This document shows positions 1-64,000 of a stretch of DNA of 64,000 nucleotides, piece by piece (position 1 is the stretch's first letter; each line of letters starts with the position of its first letter). Source of the stretch: Burkholderia sp. BCC0506 (GTDB lineage: Bacteria > Pseudomonadota > Gammaproteobacteria > Burkholderiales > Burkholderiaceae); NCBI RefSeq assembly GCF_902833145.1, contig NZ_CADFEN010000008.1, positions 1 to 64,000 of the forward strand, in the 5' to 3' direction. Made by a program: the position numbers and the translations under genes. A model generated the notes under the pieces. That model searched no databases and was not told the origin of the DNA. It was given only the letters and a program-made list of their open reading frames with translations.

Positions 1-114
1 GTGTTCACGACGGTGCAGGATGTCGCGCAGACGGTGCTGTTCCTGTCGGCATTCCCGAGCGCCGCGCTCACCGGCCAGTCGGTGGTCGTCAGCCACGGCT
101 GGTTCATGCAATGA
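1..114 (+). CDS. bdhA: 3-hydroxybutyrate dehydrogenase, C-terminal fragment
   Basis: Frame 1 is open from the window edge to a TGA at 112-114 and gives the last 37 residues of a short-chain dehydrogenase. The stretch [30 protein letters not shown] is the usual C-terminal end of this fold, and the ending HGWFMQ is the form I associate with D-3-hydroxybutyrate dehydrogenases that interconvert acetoacetate and 3-hydroxybutyrate. The Rossmann domain and the Tyr-x-x-x-Lys site lie outside the window. The stop codon overlaps the ATG of the phospholipase gene (ATGA), so the two are probably co-transcribed and translationally coupled. Confidence 0.65.
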
Positions 115-1328
115 AGCCGCACGCCCGCACCGAAAAGCAGGCCGTCGATGCGGCGGACCTGCATCACGAAGCCGGCGCGCCGGCTGCTGCGCGGTCGCTG
201 CCGTACGAAACGGTCGCGCTCGTCCTGCAGGGCGGCGGCGCGCTCGGCGCGTATCAGGCCGGCGTGTTCGAAGGGCTGCACGAGGCGGGCATTCCGCTCG
301 ACTGGATCGCGGGCATCTCGATCGGCGCGCTCAACACCGCGCTGATCGCCGGCAATGCGCCCGAGCATCGTGTCGAGCGCCTGCGTGAATTCTGGGAAAC
401 GATCTGCCAGCCGGCGTTCTTTCCCGCGATTCCGGCCGCGTTCGAGTTCGCGCTGTTCAACAGCATCGACCAGGTCCGCACGTTCTTCACCGCGTCGCAG
501 GCAGCCAGCGCGATGATGCAGGGCCAGCAGGGCTTCTTCGTGCCGCGCTTTCCGCCGCCGCTGCCGGGCGTGGCCGATCACCCACAAAAGATCAGCTGGT
601 ACGACACGTCGGCACTGCGCACGACGCTGCTGAAGCTGTGCGATTTCGACCGGATCAATTCGGGCGAGACGCGCGTGTCGGTCGGCGCGGTCAACGTCGG
701 CACCGGCAACTTCGTGTACTTCGACAACTCGCGCATCCGTCTCGCGCCCGAGCATTTCATGGCGTCCGGTGCGTTGCCGCCCGCGTTCCCGCCCGTCGAG
801 ATCGACGGCGAGTATTACTGGGACGGCGGTGTCGTGTCGAACACGCCGCTGATGGAAGTGCTCCGCGCGCATCCGCGCCGCGACACGCTCGCGTTCCAGG
901 TCGATCTGTGGAGCGCGCGCGGGCCGCTGCCGCGCACGATGGCCGACGTCGCCGAGCGCACGAAGGACGTGCAGTATTCGAGCCGCACGCGTTTCGTCAC
1001 CGACACGCTGCAGCGCGAACAGCGCTACCGCAACGTGCTGCGCCACGTGCTCGAACAGGTGCCGGAAGAACAGCGCAAGAACGACCCGTGGTGCATCGAG
1101 GCCGAAGCGATGTCGAGCGGGAAGAAGTACAACATCCAGCACCTGATCTATCAGCAGAAAGCGTACGAGCATCACTACAAGGACTATCAGTTCGGTCTGT
1201 CGACGATGCGCGACCACTGGTCCGCGGGTCTCGACGACATCCGCAAGACGCTCGCGGTGAAGGACGGCCTCGCGCTGCCCGTCAACGACGCGGGCTTCGT
1301 CACGCACGACATTCACCGCCGCCGGTAA
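111..1328 (+). CDS. patatin-like phospholipase
   Basis: A 405-aa protein with the patatin fold. It shows the oxyanion-hole loop [11 protein letters not shown] (residues 41-51), the nucleophile elbow GISIG with Ser70, and the catalytic Asp in YWDGG (Asp238), so the Ser-Asp dyad is complete. A C-terminal region of about 110 residues beyond the patatin core (with the [11 protein letters not shown] segment) is characteristic of bacterial patatins found beside 3-hydroxybutyrate dehydrogenase and linked to polyhydroxybutyrate metabolism. There is no signal peptide, so it is probably cytoplasmic. It starts inside the stop codon of the upstream dehydrogenase gene. Lipid acyl hydrolase activity is inferred from the family; the substrate cannot be read from the sequence. 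Confidence 0.88.
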
Positions 1329-1388
1329 CGCCGTGTGCAACGGGCCGGTGCACTGCGTGCGCCGGTCCGTCCTCCTTTCCGATTCGTC

Positions 1389-1853
1389 ATGCCGATTTTC
1401 ATTGCGCTATTCGCGCTCATCGCCCTGGGATGGGGCGCCGTTCACTTGTTTCACGTCATCGCCGCGCAGTTCGGCCAGCCGGTCGCGATCGCGGCCGCCG
1501 TGCTGGCCGCCGCGATCCTGATCGCGCTGATCGCGTGGTGGATCCAGCGCCGTCGCGACATCGCACCGAACACGAAGGAAGCAGGCTGGACGCATATCGT
1601 GCATCGCGCGTGGGGCGAGTTGCGCGTGTCCGCGACGCAAGGGTTGCTGTGGCTGTCGCATGACGGTGCGGACGGCCGCTATACGCTGTCGCAGCTCGAC
1701 GGCTGCGAGGCCGCGCCGATCGACGGCCGCTGGCATCTCGTCGTGCGCGTGCGCGACGCCGTGCGCGGCGAGTGGAAGCTGCCGATGATGGACAAGCGCG
1801 ATGCGCAGCGCTGGGCGCGCGTGCTCATGCTGGCGAAGGACAACCGGCTCTGA
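1389..1853 (+). CDS. small inner-membrane protein of unknown function
   Basis: A 154-aa protein. The ATG at 1389 was chosen because it places a hydrophobic segment at the N terminus (MPIFIALFALIALGWGAVHL), followed by a second one around residues 32-52 ending in WWIQRRRD. Two membrane spans are thus followed by a soluble tail of about 100 residues that is rich in Trp and Arg. An in-frame extension to 1335 exists but would put charged residues ahead of the first span. I do not recognise a family. It lies 60 nt after the phospholipase gene on the same strand and may be the last gene of that operon. Confidence 0.6.
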   Translation: MPIFIALFALIALGWGAVHLFHVIAAQFGQPVAIAAAVLAAAILIALIAWWIQRRRDIAPNTKEAGWTHIVHRAWGELRVSATQGLLWLSHDGADGRYTLSQLDGCEAAPIDGRWHLVVRVRDAVRGEWKLPMMDKRDAQRWARVLMLAKDNRL

Positions 1854-1878
1854 ACGCGCGTTCGGGCCGCTTGGCCCG

Positions 1879-2763
1879 CTATCGCGCGCCGAGCGCCTGC
1901 AGCGCATCGAGCACGTGCTGCGTCGCCCGTTCGACCGGGCCGGCCCGATGGGCAATCCCGAGCTCGCGCCACAACGCCGGGCGTAGCGGCCGCATTACGA
2001 TGCGCGCATCCGGCAACGGGGCGCCCGCCTCGTGCGGCAGCAGCGTCGCGCCGTACCCGGCGGCGACCAGGCTCTTGATCGCATCGTTGTAGTTGAGTTC
2101 GATCCGCGGCTCGGGCCGGTGGCCGCCGAGCGCGAACCATTCGGTCGTGAGCCGCGACAGCCGCGTCGTCGCATCGTTGAGAATCAGCGGCCGCGCGGCC
2201 AGATACGCCGGCGTCACGCGGGCCGGAAGCGGCCAGTCCGCGGGCAGGAAAGCCATCACCGGGTCTCGACGCCACGGCCGGATCGACAGCCCCGCGACCG
2301 GCGCTTGCGGCAGCGCCACCAGCCCGACGTCGAGCGTGCCTTGCGCAATGCGCGCCAGCGTGTCCTGCGACGTGAGCACCGCGATCTGCACGTCGATATC
2401 CGGATGCTGCACGCGCAATCCGGCCACCGCCTGCGGCAGCAGATGCGCGATCGCGCCGGTCGATGCGCCGAGGCGTACGCGCCCGGTCAACCCCTGCACC
2501 TGGCGCTGCACGTCGTCCAGCGTCGATTCGACCTCCGCCAGCAGACGCCGCGCCCGCTCCACCAGCACTTCGCCAATCGCCGACGGGCGCACGTTGCCGC
2601 GCGTGCGCGACAGCAGCGGCGCGCCGACGCGGCTTTCCAGCTCGGCGACATGCAGACTGACGGTCGGCGGCGCAAGATGAAGCCATTGCGCCGCCGCCAC
2701 GAAGGATCCCTGGTCCGCGATCGCGACCAGCGTACGCAGGCGGTCCAGACTGATCTCGCGCAT
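1879..2763 (-). CDS. LysR-family transcriptional regulator
   Basis: A 294-aa LysR-type regulator. The N-terminal winged helix-turn-helix spans roughly residues 4-63 ([21 protein letters not shown], then [20 protein letters not shown]) and is followed by the usual linker helix and a periplasmic-binding-like effector domain. The ATG at 2763 is preceded by GAGAGG at good spacing; a GTG one codon upstream is the alternative. The gene is divergent from argC, and an inverted repeat lies between them, so it may control argC, itself, or both. The effector is not predictable. Confidence 0.85.
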
Positions 2764-2787
2764 CACGCACCTCTCGTTCAGGAAAGC

Positions 2788-2811
2788 TGAATCGGACGAT
2801 CAGCAAATTCA
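2788..2811. promoter_or_regulatory. inverted repeat in LysR/argC divergent promoter
   Basis: TGAAT (2788-2792) and ATTCA (2807-2811) form a 5-bp inverted repeat with a 14-bp spacer in the 119-bp gap between the divergent LysR gene and argC. Its position and dyad form suit a LysR binding site. The short arms make this weak evidence. Confidence 0.3.
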
Positions 2812-2882
2812 ACTTTTCCTATTCTAGGCGTTCGGTGGACGATACGGCTTCCCGACAACCGAACGCGACGCACACGACCACC

Positions 2883-3824
2883 ATGAGCTTCCCCACTGTC
2901 TTCATCGACGGCGACCAGGGCACGACCGGGTTGCAGATTCACGCGCGTCTGCGCGACCGCACCGACGTGCAGCTCCTCACGCTGCCCGCCGCCGAACGCA
3001 AGGACGCGGCACGGCGCGCCGACGCACTCAATGCATGCGATATCGCCATCCTGTGCCTGCCCGACGCGGCCGCGCGCGAAGCTGTCGGCTTCATCCGGAA
3101 TCCGGCGGTGCGTGTGATCGACGCGAGTTCGGCCCATCGCACGCAGCCCGACTGGGTCTACGGCTTTCCCGAGATGGCCGACGGACACGCGCACAACATT
3201 GCGCATGCGTCGCGCGTGACCAATCCGGGCTGCTATCCGACGGGCGCGATCGGCCTGCTTCGCCCGTTGCTGCAGGCCGGGCTGCTGCCGCGCGACTACC
3301 CGGTGAGCATCCACGCGGTGTCCGGTTATTCGGGCGGTGGAAAGGCAGCCGTCGACGCATTCGAATCGGGCGATGCCGCCGCGCGCGCATTGCCGCTGCA
3401 GATCTACGGCCTCGCGCTCGAGCACAAGCACGTGCCCGAGATCCGGCAGCATGCGGGGCTCGCGCACCGTCCGTTCTTCGTGCCGGCCTACGGTGCCTAT
3501 CGGCAAGGCATCGTGCTCACCATCCCGATCGAGCTGCGCCTGCTTCCGGCCGGCGTGACGGGCGAGCGGCTGCATGCGTGTCTCGCGCATCACTACGCGG
3601 ACGCGCGCCACGTCGACGTGATGTCGCTCGCGGACGCACGCGCGGCAACGCAGCTCGATCCGCAAGCGCTGAACGGTACCAACGACCTGCGGCTCGGCGT
3701 GTTCGTCAACGAAGATCGCGGCCAGGTGCTGCTGTCCGCCGTGTTCGACAATCTCGGTAAAGGCGCATCCGGCGCCGCCGTGCAGAATCTCGACTTGATG
3801 CTCGGCGCGTCGAGCGCGGCATGA
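2883..3824 (+). CDS. argC: N-acetyl-gamma-glutamyl-phosphate reductase, short type
   Basis: A 313-aa protein of the short (type 2) AGPR family, which reduces N-acetylglutamyl phosphate to the semialdehyde in arginine synthesis. The nucleotide-binding N terminus reads [14 protein letters not shown], the variant of the Gly-rich loop used by this subtype. The active-site Cys117 lies in NPGCYPTG, and a His-containing segment follows in SGYSGGGKA. Translation from the ATG at 2883 gives the family N terminus; a GTG at 2835 would add 16 unconserved residues. No other arginine genes are nearby, so this is probably a second, stand-alone argC copy under the divergent LysR gene. Confidence 0.87.
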
Positions 3825-3862
3825 CGCTCCCGCGGGCACCGTCGACGGTGCCCGCGCACACC

Positions 3863-3881
3863 TCCCGTAAAAGCTCACCTT
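3863..3881 (-). repeat. isolated Rep iteron copy (outlier 1)
   Basis: TCCCGTAAAAGCTCACCTT is the reverse complement of the origin iteron (consensus GGTGAG-N2-TTTTCGGGA) and closely matches the copy at 14556. It lies between the convergent 3' ends of argC and the following LysR gene, about 10.7 kb from the main array. Confidence 0.6.
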
Positions 3882-3890
3882 TAGCCGGTT

Positions 3891-4814
3891 TCAGCCCGTA
3901 TCGTCACCGGCCGCGGCGTTCAGGCCGGCGAGCGTCTCCACCAGAAAATCCACACATACGCGCACCTTCGCCGACGCCGCGACGCGTTCCGGATACACGG
4001 CCCAGATGTTCGCGGGCTGGATCGCGTCCGGCAGCACGCGGCACAACGCGCCGCGCTCGATCAGCGGCCCGGCTTCCCAGATCGAGCGCAGCACGATCCC
4101 GCGTCCGGCCAGCGCCCATTGCACGGCCACCTCGCCGTGGTTCGTCGACAGCGCGCCGCCGACCTTCACCGTGACCGTTTCGCCGCGCACGTTCAGCCGC
4201 CATACGCCGAACGGATGATCGCGCTCCTTGATCGCGAGACAGTCGTGTGAGGCCAGATCCGCGAGCGAGCGCGGCGTGCCGCGGCGCGCGAGATAGTCGG
4301 GCGACGCGCACAGCACACGATGGTTCGCGGCGAGGCGGCGTGCGATCAGGTGATCGGCGATCTCGTCGCCGATGCGCACGTCGAGGTCGTAGCCTTCGCC
4401 GGCCACGTCGACGAGCCGGTCGAACAGATCGAGCCGCACGTTCAGCTGCGGATAGCGCGCGCTGAAGTCGAGCAGCGCCGGCGCGATGACGTGCCGGCCG
4501 AAGCCGAAGCTGCTCGACATGCGCAGCGTGCCGCGCGGCACCGTGCGCGTGGTCGACACGTCCTCGACGAGATGATCGACGTCGTCGAGAATCTTCTCGG
4601 CGCGCGCGAGCACGCGTTCGCCGGCCTCGGTGACCGTCATGCGGCGGGTCGAGCGATGCAGCAGGCGCGTACCGAGCTGCGCTTCCAGCATCGCGATGCG
4701 CTTGCTGACATACGCGGGCGACACCGCAAGCTGCTCGGCGGCCGCGCTGAAGCTCGCGAGGCGGACGACCAGGCTGAACACGCGCAGGTCGTCGAGGTTC
4801 GGCGATTTGTTCAC
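3891..4814 (-). CDS. LysR-family regulator, DmlR-like
   Basis: A 307-aa LysR-type regulator. The HTH covers about residues 5-62 (NLDDLRVFSLVVRLASFSAAAEQLAVSPAYVSKRI), followed by an effector domain with the typical VRIG and SPDYLARRGTP segments. I chose the GTG at 4814 because it places the HTH at the normal distance from the N terminus; the longer open frame to 4931 would run across the dmlA promoter. It is divergent from a D-malate/tartrate dehydrogenase gene and belongs to the group that includes DmlR, the activator of dmlA in E. coli, so that gene is the likely target. Confidence 0.82.
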   Translation of the reverse strand: MNKSPNLDDLRVFSLVVRLASFSAAAEQLAVSPAYVSKRIAMLEAQLGTRLLHRSTRRMTVTEAGERVLARAEKILDDVDHLVEDVSTTRTVPRGTLRMSSSFGFGRHVIAPALLDFSARYPQLNVRLDLFDRLVDVAGEGYDLDVRIGDEIADHLIARRLAANHRVLCASPDYLARRGTPRSLADLASHDCLAIKERDHPFGVWRLNVRGETVTVKVGGALSTNHGEVAVQWALAGRGIVLRSIWEAGPLIERGALCRVLPDAIQPANIWAVYPERVAASAKVRVCVDFLVETLAGLNAAAGDDTG

Positions 4815-4829
4815 GATTCGTGGAAAGTC

Positions 4830-4854
4830 GATTAACTTTTGCGTGATTTTAATC
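4830..4854. promoter_or_regulatory. probable LysR operator upstream of dmlA
   Basis: GATTAA (4830-4835) and TTAATC (4849-4854) form a perfect 6-bp inverted repeat with a 13-bp spacer. Within it lies an ATTAA-N15-TTAAT core, close to the A/T-flanked dyad that LysR proteins bind. It sits in the 115-bp divergent promoter, 76-100 nt before the dmlA ATG, in an AT-rich patch unlike its surroundings. Confidence 0.5.
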
Positions 4855-4929
4855 CGGATGGAAATAAATAGAATGACGTGACGGGCCGCTGCCTTCCCGG
4901 CAACCGGCCGACCAGCCAAGGAGATTTGC

Positions 4930-6015
4930 ATGACCGACAGGACTTACAGGATTGCCGTGATCCCCGGCGACGGCATCGGCCGCGAAGTGATGCCCGAGGG
5001 CCTGCGCGTGCTCGCCGCCGTGACCGCGCGCTTCGGCGTGCGCTTCGACTTCGTCGAGATCGACTGGGCGAGCTGCGACTACTACGCGCAGCACGGCAAG
5101 ATGATGCCGGACGACTGGAAGGCGCAACTGTCGGGCGTGGACGCGATCCTGTTCGGCGCGGTCGGCTGGCCGGCGACGGTGCCCGATCACATTTCGCTGT
5201 GGGGCTCGCTGCTGAAATTCCGCCGCGAATTCGACCAGTACATCAACCTGCGGCCCGCACGCCTGTTCGACGGCGTGCCGTCGCCGCTCGCCGGCCGCCG
5301 CGCGGGCGACATCGATTTCATGATCGTGCGCGAGAACACCGAGGGCGAATATTCGTCGGTCGGCGGCACGATGTTTGAAGGCACCGAGCGCGAAGTCGTG
5401 ATGCAGCAGGCGATCTTCACGCGGCACGGCACCGAGCGCGTGCTGAAATTCGCGTTCGAGCTCGCGCAGCGGCGCGCGAAGCGCGTCACCGTCGCGACCA
5501 AAAGCAACGGCATCGCGATCAGCATGCCGTGGTGGGATGCACGCGCGGCCGAAATGGCCGAACGCTATCCGGAGATCGCGGTCGACAAGCAGCACATCGA
5601 CATCCTGTGCGCGCGCTTCGTGCTGCAGCCGGACCGCTTCGACGTCGTCGTCGCGTCGAACCTGTTCGGCGACATCCTGTCGGATCTCGGGCCAGCCTGT
5701 ACGGGCACGATCGGCATCGCGCCGTCGGCGAACCTGAACCCCGACCGCACGTTCCCGTCGCTGTTCGAACCCGTGCATGGTTCGGCGCCCGATATCGCGG
5801 GGCAATACATCGCGAATCCGGTCGCGATGATCTGGTCGGCGGCGATGATGCTCGACTTCCTCGGCAACGGCACGGGCTGCGAACGCGACGCGCACGATGC
5901 GATCGTCGCCGCGATCGAGGACGTGCTGCGCACGGGGCCGCGTACGCGCGATCTCGGCGGCCACGCCGGCACGCAGGAAGTGGGCGAGGCGATCGCCGCG
6001 CGGATTGCAGGCTGA
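4930..6015 (+). CDS. dmlA: D-malate/tartrate dehydrogenase (isocitrate/isopropylmalate dehydrogenase family)
   Basis: A 361-aa beta-decarboxylating dehydrogenase. It has IAVIPGDGIGREVMPEG at the N terminus, VRENTEGEYSSVGG in the middle, and the C-terminal nucleotide loop FEPVHGSAPDIAG with the Asp-Ile-Ala sequence of NAD-dependent members. The DWASCDYY and LKFRREFDQYINLRPARLF segments mark the tartrate dehydrogenase/decarboxylase (TtuC) and D-malate dehydrogenase (DmlA) subgroup rather than LeuB. Expected reaction: oxidative decarboxylation of D-malate to pyruvate, often with activity on tartrate. AGGAG precedes the ATG at 4930. The divergent LysR gene and the dyad at 4830 suggest substrate-induced expression. 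Confidence 0.85.
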   Translation: MTDRTYRIAVIPGDGIGREVMPEGLRVLAAVTARFGVRFDFVEIDWASCDYYAQHGKMMPDDWKAQLSGVDAILFGAVGWPATVPDHISLWGSLLKFRREFDQYINLRPARLFDGVPSPLAGRRAGDIDFMIVRENTEGEYSSVGGTMFEGTEREVVMQQAIFTRHGTERVLKFAFELAQRRAKRVTVATKSNGIAISMPWWDARAAEMAERYPEIAVDKQHIDILCARFVLQPDRFDVVVASNLFGDILSDLGPACTGTIGIAPSANLNPDRTFPSLFEPVHGSAPDIAGQYIANPVAMIWSAAMMLDFLGNGTGCERDAHDAIVAAIEDVLRTGPRTRDLGGHAGTQEVGEAIAARIAG

Positions 6016-6386
6016 GCGTTGACAGTCGTGCCCGGCGCGCGCGCCGGGCCGCGCGTCGTGAGTCGGCGGTGAGCGGCACGCGATGCGGTTGCGCACTCGT
6101 GCAGGCTCGAGCGATGCATTGGCGGTGAAGTCGAGCGGTGAGCAACGACACATCGCCACGCGCACTGTTCGCGAGGTTTTCGTAGAACGCGAAATCGATG
6201 CGATCGGTGAGTGGCACGTCACGCTCGCACACACCGAAGATCAATGCACGGTCGCTTCGACGCAATCGGTGAGATGCATTACGCGGCGAAACACACCGCT
6301 GCATGTCCAGAGATGCGCTGCTCCACCGGACGCCATGCCGCGTCGAACCGTTCGCAGCACACAGTTCGACGCGACATTTCACCTGG

Positions 6387-6405
6387 TCCCGAAAAATCTC
6401 ACCTT
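6387..6405 (-). repeat. isolated Rep iteron copy (outlier 2)
   Basis: TCCCGAAAAATCTCACCTT is the reverse complement of AAGGTGAGATTTTTCGGGA, a match to the iteron consensus at every defined position. It is 30 bp from a second, weaker copy in the same orientation, in an intergenic region about 8 kb from the main array. Confidence 0.75.
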
Positions 6406-6416
6406 CAGCGAACGGC

Positions 6417-6435
6417 TCCCGAATTTCCTCACCGT
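6417..6435 (-). repeat. isolated Rep iteron copy (outlier 3)
   Basis: TCCCGAATTTCCTCACCGT keeps both conserved ends of the iteron (TCCCGA and CTCACC) with a changed T-run. It is paired with the copy at 6387 and has the same orientation. Confidence 0.5.
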
Positions 6436-6479
6436 TGCATCCCGACGATGCGTTCGCCGGTCCGTTGAACGCTCGCGCA

Positions 6480-6959
6480 TTACAGCCCGAGGTCGGACAG
6501 CCCCGGATGATCGTCCGGACGGCGCCCGAGCGGCCAGTGATAAAGACGGTCCGCCTCGCGAATCGGCAGATCGTTGATGCTCGCGTGACGATGCGCCATC
6601 AGGCCGTTTTCGTCGAACTCCCAGTTCTCGTTGCCGTACGAACGGAACCAGTTGCCCGCATCGTCATGCCACTCGTACGCAAAGCGCACCGCGATGCGAT
6701 TGCCGCCGAACGCCCACAGCTCCTTGATCAGCCGGTAGTTGAGTTCGCGCGTCCACTTCCGCTGCAGCAGGCCGACGATCTCGTCGCGGCCCGTCACGAA
6801 TTCCGCGCGATTGCGCCAGCGGCTTTGCGGCGTATAGGCGAGCGACACACGCTGCGGGTCGCGCGTGTTCCACGCGTCCTCGGCGGCGCGCACTTTCTGG
6901 CGCGCGGTGTCGAGCGTGAAGGGCGGCACGGGCGGACGAACTTCGGGGGAAGCGGACAT
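6480..6959 (-). CDS. DUF1348 / NTF2-like protein
   Basis: A 159-aa protein of the DUF1348 group within the NTF2-like (SnoaL) fold. Characteristic segments are [57 protein letters not shown] and [14 protein letters not shown]. The ATG at 6959 has AGGAG 6 nt upstream. There is no signal peptide. The TetR gene starts 64 nt beyond this gene's upstream side and points the same way (tetR ends at 7024), so the two may form one operon. The function of the family is not established. Confidence 0.85.
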
Positions 6960-7023
6960 GGGTTGCTCCTGTTCAGGGTTCTGGCCGCGAACGCACGCGG
7001 CCGGTTCGGTTTCGCTGCGTCGG

Positions 7024-7629
7024 CTACCGCGATACGGTATCGAGCAGCAGTTCAGCCGTCGCGCGCGCATCGCGCGCGGCGTTTGCATCGCCGCTGACGA
7101 GCGCCACGCCGATCGCGCCGTCGATCAACACGAGCCACTGGCGCGCGATGCGTGCAAGCCCGCGGCGCTCGATGCCCGTTTCGTCGGCATGGGCGTCGAA
7201 GCGCTCGCGCACGAAAGCCAGCAGGCGTGCCTTGTGCATGCGGGCGACGACGCGCACGGGATCGTCGGCGTCGGGTATCTCGCCCGACGCATTCAGGAAC
7301 GCGCAGCCGTGAAAGTCGGGCTGCCCGAACCAGTCGCGCAGCACGTCGAACATGCCGAGCAGGTGCGCACGCGGTGACTTGCCGCGCGCCAGCGTGCCGT
7401 CGACGAACCAGCGCATCCAGCGCGCGTCGCGCCGTTCGAGCGCGGCGACCACCAGCGCTTCTTTCGATTCGAAATGCGAATAAAAGCTCTTGCGCGCCGC
7501 GCCGGATCGCTTGACGATCGCATCGACGCCGGTCGCATGTATACCGCCCGAATAGATCAGCGCTTCGGCGGCGTCGAGCAGCCGGTCGCGAACGCCCGGT
7601 TCGCCGGAGGAGTCGAGAGGTGTGTTCAT
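7024..7629 (-). CDS. TetR-family transcriptional regulator
   Basis: A 201-aa TetR-type repressor. The N-terminal HTH (residues about 12-60) reads [46 protein letters not shown], with the recognition helix and the YxHFxSKExL signature. The C-terminal domain ([25 protein letters not shown]) resembles TetR_C regulators of small detoxification genes. A 12-bp palindrome lies 13 nt before the start, suggesting autoregulation. The DUF1348 gene follows on the same strand and is the most likely co-regulated partner. Confidence 0.88.
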
Positions 7630-7641
7630 GGGTTTACGGTA

Positions 7642-7653
7642 GAACGATCGTTC
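7642..7653. promoter_or_regulatory. probable TetR operator
   Basis: GAACGATCGTTC is a perfect 12-bp palindrome directly upstream of the tetR ATG, extended imperfectly by ACGGTA on one side and CACCGT on the other. Its placement over the expected promoter suits binding by the TetR product. Confidence 0.6.
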
Positions 7654-8133
7654 TCCACCGTCAATACCCGGATGAAAAGGCCCTGCCGGCGGGAAGGCTG
7701 AATCGTGCCCGACGCGCGGCGTCGTCCTGCCGAGCCTTCAGCTCGATTCGCGCGGATTGAATGGTGAACGGGTCAAGTAACGGGATGCGCACCGATCCAG
7801 GCCGGTCGATGTCGATTGCATCGCATATCAGTGAGTCGCACGCCGCGTTGCGGCTCACGGTTGATGATCCGGTTCGGCGCGATCTCGCATACGGTGGCGT
7901 GCGAGCGCTCGCCCGCCGGGCGAAGCAGGGAAGTGCGTGGAAGAGGCGAAACGGGCGCCAACCGGCGCGACGGAGAGAAGCGAAGCGGCTGCCGACAGGT
8001 GAAGTGAACGTGCATTTGCAGGTCACCGATGCGGGATCGTGTGGCGACTCGGCGCCCCGACACAGCTCCCGAATAATCTCACCTCAAGCACTGCATCGCG
8101 CGTTCTCCCACGCGCGACGGTGCGCGCGCAAAC
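7654..8133. other. gene-free stretch between tetR and tdh
   Basis: About 480 bp with no ORF that looks like a real gene. Possible frames on both strands are Arg-rich shadows. It contains one isolated iteron copy (8067-8085) and ends at the tdh terminator hairpin. Confidence 0.5.
8067..8085 (-). repeat. isolated Rep iteron copy (outlier 4)
   Basis: TCCCGAATAATCTCACCTC matches the reverse complement of the iteron, with both conserved ends intact and one substitution in the A/T run. It stands alone in an intergenic region about 6.5 kb left of the main array. Confidence 0.65.
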
Positions 8134-8172
8134 GAAAACGGGGCAGGCGGCGAACGTGCCGCGCTGCCCCGT
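8134..8172 (-). terminator. terminator of kbl-tdh
   Basis: On the minus strand ACGGGGCAG pairs with CTGCCCCGT, with an inner GCGGC/GCCGC pairing, and the hairpin is followed by TTTTCGTTT. It lies just past the tdh stop codon. Confidence 0.7.
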
Positions 8173-8189
8173 CTCGACATGCGCTCGAC

Positions 8190-9218
8190 TCAGACCGTCC
8201 AATCGAGAATCACCTTGCCGCTTTCGCCGGACAGCATCGCGGCGAACCCTTTCTCGTAATCGTCGGCCGCGAAGCGATGCGTGATGATCGGCGACAGGTC
8301 GAGGCCGCTCTGCAACATCGCGACCATCTTGTACCAGGTCTCGAACATCTCGCGGCCGTAGATGCCCTTGATCTCGAGCCCCTTGAAGATCACCTGGTTC
8401 CAGTCGATCGCCGTCTGCGCGGGCGGGATGCCGAGCAGCGCGACCTTGCCGCCGTGATTCATCGCCTCGAGCAGGCTCGTGAACGCACTCGGCACGCCGG
8501 ACATCTCGAGACCGACGTCGAAGCCTTCGGTCATGTGCAGGTCGGCCATCACGTCGCGCAGCGACTCGCGTGCGACGTTGACCGCGCGCGTCGCACCCAT
8601 CTTGCGTGCGAGTTCCAGCCGATAGTCGTTGATGTCGGTGATGACGACGTTGCGCGCGCCGACGTGCTTCGCGATCGCGACGGCCATGATGCCGATCGGG
8701 CCGGCGCCAGTGATCAGCACGTCTTCGCCGACGAGGTTGAACGACAGTGCGGTGTGCGTCGCGTTGCCGAACGGATCGAAGATCGACGCGAGATCGTCGG
8801 AAATCTCCGGCGGAATCTTGAACGCGTTGAACGCCGGAATCGCGAGGTATTCGGCGAACGCGCCTTCGCGGTTCACGCCGACGCCCACCGTGTTGCGGCA
8901 CAGATGCCGGCGCCCGGCGCGACAGTTGCGGCAGAAACCGCACGTGATGTGGCCTTCGCCGGACACGCGATCGCCGATCGCGAAGCCGCGCACTTCCTGC
9001 CCCATCTCGACGATCTCGCCGACGTATTCGTGGCCGACGTGCATCGGCACCGGAATCGTCTTCTGCGCCCAGTCGTCCCACTTCCAGATATGGATGTCGG
9101 TGCCGCAGATCGCCGTGCGGCGGATCTTGATCAGCACGTCGTTGTGGCCGACTTCGGGACGCTTCACGCGCGTGAGCGTGAGGCCGGGGCCGCGTTCGAG
9201 CTTTGCCAGTGCTTTCAT
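8190..9218 (-). CDS. tdh: L-threonine 3-dehydrogenase
   Basis: A 342-aa zinc medium-chain dehydrogenase that oxidises L-threonine to 2-amino-3-ketobutyrate. The catalytic zinc site is in [17 protein letters not shown], the GHEYVGEI motif follows, and the structural zinc site is the four-cysteine loop [15 protein letters not shown]. The NAD-binding segment is [28 protein letters not shown]. Length and motifs match E. coli Tdh closely. GGAGG precedes the ATG at 9218, only 13 nt after kbl ends, so the genes form an operon in which Kbl uses the unstable Tdh product. Confidence 0.96.
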
Positions 9219-9231
9219 GGTCGCGCCTCCG

Positions 9232-10431
<1,200 letters not shown>

Positions 10432-10536
10432 CGCAAAGCTCCTGACAGGGATTCGCATTCCGCAGCGCACCGCTCGTGGCGGCGCAACGGCCTGCTACTG
10501 TTATAGTCGGTCGTTCGGTTGACCGCATTTATCCGA

Positions 10537-10560
10537 TATTCCGAACTAGAATTCGAAATA
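10537..10560. promoter_or_regulatory. probable operator between kbl and the XRE-cupin regulator
   Basis: Half sites TATTCCGAA and TTCGAAATA form an inverted repeat with one mismatch and a 6-bp centre, in an AT-rich patch of the divergent promoter, 30-53 nt before the regulator's ATG. A further CCGAAC copy follows at 10561. The XRE-cupin protein is the likely ligand. Confidence 0.5.
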
Positions 10561-10589
10561 CCGAACAACTCTAAGCGAACGGAATCCAA

Positions 10590-11201
10590 ATGGCAAGTTC
10601 CTCCGGATCGCGGCGCACGCGTGCCGACGCCGCCCCGCAGCCGCCGGCCGCGACCCCGCCGCGCGTGGGCGAGCAGATCCAGCGGCTGCGCAACGAGCGC
10701 AAGCTGACGCTCGACGACCTGTCGCGCGCAGCCGGCGTATCGAAATCGATGCTCTCCGAAATCGAACGCGACAAGGCCAACCCGACGATCGCCGTCGCGT
10801 GGCGGCTGACGAACGCGCTGGGCATCACGCTCGACGAACTGTTCTCGCAGCCGAAGGCGCCCGAGACGATCCGCGTGGACGGCCCGCACGACATTCCGAC
10901 GCTCGCCGGCCACGACGGTCGGTACCAGCTGCGCGTATGGGGCCCCATCGACCTTGCCGGCAAGTTCGAGTGGTACGAGCTGACGCTGCCGGGCGGCGGC
11001 GCACTGGTGTCGAACGCGCATGAGCCGGGCACGCGCGAGCACCTGACCGTGCTGCAGGGCGCGATGGAAATCGAAGCCGCCGCGGCCAGCCGACGCCTGA
11101 AGACGGGCGACACCGCGCGCTACCCGGCCGACGAGCCGCACGCGATCCGCAATCCCGGCAAGGCCGAAGCCCGCGCCTTGCTGATCGTGATCCACCGCTG
11201 A
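10590..11201 (+). CDS. XRE-family regulator with C-terminal cupin domain
   Basis: A 203-aa protein. After a disordered Ala/Pro tail comes a Cro/CI-type HTH (residues about 28-85: QIQRLRNERKLTLDDLSRAAGVSKSMLSEIERDKANPTI), and then a small cupin barrel with the HEPGTREHLTVLQG and YPADEPHAIRNPG motifs that would bind a small ligand. This architecture is common for regulators of amino-acid degradation genes. Being divergent from kbl-tdh, it probably controls threonine breakdown and itself. Confidence 0.88.
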   Translation: MASSSGSRRTRADAAPQPPAATPPRVGEQIQRLRNERKLTLDDLSRAAGVSKSMLSEIERDKANPTIAVAWRLTNALGITLDELFSQPKAPETIRVDGPHDIPTLAGHDGRYQLRVWGPIDLAGKFEWYELTLPGGGALVSNAHEPGTREHLTVLQGAMEIEAAAASRRLKTGDTARYPADEPHAIRNPGKAEARALLIVIHR

Positions 11202-11250
11202 CGGCGCGGATAGTCGGCCAAAAGGTCAAGCGCAGGCCTGTTGCGGAAAA

Positions 11251-11270
11251 TACTGTATGTTTGTACAGTA
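11251..11270. promoter_or_regulatory. LexA (SOS) box
   Basis: TACTGTATGTTTGTACAGTA has perfect 7-bp arms (TACTGTA/TACAGTA) and the CTGT-N8-ACAG core of the proteobacterial LexA operator; the E. coli consensus is TACTGTATATATATACAGTA. It lies 73 nt before the ATG at 11343, over the likely promoter. Confidence 0.75.
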
Positions 11271-11342
11271 TACGGACATTCCGCCATGCACGGGCCGGAG
11301 CCGGCGCACCGAGGCGCCCGCTCCGGTCGACAGGAGCCTGCA

Positions 11343-11720
11343 ATGACAGAAGAACAAGATTTGGCCGCGCTCAGCTTCAAGGCTGCCGCGCATGACCTCG
11401 AATTGATCGTTCGCCATATCGCCGGGCGCTATATCCGTCAGCGCGTGCCGCTGACGTGGCGCCTGCTGCACGCGATCGAGGCCGAAGCGCTCGCCGATCT
11501 CGGCTTTGCGAGCCGGCACGACGCCGGCATGCGTCAACTGTTCGAACGGCCGTCGGACATGACGTTTCCCGAGACCGACGATCCGATCGACTTCGGGCGC
11601 TCGAATGCGCTGCCCGCGGTCTTTTCGTTCGCCGTTCTCGCGTACGAAGCCGCGGCAACGGCGCACGACGCCGCGCGTCCTGCGCGCGCTCACCGCCAGT
11701 CCAAGGCGTGGGGCGACTGA
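11343..11720 (+). CDS. small protein of unknown function behind a LexA box
   Basis: A 125-aa protein (MTEEQDLAALSFKAAAHDLELIV...) with AGGAG 7 nt before the ATG at 11343. It is largely helical by composition, has no signal peptide or membrane span, and ends in a His/Arg-rich tail. I do not recognise a domain. The near-consensus LexA box upstream predicts induction by DNA damage. It lies between the threonine regulator and the recombinase-like gene at the left edge of the replication locus, so a role in replication or division control under stress is conceivable but unproven. Confidence 0.7.
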   Translation: MTEEQDLAALSFKAAAHDLELIVRHIAGRYIRQRVPLTWRLLHAIEAEALADLGFASRHDAGMRQLFERPSDMTFPETDDPIDFGRSNALPAVFSFAVLAYEAAATAHDAARPARAHRQSKAWGD

Positions 11721-11822
11721 TGGCCCAGCCCCGGCCGCGACGCACAGCGGCCGGTTCACCCGCTTGCTGCCCGATACGTTGCGGAAAGGGCTACCATATA
11801 CGCAACTAACGGAATTAACACC

Positions 11823-12842
11823 ATGTCCCTTCCCGCCGCTCCCGATACCGCCGCACCTCCGGAAGAAAAGGATCTGTTCGACCGCGATGCGTCCGACTGG
11901 GTCGCATCGCCCGAAGCCGCGTTCGACGCGTGGCTCGCCATGCAGGACTATCGCCGCTCGTCGGCCGACGTCTATCGCGCGCAATGGGGTGCGTTTCTCG
12001 CGTGGATGCGCGCGCATCAAAAGAATCTGGCGACGGTCGACACGCCGACCATCGCGAACTTCGTCGGCGAGTTGCCGATCAAGAAAACGCAAAGAATGCG
12101 CTATCTCCGGCTGATCGAACGTGTGCTCGACCACATCCGGCGGACCGAGTACGCGTCGACCAATCCGGCCCGCTTCATTGCTCAGGATGGCGAAGCGAAC
12201 TGGCGCAAGGCCCGCGACAACGAACCGACCGGTTTCCTCACGCCGGCGGAACGCGCGACGTTGCTCGCCTATCTGTTTTCGCCGATCGGCGTATCGGGTG
12301 CCGCGTACTGGAAGGAGCGCCGCGACCGCGCGCTCGTCGCGGCGTTTCTCGGTGCCGGCATCAAAACCGGCGAAGCCCGCACACTTACGATTAGTTGCAT
12401 CAATACCAGCAACACGTCACTGCTGATCGAATCGACGCATCCGGATTATTCGCGCGAAACCCATCTGGCCTCGTTCGCGATCGCATTGCTCGAGGCGTGG
12501 CTGACCGAACGCAAGCGCCAGGAGATTCCGGGCGAGCTGGTTTTCCCCGCATCGCATGCCGGGCGGCCGATGCACAAGGCGACGATGCTGCGCGCGATCG
12601 ACGCGATCGTCGAATCGGCCGGGCTCACGTCGTCGCGTACCGCGCGCGCAAGCCCGCAGACATTGCGCAATACCTACGCGGCCGAGCTGTTCGAGCACGA
12701 CGTGCCGCCCGAGCGGGTCGGCAAATGGCTGGGCTTCATGCGGCCGATCTCGTCGAATCGCCTGCATCGCGCATGGAAAAACTGGCGCGACGGGCTGGCC
12801 GACAGCAACGGTGACGCGCACGACCGCGACGAAACTCACTGA
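11823..12842 (+). CDS. tyrosine-recombinase-fold protein lacking catalytic residues
   Basis: A 339-aa intact ORF with the two-domain layout of phage integrases/XerCD: an N-terminal SAM-like core-binding domain (about residues 28-110) and a C-terminal catalytic-fold domain (about 138-320). Aligned by motif, the catalytic set is mostly gone. The box I Arg is Lys181 (GAGIKTGEARTL), the His of HxLRH is Gln279 (SPQTLRNTYA), Arg282 is kept, the LGH His is Phe305 (WLGFMRP), and the nucleophilic Tyr position is Leu314. Strand cleavage therefore looks impossible, although DNA binding may remain. There is no phage or island context; instead it sits beside the replication origin. It may be an architectural or regulatory DNA-binding protein of the origin. 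Confidence 0.82.
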   Translation: MSLPAAPDTAAPPEEKDLFDRDASDWVASPEAAFDAWLAMQDYRRSSADVYRAQWGAFLAWMRAHQKNLATVDTPTIANFVGELPIKKTQRMRYLRLIERVLDHIRRTEYASTNPARFIAQDGEANWRKARDNEPTGFLTPAERATLLAYLFSPIGVSGAAYWKERRDRALVAAFLGAGIKTGEARTLTISCINTSNTSLLIESTHPDYSRETHLASFAIALLEAWLTERKRQEIPGELVFPASHAGRPMHKATMLRAIDAIVESAGLTSSRTARASPQTLRNTYAAELFEHDVPPERVGKWLGFMRPISSNRLHRAWKNWRDGLADSNGDAHDRDETH

Positions 12843-12913
12843 TCGGAAAACGGCTGCTCACGCGAAGCGACCCGTGAGCAGCCTTGTGTGGCGCACCCTC
12901 ACCGTTTCACAGA

Positions 12914-12932
12914 TCCCGAAAAACCTCACCTC
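12914..12932 (-). repeat. isolated Rep iteron copy (outlier 5)
   Basis: TCCCGAAAAACCTCACCTC is the reverse complement of GAGGTGAGGTTTTTCGGGA, a full iteron match, between the convergent 3' ends of the recombinase-like and KfrA-like genes. Confidence 0.75.
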
Positions 12933-12937
12933 AAGCT

Positions 12938-12955
12938 TCCCGGATCATCTCACCT
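12938..12955 (-). repeat. isolated Rep iteron copy (outlier 6)
   Basis: TCCCGGATCATCTCACCT keeps the conserved ends of the iteron and is 24 bp from the copy at 12914, in the same orientation. Confidence 0.55.
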
Positions 12956-12978
12956 GTGCGGCGCGGCCGACCTCCGGG

Positions 12979-14160
12979 TCAGGTATGCGCAAAACGCGCG
13001 ACGGCTTCAAAGCGGGACGGCCACGCGCCGGAAGCATGCTCGCACTCGGGGCACGCGACCTCGAACCCCTCGTCGCCATGTGACAGTTCCGGTTCGCCAT
13101 CGCAATGCGGGCACCGGGTCGGCGCCGGCGTCTCGTGATCCAGCGAGGTACCGATCGCGGTATACGCGTCAGCATCGAGCTGTCCCGCCTCGGCCAGGCG
13201 CCGGAGCAGCGCGGCGATGTCCGGATTCATCCCGCGGTTCGCGCGCAACGTATTCACGTCGCGCGTGGCGCGGTCCAGTTCGTCGCTCTGGGCACGCAAC
13301 TGCTCTTCGAGCCGGTCGGCGCGCGCCTTGGCCGAACTCAATTGCTGCAGGAAATCGAATTCCTTGCGCTGGACGTCGCGCAACCCGCTCTGGTAGGTCG
13401 ACGCCATGCTGCGCAACGAGTCCAGTTCGACCAGCATCGGCTTGACGCGGCGTTCGGCTTCGGCCACTGCATCCTTGATTTGCTGTGCGTAGTGCTCGGT
13501 GCGTTGCTGCAATTCGGCTTGCAGCGCATCGATGCGATCGCGCAGCGCGGCGTTATGTGCCTGCTCGGCATCGATGCGGCCGGCGGCCGCGGCCAGCTCC
13601 TTTTCCAGTCGGGCGACTGTGGTGAGCAACGTTGCTTCGCTTGCCGAACCGTGCGTCGATTGCGACGCGAGCTGAACCTCGAGTTCGGTTATCCGCGCCT
13701 GCAATTGCTCGTTTCTCGCTTCGCCGCGCGCGAGCGCGCCTTCAAGCGTTTCCTGGCGAACGGCGGCGTCACGCAACCGTTGTTCGGCGGCGGCCACGTC
13801 GGCGCGAACCTGCTCGCGATCGCCATCGAGGCTATCGCGCGCCGCTTTCAATGCCTCTTCATACAGCGCGCCGAGCAATGCGCCGGCCTTTTCCTCGACG
13901 GCTTTCGGGATCGCCGCGCCGTCGAGCCGGATCTTGGAGGCTGAACGGATGCGCTCCCAGAAATGGTCGATATCTTTCGGGATGTCGCTGGCGCTGCCGG
14001 TCTGGGTGAGATCGCGGACGTTGGCGGCCGACGGCCGGATGCCGAGATCGAAGAACAAACGCTTGCACGCATGCAGCGACAATTCCTGGCGCCGTGCACC
14101 GCTGGCGCGCAGCGATTCCAGTTCTTCCCGAATGACTTGACGCATTTCGTCCAGGGTCAT
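12979..14160 (-). CDS. KfrA-like coiled-coil DNA-binding protein with C-terminal zinc ribbon
   Basis: A 393-aa protein. Residues about 3-120 form a KfrA-type N-terminal DNA-binding domain (plasmid replication region protein). Residues about 125-320 are a long, Ala/Glu/Gln/Arg-rich coiled coil with heptad character (QETLEGALARGEARNEQL...). The C terminus has CPHC and CPEC pairs 17 residues apart (TRCPHCDGEPELSHGDEGFEVACPEC), a likely zinc ribbon that I do not recall from plasmid KfrA proteins. The ATG at 14160 is where DNA-binding homology begins; the longer frame to 14316 is AT-rich leader. KfrA of broad-host-range plasmids is an autorepressor that aids stability and segregation, and the place next to the origin suggests a similar job here. 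Confidence 0.78.
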   Translation of the reverse strand: MTLDEMRQVIREELESLRASGARRQELSLHACKRLFFDLGIRPSAANVRDLTQTGSASDIPKDIDHFWERIRSASKIRLDGAAIPKAVEEKAGALLGALYEEALKAARDSLDGDREQVRADVAAAEQRLRDAAVRQETLEGALARGEARNEQLQARITELEVQLASQSTHGSASEATLLTTVARLEKELAAAAGRIDAEQAHNAALRDRIDALQAELQQRTEHYAQQIKDAVAEAERRVKPMLVELDSLRSMASTYQSGLRDVQRKEFDFLQQLSSAKARADRLEEQLRAQSDELDRATRDVNTLRANRGMNPDIAALLRRLAEAGQLDADAYTAIGTSLDHETPAPTRCPHCDGEPELSHGDEGFEVACPECEHASGAWPSRFEAVARFAHT

Positions 14161-14437
14161 GACCACACTCACAGACAATGAAATGTGTCGATCATAACGA
14201 AATACGTATTCATTGATACTTCTTTCGAGGGTCCGTTGTGAATTTACGTCGTTTTGCACAGAAACGGCTCCGTGCGCACAGTCCTGTCGAAGCTGAGCTG
14301 GAATTCCGTGAAACAAAGCGAAGAAAGTCAGCCAAGTCCTTGTCTCGCAAGCATTTTTTAGCGGACCCCGAATTTCGTCATTTGTTTCACATGACCACGG
14401 ATCCGGTTGCCGGTGGGTGTTCAGGGGTCGGGGTGTC

Positions 14438-14446
14438 TGTGGAAAA
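14438..14446 (-). promoter_or_regulatory. DnaA-box-like site
   Basis: TGTGGAAAA is one base from TGTGGATAA, the complement of the DnaA box TTATCCACA. It immediately precedes the AT-rich segment. Weaker TTTTGCACA sequences (one mismatch to TTATNCACA) occur at 14252 and 14893. Confidence 0.5.
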
Positions 14447-14460
14447 CTCGTCAGCCGATG

Positions 14461-14515
14461 TCTTGAGAGTATTAGAAGTAAACACCCTTGAACCCTTAGT
14501 TAAAAACGTTAACGC
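14461..14515. other. AT-rich segment, candidate DNA unwinding element
   Basis: This segment has far more A/T than its surroundings (runs such as GTATTAGAAGTAAAC and TTAGTTAAAAACGTTAACG). It lies between the DnaA-box-like site and the first iteron of the 22-bp phased block, the usual place of the unwinding element in iteron origins. Confidence 0.5.
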
Positions 14516-14555
14516 CACGGCACAGCCTTACGCAGCAAGGCTTTCCGGCCGATGA

Positions 14556-14704
14556 GGTGAAGTTTTACGGGAGCCAAGGTGATCTTCTGCGGGAGCTGAC
14601 GTGATGGGGTTCAGGGAGCTGCGTGAGCCGTTGCAGGAAAGGTCGTGAGCGGATTCGGGATCACAGTGAAACACGAGTTTTTCCAAAGGTGAGGATTTTC
14701 GGGG
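14556..14704 (+). repeat. phased iteron block, 22-bp period
   Basis: Copies of the GGTGAG-N2-TTTTCGGGA motif, several degenerate, begin at 14556, 14578, 14600, 14622 and 14644, exactly 22 bp apart. A very poor copy lies near 14665 and a good one at 14688 (44 bp after 14644). The spacing is close to two helical turns, so bound Rep would line up on one face of the DNA. The first two and the last are the best matches; the middle ones keep GTGA and GGGA/AGGA. Confidence 0.8.
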
Positions 14705-14765
14705 CCACACAGCCATGGAACCCGCGCTGTGCCTGACGGCACAGTTTTCTGCCTGTACAGACATA

Positions 14766-15491
14766 GGTGAGAATTTGCAGGACCTCGTTCGTGGCCCGAT
14801 TCTGCCCATCTTTTGGGCAGATTTGGCGAAAGGTGAGGTTTCACGGGACTCCAAGGGAATTTGCTGTGAGGATTTCCGGGAACCGACCGCCATTTTGCAC
14901 AGCAAACGTGCGTTCCGGCGCCTGTGATGCCCCAAAGGTGAGGCTTTTCGGGAGGGAAATCCGGGTTTTCGAGCGCCGTCCTTCTTCAGGTGAGCTTTTT
15001 CGGGGCATGGATCACAGACTGTATGCTGGCTTAAAGGTGAGATTTTCCGGGAGGCATATTTGCTGAAAAAATGGGCAAAGGTGAGGCTTTTCGGGACCAG
15101 TGACTGGCCGAATGCCCCGAAAAGCCCGCCAGGACTGGAAGAAATCTCATTTTTACTGTGCCACTTTTTGGCACAGGTGAGCGTTTTCGGGGGCTGACGT
15201 ACGGTTGTCGTATGAAGGATTTCCGCCGAAAGGTGAGCCTTTTCGGGGACCCAGGCCGATGCACAGCCAAATGCCTGCGGCGCATAAGTATCGGATGCGA
15301 TTGGGATTTTTGATACCGTGCCGGTTACGGTGAGGTTTTTCGGGAGCGAATTCCGTACCCGCTGCCATGCCGCATTTTTTCGGTAAGGTGAGCATCTTCG
15401 GGAGTCGTTGGCAGTCGGTCCCGCGTGTGTCGGGCGTCCGTCGGCATCCGGACGAATCGACATGCCGTGCCTGAGGTGAGTATTTTCGGGA
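14766..15491 (+). repeat. scattered iterons, irregular spacing
   Basis: Seventeen-bp iterons begin at 14766, 14832, 14865, 14937, 14989, 15036, 15080, 15176, 15232, 15329, 15387 and 15475. Most fit GGTGAGNNTTTTCGGG(A/G), usually preceded by AA. Spacing varies from 33 to 97 bp, and all have the same orientation as the phased block. These are probable additional Rep sites for copy-number control by titration or pairing. A partial inverted copy (CCCCGAAAAGC) is visible at 15115. Confidence 0.85.
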
Positions 15492-15734
15492 CCGGATACG
15501 ATTTGCGCGCTGTACAATGCGCGCCCGGGCTGGCCAAACAGGCCTCGATCGGCGGCGCATACCGGTTTCGACGGCGCTTTTCGACGTATCGAAACCGAAT
15601 CGATCGCACCGGGAAGCCTCGCCTGTACATGCATACAGGCCAACGTGCGGCAGCCGGGCGGGTACGGTGAGGTGCAGTCGCGACCCTGTGTCGAACTCAC
15701 GGCTGCGCAGTCGCAAAATTACGACAAATCGAAA
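15492..15734 (+). other. iteron-free segment with hairpins; possible regulatory RNA
   Basis: This segment separates the main iteron field from the last two copies. It has a TACAAT hexamer at 15513 inside a GCGCGC/GCGCGC dyad, an 8-bp stem GGTTTCGA/TCGAAACC (15564-15571 with 15589-15596), and a GCCTGTA-based dyad at 15621-15640. A transcript from the TACAAT promoter could fold at both sites before rep. No coding sense is visible. It could be an antisense or leader RNA or simply structured DNA. Confidence 0.35.
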
Positions 15735-15863
15735 GGTGAGCCGATACGGGAGCCAATCCCGCACGTGTCGTGCACAGGCGAAATTCTGTGAATCGGCGCA
15801 TGCCGCGGCACGTCTGGAAGAGTCCGGAACGCCGGAGTGGCGGACCGGTGAGCGTTTTCGGGA
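15735..15863 (+). repeat. two rep-proximal iterons
   Basis: Iterons at 15735 (GGTGAGCCGATACGGGA, diverged centre) and 15847 (GGTGAGCGTTTTCGGGA, consensus) lie 248 and 136 nt before the rep ATG, in the orientation of the array. A degenerate GGTGAG half follows at 15909. Being so close to rep, they may serve for autorepression by Rep. Confidence 0.7.
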
Positions 15864-15982
15864 GCGGTTCGGGTGAGTGCCGTTTTGCCGGCGCGCTTCA
15901 CCGGCTATGGTGAGCATGTCGTTCTGGACGCACATCACCGCAGGCGCTATCCTTCCGGGAAACTTCTCCTCCGACCCGACGT

Positions 15983-17350
15983 ATGGCCACGACGAAGCGC
16001 GCCAAGAAAACCGATGTGGATGTGGTGAGTGCCAGTTCAGCCGAATTGCGAAAGGCCGTCGAGGCGATCGCCATTCAGCCGAAGAGCGGCAAGATCACGC
16101 TCCTCACTCGCAAGCTGTTCAATGTCCTGCTGGCCGTCGCGCAGCAGGCCGACGACTCGGGCGATACGTATCGCGCGCTCCTGTCGGACATCGTCGCCAA
16201 CTCCGCTTTCGATTCGAACGACACCGCGCTGGTGAAGGAACACCTGCGCCGCATGGTGTCGGTGCAGGTCGAATGGAGCACGGGGACGTCGAGCCAGAAG
16301 CCGGGCCGCAAGTGGGGGATCTCGACGCTGATCGCGGATGCGGAAATTCTCGAGGATCCGACCACCCGCCGCGTGTGGGTCGAGTTCTCGTTTGCACCGA
16401 AGATCAAGAAGAAGCTGCTCGACCCGGTCCAGTATGCGCGCCTGAGCCTGCAGTTCCAGAGCCAGCTGCGCAGCAGCGCCGGTCTCGCGCTGTACGAGAT
16501 CTGCGTGCGCTATCTGACGAATCCGAGCCACCTGACGATGCGCGAGCCGTGGGAGTGGTGGCGGCCGATCCTGTCGGGCACGCCCGACACGGAAGCCGGC
16601 GACGAAGCGAAGCGCGAGTACAAGTACTTCAAGCGAGACTACCTGCGCCCCGCGATCGCGGAAGTCAACGCGGTCACCAACATCTTCGTCGAGCTGATCG
16701 AGCATCGCGAAGGGCGTCGGGTGGCCGAGATCCAGTTTCGCGTGACCGAGCGCAAGCAGCCGATGCTCGCGCTCGACGAACATCCGAACGTATTCGACAG
16801 CACGCTGGTCGACCGGATGGTGAAGCTCGGGATCCCGCTGAAGGAAGCGCAGACGCTCTATGCGGACAGCGAGGAAAACCGGATTCGCGCGGCGCTGCAG
16901 ATGACCGAACAGCGGATGCGCAGCACGACGCTGCCGCCGGTGCGCAGCGCGCCGGCACTGTTCAAGGATGCGCTGAAGAAGGGGTATGCGCCGCCGGTGG
17001 AATCGGTCGACGCGCTGCCTGCCGGCACGCCGTCCGCGAAGGTCACGGCCGCGCAGCCGGACGATCTGAAGGCCCGCCTGCTGAGCGAGTTCGCCGCGTT
17101 CCGCCGCAAGGAAGCGAAGGTACTGTACGAAGAGCAGGGCGACGCGGAGCGCGAAGTGGCGCGCGAGTCGTTCGAGTCCGAGGCGCTGCCGACGATGGGC
17201 TCGCATCTGCGTGACGACTGGCGCAAGCGCGGCCTCGATTCCAAGCTGGCCGAGACGGCCTTTTTCGACTGGTTGGCCCAGAAGACCTGGGGCGAGCCGA
17301 CAGACGGCGATCTGCTGTCGTTCACGCTGAACCAGTCGCGGGCCGCGTGA
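15983..17350 (+). CDS. replication initiator protein, Rep_3 superfamily
   Basis: A 455-aa initiator of the plasmid RepB/Rep_3 winged-helix superfamily. After a basic N terminus (MATTKRAKKTDVD) come two winged-helix regions. The first contains KITLLTRKLFNVLLAVAQQ and the second SLQFQSQLRSSAGLALYEICVRYL, then EWWRPILSG...EYKYFKRDYLRPAIAEVNAVTNIFVE, the classic Rep_3 second domain. A C-terminal extension of about 150 residues includes a helical segment rich in Glu and Arg. It should bind the upstream iterons and open the origin. No strong ribosome site is visible before the ATG, suggesting low translation. It is convergent with parB. Commonly called repA in second chromosomes of this genus. Confidence 0.9.
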   Translation: MATTKRAKKTDVDVVSASSAELRKAVEAIAIQPKSGKITLLTRKLFNVLLAVAQQADDSGDTYRALLSDIVANSAFDSNDTALVKEHLRRMVSVQVEWSTGTSSQKPGRKWGISTLIADAEILEDPTTRRVWVEFSFAPKIKKKLLDPVQYARLSLQFQSQLRSSAGLALYEICVRYLTNPSHLTMREPWEWWRPILSGTPDTEAGDEAKREYKYFKRDYLRPAIAEVNAVTNIFVELIEHREGRRVAEIQFRVTERKQPMLALDEHPNVFDSTLVDRMVKLGIPLKEAQTLYADSEENRIRAALQMTEQRMRSTTLPPVRSAPALFKDALKKGYAPPVESVDALPAGTPSAKVTAAQPDDLKARLLSEFAAFRRKEAKVLYEEQGDAEREVARESFESEALPTMGSHLRDDWRKRGLDSKLAETAFFDWLAQKTWGEPTDGDLLSFTLNQSRAA

Positions 17351-17378
17351 GGCCCGCTCAGGCCCGCTGACGGGCCGC

Positions 17379-17413
17379 CGCCGGCTCCCACCCCTCGGTC
17401 GGGTGGGGCCGGC
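17379..17413. terminator. GC-rich hairpin between rep and parB
   Basis: GCCGGCTCCCACCC and GGGTGGGGCCGGC pair around a CTCGGTC loop between the convergent 3' ends of rep and parB. There is no T tract on either side, so intrinsic termination is uncertain. Confidence 0.4.
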
Positions 17414-17443
17414 GCCTTCAACAGGCTCTGCCGGCCGTTTCCC

Positions 17444-18505
17444 TCACTCCGACAACAGCATGCGCTCGAGCTGCTCGAGGATCGCGTCGCGCTTGTCCTT
17501 CGGGAGGCCGCGCAGGCGCAGTTCGATGCGGTCTTCGCCATACGACTTCAGGTCGCCGACCGACTTGCCGCCGAGCTTGATCTCGAGACGCTGCGCATAG
17601 CGCTGACGGCCCGCCGCCTTCGGCGTCTCCTGCGCCGCGACGCGGCCCTTGACGATGTCCGACACCTGGCGCGTGCTGAGATCGTCCGACACGATCTTGT
17701 TGATCAATCGCAGCGTCGCCTCGGTGCCGCGCGCATTGTGATAACGGCCGACCTGATACGCCATGTTCGATCCGAAGCGATCGGGGCGCGCCACCATTTC
17801 CTGCATGATCGCTTCCGGCAGCTTGCCGATCGACAGCGCGACGGCCACCGTCGACTCATCGAGGCCGAGATGCTCGGAGAGTTCTTTCTGGCTCTGGAAA
17901 TGCTTCTCGTCGAGGAAGCGGCGCCATACGACGGCGTTGTCGAATACCGTCTGCGAATCGCGCTGAACGTTGAGATCGTAGCCGAGCTTGTAGCTCTGGA
18001 TGCCGATGGGCACGTCGATCACGATCGCCTTGACCGACTCCTTGTTCGCCTCCTTCAGCGCCCGCACGCGGCGGCCACCATCGCTGACGAAATACGTGCC
18101 CGGGTTGTCGTAATCCGGAATTACGTGGATCGCCTGCTGTTGCCCCTGCTTCGCCAGGTTGACCGCGAGTTCGGCAATCGACGATTTCAGATAGAAGTGC
18201 CGCGGGTTGAACGGGCTGTGCTTGATCGCCTTCAGCGGCAGCTCGATCACTTGCCCGGGCGCATAGCGATTCTCGAGACGCCACGCGCGATATTGCGGCG
18301 ATTCGTCGACCGACGGATCGATCGTGAATTCCGGCGCTGGCGGCGGGGCGATGTCCTTCTTCGCGGATTTGGTCGACACCGGGGTAGGTGTCTCGGACTT
18401 GACGATGCCATCGATCGCATTGAGCCGATCAAGCGCCGTGCGCTTTTCGCTCGTCGTGATATCCGGGCGCGCTTGGAATCCTTTGGCGAATTGGGAGGGT
18501 TTCAT
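17444..18505 (-). CDS. parB: ParB partition protein
   Basis: A 353-aa ParB. A disordered N-terminal part precedes the ParB/Srx CTP-binding domain (about residues 85-190: VIELPLKAIKHSPFNPRHFY, then VSDGGRRVRALKEAN, where GGRR replaces the usual GERR). The central HTH DNA-binding domain (HFQSQKELSEHLGLDESTVAVALSIGKLPEAI) recognises parS, and the C terminus is a basic dimerisation region. The ATG at 18505 uses an AAGGAG Shine-Dalgarno whose first bases belong to the parS site at 18513-18528. It follows parA by 23 nt in one operon. It should bind the parS array right of parA and load onto DNA for segregation. Confidence 0.93.
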   Translation of the reverse strand: MKPSQFAKGFQARPDITTSEKRTALDRLNAIDGIVKSETPTPVSTKSAKKDIAPPPAPEFTIDPSVDESPQYRAWRLENRYAPGQVIELPLKAIKHSPFNPRHFYLKSSIAELAVNLAKQGQQQAIHVIPDYDNPGTYFVSDGGRRVRALKEANKESVKAIVIDVPIGIQSYKLGYDLNVQRDSQTVFDNAVVWRRFLDEKHFQSQKELSEHLGLDESTVAVALSIGKLPEAIMQEMVARPDRFGSNMAYQVGRYHNARGTEATLRLINKIVSDDLSTRQVSDIVKGRVAAQETPKAAGRQRYAQRLEIKLGGKSVGDLKSYGEDRIELRLRGLPKDKRDAILEQLERMLLSE

Positions 18506-18512
18506 GTGACTC

Positions 18513-18528
18513 CTTTATGCGCATAAAG
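18513..18528. promoter_or_regulatory. parS site in the parA-parB gap
   Basis: CTTTATGCGCATAAAG is a perfect 16-bp palindrome with the same TTTATGCGCATAAA core as the sites right of parA. On the minus strand its end supplies AAAG of the AAAGGAG ribosome site of parB, so ParB bound here would cover its own translation start region. Confidence 0.85.
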
Positions 18529-19191
18529 TCAGGGCAGCATGGCGACGATTTCGTCGGCACATGCGCGAATTTCGGCGGCGGCCAGCTTGCCGCCCCGGTC
18601 GTTCATCTGCAGCACGGTCTGACCGAGCGCCATCGCTTGCTTGTACGCTTCCCGAGTCGGAATCTGCGTCTTCAGCAGCGGGAAGCCGAGTTCCTCGAGC
18701 GCACGCTTGAGCTCGCGGGTCAGCATGCGCTTCTCTTCGGTCTTGTTCAGCAGGAACACCGCGCGCAGATCTTCGTTCATCACCTGCGCCTGCTGAATCA
18801 GTTTGACCAGCCCGACGCTCGACCAGTAATCGGCCGGTGACGACGATGTCGGGATCACGGCAATCGATGCGGCCAGCAGGACGACGCCGGAAACTTTCTC
18901 GGTGATCGACGGCGGGCAATCCACGACGATGATGTCGTAGTCGTTGATGAACTTCTTGATCTCGCGATGGATCTGGCCGTCGGCTTCGGCAAGGTTGACG
19001 ACCGGAAACGGGATGCCGTTGTCGCTGTCGCCGGACGCGCTCGACCAGTGAACCAGCGTGTTTTGACGGTCTGCGTCGATGACGAGGACGCGCTTCCCTT
19101 TTTCATGGAACGCGGCGCCGAGATGCATGGCAATCGTGCTTTTGCCGACGCCACCTTTTTGTTGAGTGACTGCAATGATTTCCGCGGCCAA
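18529..19191 (-). CDS. parA: ParA partition ATPase
   Basis: A 220-aa deviant-Walker ATPase: KGGVGKST at residues 12-19 (Walker A'), VLVIDADRQ (A'), IIVVDCPPS (Walker B). The short length without an N-terminal HTH places it with the small plasmid ParA/Soj class, so autoregulation must come from another protein, perhaps ParB at the parS in the operon. The start is a TTG at 19191 with AGGAG 7 nt upstream; no ATG or GTG gives the family N terminus. A good promoter lies just upstream at 19218-19245. Confidence 0.92.
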   Translation of the reverse strand: MAAEIIAVTQQKGGVGKSTIAMHLGAAFHEKGKRVLVIDADRQNTLVHWSSASGDSDNGIPFPVVNLAEADGQIHREIKKFINDYDIIVVDCPPSITEKVSGVVLLAASIAVIPTSSSPADYWSSVGLVKLIQQAQVMNEDLRAVFLLNKTEEKRMLTRELKRALEELGFPLLKTQIPTREAYKQAMALGQTVLQMNDRGGKLAAAEIRACADEIVAMLP

Positions 19192-19217
19192 TTTTCACTC
19201 CTGTTTTGGTCGTTGGA

Positions 19218-19245
19218 ATTCTACAGGACGATATTTGAATTTCAA
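19218..19245 (-). promoter_or_regulatory. promoter of parAB
   Basis: On the minus strand TTGAAA (19245-19240) and TAGAAT (19223-19218) are separated by 16 bp, in AT-rich DNA 27 nt before the parA TTG. This is a good match to the sigma-70 consensus. Confidence 0.6.
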
Positions 19246-19290
19246 TGAAATTGTCGTTTGACAACTACGCGCTAGCCATTCGGACTATCG

Positions 19291-19306
19291 GTTTATGCGC
19301 ATAAAC
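19291..19306. repeat. parS site, consensus
   Basis: GTTTATGCGCATAAAC, a perfect 16-bp palindrome 100 nt upstream of parA. It has the sequence described for chromosome 2 parS in Burkholderia. Confidence 0.92.
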
Positions 19307-19477
19307 GACGCGGCTGCGATCGGTTGGGGGATGTGGTGAAGGTGCCGAGGACGAGGACGATGCGTTGCTCGATGGGTGGGTCTTTACGGGCTACATAGTC
19401 CGACGGCTGTTCGTCGCAGCAATGTCTCGGCGCCTCGGCCCTTCCGCTGAACGGGCTGCGTTGACTGCGAGCGAGGA

Positions 19478-19493
19478 GTTTGTGCGCATAAAG
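19478..19493. repeat. parS site, degenerate
   Basis: GTTTGTGCGCATAAAG differs from the consensus at one inner and one outer position and breaks the dyad, so it may bind ParB more weakly. Confidence 0.75.
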
Positions 19494-19645
19494 TCCGCGG
19501 AGGCCGAGTCGATTGACCGCGTCTGTAGAGCGCCGGGCATTTGTGAGCGAAAGGTGTGCGGTCTGCGGGCCGAAGTCACATGCGGTGCTCCCGAGGCGCG
19601 TCGTTGAACCGGCGCGTGTCGACGTCCGGCCCTGTCGCCTGCAGC

Positions 19646-19661
19646 GTTTATGCGCATAAAC
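19646..19661. repeat. parS site, consensus
   Basis: GTTTATGCGCATAAAC, a perfect palindrome 168 bp after the previous site. Confidence 0.92.
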
Positions 19662-19837
19662 CAGACGCAACGCCGGCCCTCGGTGAAGGGCGGCCGGCAA
19701 AGACCTCGCCTGCGTCACGCGCACGATGAAGCCGTGCCGGGACAATGGCCTATCGATACGGGCACCGGCCTGTACCGTCGAGCACGGCCACACATCCACG
19801 CCACGATTTGCGCCATGCCTCACCCGACAATCGCAGG

Positions 19838-19853
19838 CTTTATGCGCATAAAC
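19838..19853. repeat. parS site, near consensus
   Basis: CTTTATGCGCATAAAC: perfect 14-bp core, with one outer base differing from the consensus. Confidence 0.9.
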
Positions 19854-19978
19854 CTGCCCGACGTGCTCCCGCGATCACGCGACCTTTCGCCACGCGAGAC
19901 AACCTTCACAAGGCACCTCCTCACGAGACATCGGTGAGGCCGACGGCTGTTCCTCGTCCTGCGAAGCTGGTGCCCCGA

Positions 19979-19994
19979 CTTTATGCGCATAAAC
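19979..19994. repeat. parS site, near consensus
   Basis: CTTTATGCGCATAAAC, identical to the site at 19838 and the last of the array, 184 nt before arsC. Confidence 0.9.
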
Positions 19995-20177
19995 AACCAC
20001 TCTTTAACGCGTGACCGCAGACGCCACAACACCCCTCTCGCGATGCCGACGCGCCCGCTAAACCGAACTGTCTCAGCGACCTGCCGCAACGAACTCCACC
20101 CGATCCCCGTCGAACCGCCCCACCAAGCTCCTCGATGCAGACTGGCTACAATACAGGGCTCCACCATCCACGCTTGA

Positions 20178-20537
20178 ATGATGATCACGATCTACCACAA
20201 CCCCCGATGCTCGAAGTCCCGCGAGACGCTTGCGTTGGTCGAGTCGCTGAATACCGCCGGCGCACCGCTGAACGTCGTCGAGTACCTGAAGGCGCCGCCG
20301 ACAATCGAGGAACTGGAAACGCTGCATAAGCAGCTCGGCCGTCCGGTCCGCGACATGCTGCGCGATGGCGAGGAGCCGTACCAGACATTGAACCTAGCCC
20401 GCGCGAATCTGACCGACGCCGAAGCCTACGCCGCGATCGTCGCTCATCCGATCCTGCTGCAACGTCCCATCGTCGTGTATCGCGGCAAGGCGGCGATCGG
20501 TCGCCCGCCCGAGTCGGTGAAGGCCTTGTTCGAATAA
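20178..20537 (+). CDS. arsC: arsenate reductase, glutaredoxin-coupled (ArsC family)
   Basis: A 119-aa protein of the ArsC/Spx thioredoxin-like family. The catalytic cysteine is in ITIYHNPRCSKSRETL (Cys11), and the arsenate-binding Arg region is near PILLQRPIVVYRGKAAIGRPPE. This set fits glutaredoxin-dependent arsenate reductase, which reduces arsenate to arsenite. Two ATGs in tandem open the frame; the second, at 20181, gives the shorter family N terminus. No arsenite pump or ArsR is next to it, so it stands alone beside the parS array. T-rich DNA after the stop (20551-20561) could help end transcription. Confidence 0.88.
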   Translation: MMITIYHNPRCSKSRETLALVESLNTAGAPLNVVEYLKAPPTIEELETLHKQLGRPVRDMLRDGEEPYQTLNLARANLTDAEAYAAIVAHPILLQRPIVVYRGKAAIGRPPESVKALFE

Positions 20538-20810
20538 TTCTTGCCCGTCGTATTTTTTTATTTCATCGACGCACGCCGCCCGGCCCAGCCCGATGCGCGC
20601 AACGGCAATCCAGACCGACGCGGTCGCCGGGGCGCGCCCCGCCGCCGCTTTCGCGGCCGTCCGCAGCAGCGCGATCTGTCCGCGATAGGCGCGGCATCCG
20701 CTGCAGGTCGGCAAATGCACGTGCACCTGCAGGCGCTCGTGCAGCGTCAGAGGCCGATCGAGCGCATCCGACAGCAGTCGTGTCACGTCAGTACATTTCC
20801 CCGGCAGCAT
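20394..20810 (-). CDS. zinc-finger anti-sigma factor, 3' end uncertain
   Basis: The first 65 or so residues (GKCTDVTRLLSDALDRPLTLHERLQVHVHLPTCSGCRAYRGQIALLRTAAK) form a zf-HC2 anti-sigma domain with an H-x3-C-x2-C zinc motif (HLPTCSGC). The gene starts inside the sigma-factor gene (23-nt overlap), so the pair is translationally coupled. Proteins of this type that I know end soon after this domain. Here the frame continues through an A-rich stretch and 144 nt antisense to arsC, giving 138 aa. The tail may be real or may reflect a lost stop or a frameshift; another frame meets TGA just before the A-run at about 20570. The function as an inhibitor of the adjacent sigma factor is inferred from context. 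Confidence 0.6.
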   Translation of the reverse strand: MLPGKCTDVTRLLSDALDRPLTLHERLQVHVHLPTCSGCRAYRGQIALLRTAAKAAAGRAPATASVWIAVARIGLGRAACVDEIKKYDGQELFEQGLHRLGRATDRRLAAIHDDGTLQQDRMSDDRGVGFGVGQIRAG

Positions 20811-21387
20811 CTTCGGTCGTCAGTCCTTTTTCGCTCAGGCAGGTGCGCAGGCGCGTGCGCGCCCGGTACAGCAGCACGCTGCAATGGTTGGTCGTCAGCG
20901 TCAATTCGCTGCAGATATCCGCAATCTCGACATCCAGGAATTCGCGCATCATGAACACGCGTCCGATCTGCTCCGGCAGATGATCGAGGCACGCCTGGAA
21001 CAACATCCAGAACTGCTGCTGCTGCAACAGCGTTTCAGGCTTCGGCCACGGCCGCGGTTTCGCATGCGCGGCCCAGTGCCCGTTGTCCTTGAACAGTTCG
21101 CGATCGAGCACGGATTCGCCGTCGAGCTCCGCATCGAGCGCGCTCAGGCTCACCATCCGCTGCCGTGCGCGCAGCACGTCGATCAGCTTGTTGCGCAGGA
21201 TGCCGAACACCCAGGTCTTGTGGGCCGACAGCCCGGCGAACTCGCCGGCATGCGACCACGCGGCCGCCAGCGCTTCCTGCACGGCGTCTTCGGCCGCGTC
21301 GGCATCGCGGAGCTGGAGTCGCGCGAAGCGCAGCAGGTCGTGCCGCAGTCGTGCGAGATAGGCGGGGTCGTCGTATGCGGATGGCAT
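20788..21387 (-). CDS. ECF-type RNA polymerase sigma factor
   Basis: A 199-aa extracytoplasmic-function sigma factor. Region 2 covers about residues 10-80 (DLLRFARLQLRDADAAEDAVQEALAAAW, then KTWVFGILRNKLIDVLR), and region 4 about 140-190 (CLDHLPEQIGRVFMMREFLDVEIADICSELTLTTNHCSVLLYRARTRLRTCL). An unusual insert of about 50 residues separates the two, as in ECF groups paired with short zinc-binding anti-sigma proteins. The partner overlaps its 3' end. The signal is not evident, although redox or metal stress is typical of such pairs. Confidence 0.9.
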   Translation of the reverse strand: MPSAYDDPAYLARLRHDLLRFARLQLRDADAAEDAVQEALAAAWSHAGEFAGLSAHKTWVFGILRNKLIDVLRARQRMVSLSALDAELDGESVLDRELFKDNGHWAAHAKPRPWPKPETLLQQQQFWMLFQACLDHLPEQIGRVFMMREFLDVEIADICSELTLTTNHCSVLLYRARTRLRTCLSEKGLTTEDAAGEMY

Positions 21388-21757
21388 GTCTGGATGGCAG
21401 TGTGTCGAAGCGGTCGCGCGTGTGCGTCACGGAGCGGACGCATCGCGGTGCGAGCAGTTTACTGGGTGCGATGCCCGCCTGCAATGCAATGTTCCGTCAC
21501 GAATTCACGGAACCGGCCTTCGCGCTGCGCTATCCTTGCCGAACCCTGTCTCGCGCGGCGACGACGCTGCGCGGCGGGTAATCTGTAACGTCGGAACATA
21601 ACGGTCGAGTTATCCACAATTTCTGTGGAAAACCTTGTGGAAAGTCGGCCGGACGGCCCCGTGGGACGGCTCGCGGGCTGGCTTGCCTATAAACAGACCT
21701 TTGTCGCCCGTTCGGAAGCAATCGATCCGATTCCTCACTCACCGGAAGGAGAATGCC
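21388..21757. other. 370-bp intergenic region with DnaA boxes
   Basis: This is the shared upstream region of the sigma-factor gene and the FMN reductase gene. It contains three DnaA-box-type sequences at 21610-21644. No other ORF is supported. Confidence 0.5.
21610..21644. promoter_or_regulatory. cluster of three DnaA boxes
   Basis: TTATCCACA (21610-21618) is a perfect DnaA box. TGTGGAAAA (21624-21632) and TGTGGAAAG (21636-21644) are inverted, one- and two-mismatch copies. Three sites in 35 bp is unusual away from an origin. It lies about 115 nt before the FMN reductase gene, 5.7 kb from rep. Confidence 0.6.
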
Positions 21758-22312
21758 ATGTCCTATCGTATTGCGGTCATCGTCGGCAGCCTGCGTCGTG
21801 CTTCGACGAACCGTGCGCTCGCGCACGCCGTGATCTCGCTCGCCCCCGCCGATTTTTCGTTCGAGTTCGTCGAGATCGGCGAACTGCCGCTGTACAGCCA
21901 GGACTACGACGCGGATTTCCCGGAAGTCGCGAAACGCTTCAAGCAGTCCATCGAAGCCGCCGACGCGCTGCTGTTCGTCACGCCCGAATACAACCGGTCG
22001 ATTCCCGGCGTGCTGAAGAACGCGCTCGACTGGGGTTCGCGCCCGTGGGGTTCCAACTCGTGGTCGGGCAAGCCGGGCGCGGTGCTCGGCACGTCGCCGG
22101 GCGCGGTGGGTACCGCGCTCGCGCAGCAGCACCTGCGCAACGTGCTCGCGTACCTCGACGTGAAGACGCTCGGCCAGCCCGAGATGTTCATCAAGCACGA
22201 TCCGGCGCGCATCGACGATCAGGGGCAGATCGTCAGCGAGGACACCCGCAAGTTCCTGCAGGGCTTCGTCGATCGCTACGCGAGCTGGGTGCGCCTGCTG
22301 AAATCGGCGTGA
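21758..22312 (+). CDS. NADPH-dependent FMN reductase
   Basis: A 184-aa flavodoxin-like protein. It has the FMN phosphate loop GSLRRASTNRALA near the N terminus and the PEYNRSIPGVLKNALDWGSRP signature shared by NAD(P)H-dependent FMN, azo, quinone and chromate reductases. The ATG at 21758 has AAGGAGA 5 nt upstream; earlier in-frame codons lie in the DnaA-box region. It is a probable soluble homotetrameric flavin reductase acting on quinones or other electrophiles, with unknown natural substrate. Confidence 0.9.
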   Translation: MSYRIAVIVGSLRRASTNRALAHAVISLAPADFSFEFVEIGELPLYSQDYDADFPEVAKRFKQSIEAADALLFVTPEYNRSIPGVLKNALDWGSRPWGSNSWSGKPGAVLGTSPGAVGTALAQQHLRNVLAYLDVKTLGQPEMFIKHDPARIDDQGQIVSEDTRKFLQGFVDRYASWVRLLKSA

Positions 22313-22378
22313 TGGCGTCGGCCTGATCGTCACGCCCGTTCTCGGCGCCGCCGCCGGTGCCGGCCCGCACGCGGCGGG

Positions 22379-24628
22379 TCACGCGCCGGCGTGTCGTGCG
22401 TCGCGCGCTTCGCGGATGCGCAGTAGGATCTCGTCGAGCAGCGCGATATCGAACGGCTTCGACAGCACGCGGACGTTGACGGTGCGCGTGCGGTCGAGCT
22501 CCTCCGCATAACCCGTGACGAGAATCACGGGCAGCCTTTCCGGCCGCTGCTCGATCGCTTCGGCCAGGTCGATGCCGTTCAGGCGGCCCGGCATGTGGAT
22601 GTCCGAAATGACGAGGTCGAATGCGTCGTTCGCGGCGGCGCCTTCGATCAGGCGCAACGCGTCGTCGGCGGTGGGCGCATAGGTCACGCGATGACCGAGC
22701 AGCGACAGCAACGCTTCCGTGCCGGCCGCGACTTCGCCGTTGTCCTCGACGAGCAGCACGTGCAGGCCGGCGGCCGCGCCGCTGCCCGCATCGTGCGTGC
22801 CGGCCGCCGGCCGCGCGACGACGTCCTCGGCACGCGCGCGCGGCAAGTACAGGCGCACCGACGTACCGGCGCCGACCGCGCTGTCGATCGTCGCGAGGCC
22901 GCCCGAGCGTTCGCAGAACGCGAATACCTGCGGCAGGCCGAGCCCCGTCCCCATCCCCTGCGCCTTCGTCGTGAACAGCGGTTCGAAGGCGCGCGCGAGT
23001 ACCTCGGGCGCCATGCCCGAGCCGGTGTCGTCGAGCGAGATCTGCACGAAGTCGCCCGTCAGCGGGAAGCCGTCCTCGCGGCGCAGCGTGACGTTGCGTG
23101 CGCCGACCGTGAAGCGTCCGCCGGTCGACATCGCGTCGCGCGCGTTGACCGCGAGGTTGATCACCGCGAGCTCGAGCTCCGCGACATCGACGCGGATCGG
23201 CCAGACGCCCGGCTCGATCGCGACGACCAGCGACGACTTCGACCCGAGCGACGTCTTCAGCAGCTCGCGGCACGTGCCGACCCATTGCCCGACGTCGATC
23301 GTCTCGTTGTGCAGCGGCTGCTTGCGCGCGACGCCGAGCAACTGGCGCGTGAGCGACTGCCCGTTCTTCAGCGCGCGTTCGATCGCGCCGAGTTCCTTGT
23401 CGAGATGCTGGACGCCGCGCCGCCGCGCGATCTGCACGTTGCTCGAGATGATCATCAGCAGGTTGTTGAAGTCGTGCGCGACGCTGCCGACGAGATTGCC
23501 GAGCGCCTGCATCTTGCGCGACTGCCGGTACGCCGATTCGATCGAGCGCCGCATCGACGCTTCGGCCTGCCAGCGGTCCCACGCCTCCTCTTCCGCCTTC
23601 AGCCGCTTCAGCGACAGCCAGATCACGGACCACAGCGCGACCGACGGTGCGAACATCGAGATGAACAACACGCTCAGGTGTTCGTACCATTCATGCCAGA
23701 TCGCCGACGTGCGGTATGCGCACGTCACGTAGACGGGGTAGCTGCCGACCTGGCGATACGCGACGATCTCGCTGCTTCCGCCGTCGTGGCGCACGCGTAC
23801 GACGCCCGCGCGCGGATCGTTGCGCGCATTGCCGAACGTGTCGGAGCGATCGGTGTGCGCCAGCGCCGGCGGCGGCGGATACGACGCGATCACCGCGCCG
23901 TCCGAACGCGCGAGCGCCATCGTCATCGGCGTGTTCGCGCCGCCGAGCAGGTCGCGATAGAACGCGTTGAAATACGACGACTTCAGCGCGATCGACACCA
24001 TGCCGGCGAACGAACCGTCGCTGTGGCGTCGCGCGACGCCCGTGTTGAAGACGGGAATGTTCTCGAGCTTGAGCGGCCCCATCATCAGCCGCGAGATGTG
24101 TTCGATGACCTTGCCGTCGCGGATGCCGGCGAAGTCGTCGCGGTTCGCGATCGATGCGTACGGCGCCGGATAGTAGAGGCTGTTGGCGAGCAGCATCCCG
24201 CTCGCGCCGAAGATCGACACGGCGGCCACCTGCGGATAGCCGCCGCCGATCGTGTTCAGCGCTTCGTGGATGTCGGATTCCCGGCTGCGCACGGCCGCGT
24301 CATCCATGTCCTGCACGAGATCGACGATGCGCGCGTCGAGCGTTTCGCTCAGGTCGAACACCTTGAGCGCGTGCTCCTCGGCGACGCGCACCGTGCGCAT
24401 CGTCACGTCGCTCGCGGCGGCCTCGCGCGCCTTCAGGTCGTTGTACGCCATCACCGTCACGTAGATGCACGGCAGCACGATCGCCGCGACGAGCAGCACG
24501 ATCAGCGTCACGCGGCGCACCGCGAAATCGTGTTCGGGGGCGCCGGCCGCGTAATTGCCGTCGTCCTGCCAGTCGTCGGCGGGAAGGGGGGCGGAGGCGC
24601 GGGAGTCGGCAGGCCGTTCGGACGTCAT
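22379..24628 (-). CDS. hybrid sensor histidine kinase with C-terminal receiver
   Basis: A 749-aa membrane kinase. A first membrane span lies at about residues 40-62 (LIVLLVAAIVLPCIYVTV). It is followed by a periplasmic double-Cache-like sensor of about 260 residues, a second span at about 325-350 (FISMFAPSVALWSVIWLSL), a dimerisation helix with the phospho-acceptor in LVGSVAHDFNNLLMI, an HATPase domain (LAVINLAVNARDAMSTGG, then DTGSGM and GTGLGLPQVF), and a receiver with DLVISDIHMPG. It lacks a separate output protein nearby on its strand. The divergent response regulator-CheC-GGDEF operon 470 nt away is a plausible partner. Confidence 0.9.
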   Translation of the reverse strand: MTSERPADSRASAPLPADDWQDDGNYAAGAPEHDFAVRRVTLIVLLVAAIVLPCIYVTVMAYNDLKAREAAASDVTMRTVRVAEEHALKVFDLSETLDARIVDLVQDMDDAAVRSRESDIHEALNTIGGGYPQVAAVSIFGASGMLLANSLYYPAPYASIANRDDFAGIRDGKVIEHISRLMMGPLKLENIPVFNTGVARRHSDGSFAGMVSIALKSSYFNAFYRDLLGGANTPMTMALARSDGAVIASYPPPPALAHTDRSDTFGNARNDPRAGVVRVRHDGGSSEIVAYRQVGSYPVYVTCAYRTSAIWHEWYEHLSVLFISMFAPSVALWSVIWLSLKRLKAEEEAWDRWQAEASMRRSIESAYRQSRKMQALGNLVGSVAHDFNNLLMIISSNVQIARRRGVQHLDKELGAIERALKNGQSLTRQLLGVARKQPLHNETIDVGQWVGTCRELLKTSLGSKSSLVVAIEPGVWPIRVDVAELELAVINLAVNARDAMSTGGRFTVGARNVTLRREDGFPLTGDFVQISLDDTGSGMAPEVLARAFEPLFTTKAQGMGTGLGLPQVFAFCERSGGLATIDSAVGAGTSVRLYLPRARAEDVVARPAAGTHDAGSGAAAGLHVLLVEDNGEVAAGTEALLSLLGHRVTYAPTADDALRLIEGAAANDAFDLVISDIHMPGRLNGIDLAEAIEQRPERLPVILVTGYAEELDRTRTVNVRVLSKPFDIALLDEILLRIREARDARHAGA

Positions 24629-25099
24629 CGAGGAAAGCGGGTGAGGCAGAGGTGCCTGCCATCATAAACGAGTTGCGTCAGCCCGCCGTGCGGCGCCGCA
24701 CGAGCGCAATCCTGTCGTCCATGACAGAGATAAACCGTCGAATTGAAAACGCGACGAATCCGGCAGCGCAAACGTACACAAGGAAAAATTTTGCGTGCTT
24801 ATCTTGAAAATGGTCGCGGCTGTTTTCGGAATGGCGTGCGATCGAATCGATTTTGTTCGAAATGGTGAAATTGGCGAGTTGCATCGCCTCCGGTTTACTC
24901 CGAGAATCGCGCCTTGCTTTCCCTATGACAGATATATGCGCCCGCCGGCAATGCCGCGCGGTGCGTCGCGCGCACCTGCGTCGCGATGCCCGTGCGCGGC
25001 CGCAAGGCGGCTGCCCGCGCCCGAAACGCATGGCACCTAAAGAAGTGCGCCGCGCGGTCGTTAACGCGAGAGAGACCATTCCGTATACCGCATCTCCCC
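24629..25099. other. divergent intergenic region
   Basis: 470 bp between the hybrid kinase and the response-regulator operon. The part at 24720-24890 is AT-rich and the rest GC-rich. Short frames on both strands have no coding character. I see no clear operator or terminator; presumably it holds both promoters. Confidence 0.4.
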
Positions 25100-25468
25100 A
25101 TGCCTTTGCCGATTGTAATTGCCGACGATTCGCTGCTCGCTCGCAAACTTCTGACAAAGGCGCTGCCGGGAGACTGGGACGTTGACGTCGCGTATGCAGC
25201 GAATGGTCGCGAGGCCTTGGCGCTCTATCGTGACGGCAAAGCTTCCGTGATGTTTCTGGACCTGACGATGCCCGACATGAGCGGATATCAGGTCCTTGAA
25301 ACACTGCGCCACGAAGACCTGAACACGTTCGTGATCGTGGTATCCGCCGATATCCAGCCGCAGGCGCAAGCACGCGTGCGTGAATTGGGCGCGATCGCAT
25401 TCGTTGCCAAGCCCGTGACGTCGGAGGCATTGCTGCCCATTCTCAAGGAGTATGGGTTGTATGCCTGA
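25100..25468 (+). CDS. CheY-like single-domain response regulator
   Basis: A 122-aa receiver: acidic pair in IVIADD (Asp9-Asp10), phospho-acceptor Asp54 in MFLDLTMPDMSGYQV, Ser82 in VVSAD, and Lys104 in FVAKPV. There is no output domain. The start at 25100 gives the family N terminus. Its last codons overlap the next gene's start (ATGCCTGA), so it is coupled to a CheC-type phosphatase, followed by a diguanylate cyclase. The set looks like a phosphorelay that feeds c-di-GMP output. Confidence 0.92.
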   Translation: MPLPIVIADDSLLARKLLTKALPGDWDVDVAYAANGREALALYRDGKASVMFLDLTMPDMSGYQVLETLRHEDLNTFVIVVSADIQPQAQARVRELGAIAFVAKPVTSEALLPILKEYGLYA

Positions 25469-26087
25469 CTCGGTGTTCACGGCGGAGCAACGCGACGCGT
25501 TGCAGGAGATCGCCAACCTTGCAATGGGCCGCGCCGCCGCGCGGCTGGCGTTGCTGCTCGGGCATTTCATCGAGCTGTCGGTGCCGCGCGTGCGCGTCGT
25601 GAAAGCGGCCGACGCGGGCGACGCGCTGCGCGAGATGACGGGCATCCACGACAACGTGACCGCCGTGCGCCAGGGCTTCCGTTCCGACATCAAGGGCGAG
25701 GCGATCGTGCTGTGCCGCACGGCGGGCGTCGCGCGGCTCATGTCGGTCGTCGACCGCACCTTCGGCGACGGCGTGTACGGCGGGATGGCGACGCCGGACG
25801 AGCTCGTGTTCGACGTCGCGAACGTGCTGATGGGCGCCTGCGTCTCGTCGATCCTCGACGAACTCGGCCGCAAGCCCGTGTTCTTCCCGCCGGGGCTGCT
25901 CGGCGCGAACGTGTCGTTCGACGACGTCTTCCAGCCGAACGAGCTCGCGTGGAGCGTCGCGCTGCTGCTCGAGGTGAACTTCGGGCTCGAGGACCACACG
26001 TTTCGCGCGCATTTCGTGATGCTGATGGCCGAGGATTCGATCCGGCTGATGGGCGACGCGCTCGACGCGTTGCTGTCCGCGCTATGA
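25461..26087 (+). CDS. CheC-like phosphatase
   Basis: A 208-aa protein of the CheC/CheX/FliY fold. The first repeat (QRDALQEIANLAMGRAAARLALLLG) and a second helix (DELVFDVANVLMGACVSSILDELG) correspond to the paired helices that hold the E-x2-N active sites. Glu/Asn are present as EIAN in the first and DVAN in the second, so the second has Asp in place of Glu. It should dephosphorylate the upstream CheY-like protein. It overlaps both neighbours by a few bases. Confidence 0.82.
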   Translation: MPDSVFTAEQRDALQEIANLAMGRAAARLALLLGHFIELSVPRVRVVKAADAGDALREMTGIHDNVTAVRQGFRSDIKGEAIVLCRTAGVARLMSVVDRTFGDGVYGGMATPDELVFDVANVLMGACVSSILDELGRKPVFFPPGLLGANVSFDDVFQPNELAWSVALLLEVNFGLEDHTFRAHFVMLMAEDSIRLMGDALDALLSAL

Positions 26088-27022
26088 CGGCCGCCGCCCC
26101 GTCGCTGAGCGACCTCGTGATCGAGCGGGTCGGCTTCGGCCTGTTCGTGCTCGATCGTTCGATGACCGTACTGATGTGGAATCGCTTCATGCAGGACCAC
26201 AGCGGCATCCCCGCCGCCGACGTGATCGGCCGCAACCTGTTCGACCGCTTTCCCGACCTGCCGCGCGCGTGGCTGTCGCGCAAGCTCGAAAGCGTGTTCC
26301 AGCTCGGCAGCTTCGCGTTCAGCTCGTGGGAGCAGCGGCCCTACCTGTTCCGCTTCGAGCACGACCGGCCGATCACGGGCGGCGTCGATTACATGCAGCA
26401 GGACTGCACGTTCATGCCGCTCACGCGCGGTCGCGACGTCGAGGCCGTGTGCGTGACGATCTCGGACGTCACGCATGTGAGCGTGATGCAAAGAGAGCGC
26501 GAGGAAGCGGTCGCGAAGCTGCGCGAACACGCGAATCGCGACGGGCTGACCGGCATCGCGAACCGGCGCTTCTTCGAGGCGCGGCTCGGCGACGAATTCG
26601 CGCGCTGGCAGCGCTACGGCGGCGACCTGTCGGTGCTGCTGTTCGACCTCGACCACTTCAAGACGATCAACGATCGCTTCGGGCATGCGGCGGGTGACGC
26701 CGTGCTGCGCGAGACGGCGCGCCGCGTCGCGTCGATCGTGCGTGCGCAGGATACGTTCGGCCGGTTCGGCGGCGAGGAATTCGCGCTGCTGCTGCCGTGC
26801 ACGAATCTCGAGGAGGCGATGCGGGTGGCCGACAAGGTGCGCGACGCGATCGGCGGCATGCCGGTCGATGCCGAAGGCGTGAGCGTGCCGGTCACGGCGA
26901 GCGTCGGCGCCGCGTGCGCGAAAGCCGGCGCGCCGACCTGCGACGTACTCGTCAACGAGGCCGACGCCGCGCTCTATCGTGCGAAGCGGCTCGGGCGCGA
27001 TCGGTCGGTCGCGTACGCCTGA
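26084..27022 (+). CDS. diguanylate cyclase with N-terminal PAS domain
   Basis: A 312-aa protein. A PAS-type sensor occupies about residues 10-130 (IERVGFGLFVLDRSMTVLMWNRFMQDHSGI), a short coiled link follows, and then a GGDEF domain (about 150-312) with DGLTGIANRRFF, FDLDHFKTIND and an intact GGEEF at residues 229-233. An RxxD inhibitory site (Arg220-Asp223) sits five residues upstream, so product inhibition is expected. It begins in the stop codon of the CheC-like gene (ATGA). It is likely the c-di-GMP output of the three-gene unit. Confidence 0.92.
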   Translation: MTAAAPSLSDLVIERVGFGLFVLDRSMTVLMWNRFMQDHSGIPAADVIGRNLFDRFPDLPRAWLSRKLESVFQLGSFAFSSWEQRPYLFRFEHDRPITGGVDYMQQDCTFMPLTRGRDVEAVCVTISDVTHVSVMQREREEAVAKLREHANRDGLTGIANRRFFEARLGDEFARWQRYGGDLSVLLFDLDHFKTINDRFGHAAGDAVLRETARRVASIVRAQDTFGRFGGEEFALLLPCTNLEEAMRVADKVRDAIGGMPVDAEGVSVPVTASVGAACAKAGAPTCDVLVNEADAALYRAKRLGRDRSVAYA

Positions 27023-27041
27023 CCGAGCGCGCCTGCGCCGC

Positions 27042-27926
27042 TCAGCTTTTCGCGATGTCGACGAGCACGCCGGCGAGCACCGCCGGCTGCGACACGAACG
27101 GCGAGTGGCTGCTGTCGAGCTGGTGCACGCGGGTGGGGTTGCCGGGCGCGAACGCGTCGGCTTCGTCGATGAAGCGCTGCTGCAGCGCGGGCAGGATCAC
27201 GCGGTCCTGCAGGCACTTGATGTAGTGACGGTCGATCGCACCCCAGCGTGCGGCGGTCGTCGGAATCGCGGTCGCGAACGGCGCGGCCGGCACGTCGCAG
27301 CTCATCAGGTTCGCGACCGCGTCGAAGTCGGCCTGCGGCACGTCTTCGTACAGCGCGCGCTTCATCAGTTCGCGATACGCGGCGTCGCCGCTGTGCGGAT
27401 CGACGCGCAGCGCGCCGGCCACGCGCGGGCTCGCGAGCATCAGCGGGGCGAGCAGCTCGCCCTTGTTTTCCGGCGCGCGCACGTAGTCGAGGCCCGGCAC
27501 GCCCGATGCGGGCATGAAGGCCGCGAGATAGACGATCTTCGCGATCTTCTCCGGTGCACGTTCGGCCGCCGCCGTGATCGCGAGGCCGCCCATGCTGTGG
27601 CCGACCAGCACGACCTGGCCGCGGCCGAGCGCGTACGCGTCGTCGACGGCCTGCATCACCTGCGTCGCGTAGTCGTCGAGCGTCGTGTTCGCGACCGGCG
27701 ACGGCTCGGCGCCGAATGCGTCCTTGTCGAGCGGCCGTGCGAGATACGACGCGGGAAAGCGCGCATGGATGCCGTGCGCGGGCAGGTCGCGCGCGATCGA
27801 CAGATAGCCGCGCGCGGCCAGCGCGGCCGCCACGTGGGCGTAGCACCACGCGCCATGCCACGCGCCGTGCACGAGCACGAAGACGGGATGGTCGGACTGC
27901 GGGGTGGCGGTGTCGTTCGTCTCCAT
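27042..27926 (-). CDS. alpha/beta-fold hydrolase (esterase)
   Basis: A 294-aa alpha/beta hydrolase. The oxyanion motif HGAWHGAWCY follows the first strand, the nucleophile Ser is in VVLVGHSMGGLAI, and the His is in the C-terminal LDSSHSPFVSQP, giving a complete Ser-His set with an Asp expected from DEADAF. The pattern resembles the salicylate/methyl-ester esterase and pheophytinase-like group. There is no cleavable signal peptide in the first 20 residues. It is convergent with the diguanylate cyclase gene. Confidence 0.87.
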   Translation of the reverse strand: METNDTATPQSDHPVFVLVHGAWHGAWCYAHVAAALAARGYLSIARDLPAHGIHARFPASYLARPLDKDAFGAEPSPVANTTLDDYATQVMQAVDDAYALGRGQVVLVGHSMGGLAITAAAERAPEKIAKIVYLAAFMPASGVPGLDYVRAPENKGELLAPLMLASPRVAGALRVDPHSGDAAYRELMKRALYEDVPQADFDAVANLMSCDVPAAPFATAIPTTAARWGAIDRHYIKCLQDRVILPALQQRFIDEADAFAPGNPTRVHQLDSSHSPFVSQPAVLAGVLVDIAKS

Positions 27927-28118
27927 GGTGTCCGTGTTTTTTCGAGAAAGGTGTCATCTTAGACGAACCGGCCGGCCTCCAGACGCGCGATCGAAAGGCG
28001 CGTTTCGTGGCCGGCAACGATTCGTCCCTTTGTGTCGCGCAGGCCACATTTCGTTCGGATCCGATTTGAATTTGGGCCGAAGCGCGCTAATTTGTTGCTT
28101 TACCTGCGATTGCGCCCC

Positions 28119-28451
28119 ATGAACGTCGACTATCTCTTCTACCGGAAGCCGAACAAACCGGGCCCCTATTCGCTCGACGACCTGGGCGACATCGCGCCGC
28201 CGATCGGCCCGGGCGACCAGGTGCGCGCAGGCATCGCGCGCGTGTTCGAGCAGATCGACTGGCAGGAATCGCCCGACGTGCCGGGCGCGTGGTTCGGTAC
28301 GGGCGGCGCGGTTTTCCAGTTCACCGCCGAGCCCGACGGCCGCGTGACGAGCTTCATGGGCTCGCGCCTCGAGCGCCGCTCGATGCTGCAGCTCACGCGC
28401 GAAATGGGGCTCATTGCACTCGATCTGCAGCGCGACATCGTCTACGGCTGA
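28119..28451 (+). CDS. conserved protein of unknown function
   Basis: A 110-aa acidic protein (MNVDYLFYRKPNKPGPYSLDDLGDIAPPIG...). The segments WFGTGGAVFQFTAEPDGRVTSFMGSRLERRSMLQLTREMGLIALD suggest a small alpha/beta fold, but I know no named domain. The ATG at 28119 is the first that leaves a plausible leader. It precedes the hopanoid genes on the same strand but is separated by 245 nt with a likely promoter, so it is probably its own unit. Confidence 0.65.
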   Translation: MNVDYLFYRKPNKPGPYSLDDLGDIAPPIGPGDQVRAGIARVFEQIDWQESPDVPGAWFGTGGAVFQFTAEPDGRVTSFMGSRLERRSMLQLTREMGLIALDLQRDIVYG

Positions 28452-28558
28452 CGCGCGGCGCGGCGTCCATCCGCCCGGGCCGGCCGCACCGGCCTCTCGA
28501 CGGCGCGCGACGCCCCGCCAGACGTGGCGCGTGTCCGCCATCGAACTTCAAAGATTGC

Positions 28559-28564
28559 TATACT
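28559..28564 (+). promoter_or_regulatory. candidate -10 of the hopanoid operon
   Basis: TATACT in an AT-rich patch (CAAAGATTGCTATACTTT) about 130 nt before hpnD. No clear -35 hexamer is visible. Confidence 0.3.
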
Positions 28565-28696
28565 TTCGCCCAATTCCGGCTTCCGGCCGGTAATTTGTGC
28601 CTGTCTGCGTCGATCGTTCGCATATCTCGCACGCATCGACGCCCTGACCATCCCAGCCGGGCATGGCTTCTTCAATCGCCCCGCGTGGGTGTCTCC

Positions 28697-29557
28697 GTGG
28701 AGCTCGTCTTGGCCGTTTCCCCTTCCGTCGTGGACGAACAAGAAACCGACGCCGCTGCCGTCACATCGGGCAGTTCCTTCTATCTGGCGATGCGCATCCT
28801 GCCAGCCGTGCAGCGCGATGCGATGTTCCAGGTCTACGCGTTTTGCCGCGCGGTCGACGACATCGCCGACAGCGACCTGCCGCGCGCCGAGCGCAACGCG
28901 GGCCTCGATCGCTGGCGCGCGGACATCGACGCGTGCTTCGCCGGCCGCCCGCCGCGCCACCTGGCCGCGCTCGATCGCGAGATCCGCGCGTTCAATCTGC
29001 AGCGCGACGATTTCCACGCGATGATCGACGGGATGGCGATGGACGCGGCGGAAGACATCTGCGCGCCCGACGAGCCGACGCTCGACCTCTTCTGCGACCG
29101 CGTGGCGAGCGCCGCGGGCCGGCTGTCGGTGAGGATTTTCGGGATGCCGGAAGCCGAAGGGATCACGCTGTCGCACCACCTCGGCCGCGCGCTGCAATTG
29201 ACGAACATCCTGCGCGACATCGACGACGACGCGGCGATCAACCGGTGCTACCTGCCGCGCGAGCTGCTCGCGCGCGAAGGCATCGCGATCACCGATCCGG
29301 CGACGATCGTGCGCGATCCGGCGCTGCCGCGCGTGTGCGCGACGCTCGTCGAGCGCGCGCTCGAGCACTTCCGCCAGGCCGACGCGGTGATGGATACCTG
29401 CCCGCGTGCGCAGGTGAAGGCGCCGCGCATCATGTCGGGCGCGTATCGCTGCATTCTCGACGCCGCGATCGCACGCGGCTTTGCCGCGCCGCGCGCGCCG
29501 CTGCGCAAGCCGAAGGCGCGCATGCTGATGATCGCCGCGCGCTACGCGCTGTTCTGA
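28697..29557 (+). CDS. hpnD: presqualene diphosphate synthase
   Basis: A 286-aa trans-isoprenyl diphosphate synthase of the squalene/phytoene synthase family. SSFYLAMRILPAVQRDAMFQVYAFCRAVDDIADSD is the HpnD signature and carries the first Asp-rich motif; the second is LTNILRDIDDDAAINRCYLP. HpnC, by contrast, would show a different N-terminal block. It joins two farnesyl diphosphates to presqualene diphosphate. The start is not certain: GTG at 28697 gives VELVLAVSPSV, but GTGs at 28685 and 28730 are also possible, and no ribosome site decides. First gene of hpnD-hpnE-shc-hpnG. Confidence 0.9.
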   Translation: MELVLAVSPSVVDEQETDAAAVTSGSSFYLAMRILPAVQRDAMFQVYAFCRAVDDIADSDLPRAERNAGLDRWRADIDACFAGRPPRHLAALDREIRAFNLQRDDFHAMIDGMAMDAAEDICAPDEPTLDLFCDRVASAAGRLSVRIFGMPEAEGITLSHHLGRALQLTNILRDIDDDAAINRCYLPRELLAREGIAITDPATIVRDPALPRVCATLVERALEHFRQADAVMDTCPRAQVKAPRIMSGAYRCILDAAIARGFAAPRAPLRKPKARMLMIAARYALF

Positions 29558-29570
29558 GTCGACCGACGCG

Positions 29571-30824
29571 ATGCCCAGAACCGTCCACGTGATCGGCGCA
29601 GGACTCGCGGGCCTGTCGGCCGCGGTCGAGCTGCAACGCCGCGGGCGGCGCATCGTGCTGCACGACGCGCACGCGCACGCGGGCGGCCGCTGCCGTTCGT
29701 GGTTCGACGGGACGCTGAACACGACGCTCGACAGCGGGCTGCACACGGTGTTCGCGGGACAGCCCGCGACGCAGCGCTACCTGCGCGCGATCGGCGCGGC
29801 CGATCAGCTCGCCGGGCCCGCGCTGGCCGAATTTCCGGTCATGGACATCGCGTCGCAGCAGCGCTGGACGCTGCGCTTCGGCAACGGCCGCTGGCCGTCG
29901 TGGCTGTTCGATGCCGCGTCGCGCGCACCGGGCACGACGCCGCTCGACTACCTCGCGCTTGCCCCGCTCGCGTTCGCCCGCACGGGCCGCTCGCTTGCGC
30001 AGACGATGCGATGCGACGGCGTGCTGTGGGACCGCTGGCTGCGGCCGTTTTTCCTCGGGGTGCTGAATATCGAGCCGCGCCACGCGAGCGCCGAGCTTGC
30101 GCGCGCCGCGCTGTGCGGCACGTTTGCCGCGGGCGGCCCCGGCTGCCGTCCGCTCGTCGCGCGCCGCGGGCTCGGCAGCGCGTTCGTCGAACCGGCGCTG
30201 CGGATGCTGCAGTACGGCGGCGCGCAGATCCGGCTGAATTCGCGGCTCGACGCGTTCGAATTCGGCGCGCACGGCAATGCGGTCGATGCGGTGTCGATCG
30301 GCGGCGAGCGCATCGACCTCGCGCCGGGCGACGCGGTCGTGCTGGCCGTGCCGCCCGAGGTCGCGCAGCCGCTCGTGCCCGAACTCGCCGCGCCCGACAC
30401 GTTCAGCGCGGTCGTGACCGCGTATTTCGCGGCCGAAGCGTCGGCCGGCACTCCGCTGCAGACGACCGTCGTCAACGGCGTCGTCGACGCGGTGCGAACG
30501 GGCGACGGCCCGCTCGCCGCGACGATCCGCGATGCGGGCCGCTGGCTCGACATGCCGCGCGACACGCTCGCGCGGCGCATCTGGGAAGACGTCGCGCGCG
30601 TGACCGGCGCAAACCCGGAAACCACCCCCGCGTGGCAGCTCGTCGTCGAGCCGCGCGCGGGCTTTGCGGCGGTGCCGTCGCAGGAAATGAAACGTCCGGC
30701 CGTGCGTACGCGCTGGACCAATCTTGTACTCGCGGGCGACTGGGTTGCCACCGGCTTGCCCGCCACGATCGAGGGCGCGATCCGTTCCGGCCAGCTGGCC
30801 GCGGACGTGCTCCAGACGCAATAA
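29571..30824 (+). CDS. hpnE: hydroxysqualene dehydroxylase
   Basis: A 417-aa FAD-dependent amine-oxidase/phytoene-desaturase-like protein. The dinucleotide motif is HVIGAGLAGLSAAVELQRRG (residues 4-23), followed by HAGGRCRSW, and the C-terminal FAD-contact segment is LVLAGDWVATGLPATIEGAIRSG. In hopanoid loci this protein reduces hydroxysqualene to squalene, the step after HpnC. It lies 13 nt after hpnD and 12 nt before shc. Confidence 0.92.
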   Translation: MPRTVHVIGAGLAGLSAAVELQRRGRRIVLHDAHAHAGGRCRSWFDGTLNTTLDSGLHTVFAGQPATQRYLRAIGAADQLAGPALAEFPVMDIASQQRWTLRFGNGRWPSWLFDAASRAPGTTPLDYLALAPLAFARTGRSLAQTMRCDGVLWDRWLRPFFLGVLNIEPRHASAELARAALCGTFAAGGPGCRPLVARRGLGSAFVEPALRMLQYGGAQIRLNSRLDAFEFGAHGNAVDAVSIGGERIDLAPGDAVVLAVPPEVAQPLVPELAAPDTFSAVVTAYFAAEASAGTPLQTTVVNGVVDAVRTGDGPLAATIRDAGRWLDMPRDTLARRIWEDVARVTGANPETTPAWQLVVEPRAGFAAVPSQEMKRPAVRTRWTNLVLAGDWVATGLPATIEGAIRSGQLAADVLQTQ

Positions 30825-30836
30825 CGAGAGGGACCG

Positions 30837-32810
30837 ATGAACGATCTCACCGAAATGGCTACCTTGTCCGCCGGCGCCGTGCCGGCCGGCGTCGACGCCG
30901 CCGTCGCGCGGGCGACCGACGCGCTGCTGGCCGCGCAGCAACCGGACGGACACTGGGTCTACGAACTCGAGGCGGATTCGACGATTCCCGCCGAATACGT
31001 GCTGCTCGTCCACTATCTTGGCGAGACGCCGAACCTCGAGCTCGAACAGAAGATCGGCAAGTATCTGCGCCGCATCCAGCAGGCCGACGGCGGCTGGCCG
31101 CTGTTTACCGACGGCGCGCCGAACATCAGCGCGAGCGTGAAGGCGTATTTCGCGCTGAAGGTGATCGGCGACGACGAGAATGCCGAGCACATGCAGCGCG
31201 CGCGCCGCGCGATCCACGCGATGGGCGGCGCCGAGATGTCGAACGTGTTCACGCGCATCCAGCTCGCGCTGTACGGTGCGATTCCGTGGCGCGCGGTGCC
31301 GATGATGCCGGTCGAGATCATGCTGCTGCCGCAATGGTTCCCGTTCCACCTGTCGAAGGTGTCGTACTGGGCGCGCACCGTGATCGTGCCGCTGCTCGTG
31401 CTGAACGCGAAGCGCCCGCTCGCGAAGAACCCGCGCGGCGTGCGCATCGACGAGCTGTTCATCGATCCGCCCGTCAACGCCGGGCTGCTGCCGCGCCAGG
31501 GGCATCAGAGCCCCGGCTGGTTCGCGTTCTTCCGCGTGGTCGACCATGCGCTGCGCGCGGTCGACGGCCTGTTCCCGAGCTATACGCGTGAACGCGCGAT
31601 CCGTCAGGCCGTGTCGTTCGTCGACGAGCGCCTGAACGGCGAGGACGGCCTCGGCGCGATCTATCCGGCGATGGCCAACGCGGTGATGATGTACGACGTG
31701 CTCGGCTACGCGGAAGATCATCCGAATCGGGCACTCGCACGCAAGTCGGTCGAGAAGCTGCTCGTCGTGCACGACGACGAAGCGTATTGCCAGCCCTGCC
31801 TGTCTCCCGTGTGGGATACGTCGCTCGTCGCGCATGCGCTGCTCGAAACCGGCGATGCGCGTGCGCAGGAAGCCGTGTTGCGCGGCCTCGAATGGCTGCG
31901 CCCGCTGCAGATCCTCGACGTGCGCGGCGACTGGATCTCGCGCCGCCCGAACGTGCGGCCCGGCGGCTGGGCGTTCCAGTACGCGAACGCGCACTACCCG
32001 GACGTCGACGATACGGCCGTGGTCGTGATGGCGATGGATCGCGCGCAGAAGCTCACGCAGTCGGACACGTATCGCGATTCGATGGCGCGCGCGCGCGAAT
32101 GGGTCGTCGGCATGCAGAGCAGCGACGGCGGCTGGGGCGCGTTCGAACCGGAAAACACGCAGTACTACCTGAACAACATCCCGTTCTCGGATCACGGCGC
32201 GCTGCTCGATCCGCCGACGGCCGACGTGTCGGGCCGCTGCCTGTCGATGCTGTCTCAGCTCGGCGAAACGCCGCTGAACAGCGAGCCGGCCCGCCGCGCG
32301 CTCGACTACATGCTGAAGGAACAGGAGCCGGACGGCAGCTGGTATGGCCGCTGGGGGATGAACTACGTGTACGGCACGTGGACCGCGCTGTGCTCGCTGA
32401 ACGCGGCCGGCCTGACGCCGGACGACCCGCGCATGAAGCGCGGGGCGCAGTGGCTGCTGTCGATCCAGAACAAGGACGGCGGCTGGGGCGAGGACGGCGA
32501 CAGCTACAAGCTGAACTACCGCGGCTACGAGCAGGCGCCGAGCACGGCATCGCAGACGGCCTGGGCGCTGCTCGGCCTGATGGCGGCCGGCGAAGTGAAC
32601 AACCCGGCCGTCGCGCGCGGCGTCGAGTACCTGGTCGCCCGGCAGAACGAAGAGGGCCTGTGGGACGAGACGCGCTTCACGGCGACGGGCTTCCCGCGCG
32701 TGTTCTACCTGCGCTATCACGGCTATCGCAAGTTCTTCCCGCTGTGGGCGCTGGCGCGCTACCGCAACCTGAAGCGCGCGAATGCGACGCGCGTGACGGT
32801 CGGGATGTAA
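30837..32810 (+). CDS. shc: squalene-hopene cyclase
   Basis: A 657-aa class II triterpene cyclase that folds squalene into hopene and hopanol. The proton-donating DxDD motif is in YPDVDDTAVVVMAMD (about residue 390). Several QW repeats appear, e.g. QQPDGHWVYELEAD near the N terminus, MQSSDGGWGAFEPEN, QEPDGSWYGRWG and QNKDGGWGEDG. Full length for the family, with no signal peptide, as expected for a monotopic membrane enzyme. GAGAGG precedes the ATG. hpnG follows after 3 nt. Confidence 0.96.
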   Translation: MNDLTEMATLSAGAVPAGVDAAVARATDALLAAQQPDGHWVYELEADSTIPAEYVLLVHYLGETPNLELEQKIGKYLRRIQQADGGWPLFTDGAPNISASVKAYFALKVIGDDENAEHMQRARRAIHAMGGAEMSNVFTRIQLALYGAIPWRAVPMMPVEIMLLPQWFPFHLSKVSYWARTVIVPLLVLNAKRPLAKNPRGVRIDELFIDPPVNAGLLPRQGHQSPGWFAFFRVVDHALRAVDGLFPSYTRERAIRQAVSFVDERLNGEDGLGAIYPAMANAVMMYDVLGYAEDHPNRALARKSVEKLLVVHDDEAYCQPCLSPVWDTSLVAHALLETGDARAQEAVLRGLEWLRPLQILDVRGDWISRRPNVRPGGWAFQYANAHYPDVDDTAVVVMAMDRAQKLTQSDTYRDSMARAREWVVGMQSSDGGWGAFEPENTQYYLNNIPFSDHGALLDPPTADVSGRCLSMLSQLGETPLNSEPARRALDYMLKEQEPDGSWYGRWGMNYVYGTWTALCSLNAAGLTPDDPRMKRGAQWLLSIQNKDGGWGEDGDSYKLNYRGYEQAPSTASQTAWALLGLMAAGEVNNPAVARGVEYLVARQNEEGLWDETRFTATGFPRVFYLRYHGYRKFFPLWALARYRNLKRANATRVTVGM

Positions 32811-32813
32811 CGC

Positions 32814-33521
32814 GTGGCGACGACGCAGCACAACGGCGCGTTGCCCGTCATCGCCGTCACGGGGATGGCGTTCGAGGCGCGCATCGCGCGCGGCGACGGC
32901 GTCGAAGCCGTGTTCGCCGCGCGGGCCGACCGGCTCGAGCGCGCACTGACCGAAGCGACCGCGCGCGGGTGCGCGGGCATCGTCAGCTTCGGCACGGCAG
33001 GTGGGCTCGCGCCGGATCTCGTGCCCGGTGCGCTCGTGATCGCGAATGCGATCGACGGGCCGTTCGGCCGCGTGCAGACCGACGTGGGCTGGAGCACGCG
33101 GCTCGTCGCCGCACTGCACGACACGCCGGTGTGGGCGCGCGTCACGCGCGGCACGATCGCGGCCGTCGGCGCGCCGGTCGTCAGCGAACAGGACAAGGCG
33201 TCGCTGCATCGCGCGAAGGGCGCGCTGGCCGTCGACATGGAGTCGCACATCGCGGCGGCTTTCGCCGCCGCGCGCGGCGTGCCGTTCGCGGTGTGCCGCG
33301 CGATCGTCGATCCGGCGTGGCGCACGTTGCCGAGTGCGGCGACGGCGGGCCTGCGCGACGACGGCAGCACGGCGATCCTGCCGATCCTGCGCGAGCTGCT
33401 GAAGCAGCCGTCGCAGCTCGGGCCGCTGCTGCAGGTCGCCGGCGACGCGCGCGCGGCGCGCACGACCCTGATCCAGGCGCGCCACGCGTTCGAGCGGGCG
33501 GGCGCGATGCGGATCGTTTGA
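32814..33521 (+). CDS. hpnG: hopanoid-associated nucleoside phosphorylase
   Basis: A 235-aa protein of the purine nucleosidase/phosphorylase fold, with GTAGGLAPDLVPGALVIA near residues 60-77 and the nucleoside-binding VDMESHIAAAFAAARGVPFAVCRAIVDPA. It starts with GTG three bases after shc. In bacteriohopanepolyol synthesis HpnG removes adenine from adenosylhopane to give ribosylhopane. The enzyme that makes adenosylhopane (HpnH) is not in the window. Confidence 0.87.
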   Translation: MATTQHNGALPVIAVTGMAFEARIARGDGVEAVFAARADRLERALTEATARGCAGIVSFGTAGGLAPDLVPGALVIANAIDGPFGRVQTDVGWSTRLVAALHDTPVWARVTRGTIAAVGAPVVSEQDKASLHRAKGALAVDMESHIAAAFAAARGVPFAVCRAIVDPAWRTLPSAATAGLRDDGSTAILPILRELLKQPSQLGPLLQVAGDARAARTTLIQARHAFERAGAMRIV

Positions 33522-33582
33522 GCGGCACGCGCCGCTGCCCTCTTCCCCGCTTTTCGGTTCGCTGTTTCGTCGTTTCGCGCGG

Positions 33583-33622
33583 ATAAAAAAAGAGCGCTGC
33601 ATCGTGCAGCGCTCTTTGTTTT
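33583..33622. terminator. bidirectional terminator
   Basis: A perfect 13-bp stem (AAAGAGCGCTGCA at 33589-33601 with TGCAGCGCTCTTT at 33605-33617) and a TCG loop, flanked by an A tract on the left and TTTGTTTT on the right. It can end hpnG transcription and the convergent hpnN-mlaA operon. Confidence 0.9.
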
Positions 33623-33643
33623 GGCGCGGCCGCCGTTGCGGCG

Positions 33644-34636
33644 TTACTGCGCGGCCGGGCTGCTCGCGGGCAGCGTCGGCATCGCCGGCGCGATCGGCGC
33701 GCCGTTGGCGGCCGGCGCCGTCGTGGCGGCCGACGATGCGGCAGCAGGCGCACTCGCCGGCATCGCATTGTCCGCACCCGGATCGTCGTACTGGGGCAAT
33801 CCCGGCGCGGCCGGCGCATTGTTCTGCGTGGCGCCCGATGCGCCGCCCGACTCGCCCGGATCCTCGTAGTTCGGCAGCCCCGGCACGGCCGGCGTCGCGG
33901 CCGGCACGGCGCCCGATTCGCCCGGTTCGTTGTAGTTCGGCGCCGCGGCCGATGCCGACTGGCCGTGATACGTGAGCGACTTGCGCTGCTGCAGGTACGC
34001 ATCGCGCACGAACGAATACGGATCGAGCGCGGCCTGCTTCAGCAGGTCGGTCGCGCCGAGCAGGTCCGAGCGCGCGCTGATGAATTGCGCGATGTACATC
34101 GGATTGCGCGCGGCCGGCTCGATGTAGTTCAGCAGGTTGAAGCGCACGTCCACCGCGCGGCCGACGCCGTCGCGGATCGTGCTCGGCCCGAACACCGGCA
34201 GCACGAGATACGGGCCCGACGGCATGCCCCAGCGCGCCATCGTCAGCCCGAAATCCTGGTGATGCTTCGGCAGCCCGGCCGGCGTCGCGATGTCGATCAG
34301 GCCGGCGACGCCGAACAGCGAGTTCATCGCCACGCGCATCAGATCCTGCGTCGCATCGGTGATGCGCAACTGCAGCAGGTTGTTGGCCATGTTGCCGAGA
34401 TCGCCGAGGTTCGAGAAGAAGTTGCTGATCGCGGTGCGCACCGGCGTCGGCGTGATCTTCTGGTAGCCCTTCGCGATCGGCACCGCGATGTTCGAGTCGA
34501 CCGTGTCGTTGAACTTGTACATCGCCCGGTTCATCGGCTCGAGCGGGTCGTTGGGATTGCGGTTCGGCCCCGTCGCGCAGCCGGTCAGCATCGCGCTGGC
34601 GGCGACGGTCGCCGCAATGATTCGCACCTTATTCAT
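33644..34636 (-). CDS. mlaA: MlaA/VacJ-family outer-membrane lipoprotein with repeat tail
   Basis: A 330-aa lipoprotein. The signal peptide ends in the lipobox LTGC (Cys20). The MlaA domain (about residues 28-235) shows [32 protein letters not shown] and [16 protein letters not shown]. Beyond it comes a Pro/Ala-rich tail of about 100 residues with three tandem units of the form PxYxxPGxx ([27 protein letters not shown]), which standard MlaA lacks. MlaA removes lipids from the outer leaflet of the outer membrane. Its start overlaps the hpnN stop, and its ribosome site AAGGA lies within hpnN, so it serves with the hopanoid exporter. Confidence 0.9.
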
Positions 34637-37262
34637 TGATTCCTTGCGATTGGTTCTTGGCGCGTTTGACGCGCGGTTTGCCCATCAGGACGGGCTGGAA
34701 CACCACGGCGCCGATCAGCGTACAGGTCAGGGCCAGCGCGAGCAGCTTGCCCATGCTCGACGTGCCCGGATGGTGCGACAGCCACAGGCTGCCGAAGGCG
34801 GTCGCCGTCGTCGCGGCGCTGAACAGCACGGCGTGCGTGAGACTCGAATGCAGCAGCCCCGTCTGCCCCGCGCGCCACGCCATCACGAAATACACCTTGA
34901 ACGCGACGCCGACGCCGAGCATCAGCGGCAGCGCGATGATGTTCGCGAAGTTGAGCGACATGCCGAGCACGACGCACATCTCGAGCGTCACGATACCCGA
35001 CACGAGCAGCGGCACCAGCGTACGCAGCACGTCGCCGAAGCGGCGCAGCGTGACCCACAGCAGGATCGTGATCGAGAGAATCGACCATAGCGCCGCGTGC
35101 AGGAACGCGTTGATGATCGTGTCGGCCGAATGCAGGATCGAGATCGGCCCGCCGGTCGCACCCGGTTCCGCGGCCTTCACGGCCTTGGCGAAACGGCGCA
35201 GCATCGTGTCGTCGTTCGGGTCGACGCCCTTCGGTACCTTCGGCGAGATCTGCACGAGCGCGTGGCCGTCCGGCGCGACCCAGTCGCGCACGACCTGCGG
35301 CGGCAGCGATTCGCGCGTGATGTCCTGCGGCTGCAGCAGCGCGGCGAGCTGGTTGAGCGCGATGCGCAGCGTATCGGAGAACGCACGTTCGGCGCGGTCG
35401 CGCGTCGCGCTGTCGGCGGCGGCGAGTTTCGCGAGCGACGCGGACAGGTGCTGCGCGGCCGCGGCGCCCGGGCCCGGATGATCTTCGGCCGCATAGCCGA
35501 GCAGGTCGGACACGCGCTTGAGCGCGGCCACGCGTTGCGCGTCGGTCGCGGGCGGTGCGGCGGGTTGCGTCAGCGCGGGCAGCAGCTCGCTCGCGGCCGC
35601 GGCGATCGCGACGCGCTTGGCCGGCTGGTCGGCGGGGATGAAGGTCGACAGCGTGGTCGTGCGGCCGACTTCGGGCAGCGCGTCGAGGCGCTTCGCGGCG
35701 GCGTCGGCTTCGGCGAGCGACGGCGCGAGCAGCGTGACGTCGTTGACGGCGGCTTGCGGCGAATCCTTCAGTGCGAGCAGCGTCGCCATCGATTCGCTGT
35801 TCGGGTCCTTCAGGTGCAGCGGGTTGAAGTCGAAATGCAGGAACGCGAGCAGCGGCAGCGCGCCGATCACGACCGCGAGCGTGCCGATCAGGATCGGCTT
35901 GCGATGGCGATCGAGGTAATCGTCGACCGGCGCGAGCCACGGGAAGCCCGGCGTCTTCGATTCGCCCGGCGGCGCGAACAGGCGCAGCAGCGCGGGCAGC
36001 AGCGTGAGCGTGGTCAGCAGCGCGACGAACATCCCGACGCCCGCGATCAGGCCGAGCTCGGACACGCCGCGATACGCGGTGGGGATGAACGAGAAGAAGC
36101 TTGCCGCGACGGCCGCGGTGGCCAGCGCGAGCGGCATGCCCATCGAGTGCGCGGCGCCGATCAGCGCGTGATCGATGCGCGGATCGCGGAAGCGTTCCTC
36201 GCGGTACTTCACGCCGTACTGGATCGAGAAGTCGACGCCGAGGCCGACGAACAGCACCATGAACGCGACCGAGATCATGTTCAGCGAGCCGACCATCGCG
36301 AGGCCGAGCGCGGCCGTCACGACGAGGCCGACGAACAGCGTGACGAGCACCGAGCCGATCATCCGCTTCGAGCGCAGCGCGAGCCACAGGATGACGAGCA
36401 CGGCGAGCAGCGTGAGCGCGCCGTTGAGCGCGGCGCCGTCTTCCACCGATGCGAATTCGTCGTCGGCGAGCGGCTGTTCGCCGGTCAGGCGCACGGCCGC
36501 GCCGTAGCGCTTTTCGAGATCGAGCGACCGGGCCGCGTCGCGGATCACCTGGCTCGTTGCCGCACCGGCCTTCAGCGCGCCGTAGTTGACCACCGGCTGC
36601 ACGGTGACGAACGCGCGCGCGGGCTGCCGAGCGGCGTCGTTGTCGACCAGCGCGCGCCACGAGAACGCGGCCGGCTTGCCGGCCAGCACGTCGTCGACCG
36701 TCGCGGCGCTGCGCGCGAGCAGCTTCGCCATCGCCGGCAGCTTCACCTGGCCGGTCAGGAGCGGCTGGCCGAGCGTGGTGGACAGCGTGGTGGCGAGCCC
36801 GGTGAGGCTCGGGTTCTTCGCGAATTCGTTGACGAGCGGGCGCGCGCTCGCGAGCTGCGCGGTCGTATCGGCGACCTCCTGCGGCGACAGGAACAGCAGC
36901 CCGTTGTGCTCGAAGAACGGCCCGCCGCCCGGTTCGGCGACCTGGCCGATGCGCCCGGCATCGGCATCCTTCTGCAGCGCTTCGGTCAGCGCGTGCGCGG
37001 CGGCGGTCGCGAATTCGGGCGCGGGCGCCTCGACGACCGCGAGGATCGTGCCGTTGCGTTGCGGGAACGCCTTGTCGACGGCCCGGCTGAGCGCGGCCCA
37101 TTGCGGCTCCGCATCGACGAGCTTGCTGATGTCGGTGTTGATCTTGAAATGCTGCGCGACGTAGACGCCGCTGAAGGCGGCGATGACGAGCGACAGGACG
37201 ACGACCCAGACGGGGCGGCGCACCGACCACGCAACGAGTCGGACGATGAGAGAAGTCACCAT
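34629..37262 (-). CDS. hpnN: hopanoid RND transporter
   Basis: An 877-aa RND/MMPL-type membrane protein with the usual plan: a first span at about residues 18-37, a large periplasmic loop, a cluster of five spans (from [14 protein letters not shown] through [11 protein letters not shown]), a second span and loop, and a C-terminal cluster ending with [25 protein letters not shown]. This size and the place next to shc and mlaA mark HpnN, which exports hopanoids to the outer membrane. No good ribosome site precedes the ATG at 37262. Confidence 0.92.
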
Positions 37263-37588
37263 GTGGCGGTGGGGAGCGGCTGGCTAGGGCAAAGTAGCCA
37301 AGTATACCGGCGCGGCGCGGCGACGGTCGTGACGTTGGGGAGATTCGGGGCGGGAAGGATATTTGCTCGCGGCGTTCGAATCGGGCCGCGCGGCCGGGCC
37401 ATTTGTATGGAGATACTTACATAATCGGCGCGTCGATGCGTCGGCACGCCGCTGCGCGCCTGTGACAAACGGCGCTGAAAGGTAACAGTCGGTCACCGGG
37501 CGGCAACGGGGCGTCAGGCCCGGTATACTTTGCTCCACCGGCCGATGCAAGGAGCCGGCCGTTTTTTCCCATCGAGTGCGAAATTCGT
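37263..37588. other. divergent promoter region hpnN/hpnM
   Basis: 326 bp shared by hpnN (left) and the mlaC-like gene (right). It contains an AT-rich patch at 37400-37425 and a TATACT at 37523, followed by a hairpin with a T run. No further gene is supported. Confidence 0.4.
37539..37567 (+). terminator. leader hairpin with T run before hpnM (possible attenuator)
   Basis: CGGCC (37539-37543) pairs with GGCCG (37557-37561) and is followed directly by TTTTTT (37562-37567). It lies between the likely -10 TATACT (37523-37528) and the ATG at 37589, so it could end leader transcripts. The 5-bp stem is short. Confidence 0.35.
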
Positions 37589-38185
37589 ATGAAACGTCAT
37601 CTGTTTGCTTTCGTCGCGGCGGCCGCCGTGTCGGTTTCCGCTTTCGCGCAGAGCGCGCCGGTCGATGTCGTCCGCACCGCGGTCGAGGGTACCGTCAATG
37701 CGATGAAGGCCGATCCGGCCGCGCGCGGCGGTGACATGGCGAAGATCACGCAGGTCGTCGAGCAGCGCTTCCTGCCCGTGACCAACTTCGAGCGCACGAC
37801 CCGCATCGCGGTCGGCGACGCGTGGAAGCAGGCCACGCCGCAACAGCAGCAGGAGCTGTACAAGCAGTTCCGGTTGCTGATGACGCGCACCTATGCCGCA
37901 TCGCTCGCGCAGCTCGGCAACCAGGACGCGAAATTCTCGTTCAAGGCCGGCGGCGCGTCGGGCGCCGATGCGCTCGTGCAGTCGACGGTGACGACGCCGG
38001 GCGACAGCCAGTCGGTCGGCTATCGCCTCGGCAAGGTCGGCAACGACTGGAAGATCTACGACATCGACATGTCGGGCGCGTGGCTGATCCAGGTCTACCA
38101 GGGGCAGTTCAAGAGCCAGCTCGCGACGGGCGGGATCGACGGCCTGATCGCGTATCTGCAGAAACACAATTCGCGGACGAACTGA
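37589..38185 (+). CDS. hpnM: MlaC/Ttg2D-family periplasmic lipid-binding protein
   Basis: A 198-aa protein with a cleavable signal peptide (MKRHLFAFVAAAAVSVSAFA, cut about residue 20) and the MlaC fold: ITQVVEQRFLPVTNFERTTRIAVGDAWKQATPQQQQEL, then VGYRLGKVGNDWKIYDIDMSGAWLI. In hopanoid loci this protein is named HpnM and is thought to carry lipids across the periplasm. With MlaA and HpnN next to it, it probably belongs to the same transport chain, although it is transcribed alone. The remaining Mla genes (mlaFEDB) are not here. Confidence 0.87.
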   Translation: MKRHLFAFVAAAAVSVSAFAQSAPVDVVRTAVEGTVNAMKADPAARGGDMAKITQVVEQRFLPVTNFERTTRIAVGDAWKQATPQQQQELYKQFRLLMTRTYAASLAQLGNQDAKFSFKAGGASGADALVQSTVTTPGDSQSVGYRLGKVGNDWKIYDIDMSGAWLIQVYQGQFKSQLATGGIDGLIAYLQKHNSRTN

Positions 38186-38215
38186 CGGCCGTTGCGCGTC
38201 GTTCGGCATGCATGG

Positions 38216-38237
38216 AAGGCGCCTTCGGGCGCCTTTT
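38216..38237. terminator. terminator after hpnM
   Basis: AAGGCGCC and GGCGCCTT form a perfect 8-bp stem with a stable TTCG loop followed by TT. It lies between the convergent ends of hpnM and the response-regulator gene. Confidence 0.75.
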
Positions 38238-38298
38238 CCATTGGTGGGCCGGTCGAGCGGTACAGCGGGTGGCCACTGCGCAATGCCGTGCGCTCGCC

Positions 38299-38943
38299 CT
38301 ATCGCCGCCGATGCTCGACCGCGAACTTGATCAGCTCGGCCTGCCCTTCGATCTCCAGCTTGCGTTTCAGGTTGAGCCGGTGCGTCTCGACCGTGCGCAC
38401 CGACAGCCCCGTCTGTTGCGCGATCTGCTTGCTCGACAGCCCTTCGGCGAGCGCGTCGAGGATGTCGCGCTCGCGCGGCGTCAACCGGTCGAGCGGCGAC
38501 GCGGTCGCGCTGGCCTGGATCATCCGCGCGGCGAGCCCTTCGCTGAAGAACGTCTGCCCGGCCAGCACCGCACCGATCGCGCGGACGATCTCGCTCGCCG
38601 GCGAATCCTTCAGCAGGTAGCCGCTCGCGCCGGCGCGCACCGCCTGCGTCACGTACTCGATGTTGTCGTGCATCGACAGCATCAGCACGCGAATGCCCGG
38701 AAAACGCTCGTGGAACACGCCGGCGAGCGTGATGCCGTTCATTCCGTTCATGCCGACGTCCATCAGCGCGAGATCGGGTTCGAGCGAGGCGGCGAGCGCG
38801 AGCGCCTCGTCCGCGTTGCCGGCCTCGCCGACCACCGACAGGTCGGCCGCTTCGAGCCGCATCCGCAAGCCGTCGCGCACGAGCGGGTGATCGTCGACGA
38901 GCAGCAGTCGGGCGGCGGGCCGGGCGGTATCGGGGGCGCTCAT
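38299..38943 (-). CDS. NarL/LuxR-type response regulator
   Basis: A 214-aa regulator: receiver domain (about residues 8-125) with LLLVDDHPLVRDGL, phospho-acceptor Asp in LALMDVGMNGMNGI and Lys in YLLKDS, then a LuxR HTH (LTPRERDILDALAEGLSSKQIAQQTGLSVRTVETHRLNLKRKL). The ATG at 38943 has GGAG 10 nt upstream; a TTG two codons earlier is less likely. It lies 31 nt after its kinase gene in the same operon. Confidence 0.92.
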   Translation of the reverse strand: MSAPDTARPAARLLLVDDHPLVRDGLRMRLEAADLSVVGEAGNADEALALAASLEPDLALMDVGMNGMNGITLAGVFHERFPGIRVLMLSMHDNIEYVTQAVRAGASGYLLKDSPASEIVRAIGAVLAGQTFFSEGLAARMIQASATASPLDRLTPRERDILDALAEGLSSKQIAQQTGLSVRTVETHRLNLKRKLEIEGQAELIKFAVEHRRR

Positions 38944-38974
38944 TGGCAAAGGTCTCCGGTTAGGGTGCGCGTGC

Positions 38975-40360
38975 TCAGGCGGCGGCGCGCCGCAGCGGCA
39001 CGCGCGCGGCCACGACGGTGTGGCCGACCTGCGACGTGATCGTCAGCGTGCCGCCGAGCGCGTCGAGGCGTTCGCGCATGTTGCGCAGGCCGATGCCGCG
39101 GCGTGCGTCGGCCTGCGAGCGTTCGGCGTCGAAGCCGCAGCCGTTGTCGGCGATGGTCAGCGTGACGGATTGCGCGCCGACGTCGAGCGTGACGGCCGCG
39201 CGCGACGCCCGCGCATGATGCACGATGTTGCTCAGCGCTTCCTGCGCGATCCGGAACAGCGCGGTATTGACGGCTTCGGGCAGCGGCCGCGAGCCGCTGT
39301 GCGCGACCTGCGTATAGCCGATGTCGATGCCGCTTTCGGCGCCGAGCTCGCGGACGAGTTGCTCGAGCGCGGCCGCGAGGCCGAGATCGTCGAGCATCGA
39401 CGGCCGCAGCGCATGCGAGATGCGCCGGACTTCGCGCAGCGTGTCGCCGAGCCGCGCGACGCCGGACGCGAGCGCCTGCTCGGCCTCGGGCACGCGCGAC
39501 GTGCCGCGCTCGAAGCGCGCGAGCGCGGATTCGAGCATCAGCTTCGCGGACACCATCATCTGGCTGATCCCGTCGTGCAGTTCGCGCGACAGCCGCGCGC
39601 GCTCCTGTTCCTGCGATTCGACGACGCGCTGCGCGAGCTGCTTGAGTTTCGCGTCCGCGCTGCGCGACTCGCTGACGTTCAGCACCAGCGCGCACACGGC
39701 GATCGCCGCCGCGCCGGTGAGCGCGATCGCGGTGAGCCAGCTCATCGTGCGTTCGATGTTCGCGGACGCGCGCGCGTCGATGCGCTGCAGCGCGGTGTCG
39801 ACGTCGTCGAGATAGATGCCGGTGCCGACCATCCAGCCCCAGCGCTCGAGCGCGACGACGTAGCCGAGCTTCGGCGCGACGCGGCCCGTCGACGGCCGCT
39901 GCCAGGCGTAGCGCACGTAGCCGCCGCCCTGCGACGCCGCCCCGATCAGCTTCTGGATCGTCAGCGCGCCTTGCGGGTCGCGCATCGACCAGAAGTTGTG
40001 GCCGACGCGCTCGGGCTCGCGCGGGTGCATCAGCGAATTGCCGTGCAGGTCGTAGACGAAGAAATAGCCGTCGGGGCCGAAATCCATCTTCTGCAGCATC
40101 GCGAGCGCCTGCGTGCGCAGCAGCGCGTCGTCGCGCGCATTGCGGCCGCTCGCGTCGTAGAGCGGCATGATCGCGCTCGTCGCGAGCTCGACGTAGTGTT
40201 TCAGCTCGACTTCCTTGCTCGACAGGTACGCAGCCTGGATCGTCGCGTGCTGGGTGCGCGCGAGCGACGTCGCCTGCTGGCGCACGCCGAAGCCGATGCC
40301 GGCGATCGCGAGCAGGAACGGCACGATGGCCAGAAGGAAGATCTTTGCCTTGAGTCTCAT
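38975..40360 (-). CDS. NarX/DegS-type sensor histidine kinase with Cache domain
   Basis: A 461-aa kinase. One membrane span lies at about residues 7-27 (IFLLAIVPFLLAIAGIGFGV). A periplasmic single Cache domain follows (about 35-200: FGPDGYFFVYDLHGNSLMHPREPERVGHNFWSMRDPQG), typical of small organic acid or amine sensors, then a second span at about 210-230. The cytoplasmic part has a HisKA_3 domain with the His in ARLSRELHDGISQMM and an HATPase domain (FRIAQEALSNIVHHARAS, then DNGCGF and GIGLRNMRERL). It is paired with the downstream NarL-type regulator. Confidence 0.92.
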   Translation of the reverse strand: MRLKAKIFLLAIVPFLLAIAGIGFGVRQQATSLARTQHATIQAAYLSSKEVELKHYVELATSAIMPLYDASGRNARDDALLRTQALAMLQKMDFGPDGYFFVYDLHGNSLMHPREPERVGHNFWSMRDPQGALTIQKLIGAASQGGGYVRYAWQRPSTGRVAPKLGYVVALERWGWMVGTGIYLDDVDTALQRIDARASANIERTMSWLTAIALTGAAAIAVCALVLNVSESRSADAKLKQLAQRVVESQEQERARLSRELHDGISQMMVSAKLMLESALARFERGTSRVPEAEQALASGVARLGDTLREVRRISHALRPSMLDDLGLAAALEQLVRELGAESGIDIGYTQVAHSGSRPLPEAVNTALFRIAQEALSNIVHHARASRAAVTLDVGAQSVTLTIADNGCGFDAERSQADARRGIGLRNMRERLDALGGTLTITSQVGHTVVAARVPLRRAAA

Positions 40361-40525
40361 GGTGGTGCGAAGCGGCCGCGGACCGGTGCGGCCGGCGAGG
40401 TACGCCTGGCGAGGCGCGGGCCGGCCGGGCGCTTCGGCGCGCGACAGCGTATCGAGCCGCTATTGTCGGTGATTTTGCATGCGGGCGGCGGCAGCCCGGC
40501 GGCCGCCCCGCCGCTGCCCGTGCGC

Positions 40526-42091
40526 TCAGGCCCGCCGCGATTCGAGTTCGTCCGGCGGCGTGGCCGCCTGCACGACGATGCGGTTGCGCCCGCTTTCCTT
40601 CGCCCGGTACAGCGCATCGTCGGCCTGCTTCAGCGCGGCCTGGATGTTGTCGTCGCATTCGGGATAGCTGGTCGTCACGCCGATGCTCACCGTCAGGCGG
40701 CCGACCGTGTCGGCGTCGTGCCGGATGCCGAGATCGAGGACGCCCTTGCGGATCGTTTCGGCGATCGTCACCGCGCCTTCGGTGTCGACGTTCGGCAGCA
40801 CCACCACGAATTCCTCGCCGCCGTAGCGCGCCGCATAGTCGGCCGGGCGGCGCAGGCAGCCGGCGATGCAGCGGCCGACCGCGGCAAGCGCGTCGTCGCC
40901 GGCCTGGTGGCCCTGCGTGTCGTTGTAGCGCTTGAAGTAATCGACGTCGATGAACAGCAGCGACAGCGCGTGTTGCGAGCGTGCGGCGCGGCGCCATTCG
41001 CGCGCGAGCGTGACGTCGAGCATCCGGCGGTTGTCGAGGCCCGTCAGGCCGTCGGTGCGCGCGAGCGCCTGCAGCTCGGTTTCCGCGCGATGGCGCTTGC
41101 GCAACTGCACGTCGAGCAGCAGCGACAGGCCGACGAAGCCGATCGCGAGCACGACCATCGCGGAGCCGATCGGGATCGCCCGGTCGTACCACGCGGCGTA
41201 GGTGTCGGCTTCCGAGCGCGCGACCATGACGATGAGCGGCAGGTGGTCGAGGTGCCGGAAGACGTACAGGCGCCGCACGCCGTCGATCGATGCGGTGTCG
41301 GCGAAGCTGCCTTCGCTCGCGGTCATGAAGTGCCGGAACGTGCTGGCGCGGCTGATGTCGCGGCCGACGATCCTGGGGTCGTACGGCTCGCGCGCGACCA
41401 TCCTGCCGTCCGTGTTGATCAGCGCGACCGAACCGCGATCGCCGAGCGACAGCCGCGAGAACAGGTTCTGAAAATATTCGAGCCGGATCGACATCACCGC
41501 GACGCCGCCGAACGACCCGTCGGGCCGCGTGATCCGCCGGCTGAGCGCGATGCTCGGCGAGCCGCCGCGCAGCCGCGAATGATACGGATCGCTGATGTAC
41601 AGGCCGACGTCGGGGTGGTCGCGGTGCACGGTGAAGTACGGCTCGTTGGCGAAGTTGGCCTTGCGCGGCACGTCGCTCTTGCCGTCGACCGCGATGTCGC
41701 CCTTCGCGTCGAGCACGTAGATGCCGCCGAGGTACTTGGCCGTCGTCGCGCGGTCGAACAGCACCTGGCGGCGCAGCGGCATCGGCAGCCGGGTGACCTC
41801 CGGGTCGTTCGCGCCTTCGACGACCGCCTGCAGCGACAGCGAATAGATCTCGATGTTGCGTTCGATGTCCCACGACGCCATCAGCGCGAGGTTCTGCTGC
41901 ATGCTGCGCGAGCGGTCGCGCGCGTCGATGCGGCCTTCGTACAGCACGATTGCGCACAGGAGCAGCAGGACGAGCGCGATCGCCAGCCCCGTATAGAAGA
42001 TCAGGTGCGGCAACAGGAACCGGCGCAGACGTGCGGCGACGCGGCTCGTCCGGCCGGATTCGCTGGGCATTGCGTAGTCGGTTTCTGCCAT
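40526..42091 (-). CDS. membrane diguanylate cyclase with dCache sensor
   Basis: A 521-aa protein. A membrane span lies at about residues 30-52 (LIFYTGLAIALVLLLLCAIVLY), a periplasmic double-Cache domain at about 60-290 (TTAKYLGGIYVLDAKGDIAVDG, then NEPYFTVHRDHPDVGLYISDPY), a second span near 300-322, and then a GGDEF domain with DGLTGLDNRRMLD, FIDVDYFKRYND and GGEEF. The RxxD inhibitory site (RPAD) lies five residues before GGEEF. The ATG at 42091 was chosen because upstream codons in the open frame lack membrane-protein character. It responds to an unknown extracellular ligand. Confidence 0.9.
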   Translation of the reverse strand: MAETDYAMPSESGRTSRVAARLRRFLLPHLIFYTGLAIALVLLLLCAIVLYEGRIDARDRSRSMQQNLALMASWDIERNIEIYSLSLQAVVEGANDPEVTRLPMPLRRQVLFDRATTAKYLGGIYVLDAKGDIAVDGKSDVPRKANFANEPYFTVHRDHPDVGLYISDPYHSRLRGGSPSIALSRRITRPDGSFGGVAVMSIRLEYFQNLFSRLSLGDRGSVALINTDGRMVAREPYDPRIVGRDISRASTFRHFMTASEGSFADTASIDGVRRLYVFRHLDHLPLIVMVARSEADTYAAWYDRAIPIGSAMVVLAIGFVGLSLLLDVQLRKRHRAETELQALARTDGLTGLDNRRMLDVTLAREWRRAARSQHALSLLFIDVDYFKRYNDTQGHQAGDDALAAVGRCIAGCLRRPADYAARYGGEEFVVVLPNVDTEGAVTIAETIRKGVLDLGIRHDADTVGRLTVSIGVTTSYPECDDNIQAALKQADDALYRAKESGRNRIVVQAATPPDELESRRA

Positions 42092-42366
42092 GGTCCGTGG
42101 ATCGGGGGCATCGTCGCCGGGCGGCGGGCCGATGCGATTGTTCGTATGACTACCGGTGGCGACCCGGTGCGCGGCCCTTCCCGTGCATGCCTTCCGTTCA
42201 GCGGAGAAAACGGGCATCGATTATCGACTATCGCGGCCGGATAAACCGATAAACCCGGTATTCACAGGTAACATCTGCCGCAATTCGACGGTCTGACGAA
42301 TCGCGCGACGCGAATTCCACGGAGTATAACGCGCGTGTTTGCGTGCGCGGAAAATGTTGCGGCCCG

Positions 42367-42380
42367 TTGATCAGGGTCAA
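42367..42380. promoter_or_regulatory. FNR/ANR-like box
   Basis: TTGATCAGGGTCAA fits TTGAT-N4-GTCAA, a common form of the anaerobic-regulator box TTGAT-N4-ATCAA. It lies about 280 nt before the diguanylate cyclase start, with no nearer gene. Confidence 0.45.
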
Positions 42381-42393
42381 ATTACGGCGTAAT
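42381..42393. promoter_or_regulatory. short palindrome beside the FNR-like box
   Basis: ATTACGGCGTAAT has perfect 5-bp arms around GGC and directly abuts the FNR-like box. The binding protein is unknown. Confidence 0.35.
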
Positions 42394-42571
42394 CGCGGGC
42401 TTGCCAATAATCGGGCGAAACGTTGCTGAGCAAGGCTTTGCGGCGCGGGGGAACGGCGCGCGCGGCATACCGCTGCGGATACCGGTTGATTAACGACGCG
42501 CGGACGTCGTACACGAAAGCCGGCAACGGGTGCCGATTATCGGTTTCAACGATCGGGTGAACGCGAATATG

Positions 42572-42602
42572 AAAACGGGCAGCCGCGCGGGCTGCCCGTT
42601 TT
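42572..42602 (-). terminator. terminator of glcG-glcB
   Basis: AAAACGGGCAGCC pairs perfectly with GGCTGCCCGTTTT (13 bp, GCGCG loop), with a T run on the minus strand. A second hairpin, GCATGCGGG/CCCGCATGC at 42630-42652, lies between it and the glcB stop. Confidence 0.85.
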
Positions 42603-42658
42603 GCAACGCCGGTGTAGAACCGGCACCCGGCATGCGGGACAAGCCCGCATGCGCAGGT

Positions 42659-44833
42659 TCATGCGCCGTGCTGCTGCGCCTTGAACGCGAGCCGGAACCG
42701 ATGCAGCAGCGGCTCGGTATAGCCGCTCGGCTGCGACGTGCCTTGCAGCGCGAGCGCGCACGCGGCCTTGAACGCGGTCGACTGCTCATAGTCGGGCGCC
42801 ATCGGGCGATAGTTCGGATCGCCGGCGTTCTGCTGGTCGACGACGCGGGCCATCCGCTTGAACACGTCGAGCACGAACGCCTCGGTGATCACGCCGTGGC
42901 GCAGCCAGTTCGCGATGTGCTGGCTCGAGATGCGCAGCGTCGCGCGATCTTCCATCAGGCCGACGTCGTGGATGTCCGGCACCTTCGAGCAGCCGACGCC
43001 CTGTTCGACCCAGCGCACGACGTAGCCGAGGATGCCCTGCGCGTTGTTCTCGACCTCGCTCAGGATTTCCGCCTCGCTCCACGCGGCGCGCTCGACGACC
43101 GGCACGGTCAGCAGCCCTTCGAGCAGCGCGTCGCGCTCGCTTGCGTACGGCGCTTTCTCGAGCTCCTGCTGGACGGCCTGCACGTCGACGAGGTGGTAGT
43201 GCAGCGCGTGCAGCGTCGCGGCGGTCGGCGACGGCACCCATGCGGTGTTCGCGCCGGCGCGCGGATGCGCGATCTTCTGTTCGAGCATCGCGTGCATCAG
43301 GTCCGGCATCGCCCACATGCCCTTGCCGATCTGCGCGCGCCCGCGCAGGCCGGCCGACAGGCCCGCGAGCACGTTGTTGCGCTCGTACGACTGGATCCAC
43401 GCCGACGACTTCATGTCGCCCTTGCGGATCATCGGGCCTGCTTCCATCGCGGTGTGCATCTCGTCGCCGGTGCGGTCGAGGAAGCCGGTGTTGATGAACG
43501 CGACGCGCGCGGCCGCCGCGGCGATACACGCGGCGAGGTTCACGCTGGTGCGGCGCTCCTCGTCCATGATGCCCATCTTCAGCGTGTTGCGCGGCAGGTT
43601 GTACAGATCCTCGATGCGCGCGAACAGCGTGTCGGCGAACGCGACTTCGGCCGGGCCGTGCATCTTCGGCTTCACGATGTAGATCGAACCCGTGCGCGAA
43701 TTGCGCTTCGCCTTCAGGTCGTGCAGCGCGCACAGCGTCGTGACGACGCCGTCGAGGATGCCCTCCGGAATCTCGTTGCCATCGCGATCGAGCACCGCGC
43801 CGTTGGTCATCAGATGGCCGACGTTGCGCACGAACAGCAGCGAGCGGCCGTGCAGCGACAGCGTGCCGCCGTCGGGCGTCGTGTACTCGCGATCGGCGTT
43901 CAGGCGGCGCGTGAAGGTCTTGCCGCCCTTCGCGACTTCCTCGACCAGCGTGCCCTGCATCAGGCCGAGCCAGTTGCGGTAGAGCTGGACCTTGTCGTCG
44001 GCGTCGACGGCCGCGACCGAATCCTCGCAGTCGATGATCGTGCTGACCGCGGCTTCGAGCACGACGTCCTTCACGTTCGCGAGATCGGCGCGGCCGATCG
44101 GCGTCGACGCATCGATCTGGATCTCGACGTGCAGGCCGTTGTGCTTGAGCAGGATCGCGGACGGCGCATCGGCCGCGCCCTGGTAGCCGACGAACTGCGC
44201 GGGCTGCGCGAGGTGCACGACGCCCTTCGCGGTTTCGACGGCGAGCTGGCCGCCCTGCACGCGATAGCGCAGCGCGTCGCGGTGCGAGCCGCTCGCGAGC
44301 GGCGCGGCGTTGTCGAGCACGTTGCGCGCGTAGTCGATCACGCGCTGGCCGCGCGTCGGGTTGTAGGCCGTGGTGCGTTCGGCGCCGCCGTCTTCCGGCA
44401 GCGCGTCGGTGCCGTACAGCGCGTCGTACAGGCTGCCCCAGCGCGCGTTCGCGGCGTTCAGCGCATAGCGTGCGTTCGACAGCGGCACGACGAGCTGCGG
44501 GCCGGCCTGCGTCGCGATCTCGCTGTCGACGTTCGCGGTGGCTGCCGCGACGTTCGACGGGACCGGCACGAGGTAGCCGATTTTTTCGAGGAACGCGCGA
44601 TACGCGGCATGGTCGCGTACCGGGCCGGGGTGCGCGCGATGCCACGCGTCGAGTTCCTGCTGCAGACGGTCGCGTTCCGCGAGCAGCGCGCGGTTGCGCG
44701 GCGCGAGGTCGTGCACCAGGGCCGAGAAACCGCTCCAGAACGCGGCCTTGTCGATGCCGGTGCCCGGCAGCGCTTCGTTTTCAATGAACTGGCTCAGCGC
44801 TGGCGCGACTTGCAGTCCTGCTTGGTCGATCAT
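42659..44833 (-). CDS. glcB: malate synthase G
   Basis: A 724-aa enzyme, the normal size of the G isoform, which condenses glyoxylate with acetyl-CoA to malate. Recognisable segments are [39 protein letters not shown], and the C-terminal catalytic domain with [16 protein letters not shown] and ELSPD-type contacts. GGAGG lies 8 nt before the ATG. It follows glcG on the same strand with a 43-nt gap, as in glycolate-utilisation operons, but here the glycolate oxidase genes upstream are reduced to a glcF remnant. Confidence 0.96.
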
Positions 44834-44876
44834 CGTGAATCCTCCCGGGGAAAATGCGCGTGCGCGGCTTGGCTGG

Positions 44877-45281
44877 TTATTCCGCGACGCTCTGTGTGCC
44901 GGCGCGCGCGATCTGCGCGTCCTGTTCGGACTTTACGCCAGACACGCCGATCGCGCCTGCGATCCGGCCGCCGACCGTGACCGGCACGCCGCCTTCGAGC
45001 AACCCCGTCAGCGGCGCGCTCAGAAACGCGGTGCGGCCACCGTTGATCATATCCTCATACGCCTTCGTCTCGCGACGGCCGAGCGCCGCCGCGCGCGCCT
45101 TGTCCTGCGCGATGGTGCTGCTGGCCGGCGACGCGCCGTTCAGCCGCGCGAACGCGAGCAGGTGGCCGCCGTCGTCGACGACCGCGATCGACACGGCCCA
45201 GCCGTGGCGTTCCGCTTCCGCGCGGGCCGCGGCGAGCATGCGCTCGGCATCGGCCAGTTCGAGTTCGGGTTTCGTTTGCAT
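44877..45281 (-). CDS. glcG: GlcG/HbpS-like protein (DUF336)
   Basis: A 134-aa protein of the GlcG/HbpS family: [39 protein letters not shown], then [19 protein letters not shown]. Members bind heme or cobalamin adenosyltransferase-type ligands, but the role of GlcG in glycolate operons is not settled. The ATG at 45281 has a strong GGAGG site. It lies directly downstream of the decayed glcF. Confidence 0.88.
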
Positions 45282-45303
45282 GGCTTTCCTCCGGAATGGG
45301 CGG

Positions 45304-45620
45304 TCAGTTGACCAGCCGGTTGTCGACGAGCTCGATCCAGTGGCGCACCAGCGTGCGGCCCGCGCCGTTCCGCTGAGTCTGGCATCCGACGTCGGCCGTG
45401 ACAATCAAGTTCGGCTGCGCGGCGTCCGGCGCGTCGAGCCTGTTGTCGCGTAGTGTCGTCGCGAGTTCGGGTTGCGTCGGCGAATACGTGTCGGCCGAGC
45501 CGCGGCACGGATGGCCGCCGGCGACATTCGTCAGATCGAAGCCGGGCCGTGCCAGGTGCTTTCGACCGCACCGCCGAGGCACTGCGCGTGCCGCAGCGTG
45601 CACGGGCGGTGGAGGCGACG
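45304..45620 (-). pseudogene. glcF: glcF remnant (glycolate oxidase iron-sulfur subunit, 3' end)
   Basis: On the minus strand the last 78 codons before TGA at 45304 read FDLTNVAGGHPCRGSADTYS, then PELATTLRDNRLDAP, LIVTADVGC and LVRHWIELVD. These match the C-terminal end of GlcF (pattern CCGSAGTYS, LRDRKL, IVSANIGC, VRHWIE). The first Cys of the CCG motif has become Pro. Just upstream, in another frame, PCTLRHAQCLGGAVES matches the preceding GlcF segment (PCTLQHGQ), so there is a frameshift at about 45545-45560. Nothing of the N-terminal ferredoxin part remains, nor of glcD or glcE. The 5' limit is approximate. Confidence 0.75.
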
Positions 45621-45793
45621 CGCTTATCGCGCATAGACGGGGTCGGAGCGCGGCAGGTCGCGCGCCGTCGCCGATACCGGTTGCGCACGAGAAGACCATC
45701 GGCGCGGTGGATGAACGGTCGCGCGGCGGCACGGGCGGGGGCTCGGCCCGCGCCGTACCCGCTAGAATTGCAGTTTTAGCCCGGAACACGTCC

Positions 45794-47251
45794 ATGTCTT
45801 TTGCCTCGCTTGGCCTGATCGAGCCGTTGCTGCGTAATCTGCAAGGCCTCAATTACCAGACACCCACGCCGGTGCAGGCCAAGGCGATTCCCGCCGTGCT
45901 CGGCGGCAAGGACGTCATGGCCGCGGCGCAGACCGGCACCGGCAAGACGGCCGGTTTCGCGCTGCCGCTGCTGCAACGGCTGGTGCAACATGGCCCGGCG
46001 GTGTCCAGCAACCGCGCGCGCGTGCTGGTGCTGGTGCCCACGCGCGAACTGGCCGAGCAGGTGCTGCAAAGCTTCGTCGAATACGGCAAGGGCCTCGATC
46101 TGCGGTTCCTGGCCGCGTACGGCGGCGTGAGCATCAATCCTCAGATGATGAAGCTGCGCAAGGGCGTCGACGTGCTCGTGGCGACGCCGGGCCGCTTGCT
46201 CGACCTCAATCGCCAGAACGCCGTGCAGTTCGATCAGGTGCAGACGCTGGTGCTCGACGAAGCCGACCGCATGCTCGATCTCGGCTTCGCGCGCGAACTC
46301 GACGCGGTCTTTGCCGCGTTGCCCGCCAAGCGCCAGACGCTGCTGTTTTCCGCGACGTTTTCGGACGAGATCCGCAAGATGGCGGCGGGCATTCTGCACA
46401 GCCCCGTCGATATCAGCGTCAGCCCGCCCAACGCCACGGCCAGCAAGATCAAGCAATGGGTGGTACCGGTCGACAAGCGGAACAAGCCCGACCTGTTCAT
46501 GCACCTGGTGGCGCAAAACAAGTGGGAGCACGCGCTGGTGTTCGTCAAGACCCGCAATGGCGTCGATTATCTGGCGCTGATGCTGGAGAAAGCGGGCTAT
46601 GCGGTCGACACGATCCACGGCGACAAGCCGCAACCCGCGCGTTTGCGCGCGCTGGAACGTTTCAAGGCGGGCGACGTGCAGATGCTGGTCGCCACCGATG
46701 TGGCGGCGCGCGGGCTGGATATCGACGATCTGCCGCTGGTGATCAACGTCGATCTGCCGATCGTCGCGCAAGACTACGTGCATCGTATCGGCCGCACCGG
46801 CCGCGCGGGTGCGAGCGGGGTGGCGGTGTCCCTCGTGTGCGCCGACGAAGCGCCGCAACTGGCCGCGATCGAAGCGCTGATCCGGCAGACGCTGCGGCGG
46901 GAGGAAGAGCCGGGTTTCGAAGCCGAACACCGCGTGCCGGAAACCAGCGCGACGGGGCAGATCATCAAGAAGCCCAAAAAGCCGAAGAAGCCGAAGGTGC
47001 CGCAAACCGCGCCGGTCGCCAGGCAGGCGCCCGGCAAGAAGCCGCACACGCCGGGCAACGAAGGCAAGCGCAAGCCTGCGGCGCAGCATGCGAAGCCAGC
47101 CGTCGGCACGGGAACGGACTACACCATCGGTAGCCCGTTCAGCGTGCACAAGCCGCGCGGCAAACCGGCCGGCAAGCCGGCTGCGGGGGCGGGGAAGCCG
47201 GCTGGCAAACCTGCCGGTGGTCGCGGCAAGCCTGGCAAACCGTCCCGGTAG
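45794..47251 (+). CDS. rhlE: DEAD-box RNA helicase, RhlE type
   Basis: A 485-aa helicase. The Q motif FASLGLIEPLLRNLQGLNYQTPTPVQ, Walker A AQTGTGKT, PTRELAEQ, the DEAD motif in LVLDEADRMLD, SAT in FSATFS and the C-terminal HRIGRTGRAG are all present. The tail (about residues 400-485) is basic and repetitive (KKPKKPKKPK, then GKPAGKPA repeats), suited to unspecific RNA binding. The start at 45794 gives the family N terminus; upstream codons belong to the glcF remnant on the other strand. A probable role is RNA remodelling or ribosome assembly in the cold. Confidence 0.93.
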   Translation: MSFASLGLIEPLLRNLQGLNYQTPTPVQAKAIPAVLGGKDVMAAAQTGTGKTAGFALPLLQRLVQHGPAVSSNRARVLVLVPTRELAEQVLQSFVEYGKGLDLRFLAAYGGVSINPQMMKLRKGVDVLVATPGRLLDLNRQNAVQFDQVQTLVLDEADRMLDLGFARELDAVFAALPAKRQTLLFSATFSDEIRKMAAGILHSPVDISVSPPNATASKIKQWVVPVDKRNKPDLFMHLVAQNKWEHALVFVKTRNGVDYLALMLEKAGYAVDTIHGDKPQPARLRALERFKAGDVQMLVATDVAARGLDIDDLPLVINVDLPIVAQDYVHRIGRTGRAGASGVAVSLVCADEAPQLAAIEALIRQTLRREEEPGFEAEHRVPETSATGQIIKKPKKPKKPKVPQTAPVARQAPGKKPHTPGNEGKRKPAAQHAKPAVGTGTDYTIGSPFSVHKPRGKPAGKPAAGAGKPAGKPAGGRGKPGKPSR

Positions 47252-47285
47252 CCTGAAGCCTTTCCGGCATCACCGATGATGTGCG

Positions 47286-47690
47286 ATGACTGAAGTGAGA
47301 GAAGGCATGACGACGACATTCGACGAGGCGACAACGGCGGCGATCGCCGCGTTTGCGCAACTGGATTTCTACACGGCCGTGCAAGCGATGCGTGCCGAGG
47401 CCGATTACGACCGCGAACGAGACCAGTGGATCTCGCGCTATATCGACGAGCACGGCGGCGGCGCCGACGATGCGGAATACGACGCGTTGCACGCGCGGGC
47501 CCAGGCCACGCCGGAATACGCGCAGTTCGTCGACGCGGTCCGGCGGGAAATTCTCGAGTACTTCGGGGTGACCGACGATCAACTGGACTGCATGGTCGTG
47601 CTGCGCGAGGACGACAGCGATGAACTGTGGGCGGAGGTCAACCGGCAGCGCAACGCGCTGGGAACCGGTGAAGTACGCGGAGATCTCTGA
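47286..47690 (+). CDS. acidic protein of unknown function
   Basis: A 134-aa, strongly acidic, helical protein (FDEATTAAIAAFAQLDFYTAVQAMRAEADYDRERDQWISRYIDEHGGGADDAEYDAL...). It has no signal peptide, membrane span or domain that I recognise. Two starts are possible, ATG 47286 or ATG 47307; a GAGAAGG lies too close to the second and the first lacks a clear site. It follows rhlE by 34 nt and may be co-transcribed. Confidence 0.6.
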   Translation: MTEVREGMTTTFDEATTAAIAAFAQLDFYTAVQAMRAEADYDRERDQWISRYIDEHGGGADDAEYDALHARAQATPEYAQFVDAVRREILEYFGVTDDQLDCMVVLREDDSDELWAEVNRQRNALGTGEVRGDL

Positions 47691-47728
47691 TCGCGGGTGA
47701 CCGTCGTGCTCCGGCACTCGCCGGTCAA

Positions 47729-48670
47729 TCAATCTTCTCGCGCAAGCCGCAGCAAGATATCGGCGAGGGCCCGAATTTTCGGTTGTGGCGCACGCTGGGG
47801 CGGATAGACGAGGAAGTAGGAAAGGCCGTCTTCAGCCACCTCCTCGAACGGTGTCACCAGCGATCCGGCACGGAGTCGGTCTCTCGCCATCCGCGGGTCG
47901 CCGATTGCAATGCCATGTCCTTCCATCGCTGCCGCGAGCGTCAATTCGAGGGTATCGAATACCAGTCCGCGTCCCGCATCGATCTGGCGGGCCCCGACAT
48001 GATCGAGCCAGCATCGCCACTCCGCGCGGCTGGGCCCGGGATGGAGCAAATCGACGTGCGCCAGGTCGGCAACGGATCGCAGTGAGGTCGCCAACGCGGG
48101 CGCGCACATCGGCGTGAGCGTCTCGGGAAACAGCGGGACCGCCTCCATGCCGGTCCACTGTCCCGTGCCGCGCACGACGATGGCGTCGACGTCGGACGTC
48201 GCGAAATCCGGCGTATCGTCCGCGGATGTCGAAATACGAAGCTCCGTCCCGCTCATGGCGCGATGGATGTCCGGCAGACGCGGGAGCAACCAGCGAACGG
48301 CGAACGTGGACGGCAACTTCAGCGTGAGCACCGAGGTCGCCCGTGCGCGGGAATCCGCGTGCTGAACCAATTGCGTGAGCACGTTGACCGCGACCGTCAG
48401 CAGTGCATTTCCTTCTGCGGTCAACGACAGGCCCGACACATGCCGCACAAAGAGTGCGCATCGATAATGCGTTTCCAACTGCTGTATCTGGCGGCTCACC
48501 GCGCCTTGCGTGCGGCAGAGGTGATCCGCGGCCTTGCTGACGCTGCCGAGCTGCGCCGCTGCGACGAATGACTGAATCGCCGCCAACGGCGGGAGCGGCC
48601 GCGTCAGGTCAGCCAGCGGATATGCATGCGGCGCATACCCGGGTTGCGAATTTTTCGATTGTTCGGTCAT
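47729..48670 (-). CDS. LysR-family regulator, GcvA-like
   Basis: A 313-aa LysR regulator. The HTH begins at about residue 27 (LPPLAAIQSFVAAAQLGSVSKAADHLCRTQGAVSRQIQQLETHYRCALFVRH), after an N-terminal extension that is long for the family. The effector domain is of the GcvA/AmpR type. It is divergent from the SnoaL-like gene across 82 bp and is its likely regulator. Confidence 0.87.
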   Translation of the reverse strand: MTEQSKNSQPGYAPHAYPLADLTRPLPPLAAIQSFVAAAQLGSVSKAADHLCRTQGAVSRQIQQLETHYRCALFVRHVSGLSLTAEGNALLTVAVNVLTQLVQHADSRARATSVLTLKLPSTFAVRWLLPRLPDIHRAMSGTELRISTSADDTPDFATSDVDAIVVRGTGQWTGMEAVPLFPETLTPMCAPALATSLRSVADLAHVDLLHPGPSRAEWRCWLDHVGARQIDAGRGLVFDTLELTLAAAMEGHGIAIGDPRMARDRLRAGSLVTPFEEVAEDGLSYFLVYPPQRAPQPKIRALADILLRLARED

Positions 48671-48752
48671 CGGTGCATCGCTATCGTGCGTCTACCGGAT
48701 GCCCTGTTCTTGCGAATGAACGGGGGTGTCGACGAATGATCGGAGGATAATT

Positions 48753-49151
48753 TTGGGCTCAACGTCGGAATCACTCTACACGGAACAGGTTCGCGCCTAC
48801 CTTCGGGAACTGGAGCGCGGCGATGTCGGTGCCATCTGTGCGCTCTTTACGCCGGACGCGCGGATTTTCTCGCCATTTCTCGGCTGGATGCACCCCGAGC
48901 CGTTCTTTTCGAAGGTCGCGGCCGCGTCGGGAGCAAGCAGGATTACACCGATCGACATCTGCGTCAGCACGAGCGGGGCTCGACGTGCGACAGGTTACTT
49001 CATCTACGATTGGGGCCTGAAAGACGGTTCGGTGGCGCGCTTCGAGTGCGTCGACGTGTTCGAATTCGACAGCGCGGGGCGCATCGAACGGATGATCATC
49101 GTCTACGACACCCATCCGATTCGCAATACGGTCGGCGACAAGTACGCGTAG
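48753..49151 (+). CDS. SnoaL-like (NTF2-fold) protein with TTG start
   Basis: A 132-aa protein of the SnoaL/ketosteroid-isomerase-like fold: YLRELERGDVGAICALFTPDARIFSPFLGW, then YDWGLKDGSVARFECVDVFEFDSAGRIERMIIVYD. The start is set by GGAGG at 48742-48746, which points to the TTG at 48753; a GTG at 48726 lacks a site. It could be a small isomerase or hydrolase, or a binding protein; the substrate is unknown. It is divergent from the GcvA-like LysR gene. Confidence 0.8.
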   Translation: MGSTSESLYTEQVRAYLRELERGDVGAICALFTPDARIFSPFLGWMHPEPFFSKVAAASGASRITPIDICVSTSGARRATGYFIYDWGLKDGSVARFECVDVFEFDSAGRIERMIIVYDTHPIRNTVGDKYA

Positions 49152-49292
49152 CCGAATCGATGTCGATCAAAGTCGCGCTCGACCGTTCAGGCGCGTCGAA
49201 ACCGCGGCACGCTGCGAGTTTGATCGGTTGACGGCGTGGAAGCCTGGATGACGGGCGAGGTCCGTCGAGCGACCCCTACCCGAATCCGCAAC

Positions 49293-49315
49293 GAAAAAAG
49301 CCCGCCGAAGCGGGC
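49293..49315 (-). terminator. terminator of the galactoside ABC operon
   Basis: On the minus strand GCCCGC-TTCG-GCGGGC is followed by TTTTTT. It lies 49 nt after the last permease gene. Confidence 0.85.
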
Positions 49316-49363
49316 AACCTCACGATGCGGAGGGGGAGATGCGAAAGCGCGAGCGGCGCGCGT

Positions 49364-50215
49364 TCAGCCTTTTGTCGCGCCGAACGTGAGCCCCGCGACG
49401 AAGTGCTTCTGCATCGCGAAGAACATCGCGACCGACGGCAGCGCGGCGAGAATCGACCCGGCCGACACGAGATTCCACGAAGTCGTCCATTGCCCCTTCA
49501 ACGCCGCGACGCCCGCCGTGATCGGCGCGGCCTCGTCGCCCTGCGTGAGGCACAGCGCCCAGAAGTAATCGTTCCACACGAACGTGAACACGAGAATCGC
49601 GAGCGCGGCGAGCGCCGGCCGGATCAGCGGCAGCACGATGCGCCAGAACACCGTCCATTCGCCCGCGCCCTCGATGCGCGCCGCCTCGATCAGCTCGAAC
49701 GGCAGTTGCTTGATGAAGTTGCGCAGGAACAGCGTGCAGAACCCGGTCTGAAACGCGACGTGAAACAGGATCAGCGCTTCGACGGTATTGAACACGCCGA
49801 GCCTGAGCGACAGGTCGCGCACCGGAATCATCAGCACCTGCACCGGCACGAAGTTGCCGGCGACGAACGTGCCGAACAGCGCGGTGTTGCCGCGAAACCG
49901 GTAGGTCGCGAGCGCGAAGCCGGCCATCGCCGCGAGCGCGATCGAGCCGATGACCGACGGCACCGTGATCTGCACGCTGTTCCAGAAGTAATGCAGCATC
50001 GGCGACGTCGTCAGCGCATCGCGATAGTTCTCGATCATCGAGAAATGCCGTGGCCAGCCCCAGTAGTGGCCTTCGACGAGTTCCTCGGTCGAGCGCACCG
50101 ACGTGACGAACACCGCGATCATCGGCAGCAGCCAGATCACGAGCGCGACCGGCAGCGACAGCTTGTACAGCCGGCGCGATACCGGCTTCCAGTGGGCAAC
50201 GGGCGTCGGAAACAT
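49364..50215 (-). CDS. sugar ABC transporter permease, MalG type
   Basis: A 283-aa inner-membrane permease of the carbohydrate CUT1 family, with six predicted spans, the first at about residues 20-40 (LSLPVALVIWLLPMIAVFV). The EAA loop that contacts the ATPase is ELIEAARIEGAGEWTVFWRIVLPLIRPAL. GGGAG lies before the ATG. Last gene of the operon: ATPase, GH42, binding protein, MalF-type, MalG-type. Confidence 0.94.
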   Translation of the reverse strand: MFPTPVAHWKPVSRRLYKLSLPVALVIWLLPMIAVFVTSVRSTEELVEGHYWGWPRHFSMIENYRDALTTSPMLHYFWNSVQITVPSVIGSIALAAMAGFALATYRFRGNTALFGTFVAGNFVPVQVLMIPVRDLSLRLGVFNTVEALILFHVAFQTGFCTLFLRNFIKQLPFELIEAARIEGAGEWTVFWRIVLPLIRPALAALAILVFTFVWNDYFWALCLTQGDEAAPITAGVAALKGQWTTSWNLVSAGSILAALPSVAMFFAMQKHFVAGLTFGATKG

Positions 50216-50236
50216 GGTGAATGAACTCCCGAAAGG

Positions 50237-51178
50237 TCACTGTTCGTTGCGCAGCATGCGGCGCAACTGGAAGGCGATGTAGACGAGCATGATCGCGAAC
50301 AGCACGACCGCGATCGACGCGGAATAGCCGAGCCGGTAGTACTTGATCGCCTGGTCGTACATGTAATACGCGAGCACGGTCGAGCTTTCGAACGGGCCGC
50401 CGCCCGTCATCACCGAGATCAAATCGAAGCTGCGCAGCGCGCCGATCACCGTGACGACGATCGCCATGAAGGTGGTCGGCCGCAGTTGCGGCAGCACGAC
50501 GTGCCACAGCAGCGCGAAGCCGCGCGCGCCTTCCATCCGCGCGGCTTCGATCTGTTCCGGATTGACCGACGTGAGGCCGGTCAGGTACAGGATCATGCAG
50601 TACGCCGTTTGCGGCCACAGCGCGGCGAACACGATGCCGAACGTCGCGTAGCGCGCATCGCCGAGCACCGGGATGCCGTGCCCGGCGATGAGCGCGAGCA
50701 GCCCGAAGGTCGGATCGTAGAACCACGAGAAGATCAGCCCGACGACCACGCCCGACAGCACGAACGGCGCGAAGAACAGCGACTTCACGAGCCGGATGCC
50801 GCCGACCGCCTGGTTCAGGTACAGCGCGAGCGCGAGGCCGAGCGGCGGCGCGAGCATGAACAGCACGAGCCAGATCACGTTGTTGCGCAGCGCGGTGTAG
50901 AACGTCGGCGCATGCAGCAGCTCCGCGTAGTTCGCGAGACCGACGAAGGTGCGCTCGGTCATCCCGTCCCAGTTGTACAGGCTCAGCCACAGCGTCGACA
51001 GGATCGGCCAGATCACATAGACGGAAACCATCGCGCAGGCCGGCGCGAGAAAGAGCCAGGCGGCGCGCCGTTGCCGCCGCACGGCGGGCGACGGGCGGCG
51101 GGCGGGCCACGCGGCGGCGGACGGGCCGCGCGGCGGCGCGGTGCCGGCGGGCGGGGGGGACGTGGTCGGACTGGACAC
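50237..51178 (-). CDS. sugar ABC transporter permease, MalF type
   Basis: A 313-aa CUT1 permease starting with GTG (AGGAGG 6 nt upstream). The Pro-rich N-terminal tail of about 35 residues is followed by six spans and the EAA loop IEAARMEGARGFALLWHVVLPQLRPT. It lies 21 nt before the MalG-type gene. It forms the membrane heterodimer with that protein. Confidence 0.94.
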   Translation of the reverse strand: MSSPTTSPPPAGTAPPRGPSAAAWPARRPSPAVRRQRRAAWLFLAPACAMVSVYVIWPILSTLWLSLYNWDGMTERTFVGLANYAELLHAPTFYTALRNNVIWLVLFMLAPPLGLALALYLNQAVGGIRLVKSLFFAPFVLSGVVVGLIFSWFYDPTFGLLALIAGHGIPVLGDARYATFGIVFAALWPQTAYCMILYLTGLTSVNPEQIEAARMEGARGFALLWHVVLPQLRPTTFMAIVVTVIGALRSFDLISVMTGGGPFESSTVLAYYMYDQAIKYYRLGYSASIAVVLFAIMLVYIAFQLRRMLRNEQ

Positions 51179-51232
51179 GGCAAGCCTCCTGAACGGACAC
51201 GGCGGCGCGCGGCCGCCGGTTGGGTCACGCGA

Positions 51233-52492
51233 TCACTTCTTGTAGATCCGCTTGCGGGTCTGTTCGAGTTGCGCGAGCACCGTATCGAGCTGCGCGGGAT
51301 TCGCGAGGAACTGCTGCATCCCCTTCATCCCCTCGTCGGCCATTTCCTTGGTCATGTCGCGGTCGTAGAACTGCGCGACGCCGCCCTTCGTGTCGGCGAG
51401 GATCCGGAAGCCGATGCGCGAGATCGGATCGGCCGGCTCGGGCGACTTGCTGTTGGCCGACAGCGAGCCGAGCCCTTCGGCGAGCTTCGCGCCCATCTCC
51501 GGCGTTTCGACGAATGCGAGGAACGTATGCGCGTCGGCCTTGTTCTTCGCCTTGGTCGGGATGTGCAGCGATTCGACCGGGCCGTCCTCGGCGGTCGGCA
51601 CCTTCGGGTCGATGATCGGGAAGCGGTAATAGCCCATTTCAGGCTTCACGTTCGGCGGGAAACCCGCCGCGATGAACGTGCCCATCAGCATCATCGCGGC
51701 CTTGCCCTGGAACAGGAACGGCTGCGCGCCGTCGAGATCGTAGGACAGCGCGTTGTCGATGAAGTAGCCGGCATCGATCAGCGATTTCCACGTCGTGTAG
51801 ACCTTCTTCACGCGCGGGTCGGTGTACGGCACGTCGCCGGCCATCAGTTGCTGGTGGAACGCATTGCCGTTCAGGCGCAGGTCGAGATAGTCGAACCAGC
51901 CGGCGAGCGTCCATGCGTCGCGGCCGCCGATCGCGATCGGCGTGATGCCCGCCGCCTTCAGCTTCTTGCATGCGTCGAGAAACTGGTCCCAGGTCTTCGG
52001 CTCGTCGGCGATGCCGACCTTGCGAAACAGGTCCTTGCGGTAGAACAGCCCCCACGAGTAGTAGACGGTCGGCGCCGCGTACTGCTTGCCGTTGTACGAC
52101 GAGGCGCTGCGCGTCGACGCATACATCGCGTCCCAGCCGTTCTTCGTCCAGTCGCCGCTCAGGTCCTCGAACAGCCCGCGCTTCGCGTAGTACGCCATGC
52201 GTTCGCCGGCATGCCAGTTCACGACGTCCGGCGCGACGGTGGTGAGCCACGCGGGGAGCTGCACCTTGTACGCTTCCTCGTCGACGAAGGTCGGCTTCAC
52301 GTCGATGTCCGGGTGGGCCTTGTGGAACGCTTCGATCGTCGATTGCCAGACCGCGCGCTGGCTCGCGCCCTTGAACGCGATGTTGATCGTCAGCGTGCCC
52401 GCGTCGGCCGGCGCTGCGGCGCCGAACGAAGCGAACGCGATGGCGGCGGCGCTCGCCAGCCGGGCGGCGACGCGAAGGGGGCGATGTGTCAT
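51233..52492 (-). CDS. sugar ABC transporter substrate-binding protein
   Basis: A 419-aa periplasmic binding protein with a signal peptide cut near residue 32 (ASFGAAAPADA). The mature fold has LTINIAFKGASQRAVWQSTIEAFHKAHPDIDVKPTFVDEEAYKVQLPAWL and later GKAAMMLMGTFIAAG, typical of CUT1 binding proteins. ATG 52492 is preferred over the ATG four codons upstream because GGAG lies 6 nt before it. Given the GH42 gene in the operon, a beta-galactoside or arabinogalactan oligosaccharide is the likely ligand. Confidence 0.92.
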   Translation of the reverse strand: MTHRPLRVAARLASAAAIAFASFGAAAPADAGTLTINIAFKGASQRAVWQSTIEAFHKAHPDIDVKPTFVDEEAYKVQLPAWLTTVAPDVVNWHAGERMAYYAKRGLFEDLSGDWTKNGWDAMYASTRSASSYNGKQYAAPTVYYSWGLFYRKDLFRKVGIADEPKTWDQFLDACKKLKAAGITPIAIGGRDAWTLAGWFDYLDLRLNGNAFHQQLMAGDVPYTDPRVKKVYTTWKSLIDAGYFIDNALSYDLDGAQPFLFQGKAAMMLMGTFIAAGFPPNVKPEMGYYRFPIIDPKVPTAEDGPVESLHIPTKAKNKADAHTFLAFVETPEMGAKLAEGLGSLSANSKSPEPADPISRIGFRILADTKGGVAQFYDRDMTKEMADEGMKGMQQFLANPAQLDTVLAQLEQTRKRIYKK

Positions 52493-52557
52493 GTGTGTCT
52501 CCATTCCTGTGTGTCGTTGTGCGTGGCCGGCGCTTCATCGGGCGCCGGGGGCGGTTG

Positions 52558-54552
52558 CTACGAACGGCTTCGATACACGGCGACGCCTTGCGGCTCGACC
52601 TGCGCGGCGCCGACCACGAACGCGGACGGCGGCACCGCGTCGATCGTGTGCGGTGTGCCGGCGTAGTTGAACACGTAAGTCAGGCCGCCGCGCCGGCTCA
52701 CGCGTACGGCGTCGCCGAGCGGCGTCGGGGCCAGGCCGGCTTCGGCCGCGACATCGGCGAACAGGCGCACCGTGGTCGCATCGTCGAACAGCGCGGCCCA
52801 GTAGTGCAGCGGGCCGTGCGATATGCAGGCCGGATGACCGTCGGCGAAGCGCGCATGCACCACGCCGCGTGCGTCGTCGTCGTTGAGCTGGACGAGATCG
52901 CGCCAGTGACGCGCGTCGCCCGCGAGCGGCGAGCCGTCGCGCAGCGTGCCGTCGATCCGCGCGGTCACGTTCGGCCGCAGCGACTCGACGCGCCACACGC
53001 GCACCGGCAGGATCGACGCGAGCGGGCCGGGCGGCAGCGCCGGCGGAATCTGCAGGTCGACGGTTTTCGAGCCGGTGCGCGGCCCGAACACCGCATGGGC
53101 GCCCGACGCGGCGAGCCGCGACGCGAAATCGTCCGGCACGATCGGCAGCGGCGGCACGACGACGAGACGGTAGCCGTCGAGCGGCGCGTGCGGCGACACG
53201 ATGTCGACGTCGAGGCCGAGCGAGCGCAGCGCCGAGTAGTACTCGAACGCGAAACGCGGGTAGTGGAAATCGGCGCCCTGCGGCTGCACTTCGAACAGCC
53301 ACTTCGCCTCGTAGTCGAAGACCAGCGCGACCGGTGCGCGTACCGCGCCGTCCGCGTCCGCATCGGCGCCCGCATTGAGCACGGCGACGATTTCCTGCGC
53401 GACACGCTGCGCTTCGCGGCCGCCTTCGTCGAGCTGGTTGTCGGGTGTATTCAGGCCCGCATGCATCTGCTCCTGCGCGAACGGCGCCTGCCGCCAGCGG
53501 AAGTACGACACGCAGCCGGCGCCGTGCGCGAACGCTTCCCAGCTCCACAGCCGCACCATGCCCGGCAGCGGCGCGGGGTTCCAGTGCGCCCAGTTCACGG
53601 GGCCGGGCTGCTGCTCCATCACCCAGAACGGCAGCTTCGACATGCCGCGATACAGATCGTGATTGAACGACGCGAAATCCGGGTGGCCGGTACGCAGCCA
53701 GCGCGCCTTCACGTCGGGTGCGAACCACAGCTCCTCGAGCGCGCCGAGCGGATAGCTGTCCCACGTCGCGACGTCAAGGTCGCGCGCGACTTCGTAATGA
53801 TCGAACTCGGTGAAGAGCTGCATGAAGTTGTGCGCGACCGGCCGGCCCGGCGAGTGCGCGCGGATCACGTCGACCTGCATCCGGTGATAGCGTGCGAGCT
53901 CGTCGGACGCGAAGCGCCGGTAGTCGAGACGATGCGTCGGATGGGCTTCGGTCACGGTGCCGACGGGGGCGTCGACTTCGTCGAAATGGCGATACTCCAT
54001 GCTCCAGAACACGGTGCCCCACGCGCGGTTCAGCGCGTCGATCGTGCCGTAGCGCGCCTTCAGCCATTCGCGGAAGCGTACGAGCGCGGCCGGCGAGTAG
54101 CTGACGACCGTTTGATGGCAGCCGAGCTCGTTGTCGGTCTGCCAGTAGCGCACGGCCGGATGGCGGCCGTAGCGTTCGGCGACCGCCGTGCAGATCTGGC
54201 GCGATGCTTCGAGATAGGTCGGCGACGAGAAATCGTAGTGGCGGCGCGAGCCGAACTTGCGCGGCTGGCCGTCGGCGCCGATCGCGAGGATGTCGGGATG
54301 GCGGTCGACCAGCCACTTCGGCGGCGTGGCGGTCGGCGTGCACATCACGATCTCGAGGCCGGCCGCGCCGAGCACGTCGACCGCGCGGTCGAGCCAGCCC
54401 CAGTCGTATTCGCCGGGCGACGGCTCCATGCGGCTCCACGCGAATTCGGCGATCCGCACCTGCTCGATGCCGAGCGCTTTCATTCGGCGGGCGTCGTCCG
54501 CCCACATCGATTCCGGCCAGTGTTCCGGGTAGTAGCAAACTCCGAGGCGCAT
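52558..54552 (-). CDS. beta-galactosidase, glycoside hydrolase family 42
   Basis: A 664-aa GH42 enzyme. [44 protein letters not shown] is the N-terminal family block. The acid/base Glu142 lies in TDNELG and the nucleophile Glu313 in [11 protein letters not shown]. The catalytic TIM barrel is followed by the trimerisation domain (about 395-610) and a short beta domain. There is no signal peptide, so it acts on imported oligosaccharides in the cytoplasm. GH42 enzymes hydrolyse beta-galactosides, and some also alpha-L-arabinopyranosides, which would suit the neighbouring arabinose genes. AAGGA precedes the ATG, 8 nt after the ATPase gene. Confidence 0.95.
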
Positions 54553-54560
54553 GCCGATCC

Positions 54561-55727
54561 TTATGCGTAGTGGTGAACGTGGACGTCGGCGCACGCGGGC
54601 ACCGCGCGGCCGTCTTCGGTGAACAGGTGGCAGGCCGCGGCCGGCGCGTGCACCTGCACGCGTTCGCCGGTGCGCACCTGCGCGTCGCCCGGCACTTTCG
54701 CGATCAGCGGCGTCGCGTTGGGCCGGTCGGCCAGGCCGGGCTGGTCGAGATGCACGTAGGTTTGCTCGCCGAGGCGTTCGACGAGCACGACGTCGCGTGC
54801 GAGCGTCGTCGCGTCGAACGCGGCGCCGAGCGTCAGGTGTTCGGGGCGGATGCCGAGCGTCACGGCGGCGCCGGCGCCCAGCGCCGAGCCGTCGCGCGGC
54901 AGCACGAAGGTTTCGCCCGACGGCACGAGCGTGACGGTCGTGCGATGCGCGTCGCAGGCGGTTACGACGGCCGGCAGGAAGTTCATGCGCGGCGAGCCGA
55001 TGAAGCCCGCGACGAAGCGGCTGGCAGGATGGTGGTAGAGGTCGAGCGGCGCGCCCACCTGCGCGATGCTGCCGTGCTGCGCGGTGTCGGCACCGGCGTG
55101 CAGCAGCACGATCTTGTCGGCGAGCGTCATCGCTTCGGTCTGGTCGTGCGTCACGTAGACGACGCTCGCGCGCTCGAACTGCCGGTGCAGTTTCGCGATT
55201 TCGACGCGGGTCTGGCCGCGCAGCGCCGCGTCGAGGTTCGACAGCGGTTCGTCGAACAGGAATACGCCGGGCTCGCGCACGATCGCGCGGCCGATCGCGA
55301 CGCGCTGCCGCTGGCCGCCCGACAGCGCTTTCGGCTTGCGCTCGAGCAGCGTGTCGAGCTGCAGGATGCGCGCGGCGTCGCGCACCTTCCGGTCGATCTC
55401 GGCCTTCGGCACGCGCGCGAGCTTCAGCCCGAACGCCATGTTCTCGTAGACCGTCATGTGCGGAAACAGCGCGTAGCTCTGGAACACCATCGCGACGCCG
55501 CGCTCGGCGGCCGGCACGTCGTCGACGCGGCGGCCGTCGATCGACAGCTCGCCCGCGCTCAGATCCTCGAGCCCCGCGATCATGCGCAGCAGCGTCGATT
55601 TCCCGCATCCGGACGGCCCGAGAAACACGCAGAACTCGTGCGCGCCGATCTCCAGATCGACGTCGCGAATGACCGGCGCATGCTCGCCATAGGCTTTCTG
55701 CACGCGCCGCATCGAGATGCTCGCCAT
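54561..55727 (-). CDS. sugar ABC transporter ATP-binding protein, MalK/UgpC type
   Basis: A 388-aa ATPase: Walker [11 protein letters not shown]-loop [15 protein letters not shown], signature [14 protein letters not shown], Walker [13 protein letters not shown], His in [11 protein letters not shown], and a C-terminal OB-fold regulatory domain (about residues 235-388) as in MalK and UgpC. It is the first gene of the operon, placed before GH42, and faces the LacI gene; the LacI-type operator at 55763 is 35 nt upstream. Confidence 0.95.
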
Positions 55728-55762
55728 TGTCTCCGCTCCATGTTCTAATGCGCCTGACTACT

Positions 55763-55780
55763 TGATTAAGCGCTTAATCA
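55763..55780. promoter_or_regulatory. LacI-family operator
   Basis: TGATTAAGCGCTTAATCA is a perfect 18-bp palindrome with the central CG of LacI/GalR sites. It lies between the ATPase operon and the divergent LacI gene. Confidence 0.85.
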
Positions 55781-55916
55781 TCGCGATCAAAAAAAGGGGC
55801 GATGCGATCGCGGCCGAGTCACGCCCGTCGATCGGGCGGCAAGGTGTGGGGCGATAGTGCGCCGCTTCGGCGAGCGAAGCAAATACTGGATCGACGTCTC
55901 ATATAGTGGGCAAACG

Positions 55917-56942
55917 ATGGCAACACTGGATGAAGTGGCGCGCCGCGCCGGCGTGACGGCCGCGACCGTATCGAACGTGCTGCGCGGCCGCGGCCGGGTC
56001 GGCGACGCGACGCGGGCGCGCGTGCTCGAAGCGGTCGACGCGCTCGGGTACCGGCCGCACCTTGCCGCGCGGGCGCTGGCGGAAGGGCGCGCGCCGACGG
56101 TCGCGCTGATGGTGTCGAGCATCGCGAACCCGTTCTATCCGGAGTTCGCGCTGGCGGTCGAGCGCGCGGTGCGCCGCAACGGGCAGTTCCTGGTCGTCTG
56201 CAATACGAACGAGGATCCGTTGCAGGGGCGCGCGTATCTCGACCAGATCGCCGGCACGATCTCCGAGGGGATTCTCGTGACCAATGCGAACCTGCATCTG
56301 CCGGATCTGCTCGACGTCGCGCGGCGCGGCGTGCCGGTCGTGCTGTGCCTGTGGGAGCGGCCCGAGGCGCCGCCCGACGGGCTGCCGTGCGTGGCGATCG
56401 ATTTCCGCGAGGCGGGGCGGATCGCGACGCGGCATCTGCTCGAACTCGGCCACGAGAAAATCGGCGTGATCGTCGGCGGTGCGGCGAGCGGCGTGCAGGC
56501 GGCGCGCTATGACGGCTTCGTCGACGTGATGCGCGCCGCGGGGCTCGACGCGTCGATCGTCGCGGCCGAGCGCGATTCGATCGAAGGCGGCCTGCGTGCG
56601 GCGGGCCAACTGCTCGATGCGCACCCGCAGTTGACCGCGCTGGTCGCGACCAACGACCTGCCGGCGATCGGCGCGATGCATGCGGCGGCCGATCGCGGCA
56701 GGCGCGTACCCGACGATCTGTCGATCGTCGGCATCACCGACATCCATCTTGCCCGCGATACGCGGCCCACGCTGACGACCGTCGCGATCCCGACCGCCGA
56801 AGCGGCCGGCCTTGCCGTCGAGTTGCTCAATACGCTGCGCGAGACGGGCGGGCAGGGCGACGACGCATCGCGCGTGCGGGTCGCGTCGCTGCCGACGTTG
56901 ACGGTGCGCGGCACGACCGGGCCGGTACCGCGCGCGGCGTAG
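55917..56942 (+). CDS. LacI-family transcriptional regulator
   Basis: A 341-aa repressor. The HTH MATLDEVARRAGVTAATVSNVLRGRGRVGDATRARVLEAVDALGYRPHLAARAL is followed by a periplasmic-binding-like sugar domain (VALMVSSIANPFYPEF, then SIVGITDIHLARDTRPTLTTV). It starts at ATG 55917, the usual place relative to the HTH. The 18-bp palindrome upstream should be its operator, so it represses the GH42/ABC operon until a galactoside-derived sugar binds. Confidence 0.94.
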   Translation: MATLDEVARRAGVTAATVSNVLRGRGRVGDATRARVLEAVDALGYRPHLAARALAEGRAPTVALMVSSIANPFYPEFALAVERAVRRNGQFLVVCNTNEDPLQGRAYLDQIAGTISEGILVTNANLHLPDLLDVARRGVPVVLCLWERPEAPPDGLPCVAIDFREAGRIATRHLLELGHEKIGVIVGGAASGVQAARYDGFVDVMRAAGLDASIVAAERDSIEGGLRAAGQLLDAHPQLTALVATNDLPAIGAMHAAADRGRRVPDDLSIVGITDIHLARDTRPTLTTVAIPTAEAAGLAVELLNTLRETGGQGDDASRVRVASLPTLTVRGTTGPVPRAA

Positions 56943-56972
56943 CGAAGAAGGGCGGGCGGCCGTGCGCCGGCC

Positions 56973-57614
56973 TCAGCCGCCTTCGACGAGCCGCAACACG
57001 ATGCGCCGGGCCGATTCGAGATGCGCGACGGTCATCGCGCGGGCGCCGCGTGCGTTGCGTTCGCGGCATGCCTGCAGGATGTCGTCGTGCTCGACCTGGA
57101 ACGACGGCGTATCGGCGAGCAGCGTGGCCTGCAGGCGCTCGTAGCGCTCGACCTGGCTGCGCAGTTCGGCGATCGATTTCAACTGCCGTGCATTGCCGCA
57201 ATGTGAATACAGCAACGCGTGGAATTCGCGGTTCAGCTCGCCTTGCCGGCGCGGCACGGTGGCGTTGCCGAGCAGCCGATGCACGAGTTCGGCGCGCGCG
57301 AGCGTTTCGTCGTCGAGTCGCTTCACGCTGCGGTAGATCGCATCGCCCTCGAGCAGCACGCGCAGATCGTAGATTTCCTGCACGTCCGACGCGCTCAGCA
57401 TGCGCACGATCGCGCCGCGATTCCGGAAGATATCGAGCAAGCCCTCGCGCTCCAGCCGCTGGATCGCCTCGCGCATCGGAATCCGGCTGATGCCGAACCG
57501 CTCGGCCAGGTCGCGCTCGACGAGCCGCTCGCCGGCCGCGAGCTCGCCATTGACGATCATGTCGCGCAGCGACGCGGCGACCGCGTCCGCCGTGGAGTCG
57601 AGTTTGGCTTCCAT
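56973..57614 (-). CDS. GntR-family regulator, FCD domain
   Basis: A 213-aa GntR/FadR-type regulator. The winged HTH (about residues 6-72) reads ADAVAASLRDMIVNGELAAGERLVERDLAERFGISRIPMREAIQRLEREGLLDI, followed by an all-helical FCD ligand domain (YDLRVLLEGDAIYRSV, then NREFHALLYSHCGN, then DDILQACRERNARGARAMTVAHLESAR, with the His and Asp/Asn residues that hold a metal). AGGA precedes the ATG at 57614. The TGGTATACCA palindrome upstream is the typical FadR-class operator. Confidence 0.9.
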   Translation of the reverse strand: MEAKLDSTADAVAASLRDMIVNGELAAGERLVERDLAERFGISRIPMREAIQRLEREGLLDIFRNRGAIVRMLSASDVQEIYDLRVLLEGDAIYRSVKRLDDETLARAELVHRLLGNATVPRRQGELNREFHALLYSHCGNARQLKSIAELRSQVERYERLQATLLADTPSFQVEHDDILQACRERNARGARAMTVAHLESARRIVLRLVEGG

Positions 57615-57642
57615 GCGTTCCTGTTCGTTGATTTTGGAATAA

Positions 57643-57652
57643 TGGTATACCA
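57643..57652. promoter_or_regulatory. GntR-type operator
   Basis: TGGTATACCA, a perfect 10-bp palindrome of the form bound by FCD-class GntR proteins, 29 nt upstream of the gntR ATG and within the divergent promoter of the OsmC-like gene. Confidence 0.7.
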
Positions 57653-57745
57653 AACGGCAATCCGGTGCCACAATGGCGACCATCGGCGGCTTCGCGCAAC
57701 GGCGTTCGGGGCCGGTCGAGACAACCGACATGAATGGAGAGCGAG

Positions 57746-58222
57746 ATGGCATCGGGCGAACACCAGTATCGCGTCGCGGTGGAGTGGACGGGCAATCGTG
57801 GCACCGGCACGTCGGGGTATCGCGAGTACGGTCGCGATCACGTGATCCGCTCGGGCTCCAAGCCGGATATCCCCGGTTCGTCGGACCCGGCGTTCCGCGG
57901 CGACGCGGCGCGATGGAATCCTGAAGACCTGCTCCTCGCGTCGGCATCGGCGTGCCACAAGCTCTGGTATCTGCATCTGTGCGCGGAGGCCGGCATCCGT
58001 GTGCTGGCCTACATCGATCACGCGGAAGGCACGATGGTCGACAGCGTCGGCGCGGGGCGCTTTACCGAAATCGTGTTGCGCCCGCAGGTGACGATCCGCG
58101 CCGGCGACGATCGTGAACGGGCGGCGCAACTGCATCACGATGCGCATGCGAACTGCTATATCGCGAACTCGGTCAATTTTCCGATTCGCTGCGAGCCGGT
58201 AGTTGAGTTTGCCGCGGAGTAA
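57746..58222 (+). CDS. OsmC-family peroxide reductase-like protein
   Basis: A 158-aa OsmC/Ohr-fold protein: the first Cys motif is in LLLASASACHKLWYLHLCAEAGI and the second in DAHANCYIANSVNFPI. Both cysteines that reduce organic hydroperoxides in the family are present, with an Ohr/YhfA-like spacing. ATG 57746 is preferred because GGAGAG lies just upstream. It is divergent from the GntR gene and may be controlled by it. Confidence 0.87.
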   Translation: MASGEHQYRVAVEWTGNRGTGTSGYREYGRDHVIRSGSKPDIPGSSDPAFRGDAARWNPEDLLLASASACHKLWYLHLCAEAGIRVLAYIDHAEGTMVDSVGAGRFTEIVLRPQVTIRAGDDRERAAQLHHDAHANCYIANSVNFPIRCEPVVEFAAE

Positions 58223-58240
58223 GAAACCGCCGCCGCGTCG

Positions 58241-59191
58241 TCACAGCACGACGCCGTAAACCCCCCTCGCCGCCGCCCGAATCGCGTCGACCATCACCGT
58301 CACCGCCGGCGAATGCAGCCGGTCGGTGCGCGTGATGATCCCGAAATCGTCCATCCGGCAATCCATCTCCAGCGGCAGCATCGTGACGATCCCGTGCCGC
58401 GCGTAATAGCGCGCGACGTCCTCGGCGAGCACCGCGATCATGTCGCTTTGTTCGAGCAGCTGCGTGATGAACAGCAGCGCCGACGTTTCGACGAGGTTCG
58501 CCGGCGGCGCGAGGCTCGCGCGCTGGAACACGAGCTCGAAGCGGTGGCGCAGCACGCTGCCGGCCGGCGGCACGACCCACGCGGCGCGCTGCACGTCCGC
58601 GAGCGCCAGCGGCGCGTGCGCGAGCAGCGGGTGGCCGGGCCGCACGACGGCGGCCACCGACTCGCCGGTCAGCGGCTCGTAGCGCAGGCGCAGCTTGTCG
58701 TGTTCGGCCGACAGCCGGCCGAGCACGATGTCGATCTTTTCCTGCGCGAGGTGTTCGAGCAGCACGTTGCTGGTATCGATCTCGACCGACACGTGCAGGC
58801 CCGCATGCGTACCCTTCACCGCGGCGACGGCCGGCGGCACGAGCCGCAGGCCCGGCGACGTGATCGCGCCGACCGCCACGTGGCCGAGATGACCGGCCTT
58901 CAGCGCGGCCAGCTCCTCGCGCGCCTGGTCGAGGCTGCCGAGCGCCGCGCGCGCGTGGCGGATCAGCACGTCGCCGTACAGCGTCGGCCGCATCCCGCGC
59001 GGCAGGCGCTCGAACAGCACCGCGCCGATCGATTCCTCGAGCTCGCGCAGCAGCTTCGACGCGGCCGGCTGCGTCATGTTCAACGCGGCCGCCGCACGGT
59101 GGATGCTGCCTTCGTCGGCGAGCGCGACGAGCAGCAGCAACTGGCGCGTCTTCAGGCGGGCGCGGTTTCCCCACGGGCTGGCGTCGGTCAT
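58241..59191 (-). CDS. LysR-family regulator, GbpR-like
   Basis: A 316-aa LysR regulator. The HTH lies at about residues 14-72 (KTRQLLLLVALADEGSIHRAAAALNMTQPAASKLLRELEESIGAVLFERLPRGM), a form shared with GbpR, the sugar-responsive regulator of galactose/arabinose-binding-protein genes in Azospirillum and Agrobacterium. It is divergent from the arabonate dehydratase gene with repeated CGATATCG sites between them, so it probably controls the downstream pathway. Confidence 0.87.
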   Translation of the reverse strand: MTDASPWGNRARLKTRQLLLLVALADEGSIHRAAAALNMTQPAASKLLRELEESIGAVLFERLPRGMRPTLYGDVLIRHARAALGSLDQAREELAALKAGHLGHVAVGAITSPGLRLVPPAVAAVKGTHAGLHVSVEIDTSNVLLEHLAQEKIDIVLGRLSAEHDKLRLRYEPLTGESVAAVVRPGHPLLAHAPLALADVQRAAWVVPPAGSVLRHRFELVFQRASLAPPANLVETSALLFITQLLEQSDMIAVLAEDVARYYARHGIVTMLPLEMDCRMDDFGIITRTDRLHSPAVTVMVDAIRAAARGVYGVVL

Positions 59192-59206
59192 CGTACGGGT
59201 TTATAT

Positions 59207-59226
59207 CGATATCGGAATCGATATCG
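59207..59226. promoter_or_regulatory. tandem CGATATCG palindromes, probable GbpR-type operator
   Basis: CGATATCG occurs at 59207-59214 and 59219-59226, each a perfect palindrome, 12 bp apart centre to centre and both within an ATCGATATCG-N-AATCG repeat. They lie in the 114-bp divergent promoter between the LysR gene and the dehydratase gene. Confidence 0.55.
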
Positions 59227-59305
59227 TAATCGCCTAAATCGTCATTAGCCAGTTATCAAAATTCTGCCTAGACTGCGCCGGTATCCCGTCACCACAGGAC
59301 TGACG

Positions 59306-61057
59306 ATGTCGGCAACAAAACCCAGGCTGCGCTCCGCTCAATGGTTCGGCACGAACGACAAGAACGGCTTCATGTACCGGAGCTGGATGAAGAACCAGGG
59401 CATTCCCGATCACGAATTCGACGGCCGGCCGATCATCGGCATCTGCAACACGTGGTCCGAACTGACGCCATGTAACGCGCACTTCCGCAAGCTCGCCGAG
59501 CACGTGAAGCGCGGGATCTCGGAAGCGGGCGGCTTCCCGGTCGAGTTCCCGGTGTTCTCGAACGGCGAATCGAACCTGCGGCCGTCGGCGATGCTCACGC
59601 GCAACCTCGCGTCGATGGACGTCGAGGAAGCGATCCGCGGCAACCCGATCGACGCGGTCGTGCTGCTCGCCGGCTGCGACAAGACGACGCCCGCGCTGCT
59701 GATGGGCGCGGCGAGCTGCGACGTGCCGGCGATCGTCGTGTCGGGCGGCCCGATGCTGAACGGCAAGCTCGAGGGCAAGAACATCGGTTCGGGCACGGCC
59801 GTGTGGCAGCTGCACGAAGCGCTGAAGGCCGGCGAGATCGACGTGCATCACTTCCTGTCGGCCGAAGCCGGGATGTCGCGCTCGGCCGGCACCTGCAACA
59901 CGATGGGCACCGCGTCGACGATGGCGTGCATGGCCGAGGCACTCGGCGTCGCGCTGCCGCACAACGCGGCGATTCCGGCCGTCGATTCGCGCCGCTACGT
60001 GCTCGCGCACATGTCGGGCATCCGCATCGTCGAGATGGCGCTCGAAGGGCTCGTGCTGTCGAAGATCCTGACGCGCGCGGCGTTCGAGAACGCGATCCGC
60101 ACGAACGCGGCGATCGGCGGTTCGACCAACGCGGTGATCCACCTGAAGGCGATCGCCGGCCGCATCGGCGTGCCGCTCGAGCTGGAAGACTGGATGCGCA
60201 TCGGCCGCGACACGCCGACGATCGTCGACCTGATGCCGTCGGGGCGCTTCCTGATGGAGGAGTTCTATTACGCGGGCGGGCTGCCGGCCGTGCTGCGCCG
60301 GCTCGGCGAAGGCGGCCTGCTGCCGCACCCGGACGCGCTGACGGTCAACGGCAAGTCGCTGTGGGACAACGTGCGCGAAGCGCCGAACTACGACGACGAA
60401 GTGATCCGTCCCCTCGACCGGCCGCTGATCGCGGACGGCGGCATCTGCATCCTGCGCGGCAATCTGGCGCCGCGCGGCGCGGTGCTGAAACCGTCGGCGG
60501 CGAGCCCCGAGCTGCTCAAGCATCGCGGTCGCGCGGTGGTGTTCGAGAACCTCGATCACTACAAGGCGACGATCAACGACGAAGCGCTCGACATCGACGC
60601 GAGCTCGGTGATGGTGCTGAAGAACTGCGGGCCGCGCGGCTATCCGGGCATGGCCGAGGTCGGCAACATGGGGCTGCCGCCGAAGCTGCTGCGCCAGGGC
60701 GTGAAGGACATGGTGCGGATCTCCGACGCGCGGATGAGCGGCACCGCGTACGGCACGGTCGTGCTGCACGTCGCGCCGGAAGCGGCCGCCGGCGGGCCGC
60801 TCGCCGCGGTGCGCAACGGCGACTGGATCGAACTCGACTGCGAGGCCGGCACGCTGCATCTGGACATCACGGATGAAGAGCTGCAGCGCCGCCTGTCGGA
60901 CGTCGATCCGACCGCGGCGCCGGGCGTGGCCGGTCAGCTCGGCAAGGGCGGCTATGCGCGGCTGTATATCGATCACGTGCTGCAGGCGGACGAGGGGTGC
61001 GACCTCGACTTCCTGGTCGGCACGCGCGGCGCGGACGTGCCGAGCCATTCGCATTGA
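59306..61057 (+). CDS. L-arabonate dehydratase (IlvD/Edd family)
   Basis: A 583-aa enzyme of the IlvD/Edd superfamily. The cysteines that bind the iron-sulfur cluster are in TWSELTPCN, LAGCDKTTPA and AGTCNTMGTASTM. The DxxFMYRSWMKNQG-like start and the FSNGESNLRPSAMLTRNLA block mark the sugar-acid dehydratase branch rather than IlvD. In the non-phosphorylating L-arabinose pathway it converts L-arabonate to 2-keto-3-deoxyarabonate; related members act on D-galactonate or D-fuconate. First gene of the pathway cluster. Confidence 0.88.
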   Translation: MSATKPRLRSAQWFGTNDKNGFMYRSWMKNQGIPDHEFDGRPIIGICNTWSELTPCNAHFRKLAEHVKRGISEAGGFPVEFPVFSNGESNLRPSAMLTRNLASMDVEEAIRGNPIDAVVLLAGCDKTTPALLMGAASCDVPAIVVSGGPMLNGKLEGKNIGSGTAVWQLHEALKAGEIDVHHFLSAEAGMSRSAGTCNTMGTASTMACMAEALGVALPHNAAIPAVDSRRYVLAHMSGIRIVEMALEGLVLSKILTRAAFENAIRTNAAIGGSTNAVIHLKAIAGRIGVPLELEDWMRIGRDTPTIVDLMPSGRFLMEEFYYAGGLPAVLRRLGEGGLLPHPDALTVNGKSLWDNVREAPNYDDEVIRPLDRPLIADGGICILRGNLAPRGAVLKPSAASPELLKHRGRAVVFENLDHYKATINDEALDIDASSVMVLKNCGPRGYPGMAEVGNMGLPPKLLRQGVKDMVRISDARMSGTAYGTVVLHVAPEAAAGGPLAAVRNGDWIELDCEAGTLHLDITDEELQRRLSDVDPTAAPGVAGQLGKGGYARLYIDHVLQADEGCDLDFLVGTRGADVPSHSH

Positions 61058-61173
61058 GCAGGCGGGCGGCGCGACGTGCGCCGCCGCCGGTTGCGGGCCT
61101 TCCCGGTCCGCGCTTCATGAAACCGTGAACGCATGACGGCCGGTAACCGCCGGGCCGAAGCAGGACGCGAACC

Positions 61174-63058
<1,885 letters not shown>

Positions 63059-63145
63059 ACTTGCGCGCGCGTCGGCACGGCGCGCGCGACGAATGATTGA
63101 TTACGGCACACATCACGGCATCAGCCGACACAAAGGAGACACCAC

Positions 63146-64000
63146 ATGAACCGCACGATTCGTCGACATACCCTGCGCGCGCTGCTCGCCGCGCTTTGCA
63201 TCGCACCGCTCGGCATGCAGGGCGCCGCGCACGCCGACGCGCCGCTGAAGATCGGCTTCCTCGTGAAGATGCCCGAGCAGGCGTGGTTCATCAACGAGCA
63301 GAACGCCGCCGCCGCGCTCGGCCAGAAGGAGAATTTCTCGGTCGTGAAGATCGGCACGCCGGACGGCGAGAAGGTGCTGGCCGCGATCGACAACCTCGGC
63401 TCGCAGGGCGCGCAGGGCTTCGTGATCTGCGCGCCGGACGTGCGCCTCGGACCGGCGATCGCCTCGCGCGCGAAGCGCTACAACATGAAGTTCGTGACCG
63501 TCGACGACCAGCTCGTCGATTCGAGCGGCAAGCCGCTGCCGAACGTGCCGCACCTCGGGATGTCGGCGACCAAGATCGGCAACCAGGTCGGCCAGGCGAT
63601 CTCCGACGAAATGAAGCGGCGCGGCTGGAAGCCCGAGGAAGTCGGCGCGCTGCGGATCACGAACTACGAGCTGCCGACCGCGAAGCTGCGCACCGACGGT
63701 GCGACGCAGGCGCTGCTCGCGAACGGCTTCCGCAAGGAGAACATCTTCGACGCGCCGCAGAAGACGACCGACGACGAAGGCGGCTTCAGCGCGGCCGCGC
63801 CGGTGCTCGCGCGCCATCCGAACGTGAAGAAATGGGTGATCTACGCGCTGAACGAGGAAACCGTGCTCGGCGCGGTGCGCGCGACCGAACAGCTGCATAT
63901 CCCGGCGGCCGACGTGATCGGCGTCGGGATCAACGGCGCGGGCGAGGCGTTCGCCGAATTCCAGAAGAAGGAGCCGACCGGCTTCTACGGGACGATCGCG
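63146..64000 (+). CDS. araF: L-arabinose ABC transporter substrate-binding protein, cut by window end
   Basis: The first 285 residues of an AraF-type periplasmic protein. A signal peptide is cut near residue 31 (GMQGAAHADA). The mature start LKIGFLVKMPEQAWFINEQN and the later VDDQLVDSSGKPLPNVPHLGMSATKIGNQVG and YALNEETVLGAVRATEQ match arabinose-binding proteins of the CUT2 family. CAAAGGAGA lies before the ATG at 63146. No stop occurs before the end of the window. The ATPase and permease genes (araG, araH) presumably follow. Confidence 0.93.
   Translation, partial: MNRTIRRHTLRALLAALCIAPLGMQGAAHADAPLKIGFLVKMPEQAWFINEQNAAAALGQKENFSVVKIGTPDGEKVLAAIDNLGSQGAQGFVICAPDVRLGPAIASRAKRYNMKFVTVDDQLVDSSGKPLPNVPHLGMSATKIGNQVGQAISDEMKRRGWKPEEVGALRITNYELPTAKLRTDGATQALLANGFRKENIFDAPQKTTDDEGGFSAAAPVLARHPNVKKWVIYALNEETVLGAVRATEQLHIPAADVIGVGINGAGEAFAEFQKKEPTGFYGTIA

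Follow-up and report, generated by a model that had tools for sequence, protein, structure and literature searches.

Dispersed, conserved initiator-type sites as a candidate control system for secondary chromosomes in Burkholderia

Why does a Burkholderia secondary chromosome carry origin-type repeats away from its origin and in the opposite orientation? We addressed this question in the window, a 64,000-nucleotide stretch of Burkholderia sp. BCC0506 DNA that contains a chromosome 2 origin. The chromosome 2 initiator gene, rep (15983..17350, plus strand), encodes a Rep_3 family protein with winged-helix domains (Pfam Rep3_N, 3.5e-12; Rep3_C, 7.7e-10). Adjoining rep is the origin iteron array (14554..15863, plus strand), a set of same-strand direct repeats with irregular spacing and the consensus AAGGTGAGNNTTTTCGGGA. 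This array comprises 17 hits of at least 15 bits to a 19-position weight matrix, which we trained on 15 origin iterons. Both features are characteristic of an iteron-regulated Rep_3 replicon. We assume that Rep binds the origin repeats, following the published annotation of c2 iterons (Du et al., 2016, PMC4948915).

A sequence-only reading of the window had described six inverted iterons on the left arm, and the weight matrix recovered them all (3863, 6387, 6417, 8067, 12914 and 12938). Each is a minus-strand site, whereas the origin array is on the plus strand, and each is intergenic by gene boundaries drawn from codon composition and Pfam matches. S1 is a pair 24 bp apart (12914..12956, minus strand; 30.3 and 18.5 bits), flanked by converging integrase and kfrA-like genes. 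S2 (8067..8085, minus strand; 26.2 bits) lies between tandem genes. S3, a pair 30 bp apart (6387..6435, minus strand; 32.7 and 19.6 bits), and S4, a single iteron (3863..3881, minus strand; 31.6 bits), are both placed between converging genes. As the reading held, the sites mostly occupy convergent gene ends (five of six sites and three of four loci, 8067 being the exception), and two of them (6387 and 12914) match the core in full. The kfrA-like gene next to 12914 (KfrA_N type; 12979..14316, minus strand; Pfam KfrA_N, 5.4e-20) lies between S1 and the origin array; it was overlooked by the composition-based gene caller and is supported by Pfam. The left arm seems to continue past the window: contig C2 has a pair (C2:1771/1793) that comparison with a complete genome places on this arm. 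The genes beside this pair are divergent.

Chance, which the reading had thought a poor explanation, is excluded for the strong sites. Outside the origin, the window holds seven hits of at least 18 bits, compared with 0.033 expected per shuffled window (60 dinucleotide shuffles, two hits in total). A whole-genome pattern scan gave 27 matches and no control matches at one mismatch, and 65 matches versus 17 control matches at two mismatches; weak copies are therefore inseparable from chance by score alone. Nor are such motifs equally dense everywhere. The 30 best whole-genome hits all fall on three contigs that we assign to chromosomes 2 and 3 (C8, C2 and C1), as do 40 of the 41 hits listed, a list that scored 150 of 1059 candidates and includes the 15 origin iterons used for the model. 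Sites outside the origin above chance are what a remote initiator-titration locus would present. An additional match of 18.2 bits lies at C7:297016. We considered a mobile repeat as the source of the outliers and thought it unlikely, as flank identity among the outliers of this genome averages 0.31 with a maximum of 0.47, and the top values are overestimates wherever a pair runs into its own flank.

The left-arm sites persist in related species in place, orientation and spacing while their flanks diverge. We fetched 80 loci from Burkholderia, Paraburkholderia, Caballeronia and Trinickia, of which 78 were usable. At the S1 position, approximately 3 kb upstream of rep, an inverted site of at least 18 bits is found in all 78 loci. 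As the genomes compared are relatives of one another, neither this count nor those that follow represent independent events. A 24-bp pair (at least 12 bits) is present in 59 of these loci and absent from the other 19. The majority-base fraction is 0.86 and 0.70 in the two S1 sites, versus 0.41-0.48 in the flanks. For S2, related loci (e.g. L006-L027) have a counterpart at around -7.9 kb; S3 is matched in related genomes, and S4 in MS389 and B. cenocepacia. Across 14 genomes, 77 of 78 left-arm sites within ~35 kb (at most one mismatch) are inverted.

The proposed one-sidedness of the sites stands within 10 kb and fails beyond. Within 10 kb, across 78 of 80 named loci, the 624 kb to the left of the origin contain 173 hits and the 708 kb to the right of rep contain 2. 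The claim that no copies occur to the right of rep is contradicted by a full core match within coding sequence at 29126 (plus strand) and by a distal cluster ~142-145 kb to the right of rep.

The first of these, R1 (29126..29144, plus strand; 26.5 bits), lies within a squalene/phytoene synthase-like gene (28685..29557, plus strand; Pfam SQS_PSY, 6.7e-66). R1 is kept in all 30 orthologs examined (61 found) and, with up to one mismatch allowed, in every one of 14 genomes. Coincidence with a conserved protein motif could produce such a pattern, and the codon test speaks against it: the rare arginine codon AGG is used at R1 in 29 of 30 orthologs, versus 1 of 928 other arginine codons, and ATT or ATA in 28 of 30, versus 38 of 513 comparison codons. 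Judging from codon use, R1 is conserved at the DNA level; because the rare codons persist, the site appears to be retained for its DNA and not for a protein motif.

The distal locus lies 108-275 kb from the origin and consists of three sites (a trio) with either a pair or a regular array of 23-bp period. Loci with the array are 108-169 kb away and those without it 169-275 kb. The exact 23-bp two-unit pattern is found in 50 of 61 Burkholderia genomes, with no control hits. It is absent in the remaining 11, and other genera sampled have at most two pair hits per genome; the 23-bp array is therefore not essential to this Rep type. In four array-less genomes that we fetched, the trio and pair are held by the same three flanking genes, and the same flanking genes recur in the nine loci compared. 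The trio is located downstream of an H-NS-type gene. Within array units, conservation is 0.93 at the inner T and 0.94 at the A that follows CGGG, versus 0.42-0.62 in the spacers. Units were picked by ten fixed bases (at most two differences) and chained at 22-24 bp, so that array statistics are partly built in and some arrays were split; the inner T and the A after CGGG are positions outside these picking criteria. A conserved locus at moderate distance is consistent with a titration locus, and the distance suggests that it would be copied fairly early. R1 and the distal array, on the right arm, point away from the origin, while the distal trio reads in the opposite direction. In two genomes the distal locus is on the left arm.

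We also identified chromosome-2-type sites in 34 of 40 fetched chromosome 3 origins. The usual composite site lies ~1.7 kb upstream of the chromosome 3 rep gene, and its two members are 33 bp apart in 29 of 35 aligned cases. Six origins have no sites at the usual place, one of which has a pair at ~-3.0 kb. In the alignment of chromosome 3 origins, site means are 0.84-0.85 versus 0.49-0.61 in the surroundings. By the chromosome 2 matrix, seven of these sites (four species) reach 20-27 bits, whereas none of the seven exceeds 8.7 by the chromosome 3 matrix. The chromosome 3 origin thus contains conserved putative sites of the chromosome 2 type. A further match in chromosome 3, within an integrase gene (C1:808965), was left out of the system because it reaches 18 bits in only 14 of 30 orthologs examined.

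The chromosome 3 pair could instead serve the chromosome 3 Rep. The two Reps are related (34% identity), both iteron types share a GGT...GGGA frame, and the chromosome 2 matrix gives intermediate scores (15.1 bits) to a few chromosome 3 iterons of other species. We consider this unlikely, as scores separate cleanly in BCC0506 itself: its pair has 20.3-25.7 bits by the chromosome 2 matrix versus at most 6.9 by the chromosome 3 matrix, its 14 chromosome 3 iterons have at most 8.3 bits by the chromosome 2 matrix, and the chromosome 3 matrix gives no more than 8.1 to its chromosome 2 origin iterons.

The iteron motif (at most one mismatch) gave no site on chromosome 1 common to the complete genomes scanned, and hence no conserved secondary-initiator site of the crtS checkpoint type on the primary chromosome. 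The contig taken as chromosome 1 had no hits in two genomes (G046 and G064) and one to four in the others, in a search limited to this motif, which a weaker or unlike crtS could escape.

Across the genomes compared, the predicted sites keep fixed places and orientation, with mostly fixed pair spacing (S1 to S5, R1, the distal locus and the chromosome 3 pair). Place, orientation, spacing and rare codons strongly support the outliers as real, selected Rep-type sites, and Rep binding at them is very probably under selection. The six-site picture was right about its six sites; the distal array, the site to the right of rep and those in the chromosome 3 origin escaped it. By analogy with known systems, we favor as probable the reading that the outliers are a selected control system of dispersed predicted Rep sites, which act after initiation by titrating or handcuffing Rep.

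A different reading of the polarity is that Rep complexes at the inverted left-arm sites act on the forks of one arm only, slowing or loading them, so that replication becomes asymmetric or partly one-way. It accommodates the single polarity of 77 of 78 left-arm sites, and the c2 and c3 arm profiles reported by Du et al. are asymmetric; those authors also suspect that replication is one-way on occasion (PMC4948915). On the right arm, however, R1 and the distal array likewise point away from the origin, and the distal locus can occupy the left arm; polarity may therefore merely follow the replichore. As the trio also reads the other way, we regard polar fork control as rather improbable. Still less credence goes to Rep acting as a transcription factor on local genes. 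The trio near the H-NS-type gene and the C2 pair between divergent genes would suit it, but three of the four left-arm window loci lie between converging gene ends, R1 is within coding sequence, and the genes beside S1 to S4 have no obvious theme. That the sites are disused scars of an ancestral plasmid origin or of origin duplications, as the plasmid-type Rep and the kfrA-like and integrase genes adjoining S1 might hint, is the least probable, given sites, spacing and orientation that persist over four genera despite diverged flanks, the rare codons at R1 and the conserved array positions outside the picking criteria.

Dispersed control of Rep after initiation, the reading we favor, would operate as follows. 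Sites near the origin would duplicate immediately after initiation, and the distal locus once the fork has travelled 108-275 kb. The extra sites would capture free Rep and tie Rep-bound origins together (handcuffing), and a second start within the same cycle would thereby be blocked. Titration, handcuffing or timing is the function we infer for the sites; sequence does not distinguish among handcuffing, titration and positive action, and it is reasonably likely that chromosome 2 is under net negative control by them.

Chromosome 2 Rep at the chromosome 3 origin would couple chromosome 3 initiation to chromosome 2, a link we propose tentatively. In the simplest coupling, chromosome 3 would be held back until newly copied chromosome 2 sites draw Rep off. 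More speculatively, the chromosome 2 initiator might gate the chromosome 3 origin via the conserved composite site to give ordered firing, with the distal array as a Rep-clearing timer. The dispersed sites and their chromosome 3 copies suggest a built-in means to limit and order chromosome copying. In what Du et al. report, c3 segregation is only loosely timed, c2 foci sometimes double before c1, and isolates of many species that were cured of c3 grow essentially as before (work cited in PMC4948915). Tight coupling is therefore not seen in those data, and the curing indicates that chromosome 2 can do without the chromosome 3 sites.

The comparison with Vibrio chromosome 2 made in the sequence-only reading is apt. 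The sites for RctB that V. cholerae carries outside ori2 titrate this initiator and are inhibitory to chrII (PMC3937223), an action described as datA-like titration (PMC3937223, PMC6090056). The Burkholderia sites are similarly initiator-type sites off the origin, on the same secondary chromosome and on its presumably early-copied side. Vibrio iterons, however, are of the TGATCA type, unlike the motif here, and RctB is a different initiator from the Burkholderia chromosome 2 Rep. Further differences are the regular 23-bp period of the Burkholderia array and the inverted satellites close to the origin, and inhibition by the Burkholderia sites is a prediction. The chromosome 3 sites resemble crtS of V. 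cholerae chromosome 1 in placing (putatively) one replicon's initiator site on another; they differ in lying within the chromosome 3 origin and not on the main chromosome. In incA of plasmid P1, tandem initiator sites approximately two helical turns apart lie outside the minimal origin and are thought to work through titration and handcuffing. The distal 23-bp array is likewise a set of tandem initiator-type sites outside the minimal origin; incA is beside its rep gene, whereas the array is 108-169 kb away.

Multi-origin coordination in split genomes has been worked out in part for Vibrio, and a 2026 survey describes the identification of such timers in further systems as still to do (PMC13342612). 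If true, our proposal would couple two secondary chromosomes. The candidate parts are short, base-mapped, conserved over many species and removable; the question is therefore directly testable in Burkholderia, including the c1, c2, c3 segregation order reported by Du et al. (PMC4948915). These authors noted a second c2 iteron cluster 140 kb from the origin in B. cenocepacia J2315, and other iterons throughout the genome (S1 Table legend). Their text on the cluster merely mentions it; its structure and conservation, the satellites, the coding site and the chromosome 3 sites come from the present analysis. The J2315 cluster is probably the distal locus described here, and in B. cenocepacia NCTC13227 we found the array 158 kb from the origin.

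The Burkholderia sp. BCC0506 genome spans 7.29 Mb in 45 contigs, and the window at the start of contig C8 contains a plasmid-type chromosome 2 origin. An array of iterons at irregular spacing (14554-15863) precedes the gene for a Rep_3-family initiator (rep, 15983-17350) and the ParB and ParA genes (17444-19191). The window Rep is 99-100% identical (best segment) to the Reps of several B. cepacia complex species. The window iteron, AAGGTGAGNNTTTTCGGGA, is the reverse complement of ctCCCGAAAAacCTCACCTtt, given as the B. cenocepacia chromosome 2 iteron in the available excerpts of Du et al. (2016, PMC4948915). These excerpts already mention iterons throughout the genome and a second chromosome 2 cluster 140 kb from the origin. 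In the open-access literature as available, the scope of our search (subscription papers lay outside it), we found no later studies of these Burkholderia sites and no description of the conservation, satellites, coding site, array period or chromosome 3 origin pair reported here. We also observed parS-like palindromes with a TTTATGCGCATAAA core (six copies in a repeat listing) clustered at 18508-19995, over and upstream of the ParAB genes.

A sequence-only reading had proposed six inverted iteron outliers left of the origin. Using a 19-position matrix trained solely on 15 origin iterons, we recovered all six on the minus strand, at 3863, 6387, 6417, 8067, 12914 and 12938. With the origin removed, the window contains seven matches of at least 18 bits, against 0.033 per shuffle in 60 dinucleotide shuffles. 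A whole-genome pattern scan allowing one mismatch returned 27 matches (11 origin, four of the six outliers, one at 29126, six in a distal group on C8, two on C1, two on C2 and one on C7) versus 0 for a reversed control. Two mismatches gave 65 matches versus 17 in the control, so weak copies are trusted only where conserved. In a model scan of the same genome, which scored 150 of 1059 candidates and which the 15 origin iterons match by construction, the 30 best matches all fall on C8, C2 or C1, as do 40 of the 41 listed. Weak extra matches occur at C8:135097 (14.1 bits) and C1:695069 (13.9 bits), with E about 0.5. We take C2 as the continuation of the chromosome 2 left arm because its site order agrees with the complete Burkholderia sp. 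MS389 genome, and C1 as chromosome 3 because another Rep_3 gene is found there next to a ParB gene of its own; the product of this Rep_3 gene shares 34% identity with the chromosome 2 Rep.

The inverted placement seen in one window is conserved among relatives. We took the best 80 of 218 loci around rep and dropped two that ended too near it, leaving 78 from Burkholderia, Paraburkholderia, Caballeronia and Trinickia. All 78 carry an inverted site of at least 18 bits about 2.9-3.8 kb upstream of rep. The pair corresponding to 12914/12938 (S1; at least 12 bits) is spaced exactly 24 bp in 59 loci, and its two sites have mean majority-base frequencies of 0.86 and 0.70, versus 0.41-0.48 in the flanks. 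Summed over these loci, the 624 kb left of the origin contain 173 matches, of which 163 are inverted, and the 708 kb right of rep contain 2. On the left arms of 14 Burkholderia genomes, 78 sites within about 35 kb have no more than one mismatch, and 77 of them are inverted. In Caballeronia-type loci (L045-L047, L053, L057, L063, L064, L070, L071, L079 and L083), about 3.0 kb upstream of rep, a single inverted S1 site close to a weaker plus-strand TGGGTGAGCAAATACGGGA-type site takes the place of the 24-bp pair. MS389 chromosome 2 has a 27.3-bit site beyond the satellites, about 118 kb left of the origin (L089:4613-4631), with no counterpart noticed in BCC0506.

The same reading reported no copies right of rep, which is incorrect: a plus-strand copy at 29126 (R1) lies within the coding sequence of a squalene/phytoene synthase. 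All 14 Burkholderia genomes carry R1, in the same orientation as the origin. Given the inverted left-arm sites, both sets thus read away from the origin. R1 is not likely to be a coincidence of protein sequence, since its codons are rare ones. Among the best 30 of 61 orthologs found, which are related and so do not represent 30 independent events, the R1 arginine codon is AGG in 29 (1 of 928 among the same genes' other arginine codons) and isoleucine in R1 is encoded by ATT or ATA in 28 (38 of 513 elsewhere). The R1 core is also kept at the matching place in five genomes whose protein is only 79-82% identical.

The distal group lies about 142-145 kb right of rep. It comprises a trio of minus-strand sites, located downstream of a gene of H-NS type, and, 3 kb further on, twelve units on the plus strand that repeat strictly every 23 bp. 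A search for two units exactly 23 bp apart, with up to one mismatch, identified arrays in 50 of the 61 Burkholderia genomes and gave 0 control matches. In a family sample of 200, the array occurs in 20 of 23 same-genus genomes, and one or two pair matches occur in 20 of the 177 others. Unit spacing is 23 bp in 235 of 256 cases from 25 arrays; because units were selected on ten fixed bases and joined into chains at intervals of 22-24 bp, this regularity is in part a product of the method, as is the conservation of the half-sites. Outside the picking bases, conservation is 0.93 for the inner T and 0.94 for the A after CGGG, and 0.42-0.62 in the spacer. All 25 genomes have the trio; in one, a member falls below threshold. 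Of five array-less genomes considered among the 11, the four that were fetched all retain the trio and the three genes that flank the locus, and a pair spaced 22-34 bp occupies the array's place; the fifth, G065, has just two sites similarly far from the origin. The distance between locus and origin is 108-169 kb in array-bearing genomes (eight plus BCC0506) and 169-275 kb in four array-less ones, in two of which the locus is on the opposite arm; G046 falls outside these counts. The locus is thus kept, its distance from the origin only roughly. In Paraburkholderia xenovorans LB400, six same-strand iterons, five within 0.5 kb, lie about 20 kb from the origin (C2:23766-25241); genera outside Burkholderia may thus possess clusters of their own closer to the origin.

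These comparisons show the sites to be conserved, fixed in place and orientation, and of Rep type as judged from their motif. Iteron initiators titrate and handcuff (P1, F, R6K). BCC0506 has about 24 extra chromosome 2 sites (six left-arm, R1, two on C2, the trio and twelve units) versus 17 at the origin. The extra sites, being more numerous, would double soon after initiation and so damp a second start. In Vibrio cholerae, remote RctB sites titrate RctB and inhibit chrII, according to the available portion of PMC3937223. No motif site (up to one mismatch) is common to chromosome 1 of all complete genomes listed, where the presumed chromosome 1 contig has 0 to 4 matches (0 in G046 and G064), so the main chromosome gives no indication of a crtS built on this motif.

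The BCC0506 chromosome 3 origin contains GGTANCNNTTTATGGG-type iterons of its own. Two iterons of the chromosome 2 type lie another 0.5-0.7 kb upstream of these. Matrices for the two types separate cleanly in this genome and assign the pair to the chromosome 2 type; an intermediate chromosome 3 iteron (15.1 bits) occurs in some other species. The chromosome 2 window contains no chromosome-3-type iteron at up to two mismatches. A chromosome-3-type Rep with 67% identity or more occurs in 51 genomes of the genus, of which we examined 43: BCC0506, MS389 and B. cenocepacia, all of which have the pair, and 40 others. Of those 40, 34 have chromosome-2-type sites of at least 18 bits at about -1.54 to -1.71 kb relative to the chromosome 3 rep. 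One of the remaining six has a pair at about -3.0 kb; five have none. Among 35 aligned cases, 29 have the two sites 33 bp apart and two have a single site. In the alignment, the pair sites average 0.84-0.85 versus 0.49-0.61 around them, with one other stretch, near L002:4584, at 0.83. In three genomes that lack the array (L256-L258), the distal pair has the same 33-34 bp geometry, hinting that the distal and chromosome 3 origin pairs, often with a TTAC-type first site, are one composite element.

Most simply, the pair in the chromosome 3 origin would let the chromosome 2 Rep restrain or time chromosome 3. Such timing fits the average segregation order of chromosomes 1, 2 and 3 in the available excerpts of Du et al. 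(PMC4948915). The same excerpts describe chromosome 3 as only loosely timed, which counts against tight coupling, and cite that isolates of many species can be cured of it with essentially no change in growth; influence, if any, would thus run from chromosome 2 to chromosome 3, not back.

A further chromosome-2-type iteron lies on chromosome 3 inside a tyrosine integrase gene (L003:4965-4983, C1, minus strand). It reaches at least 18 bits in 14 of the 30 orthologs examined, suggesting that this site is eroding or optional.
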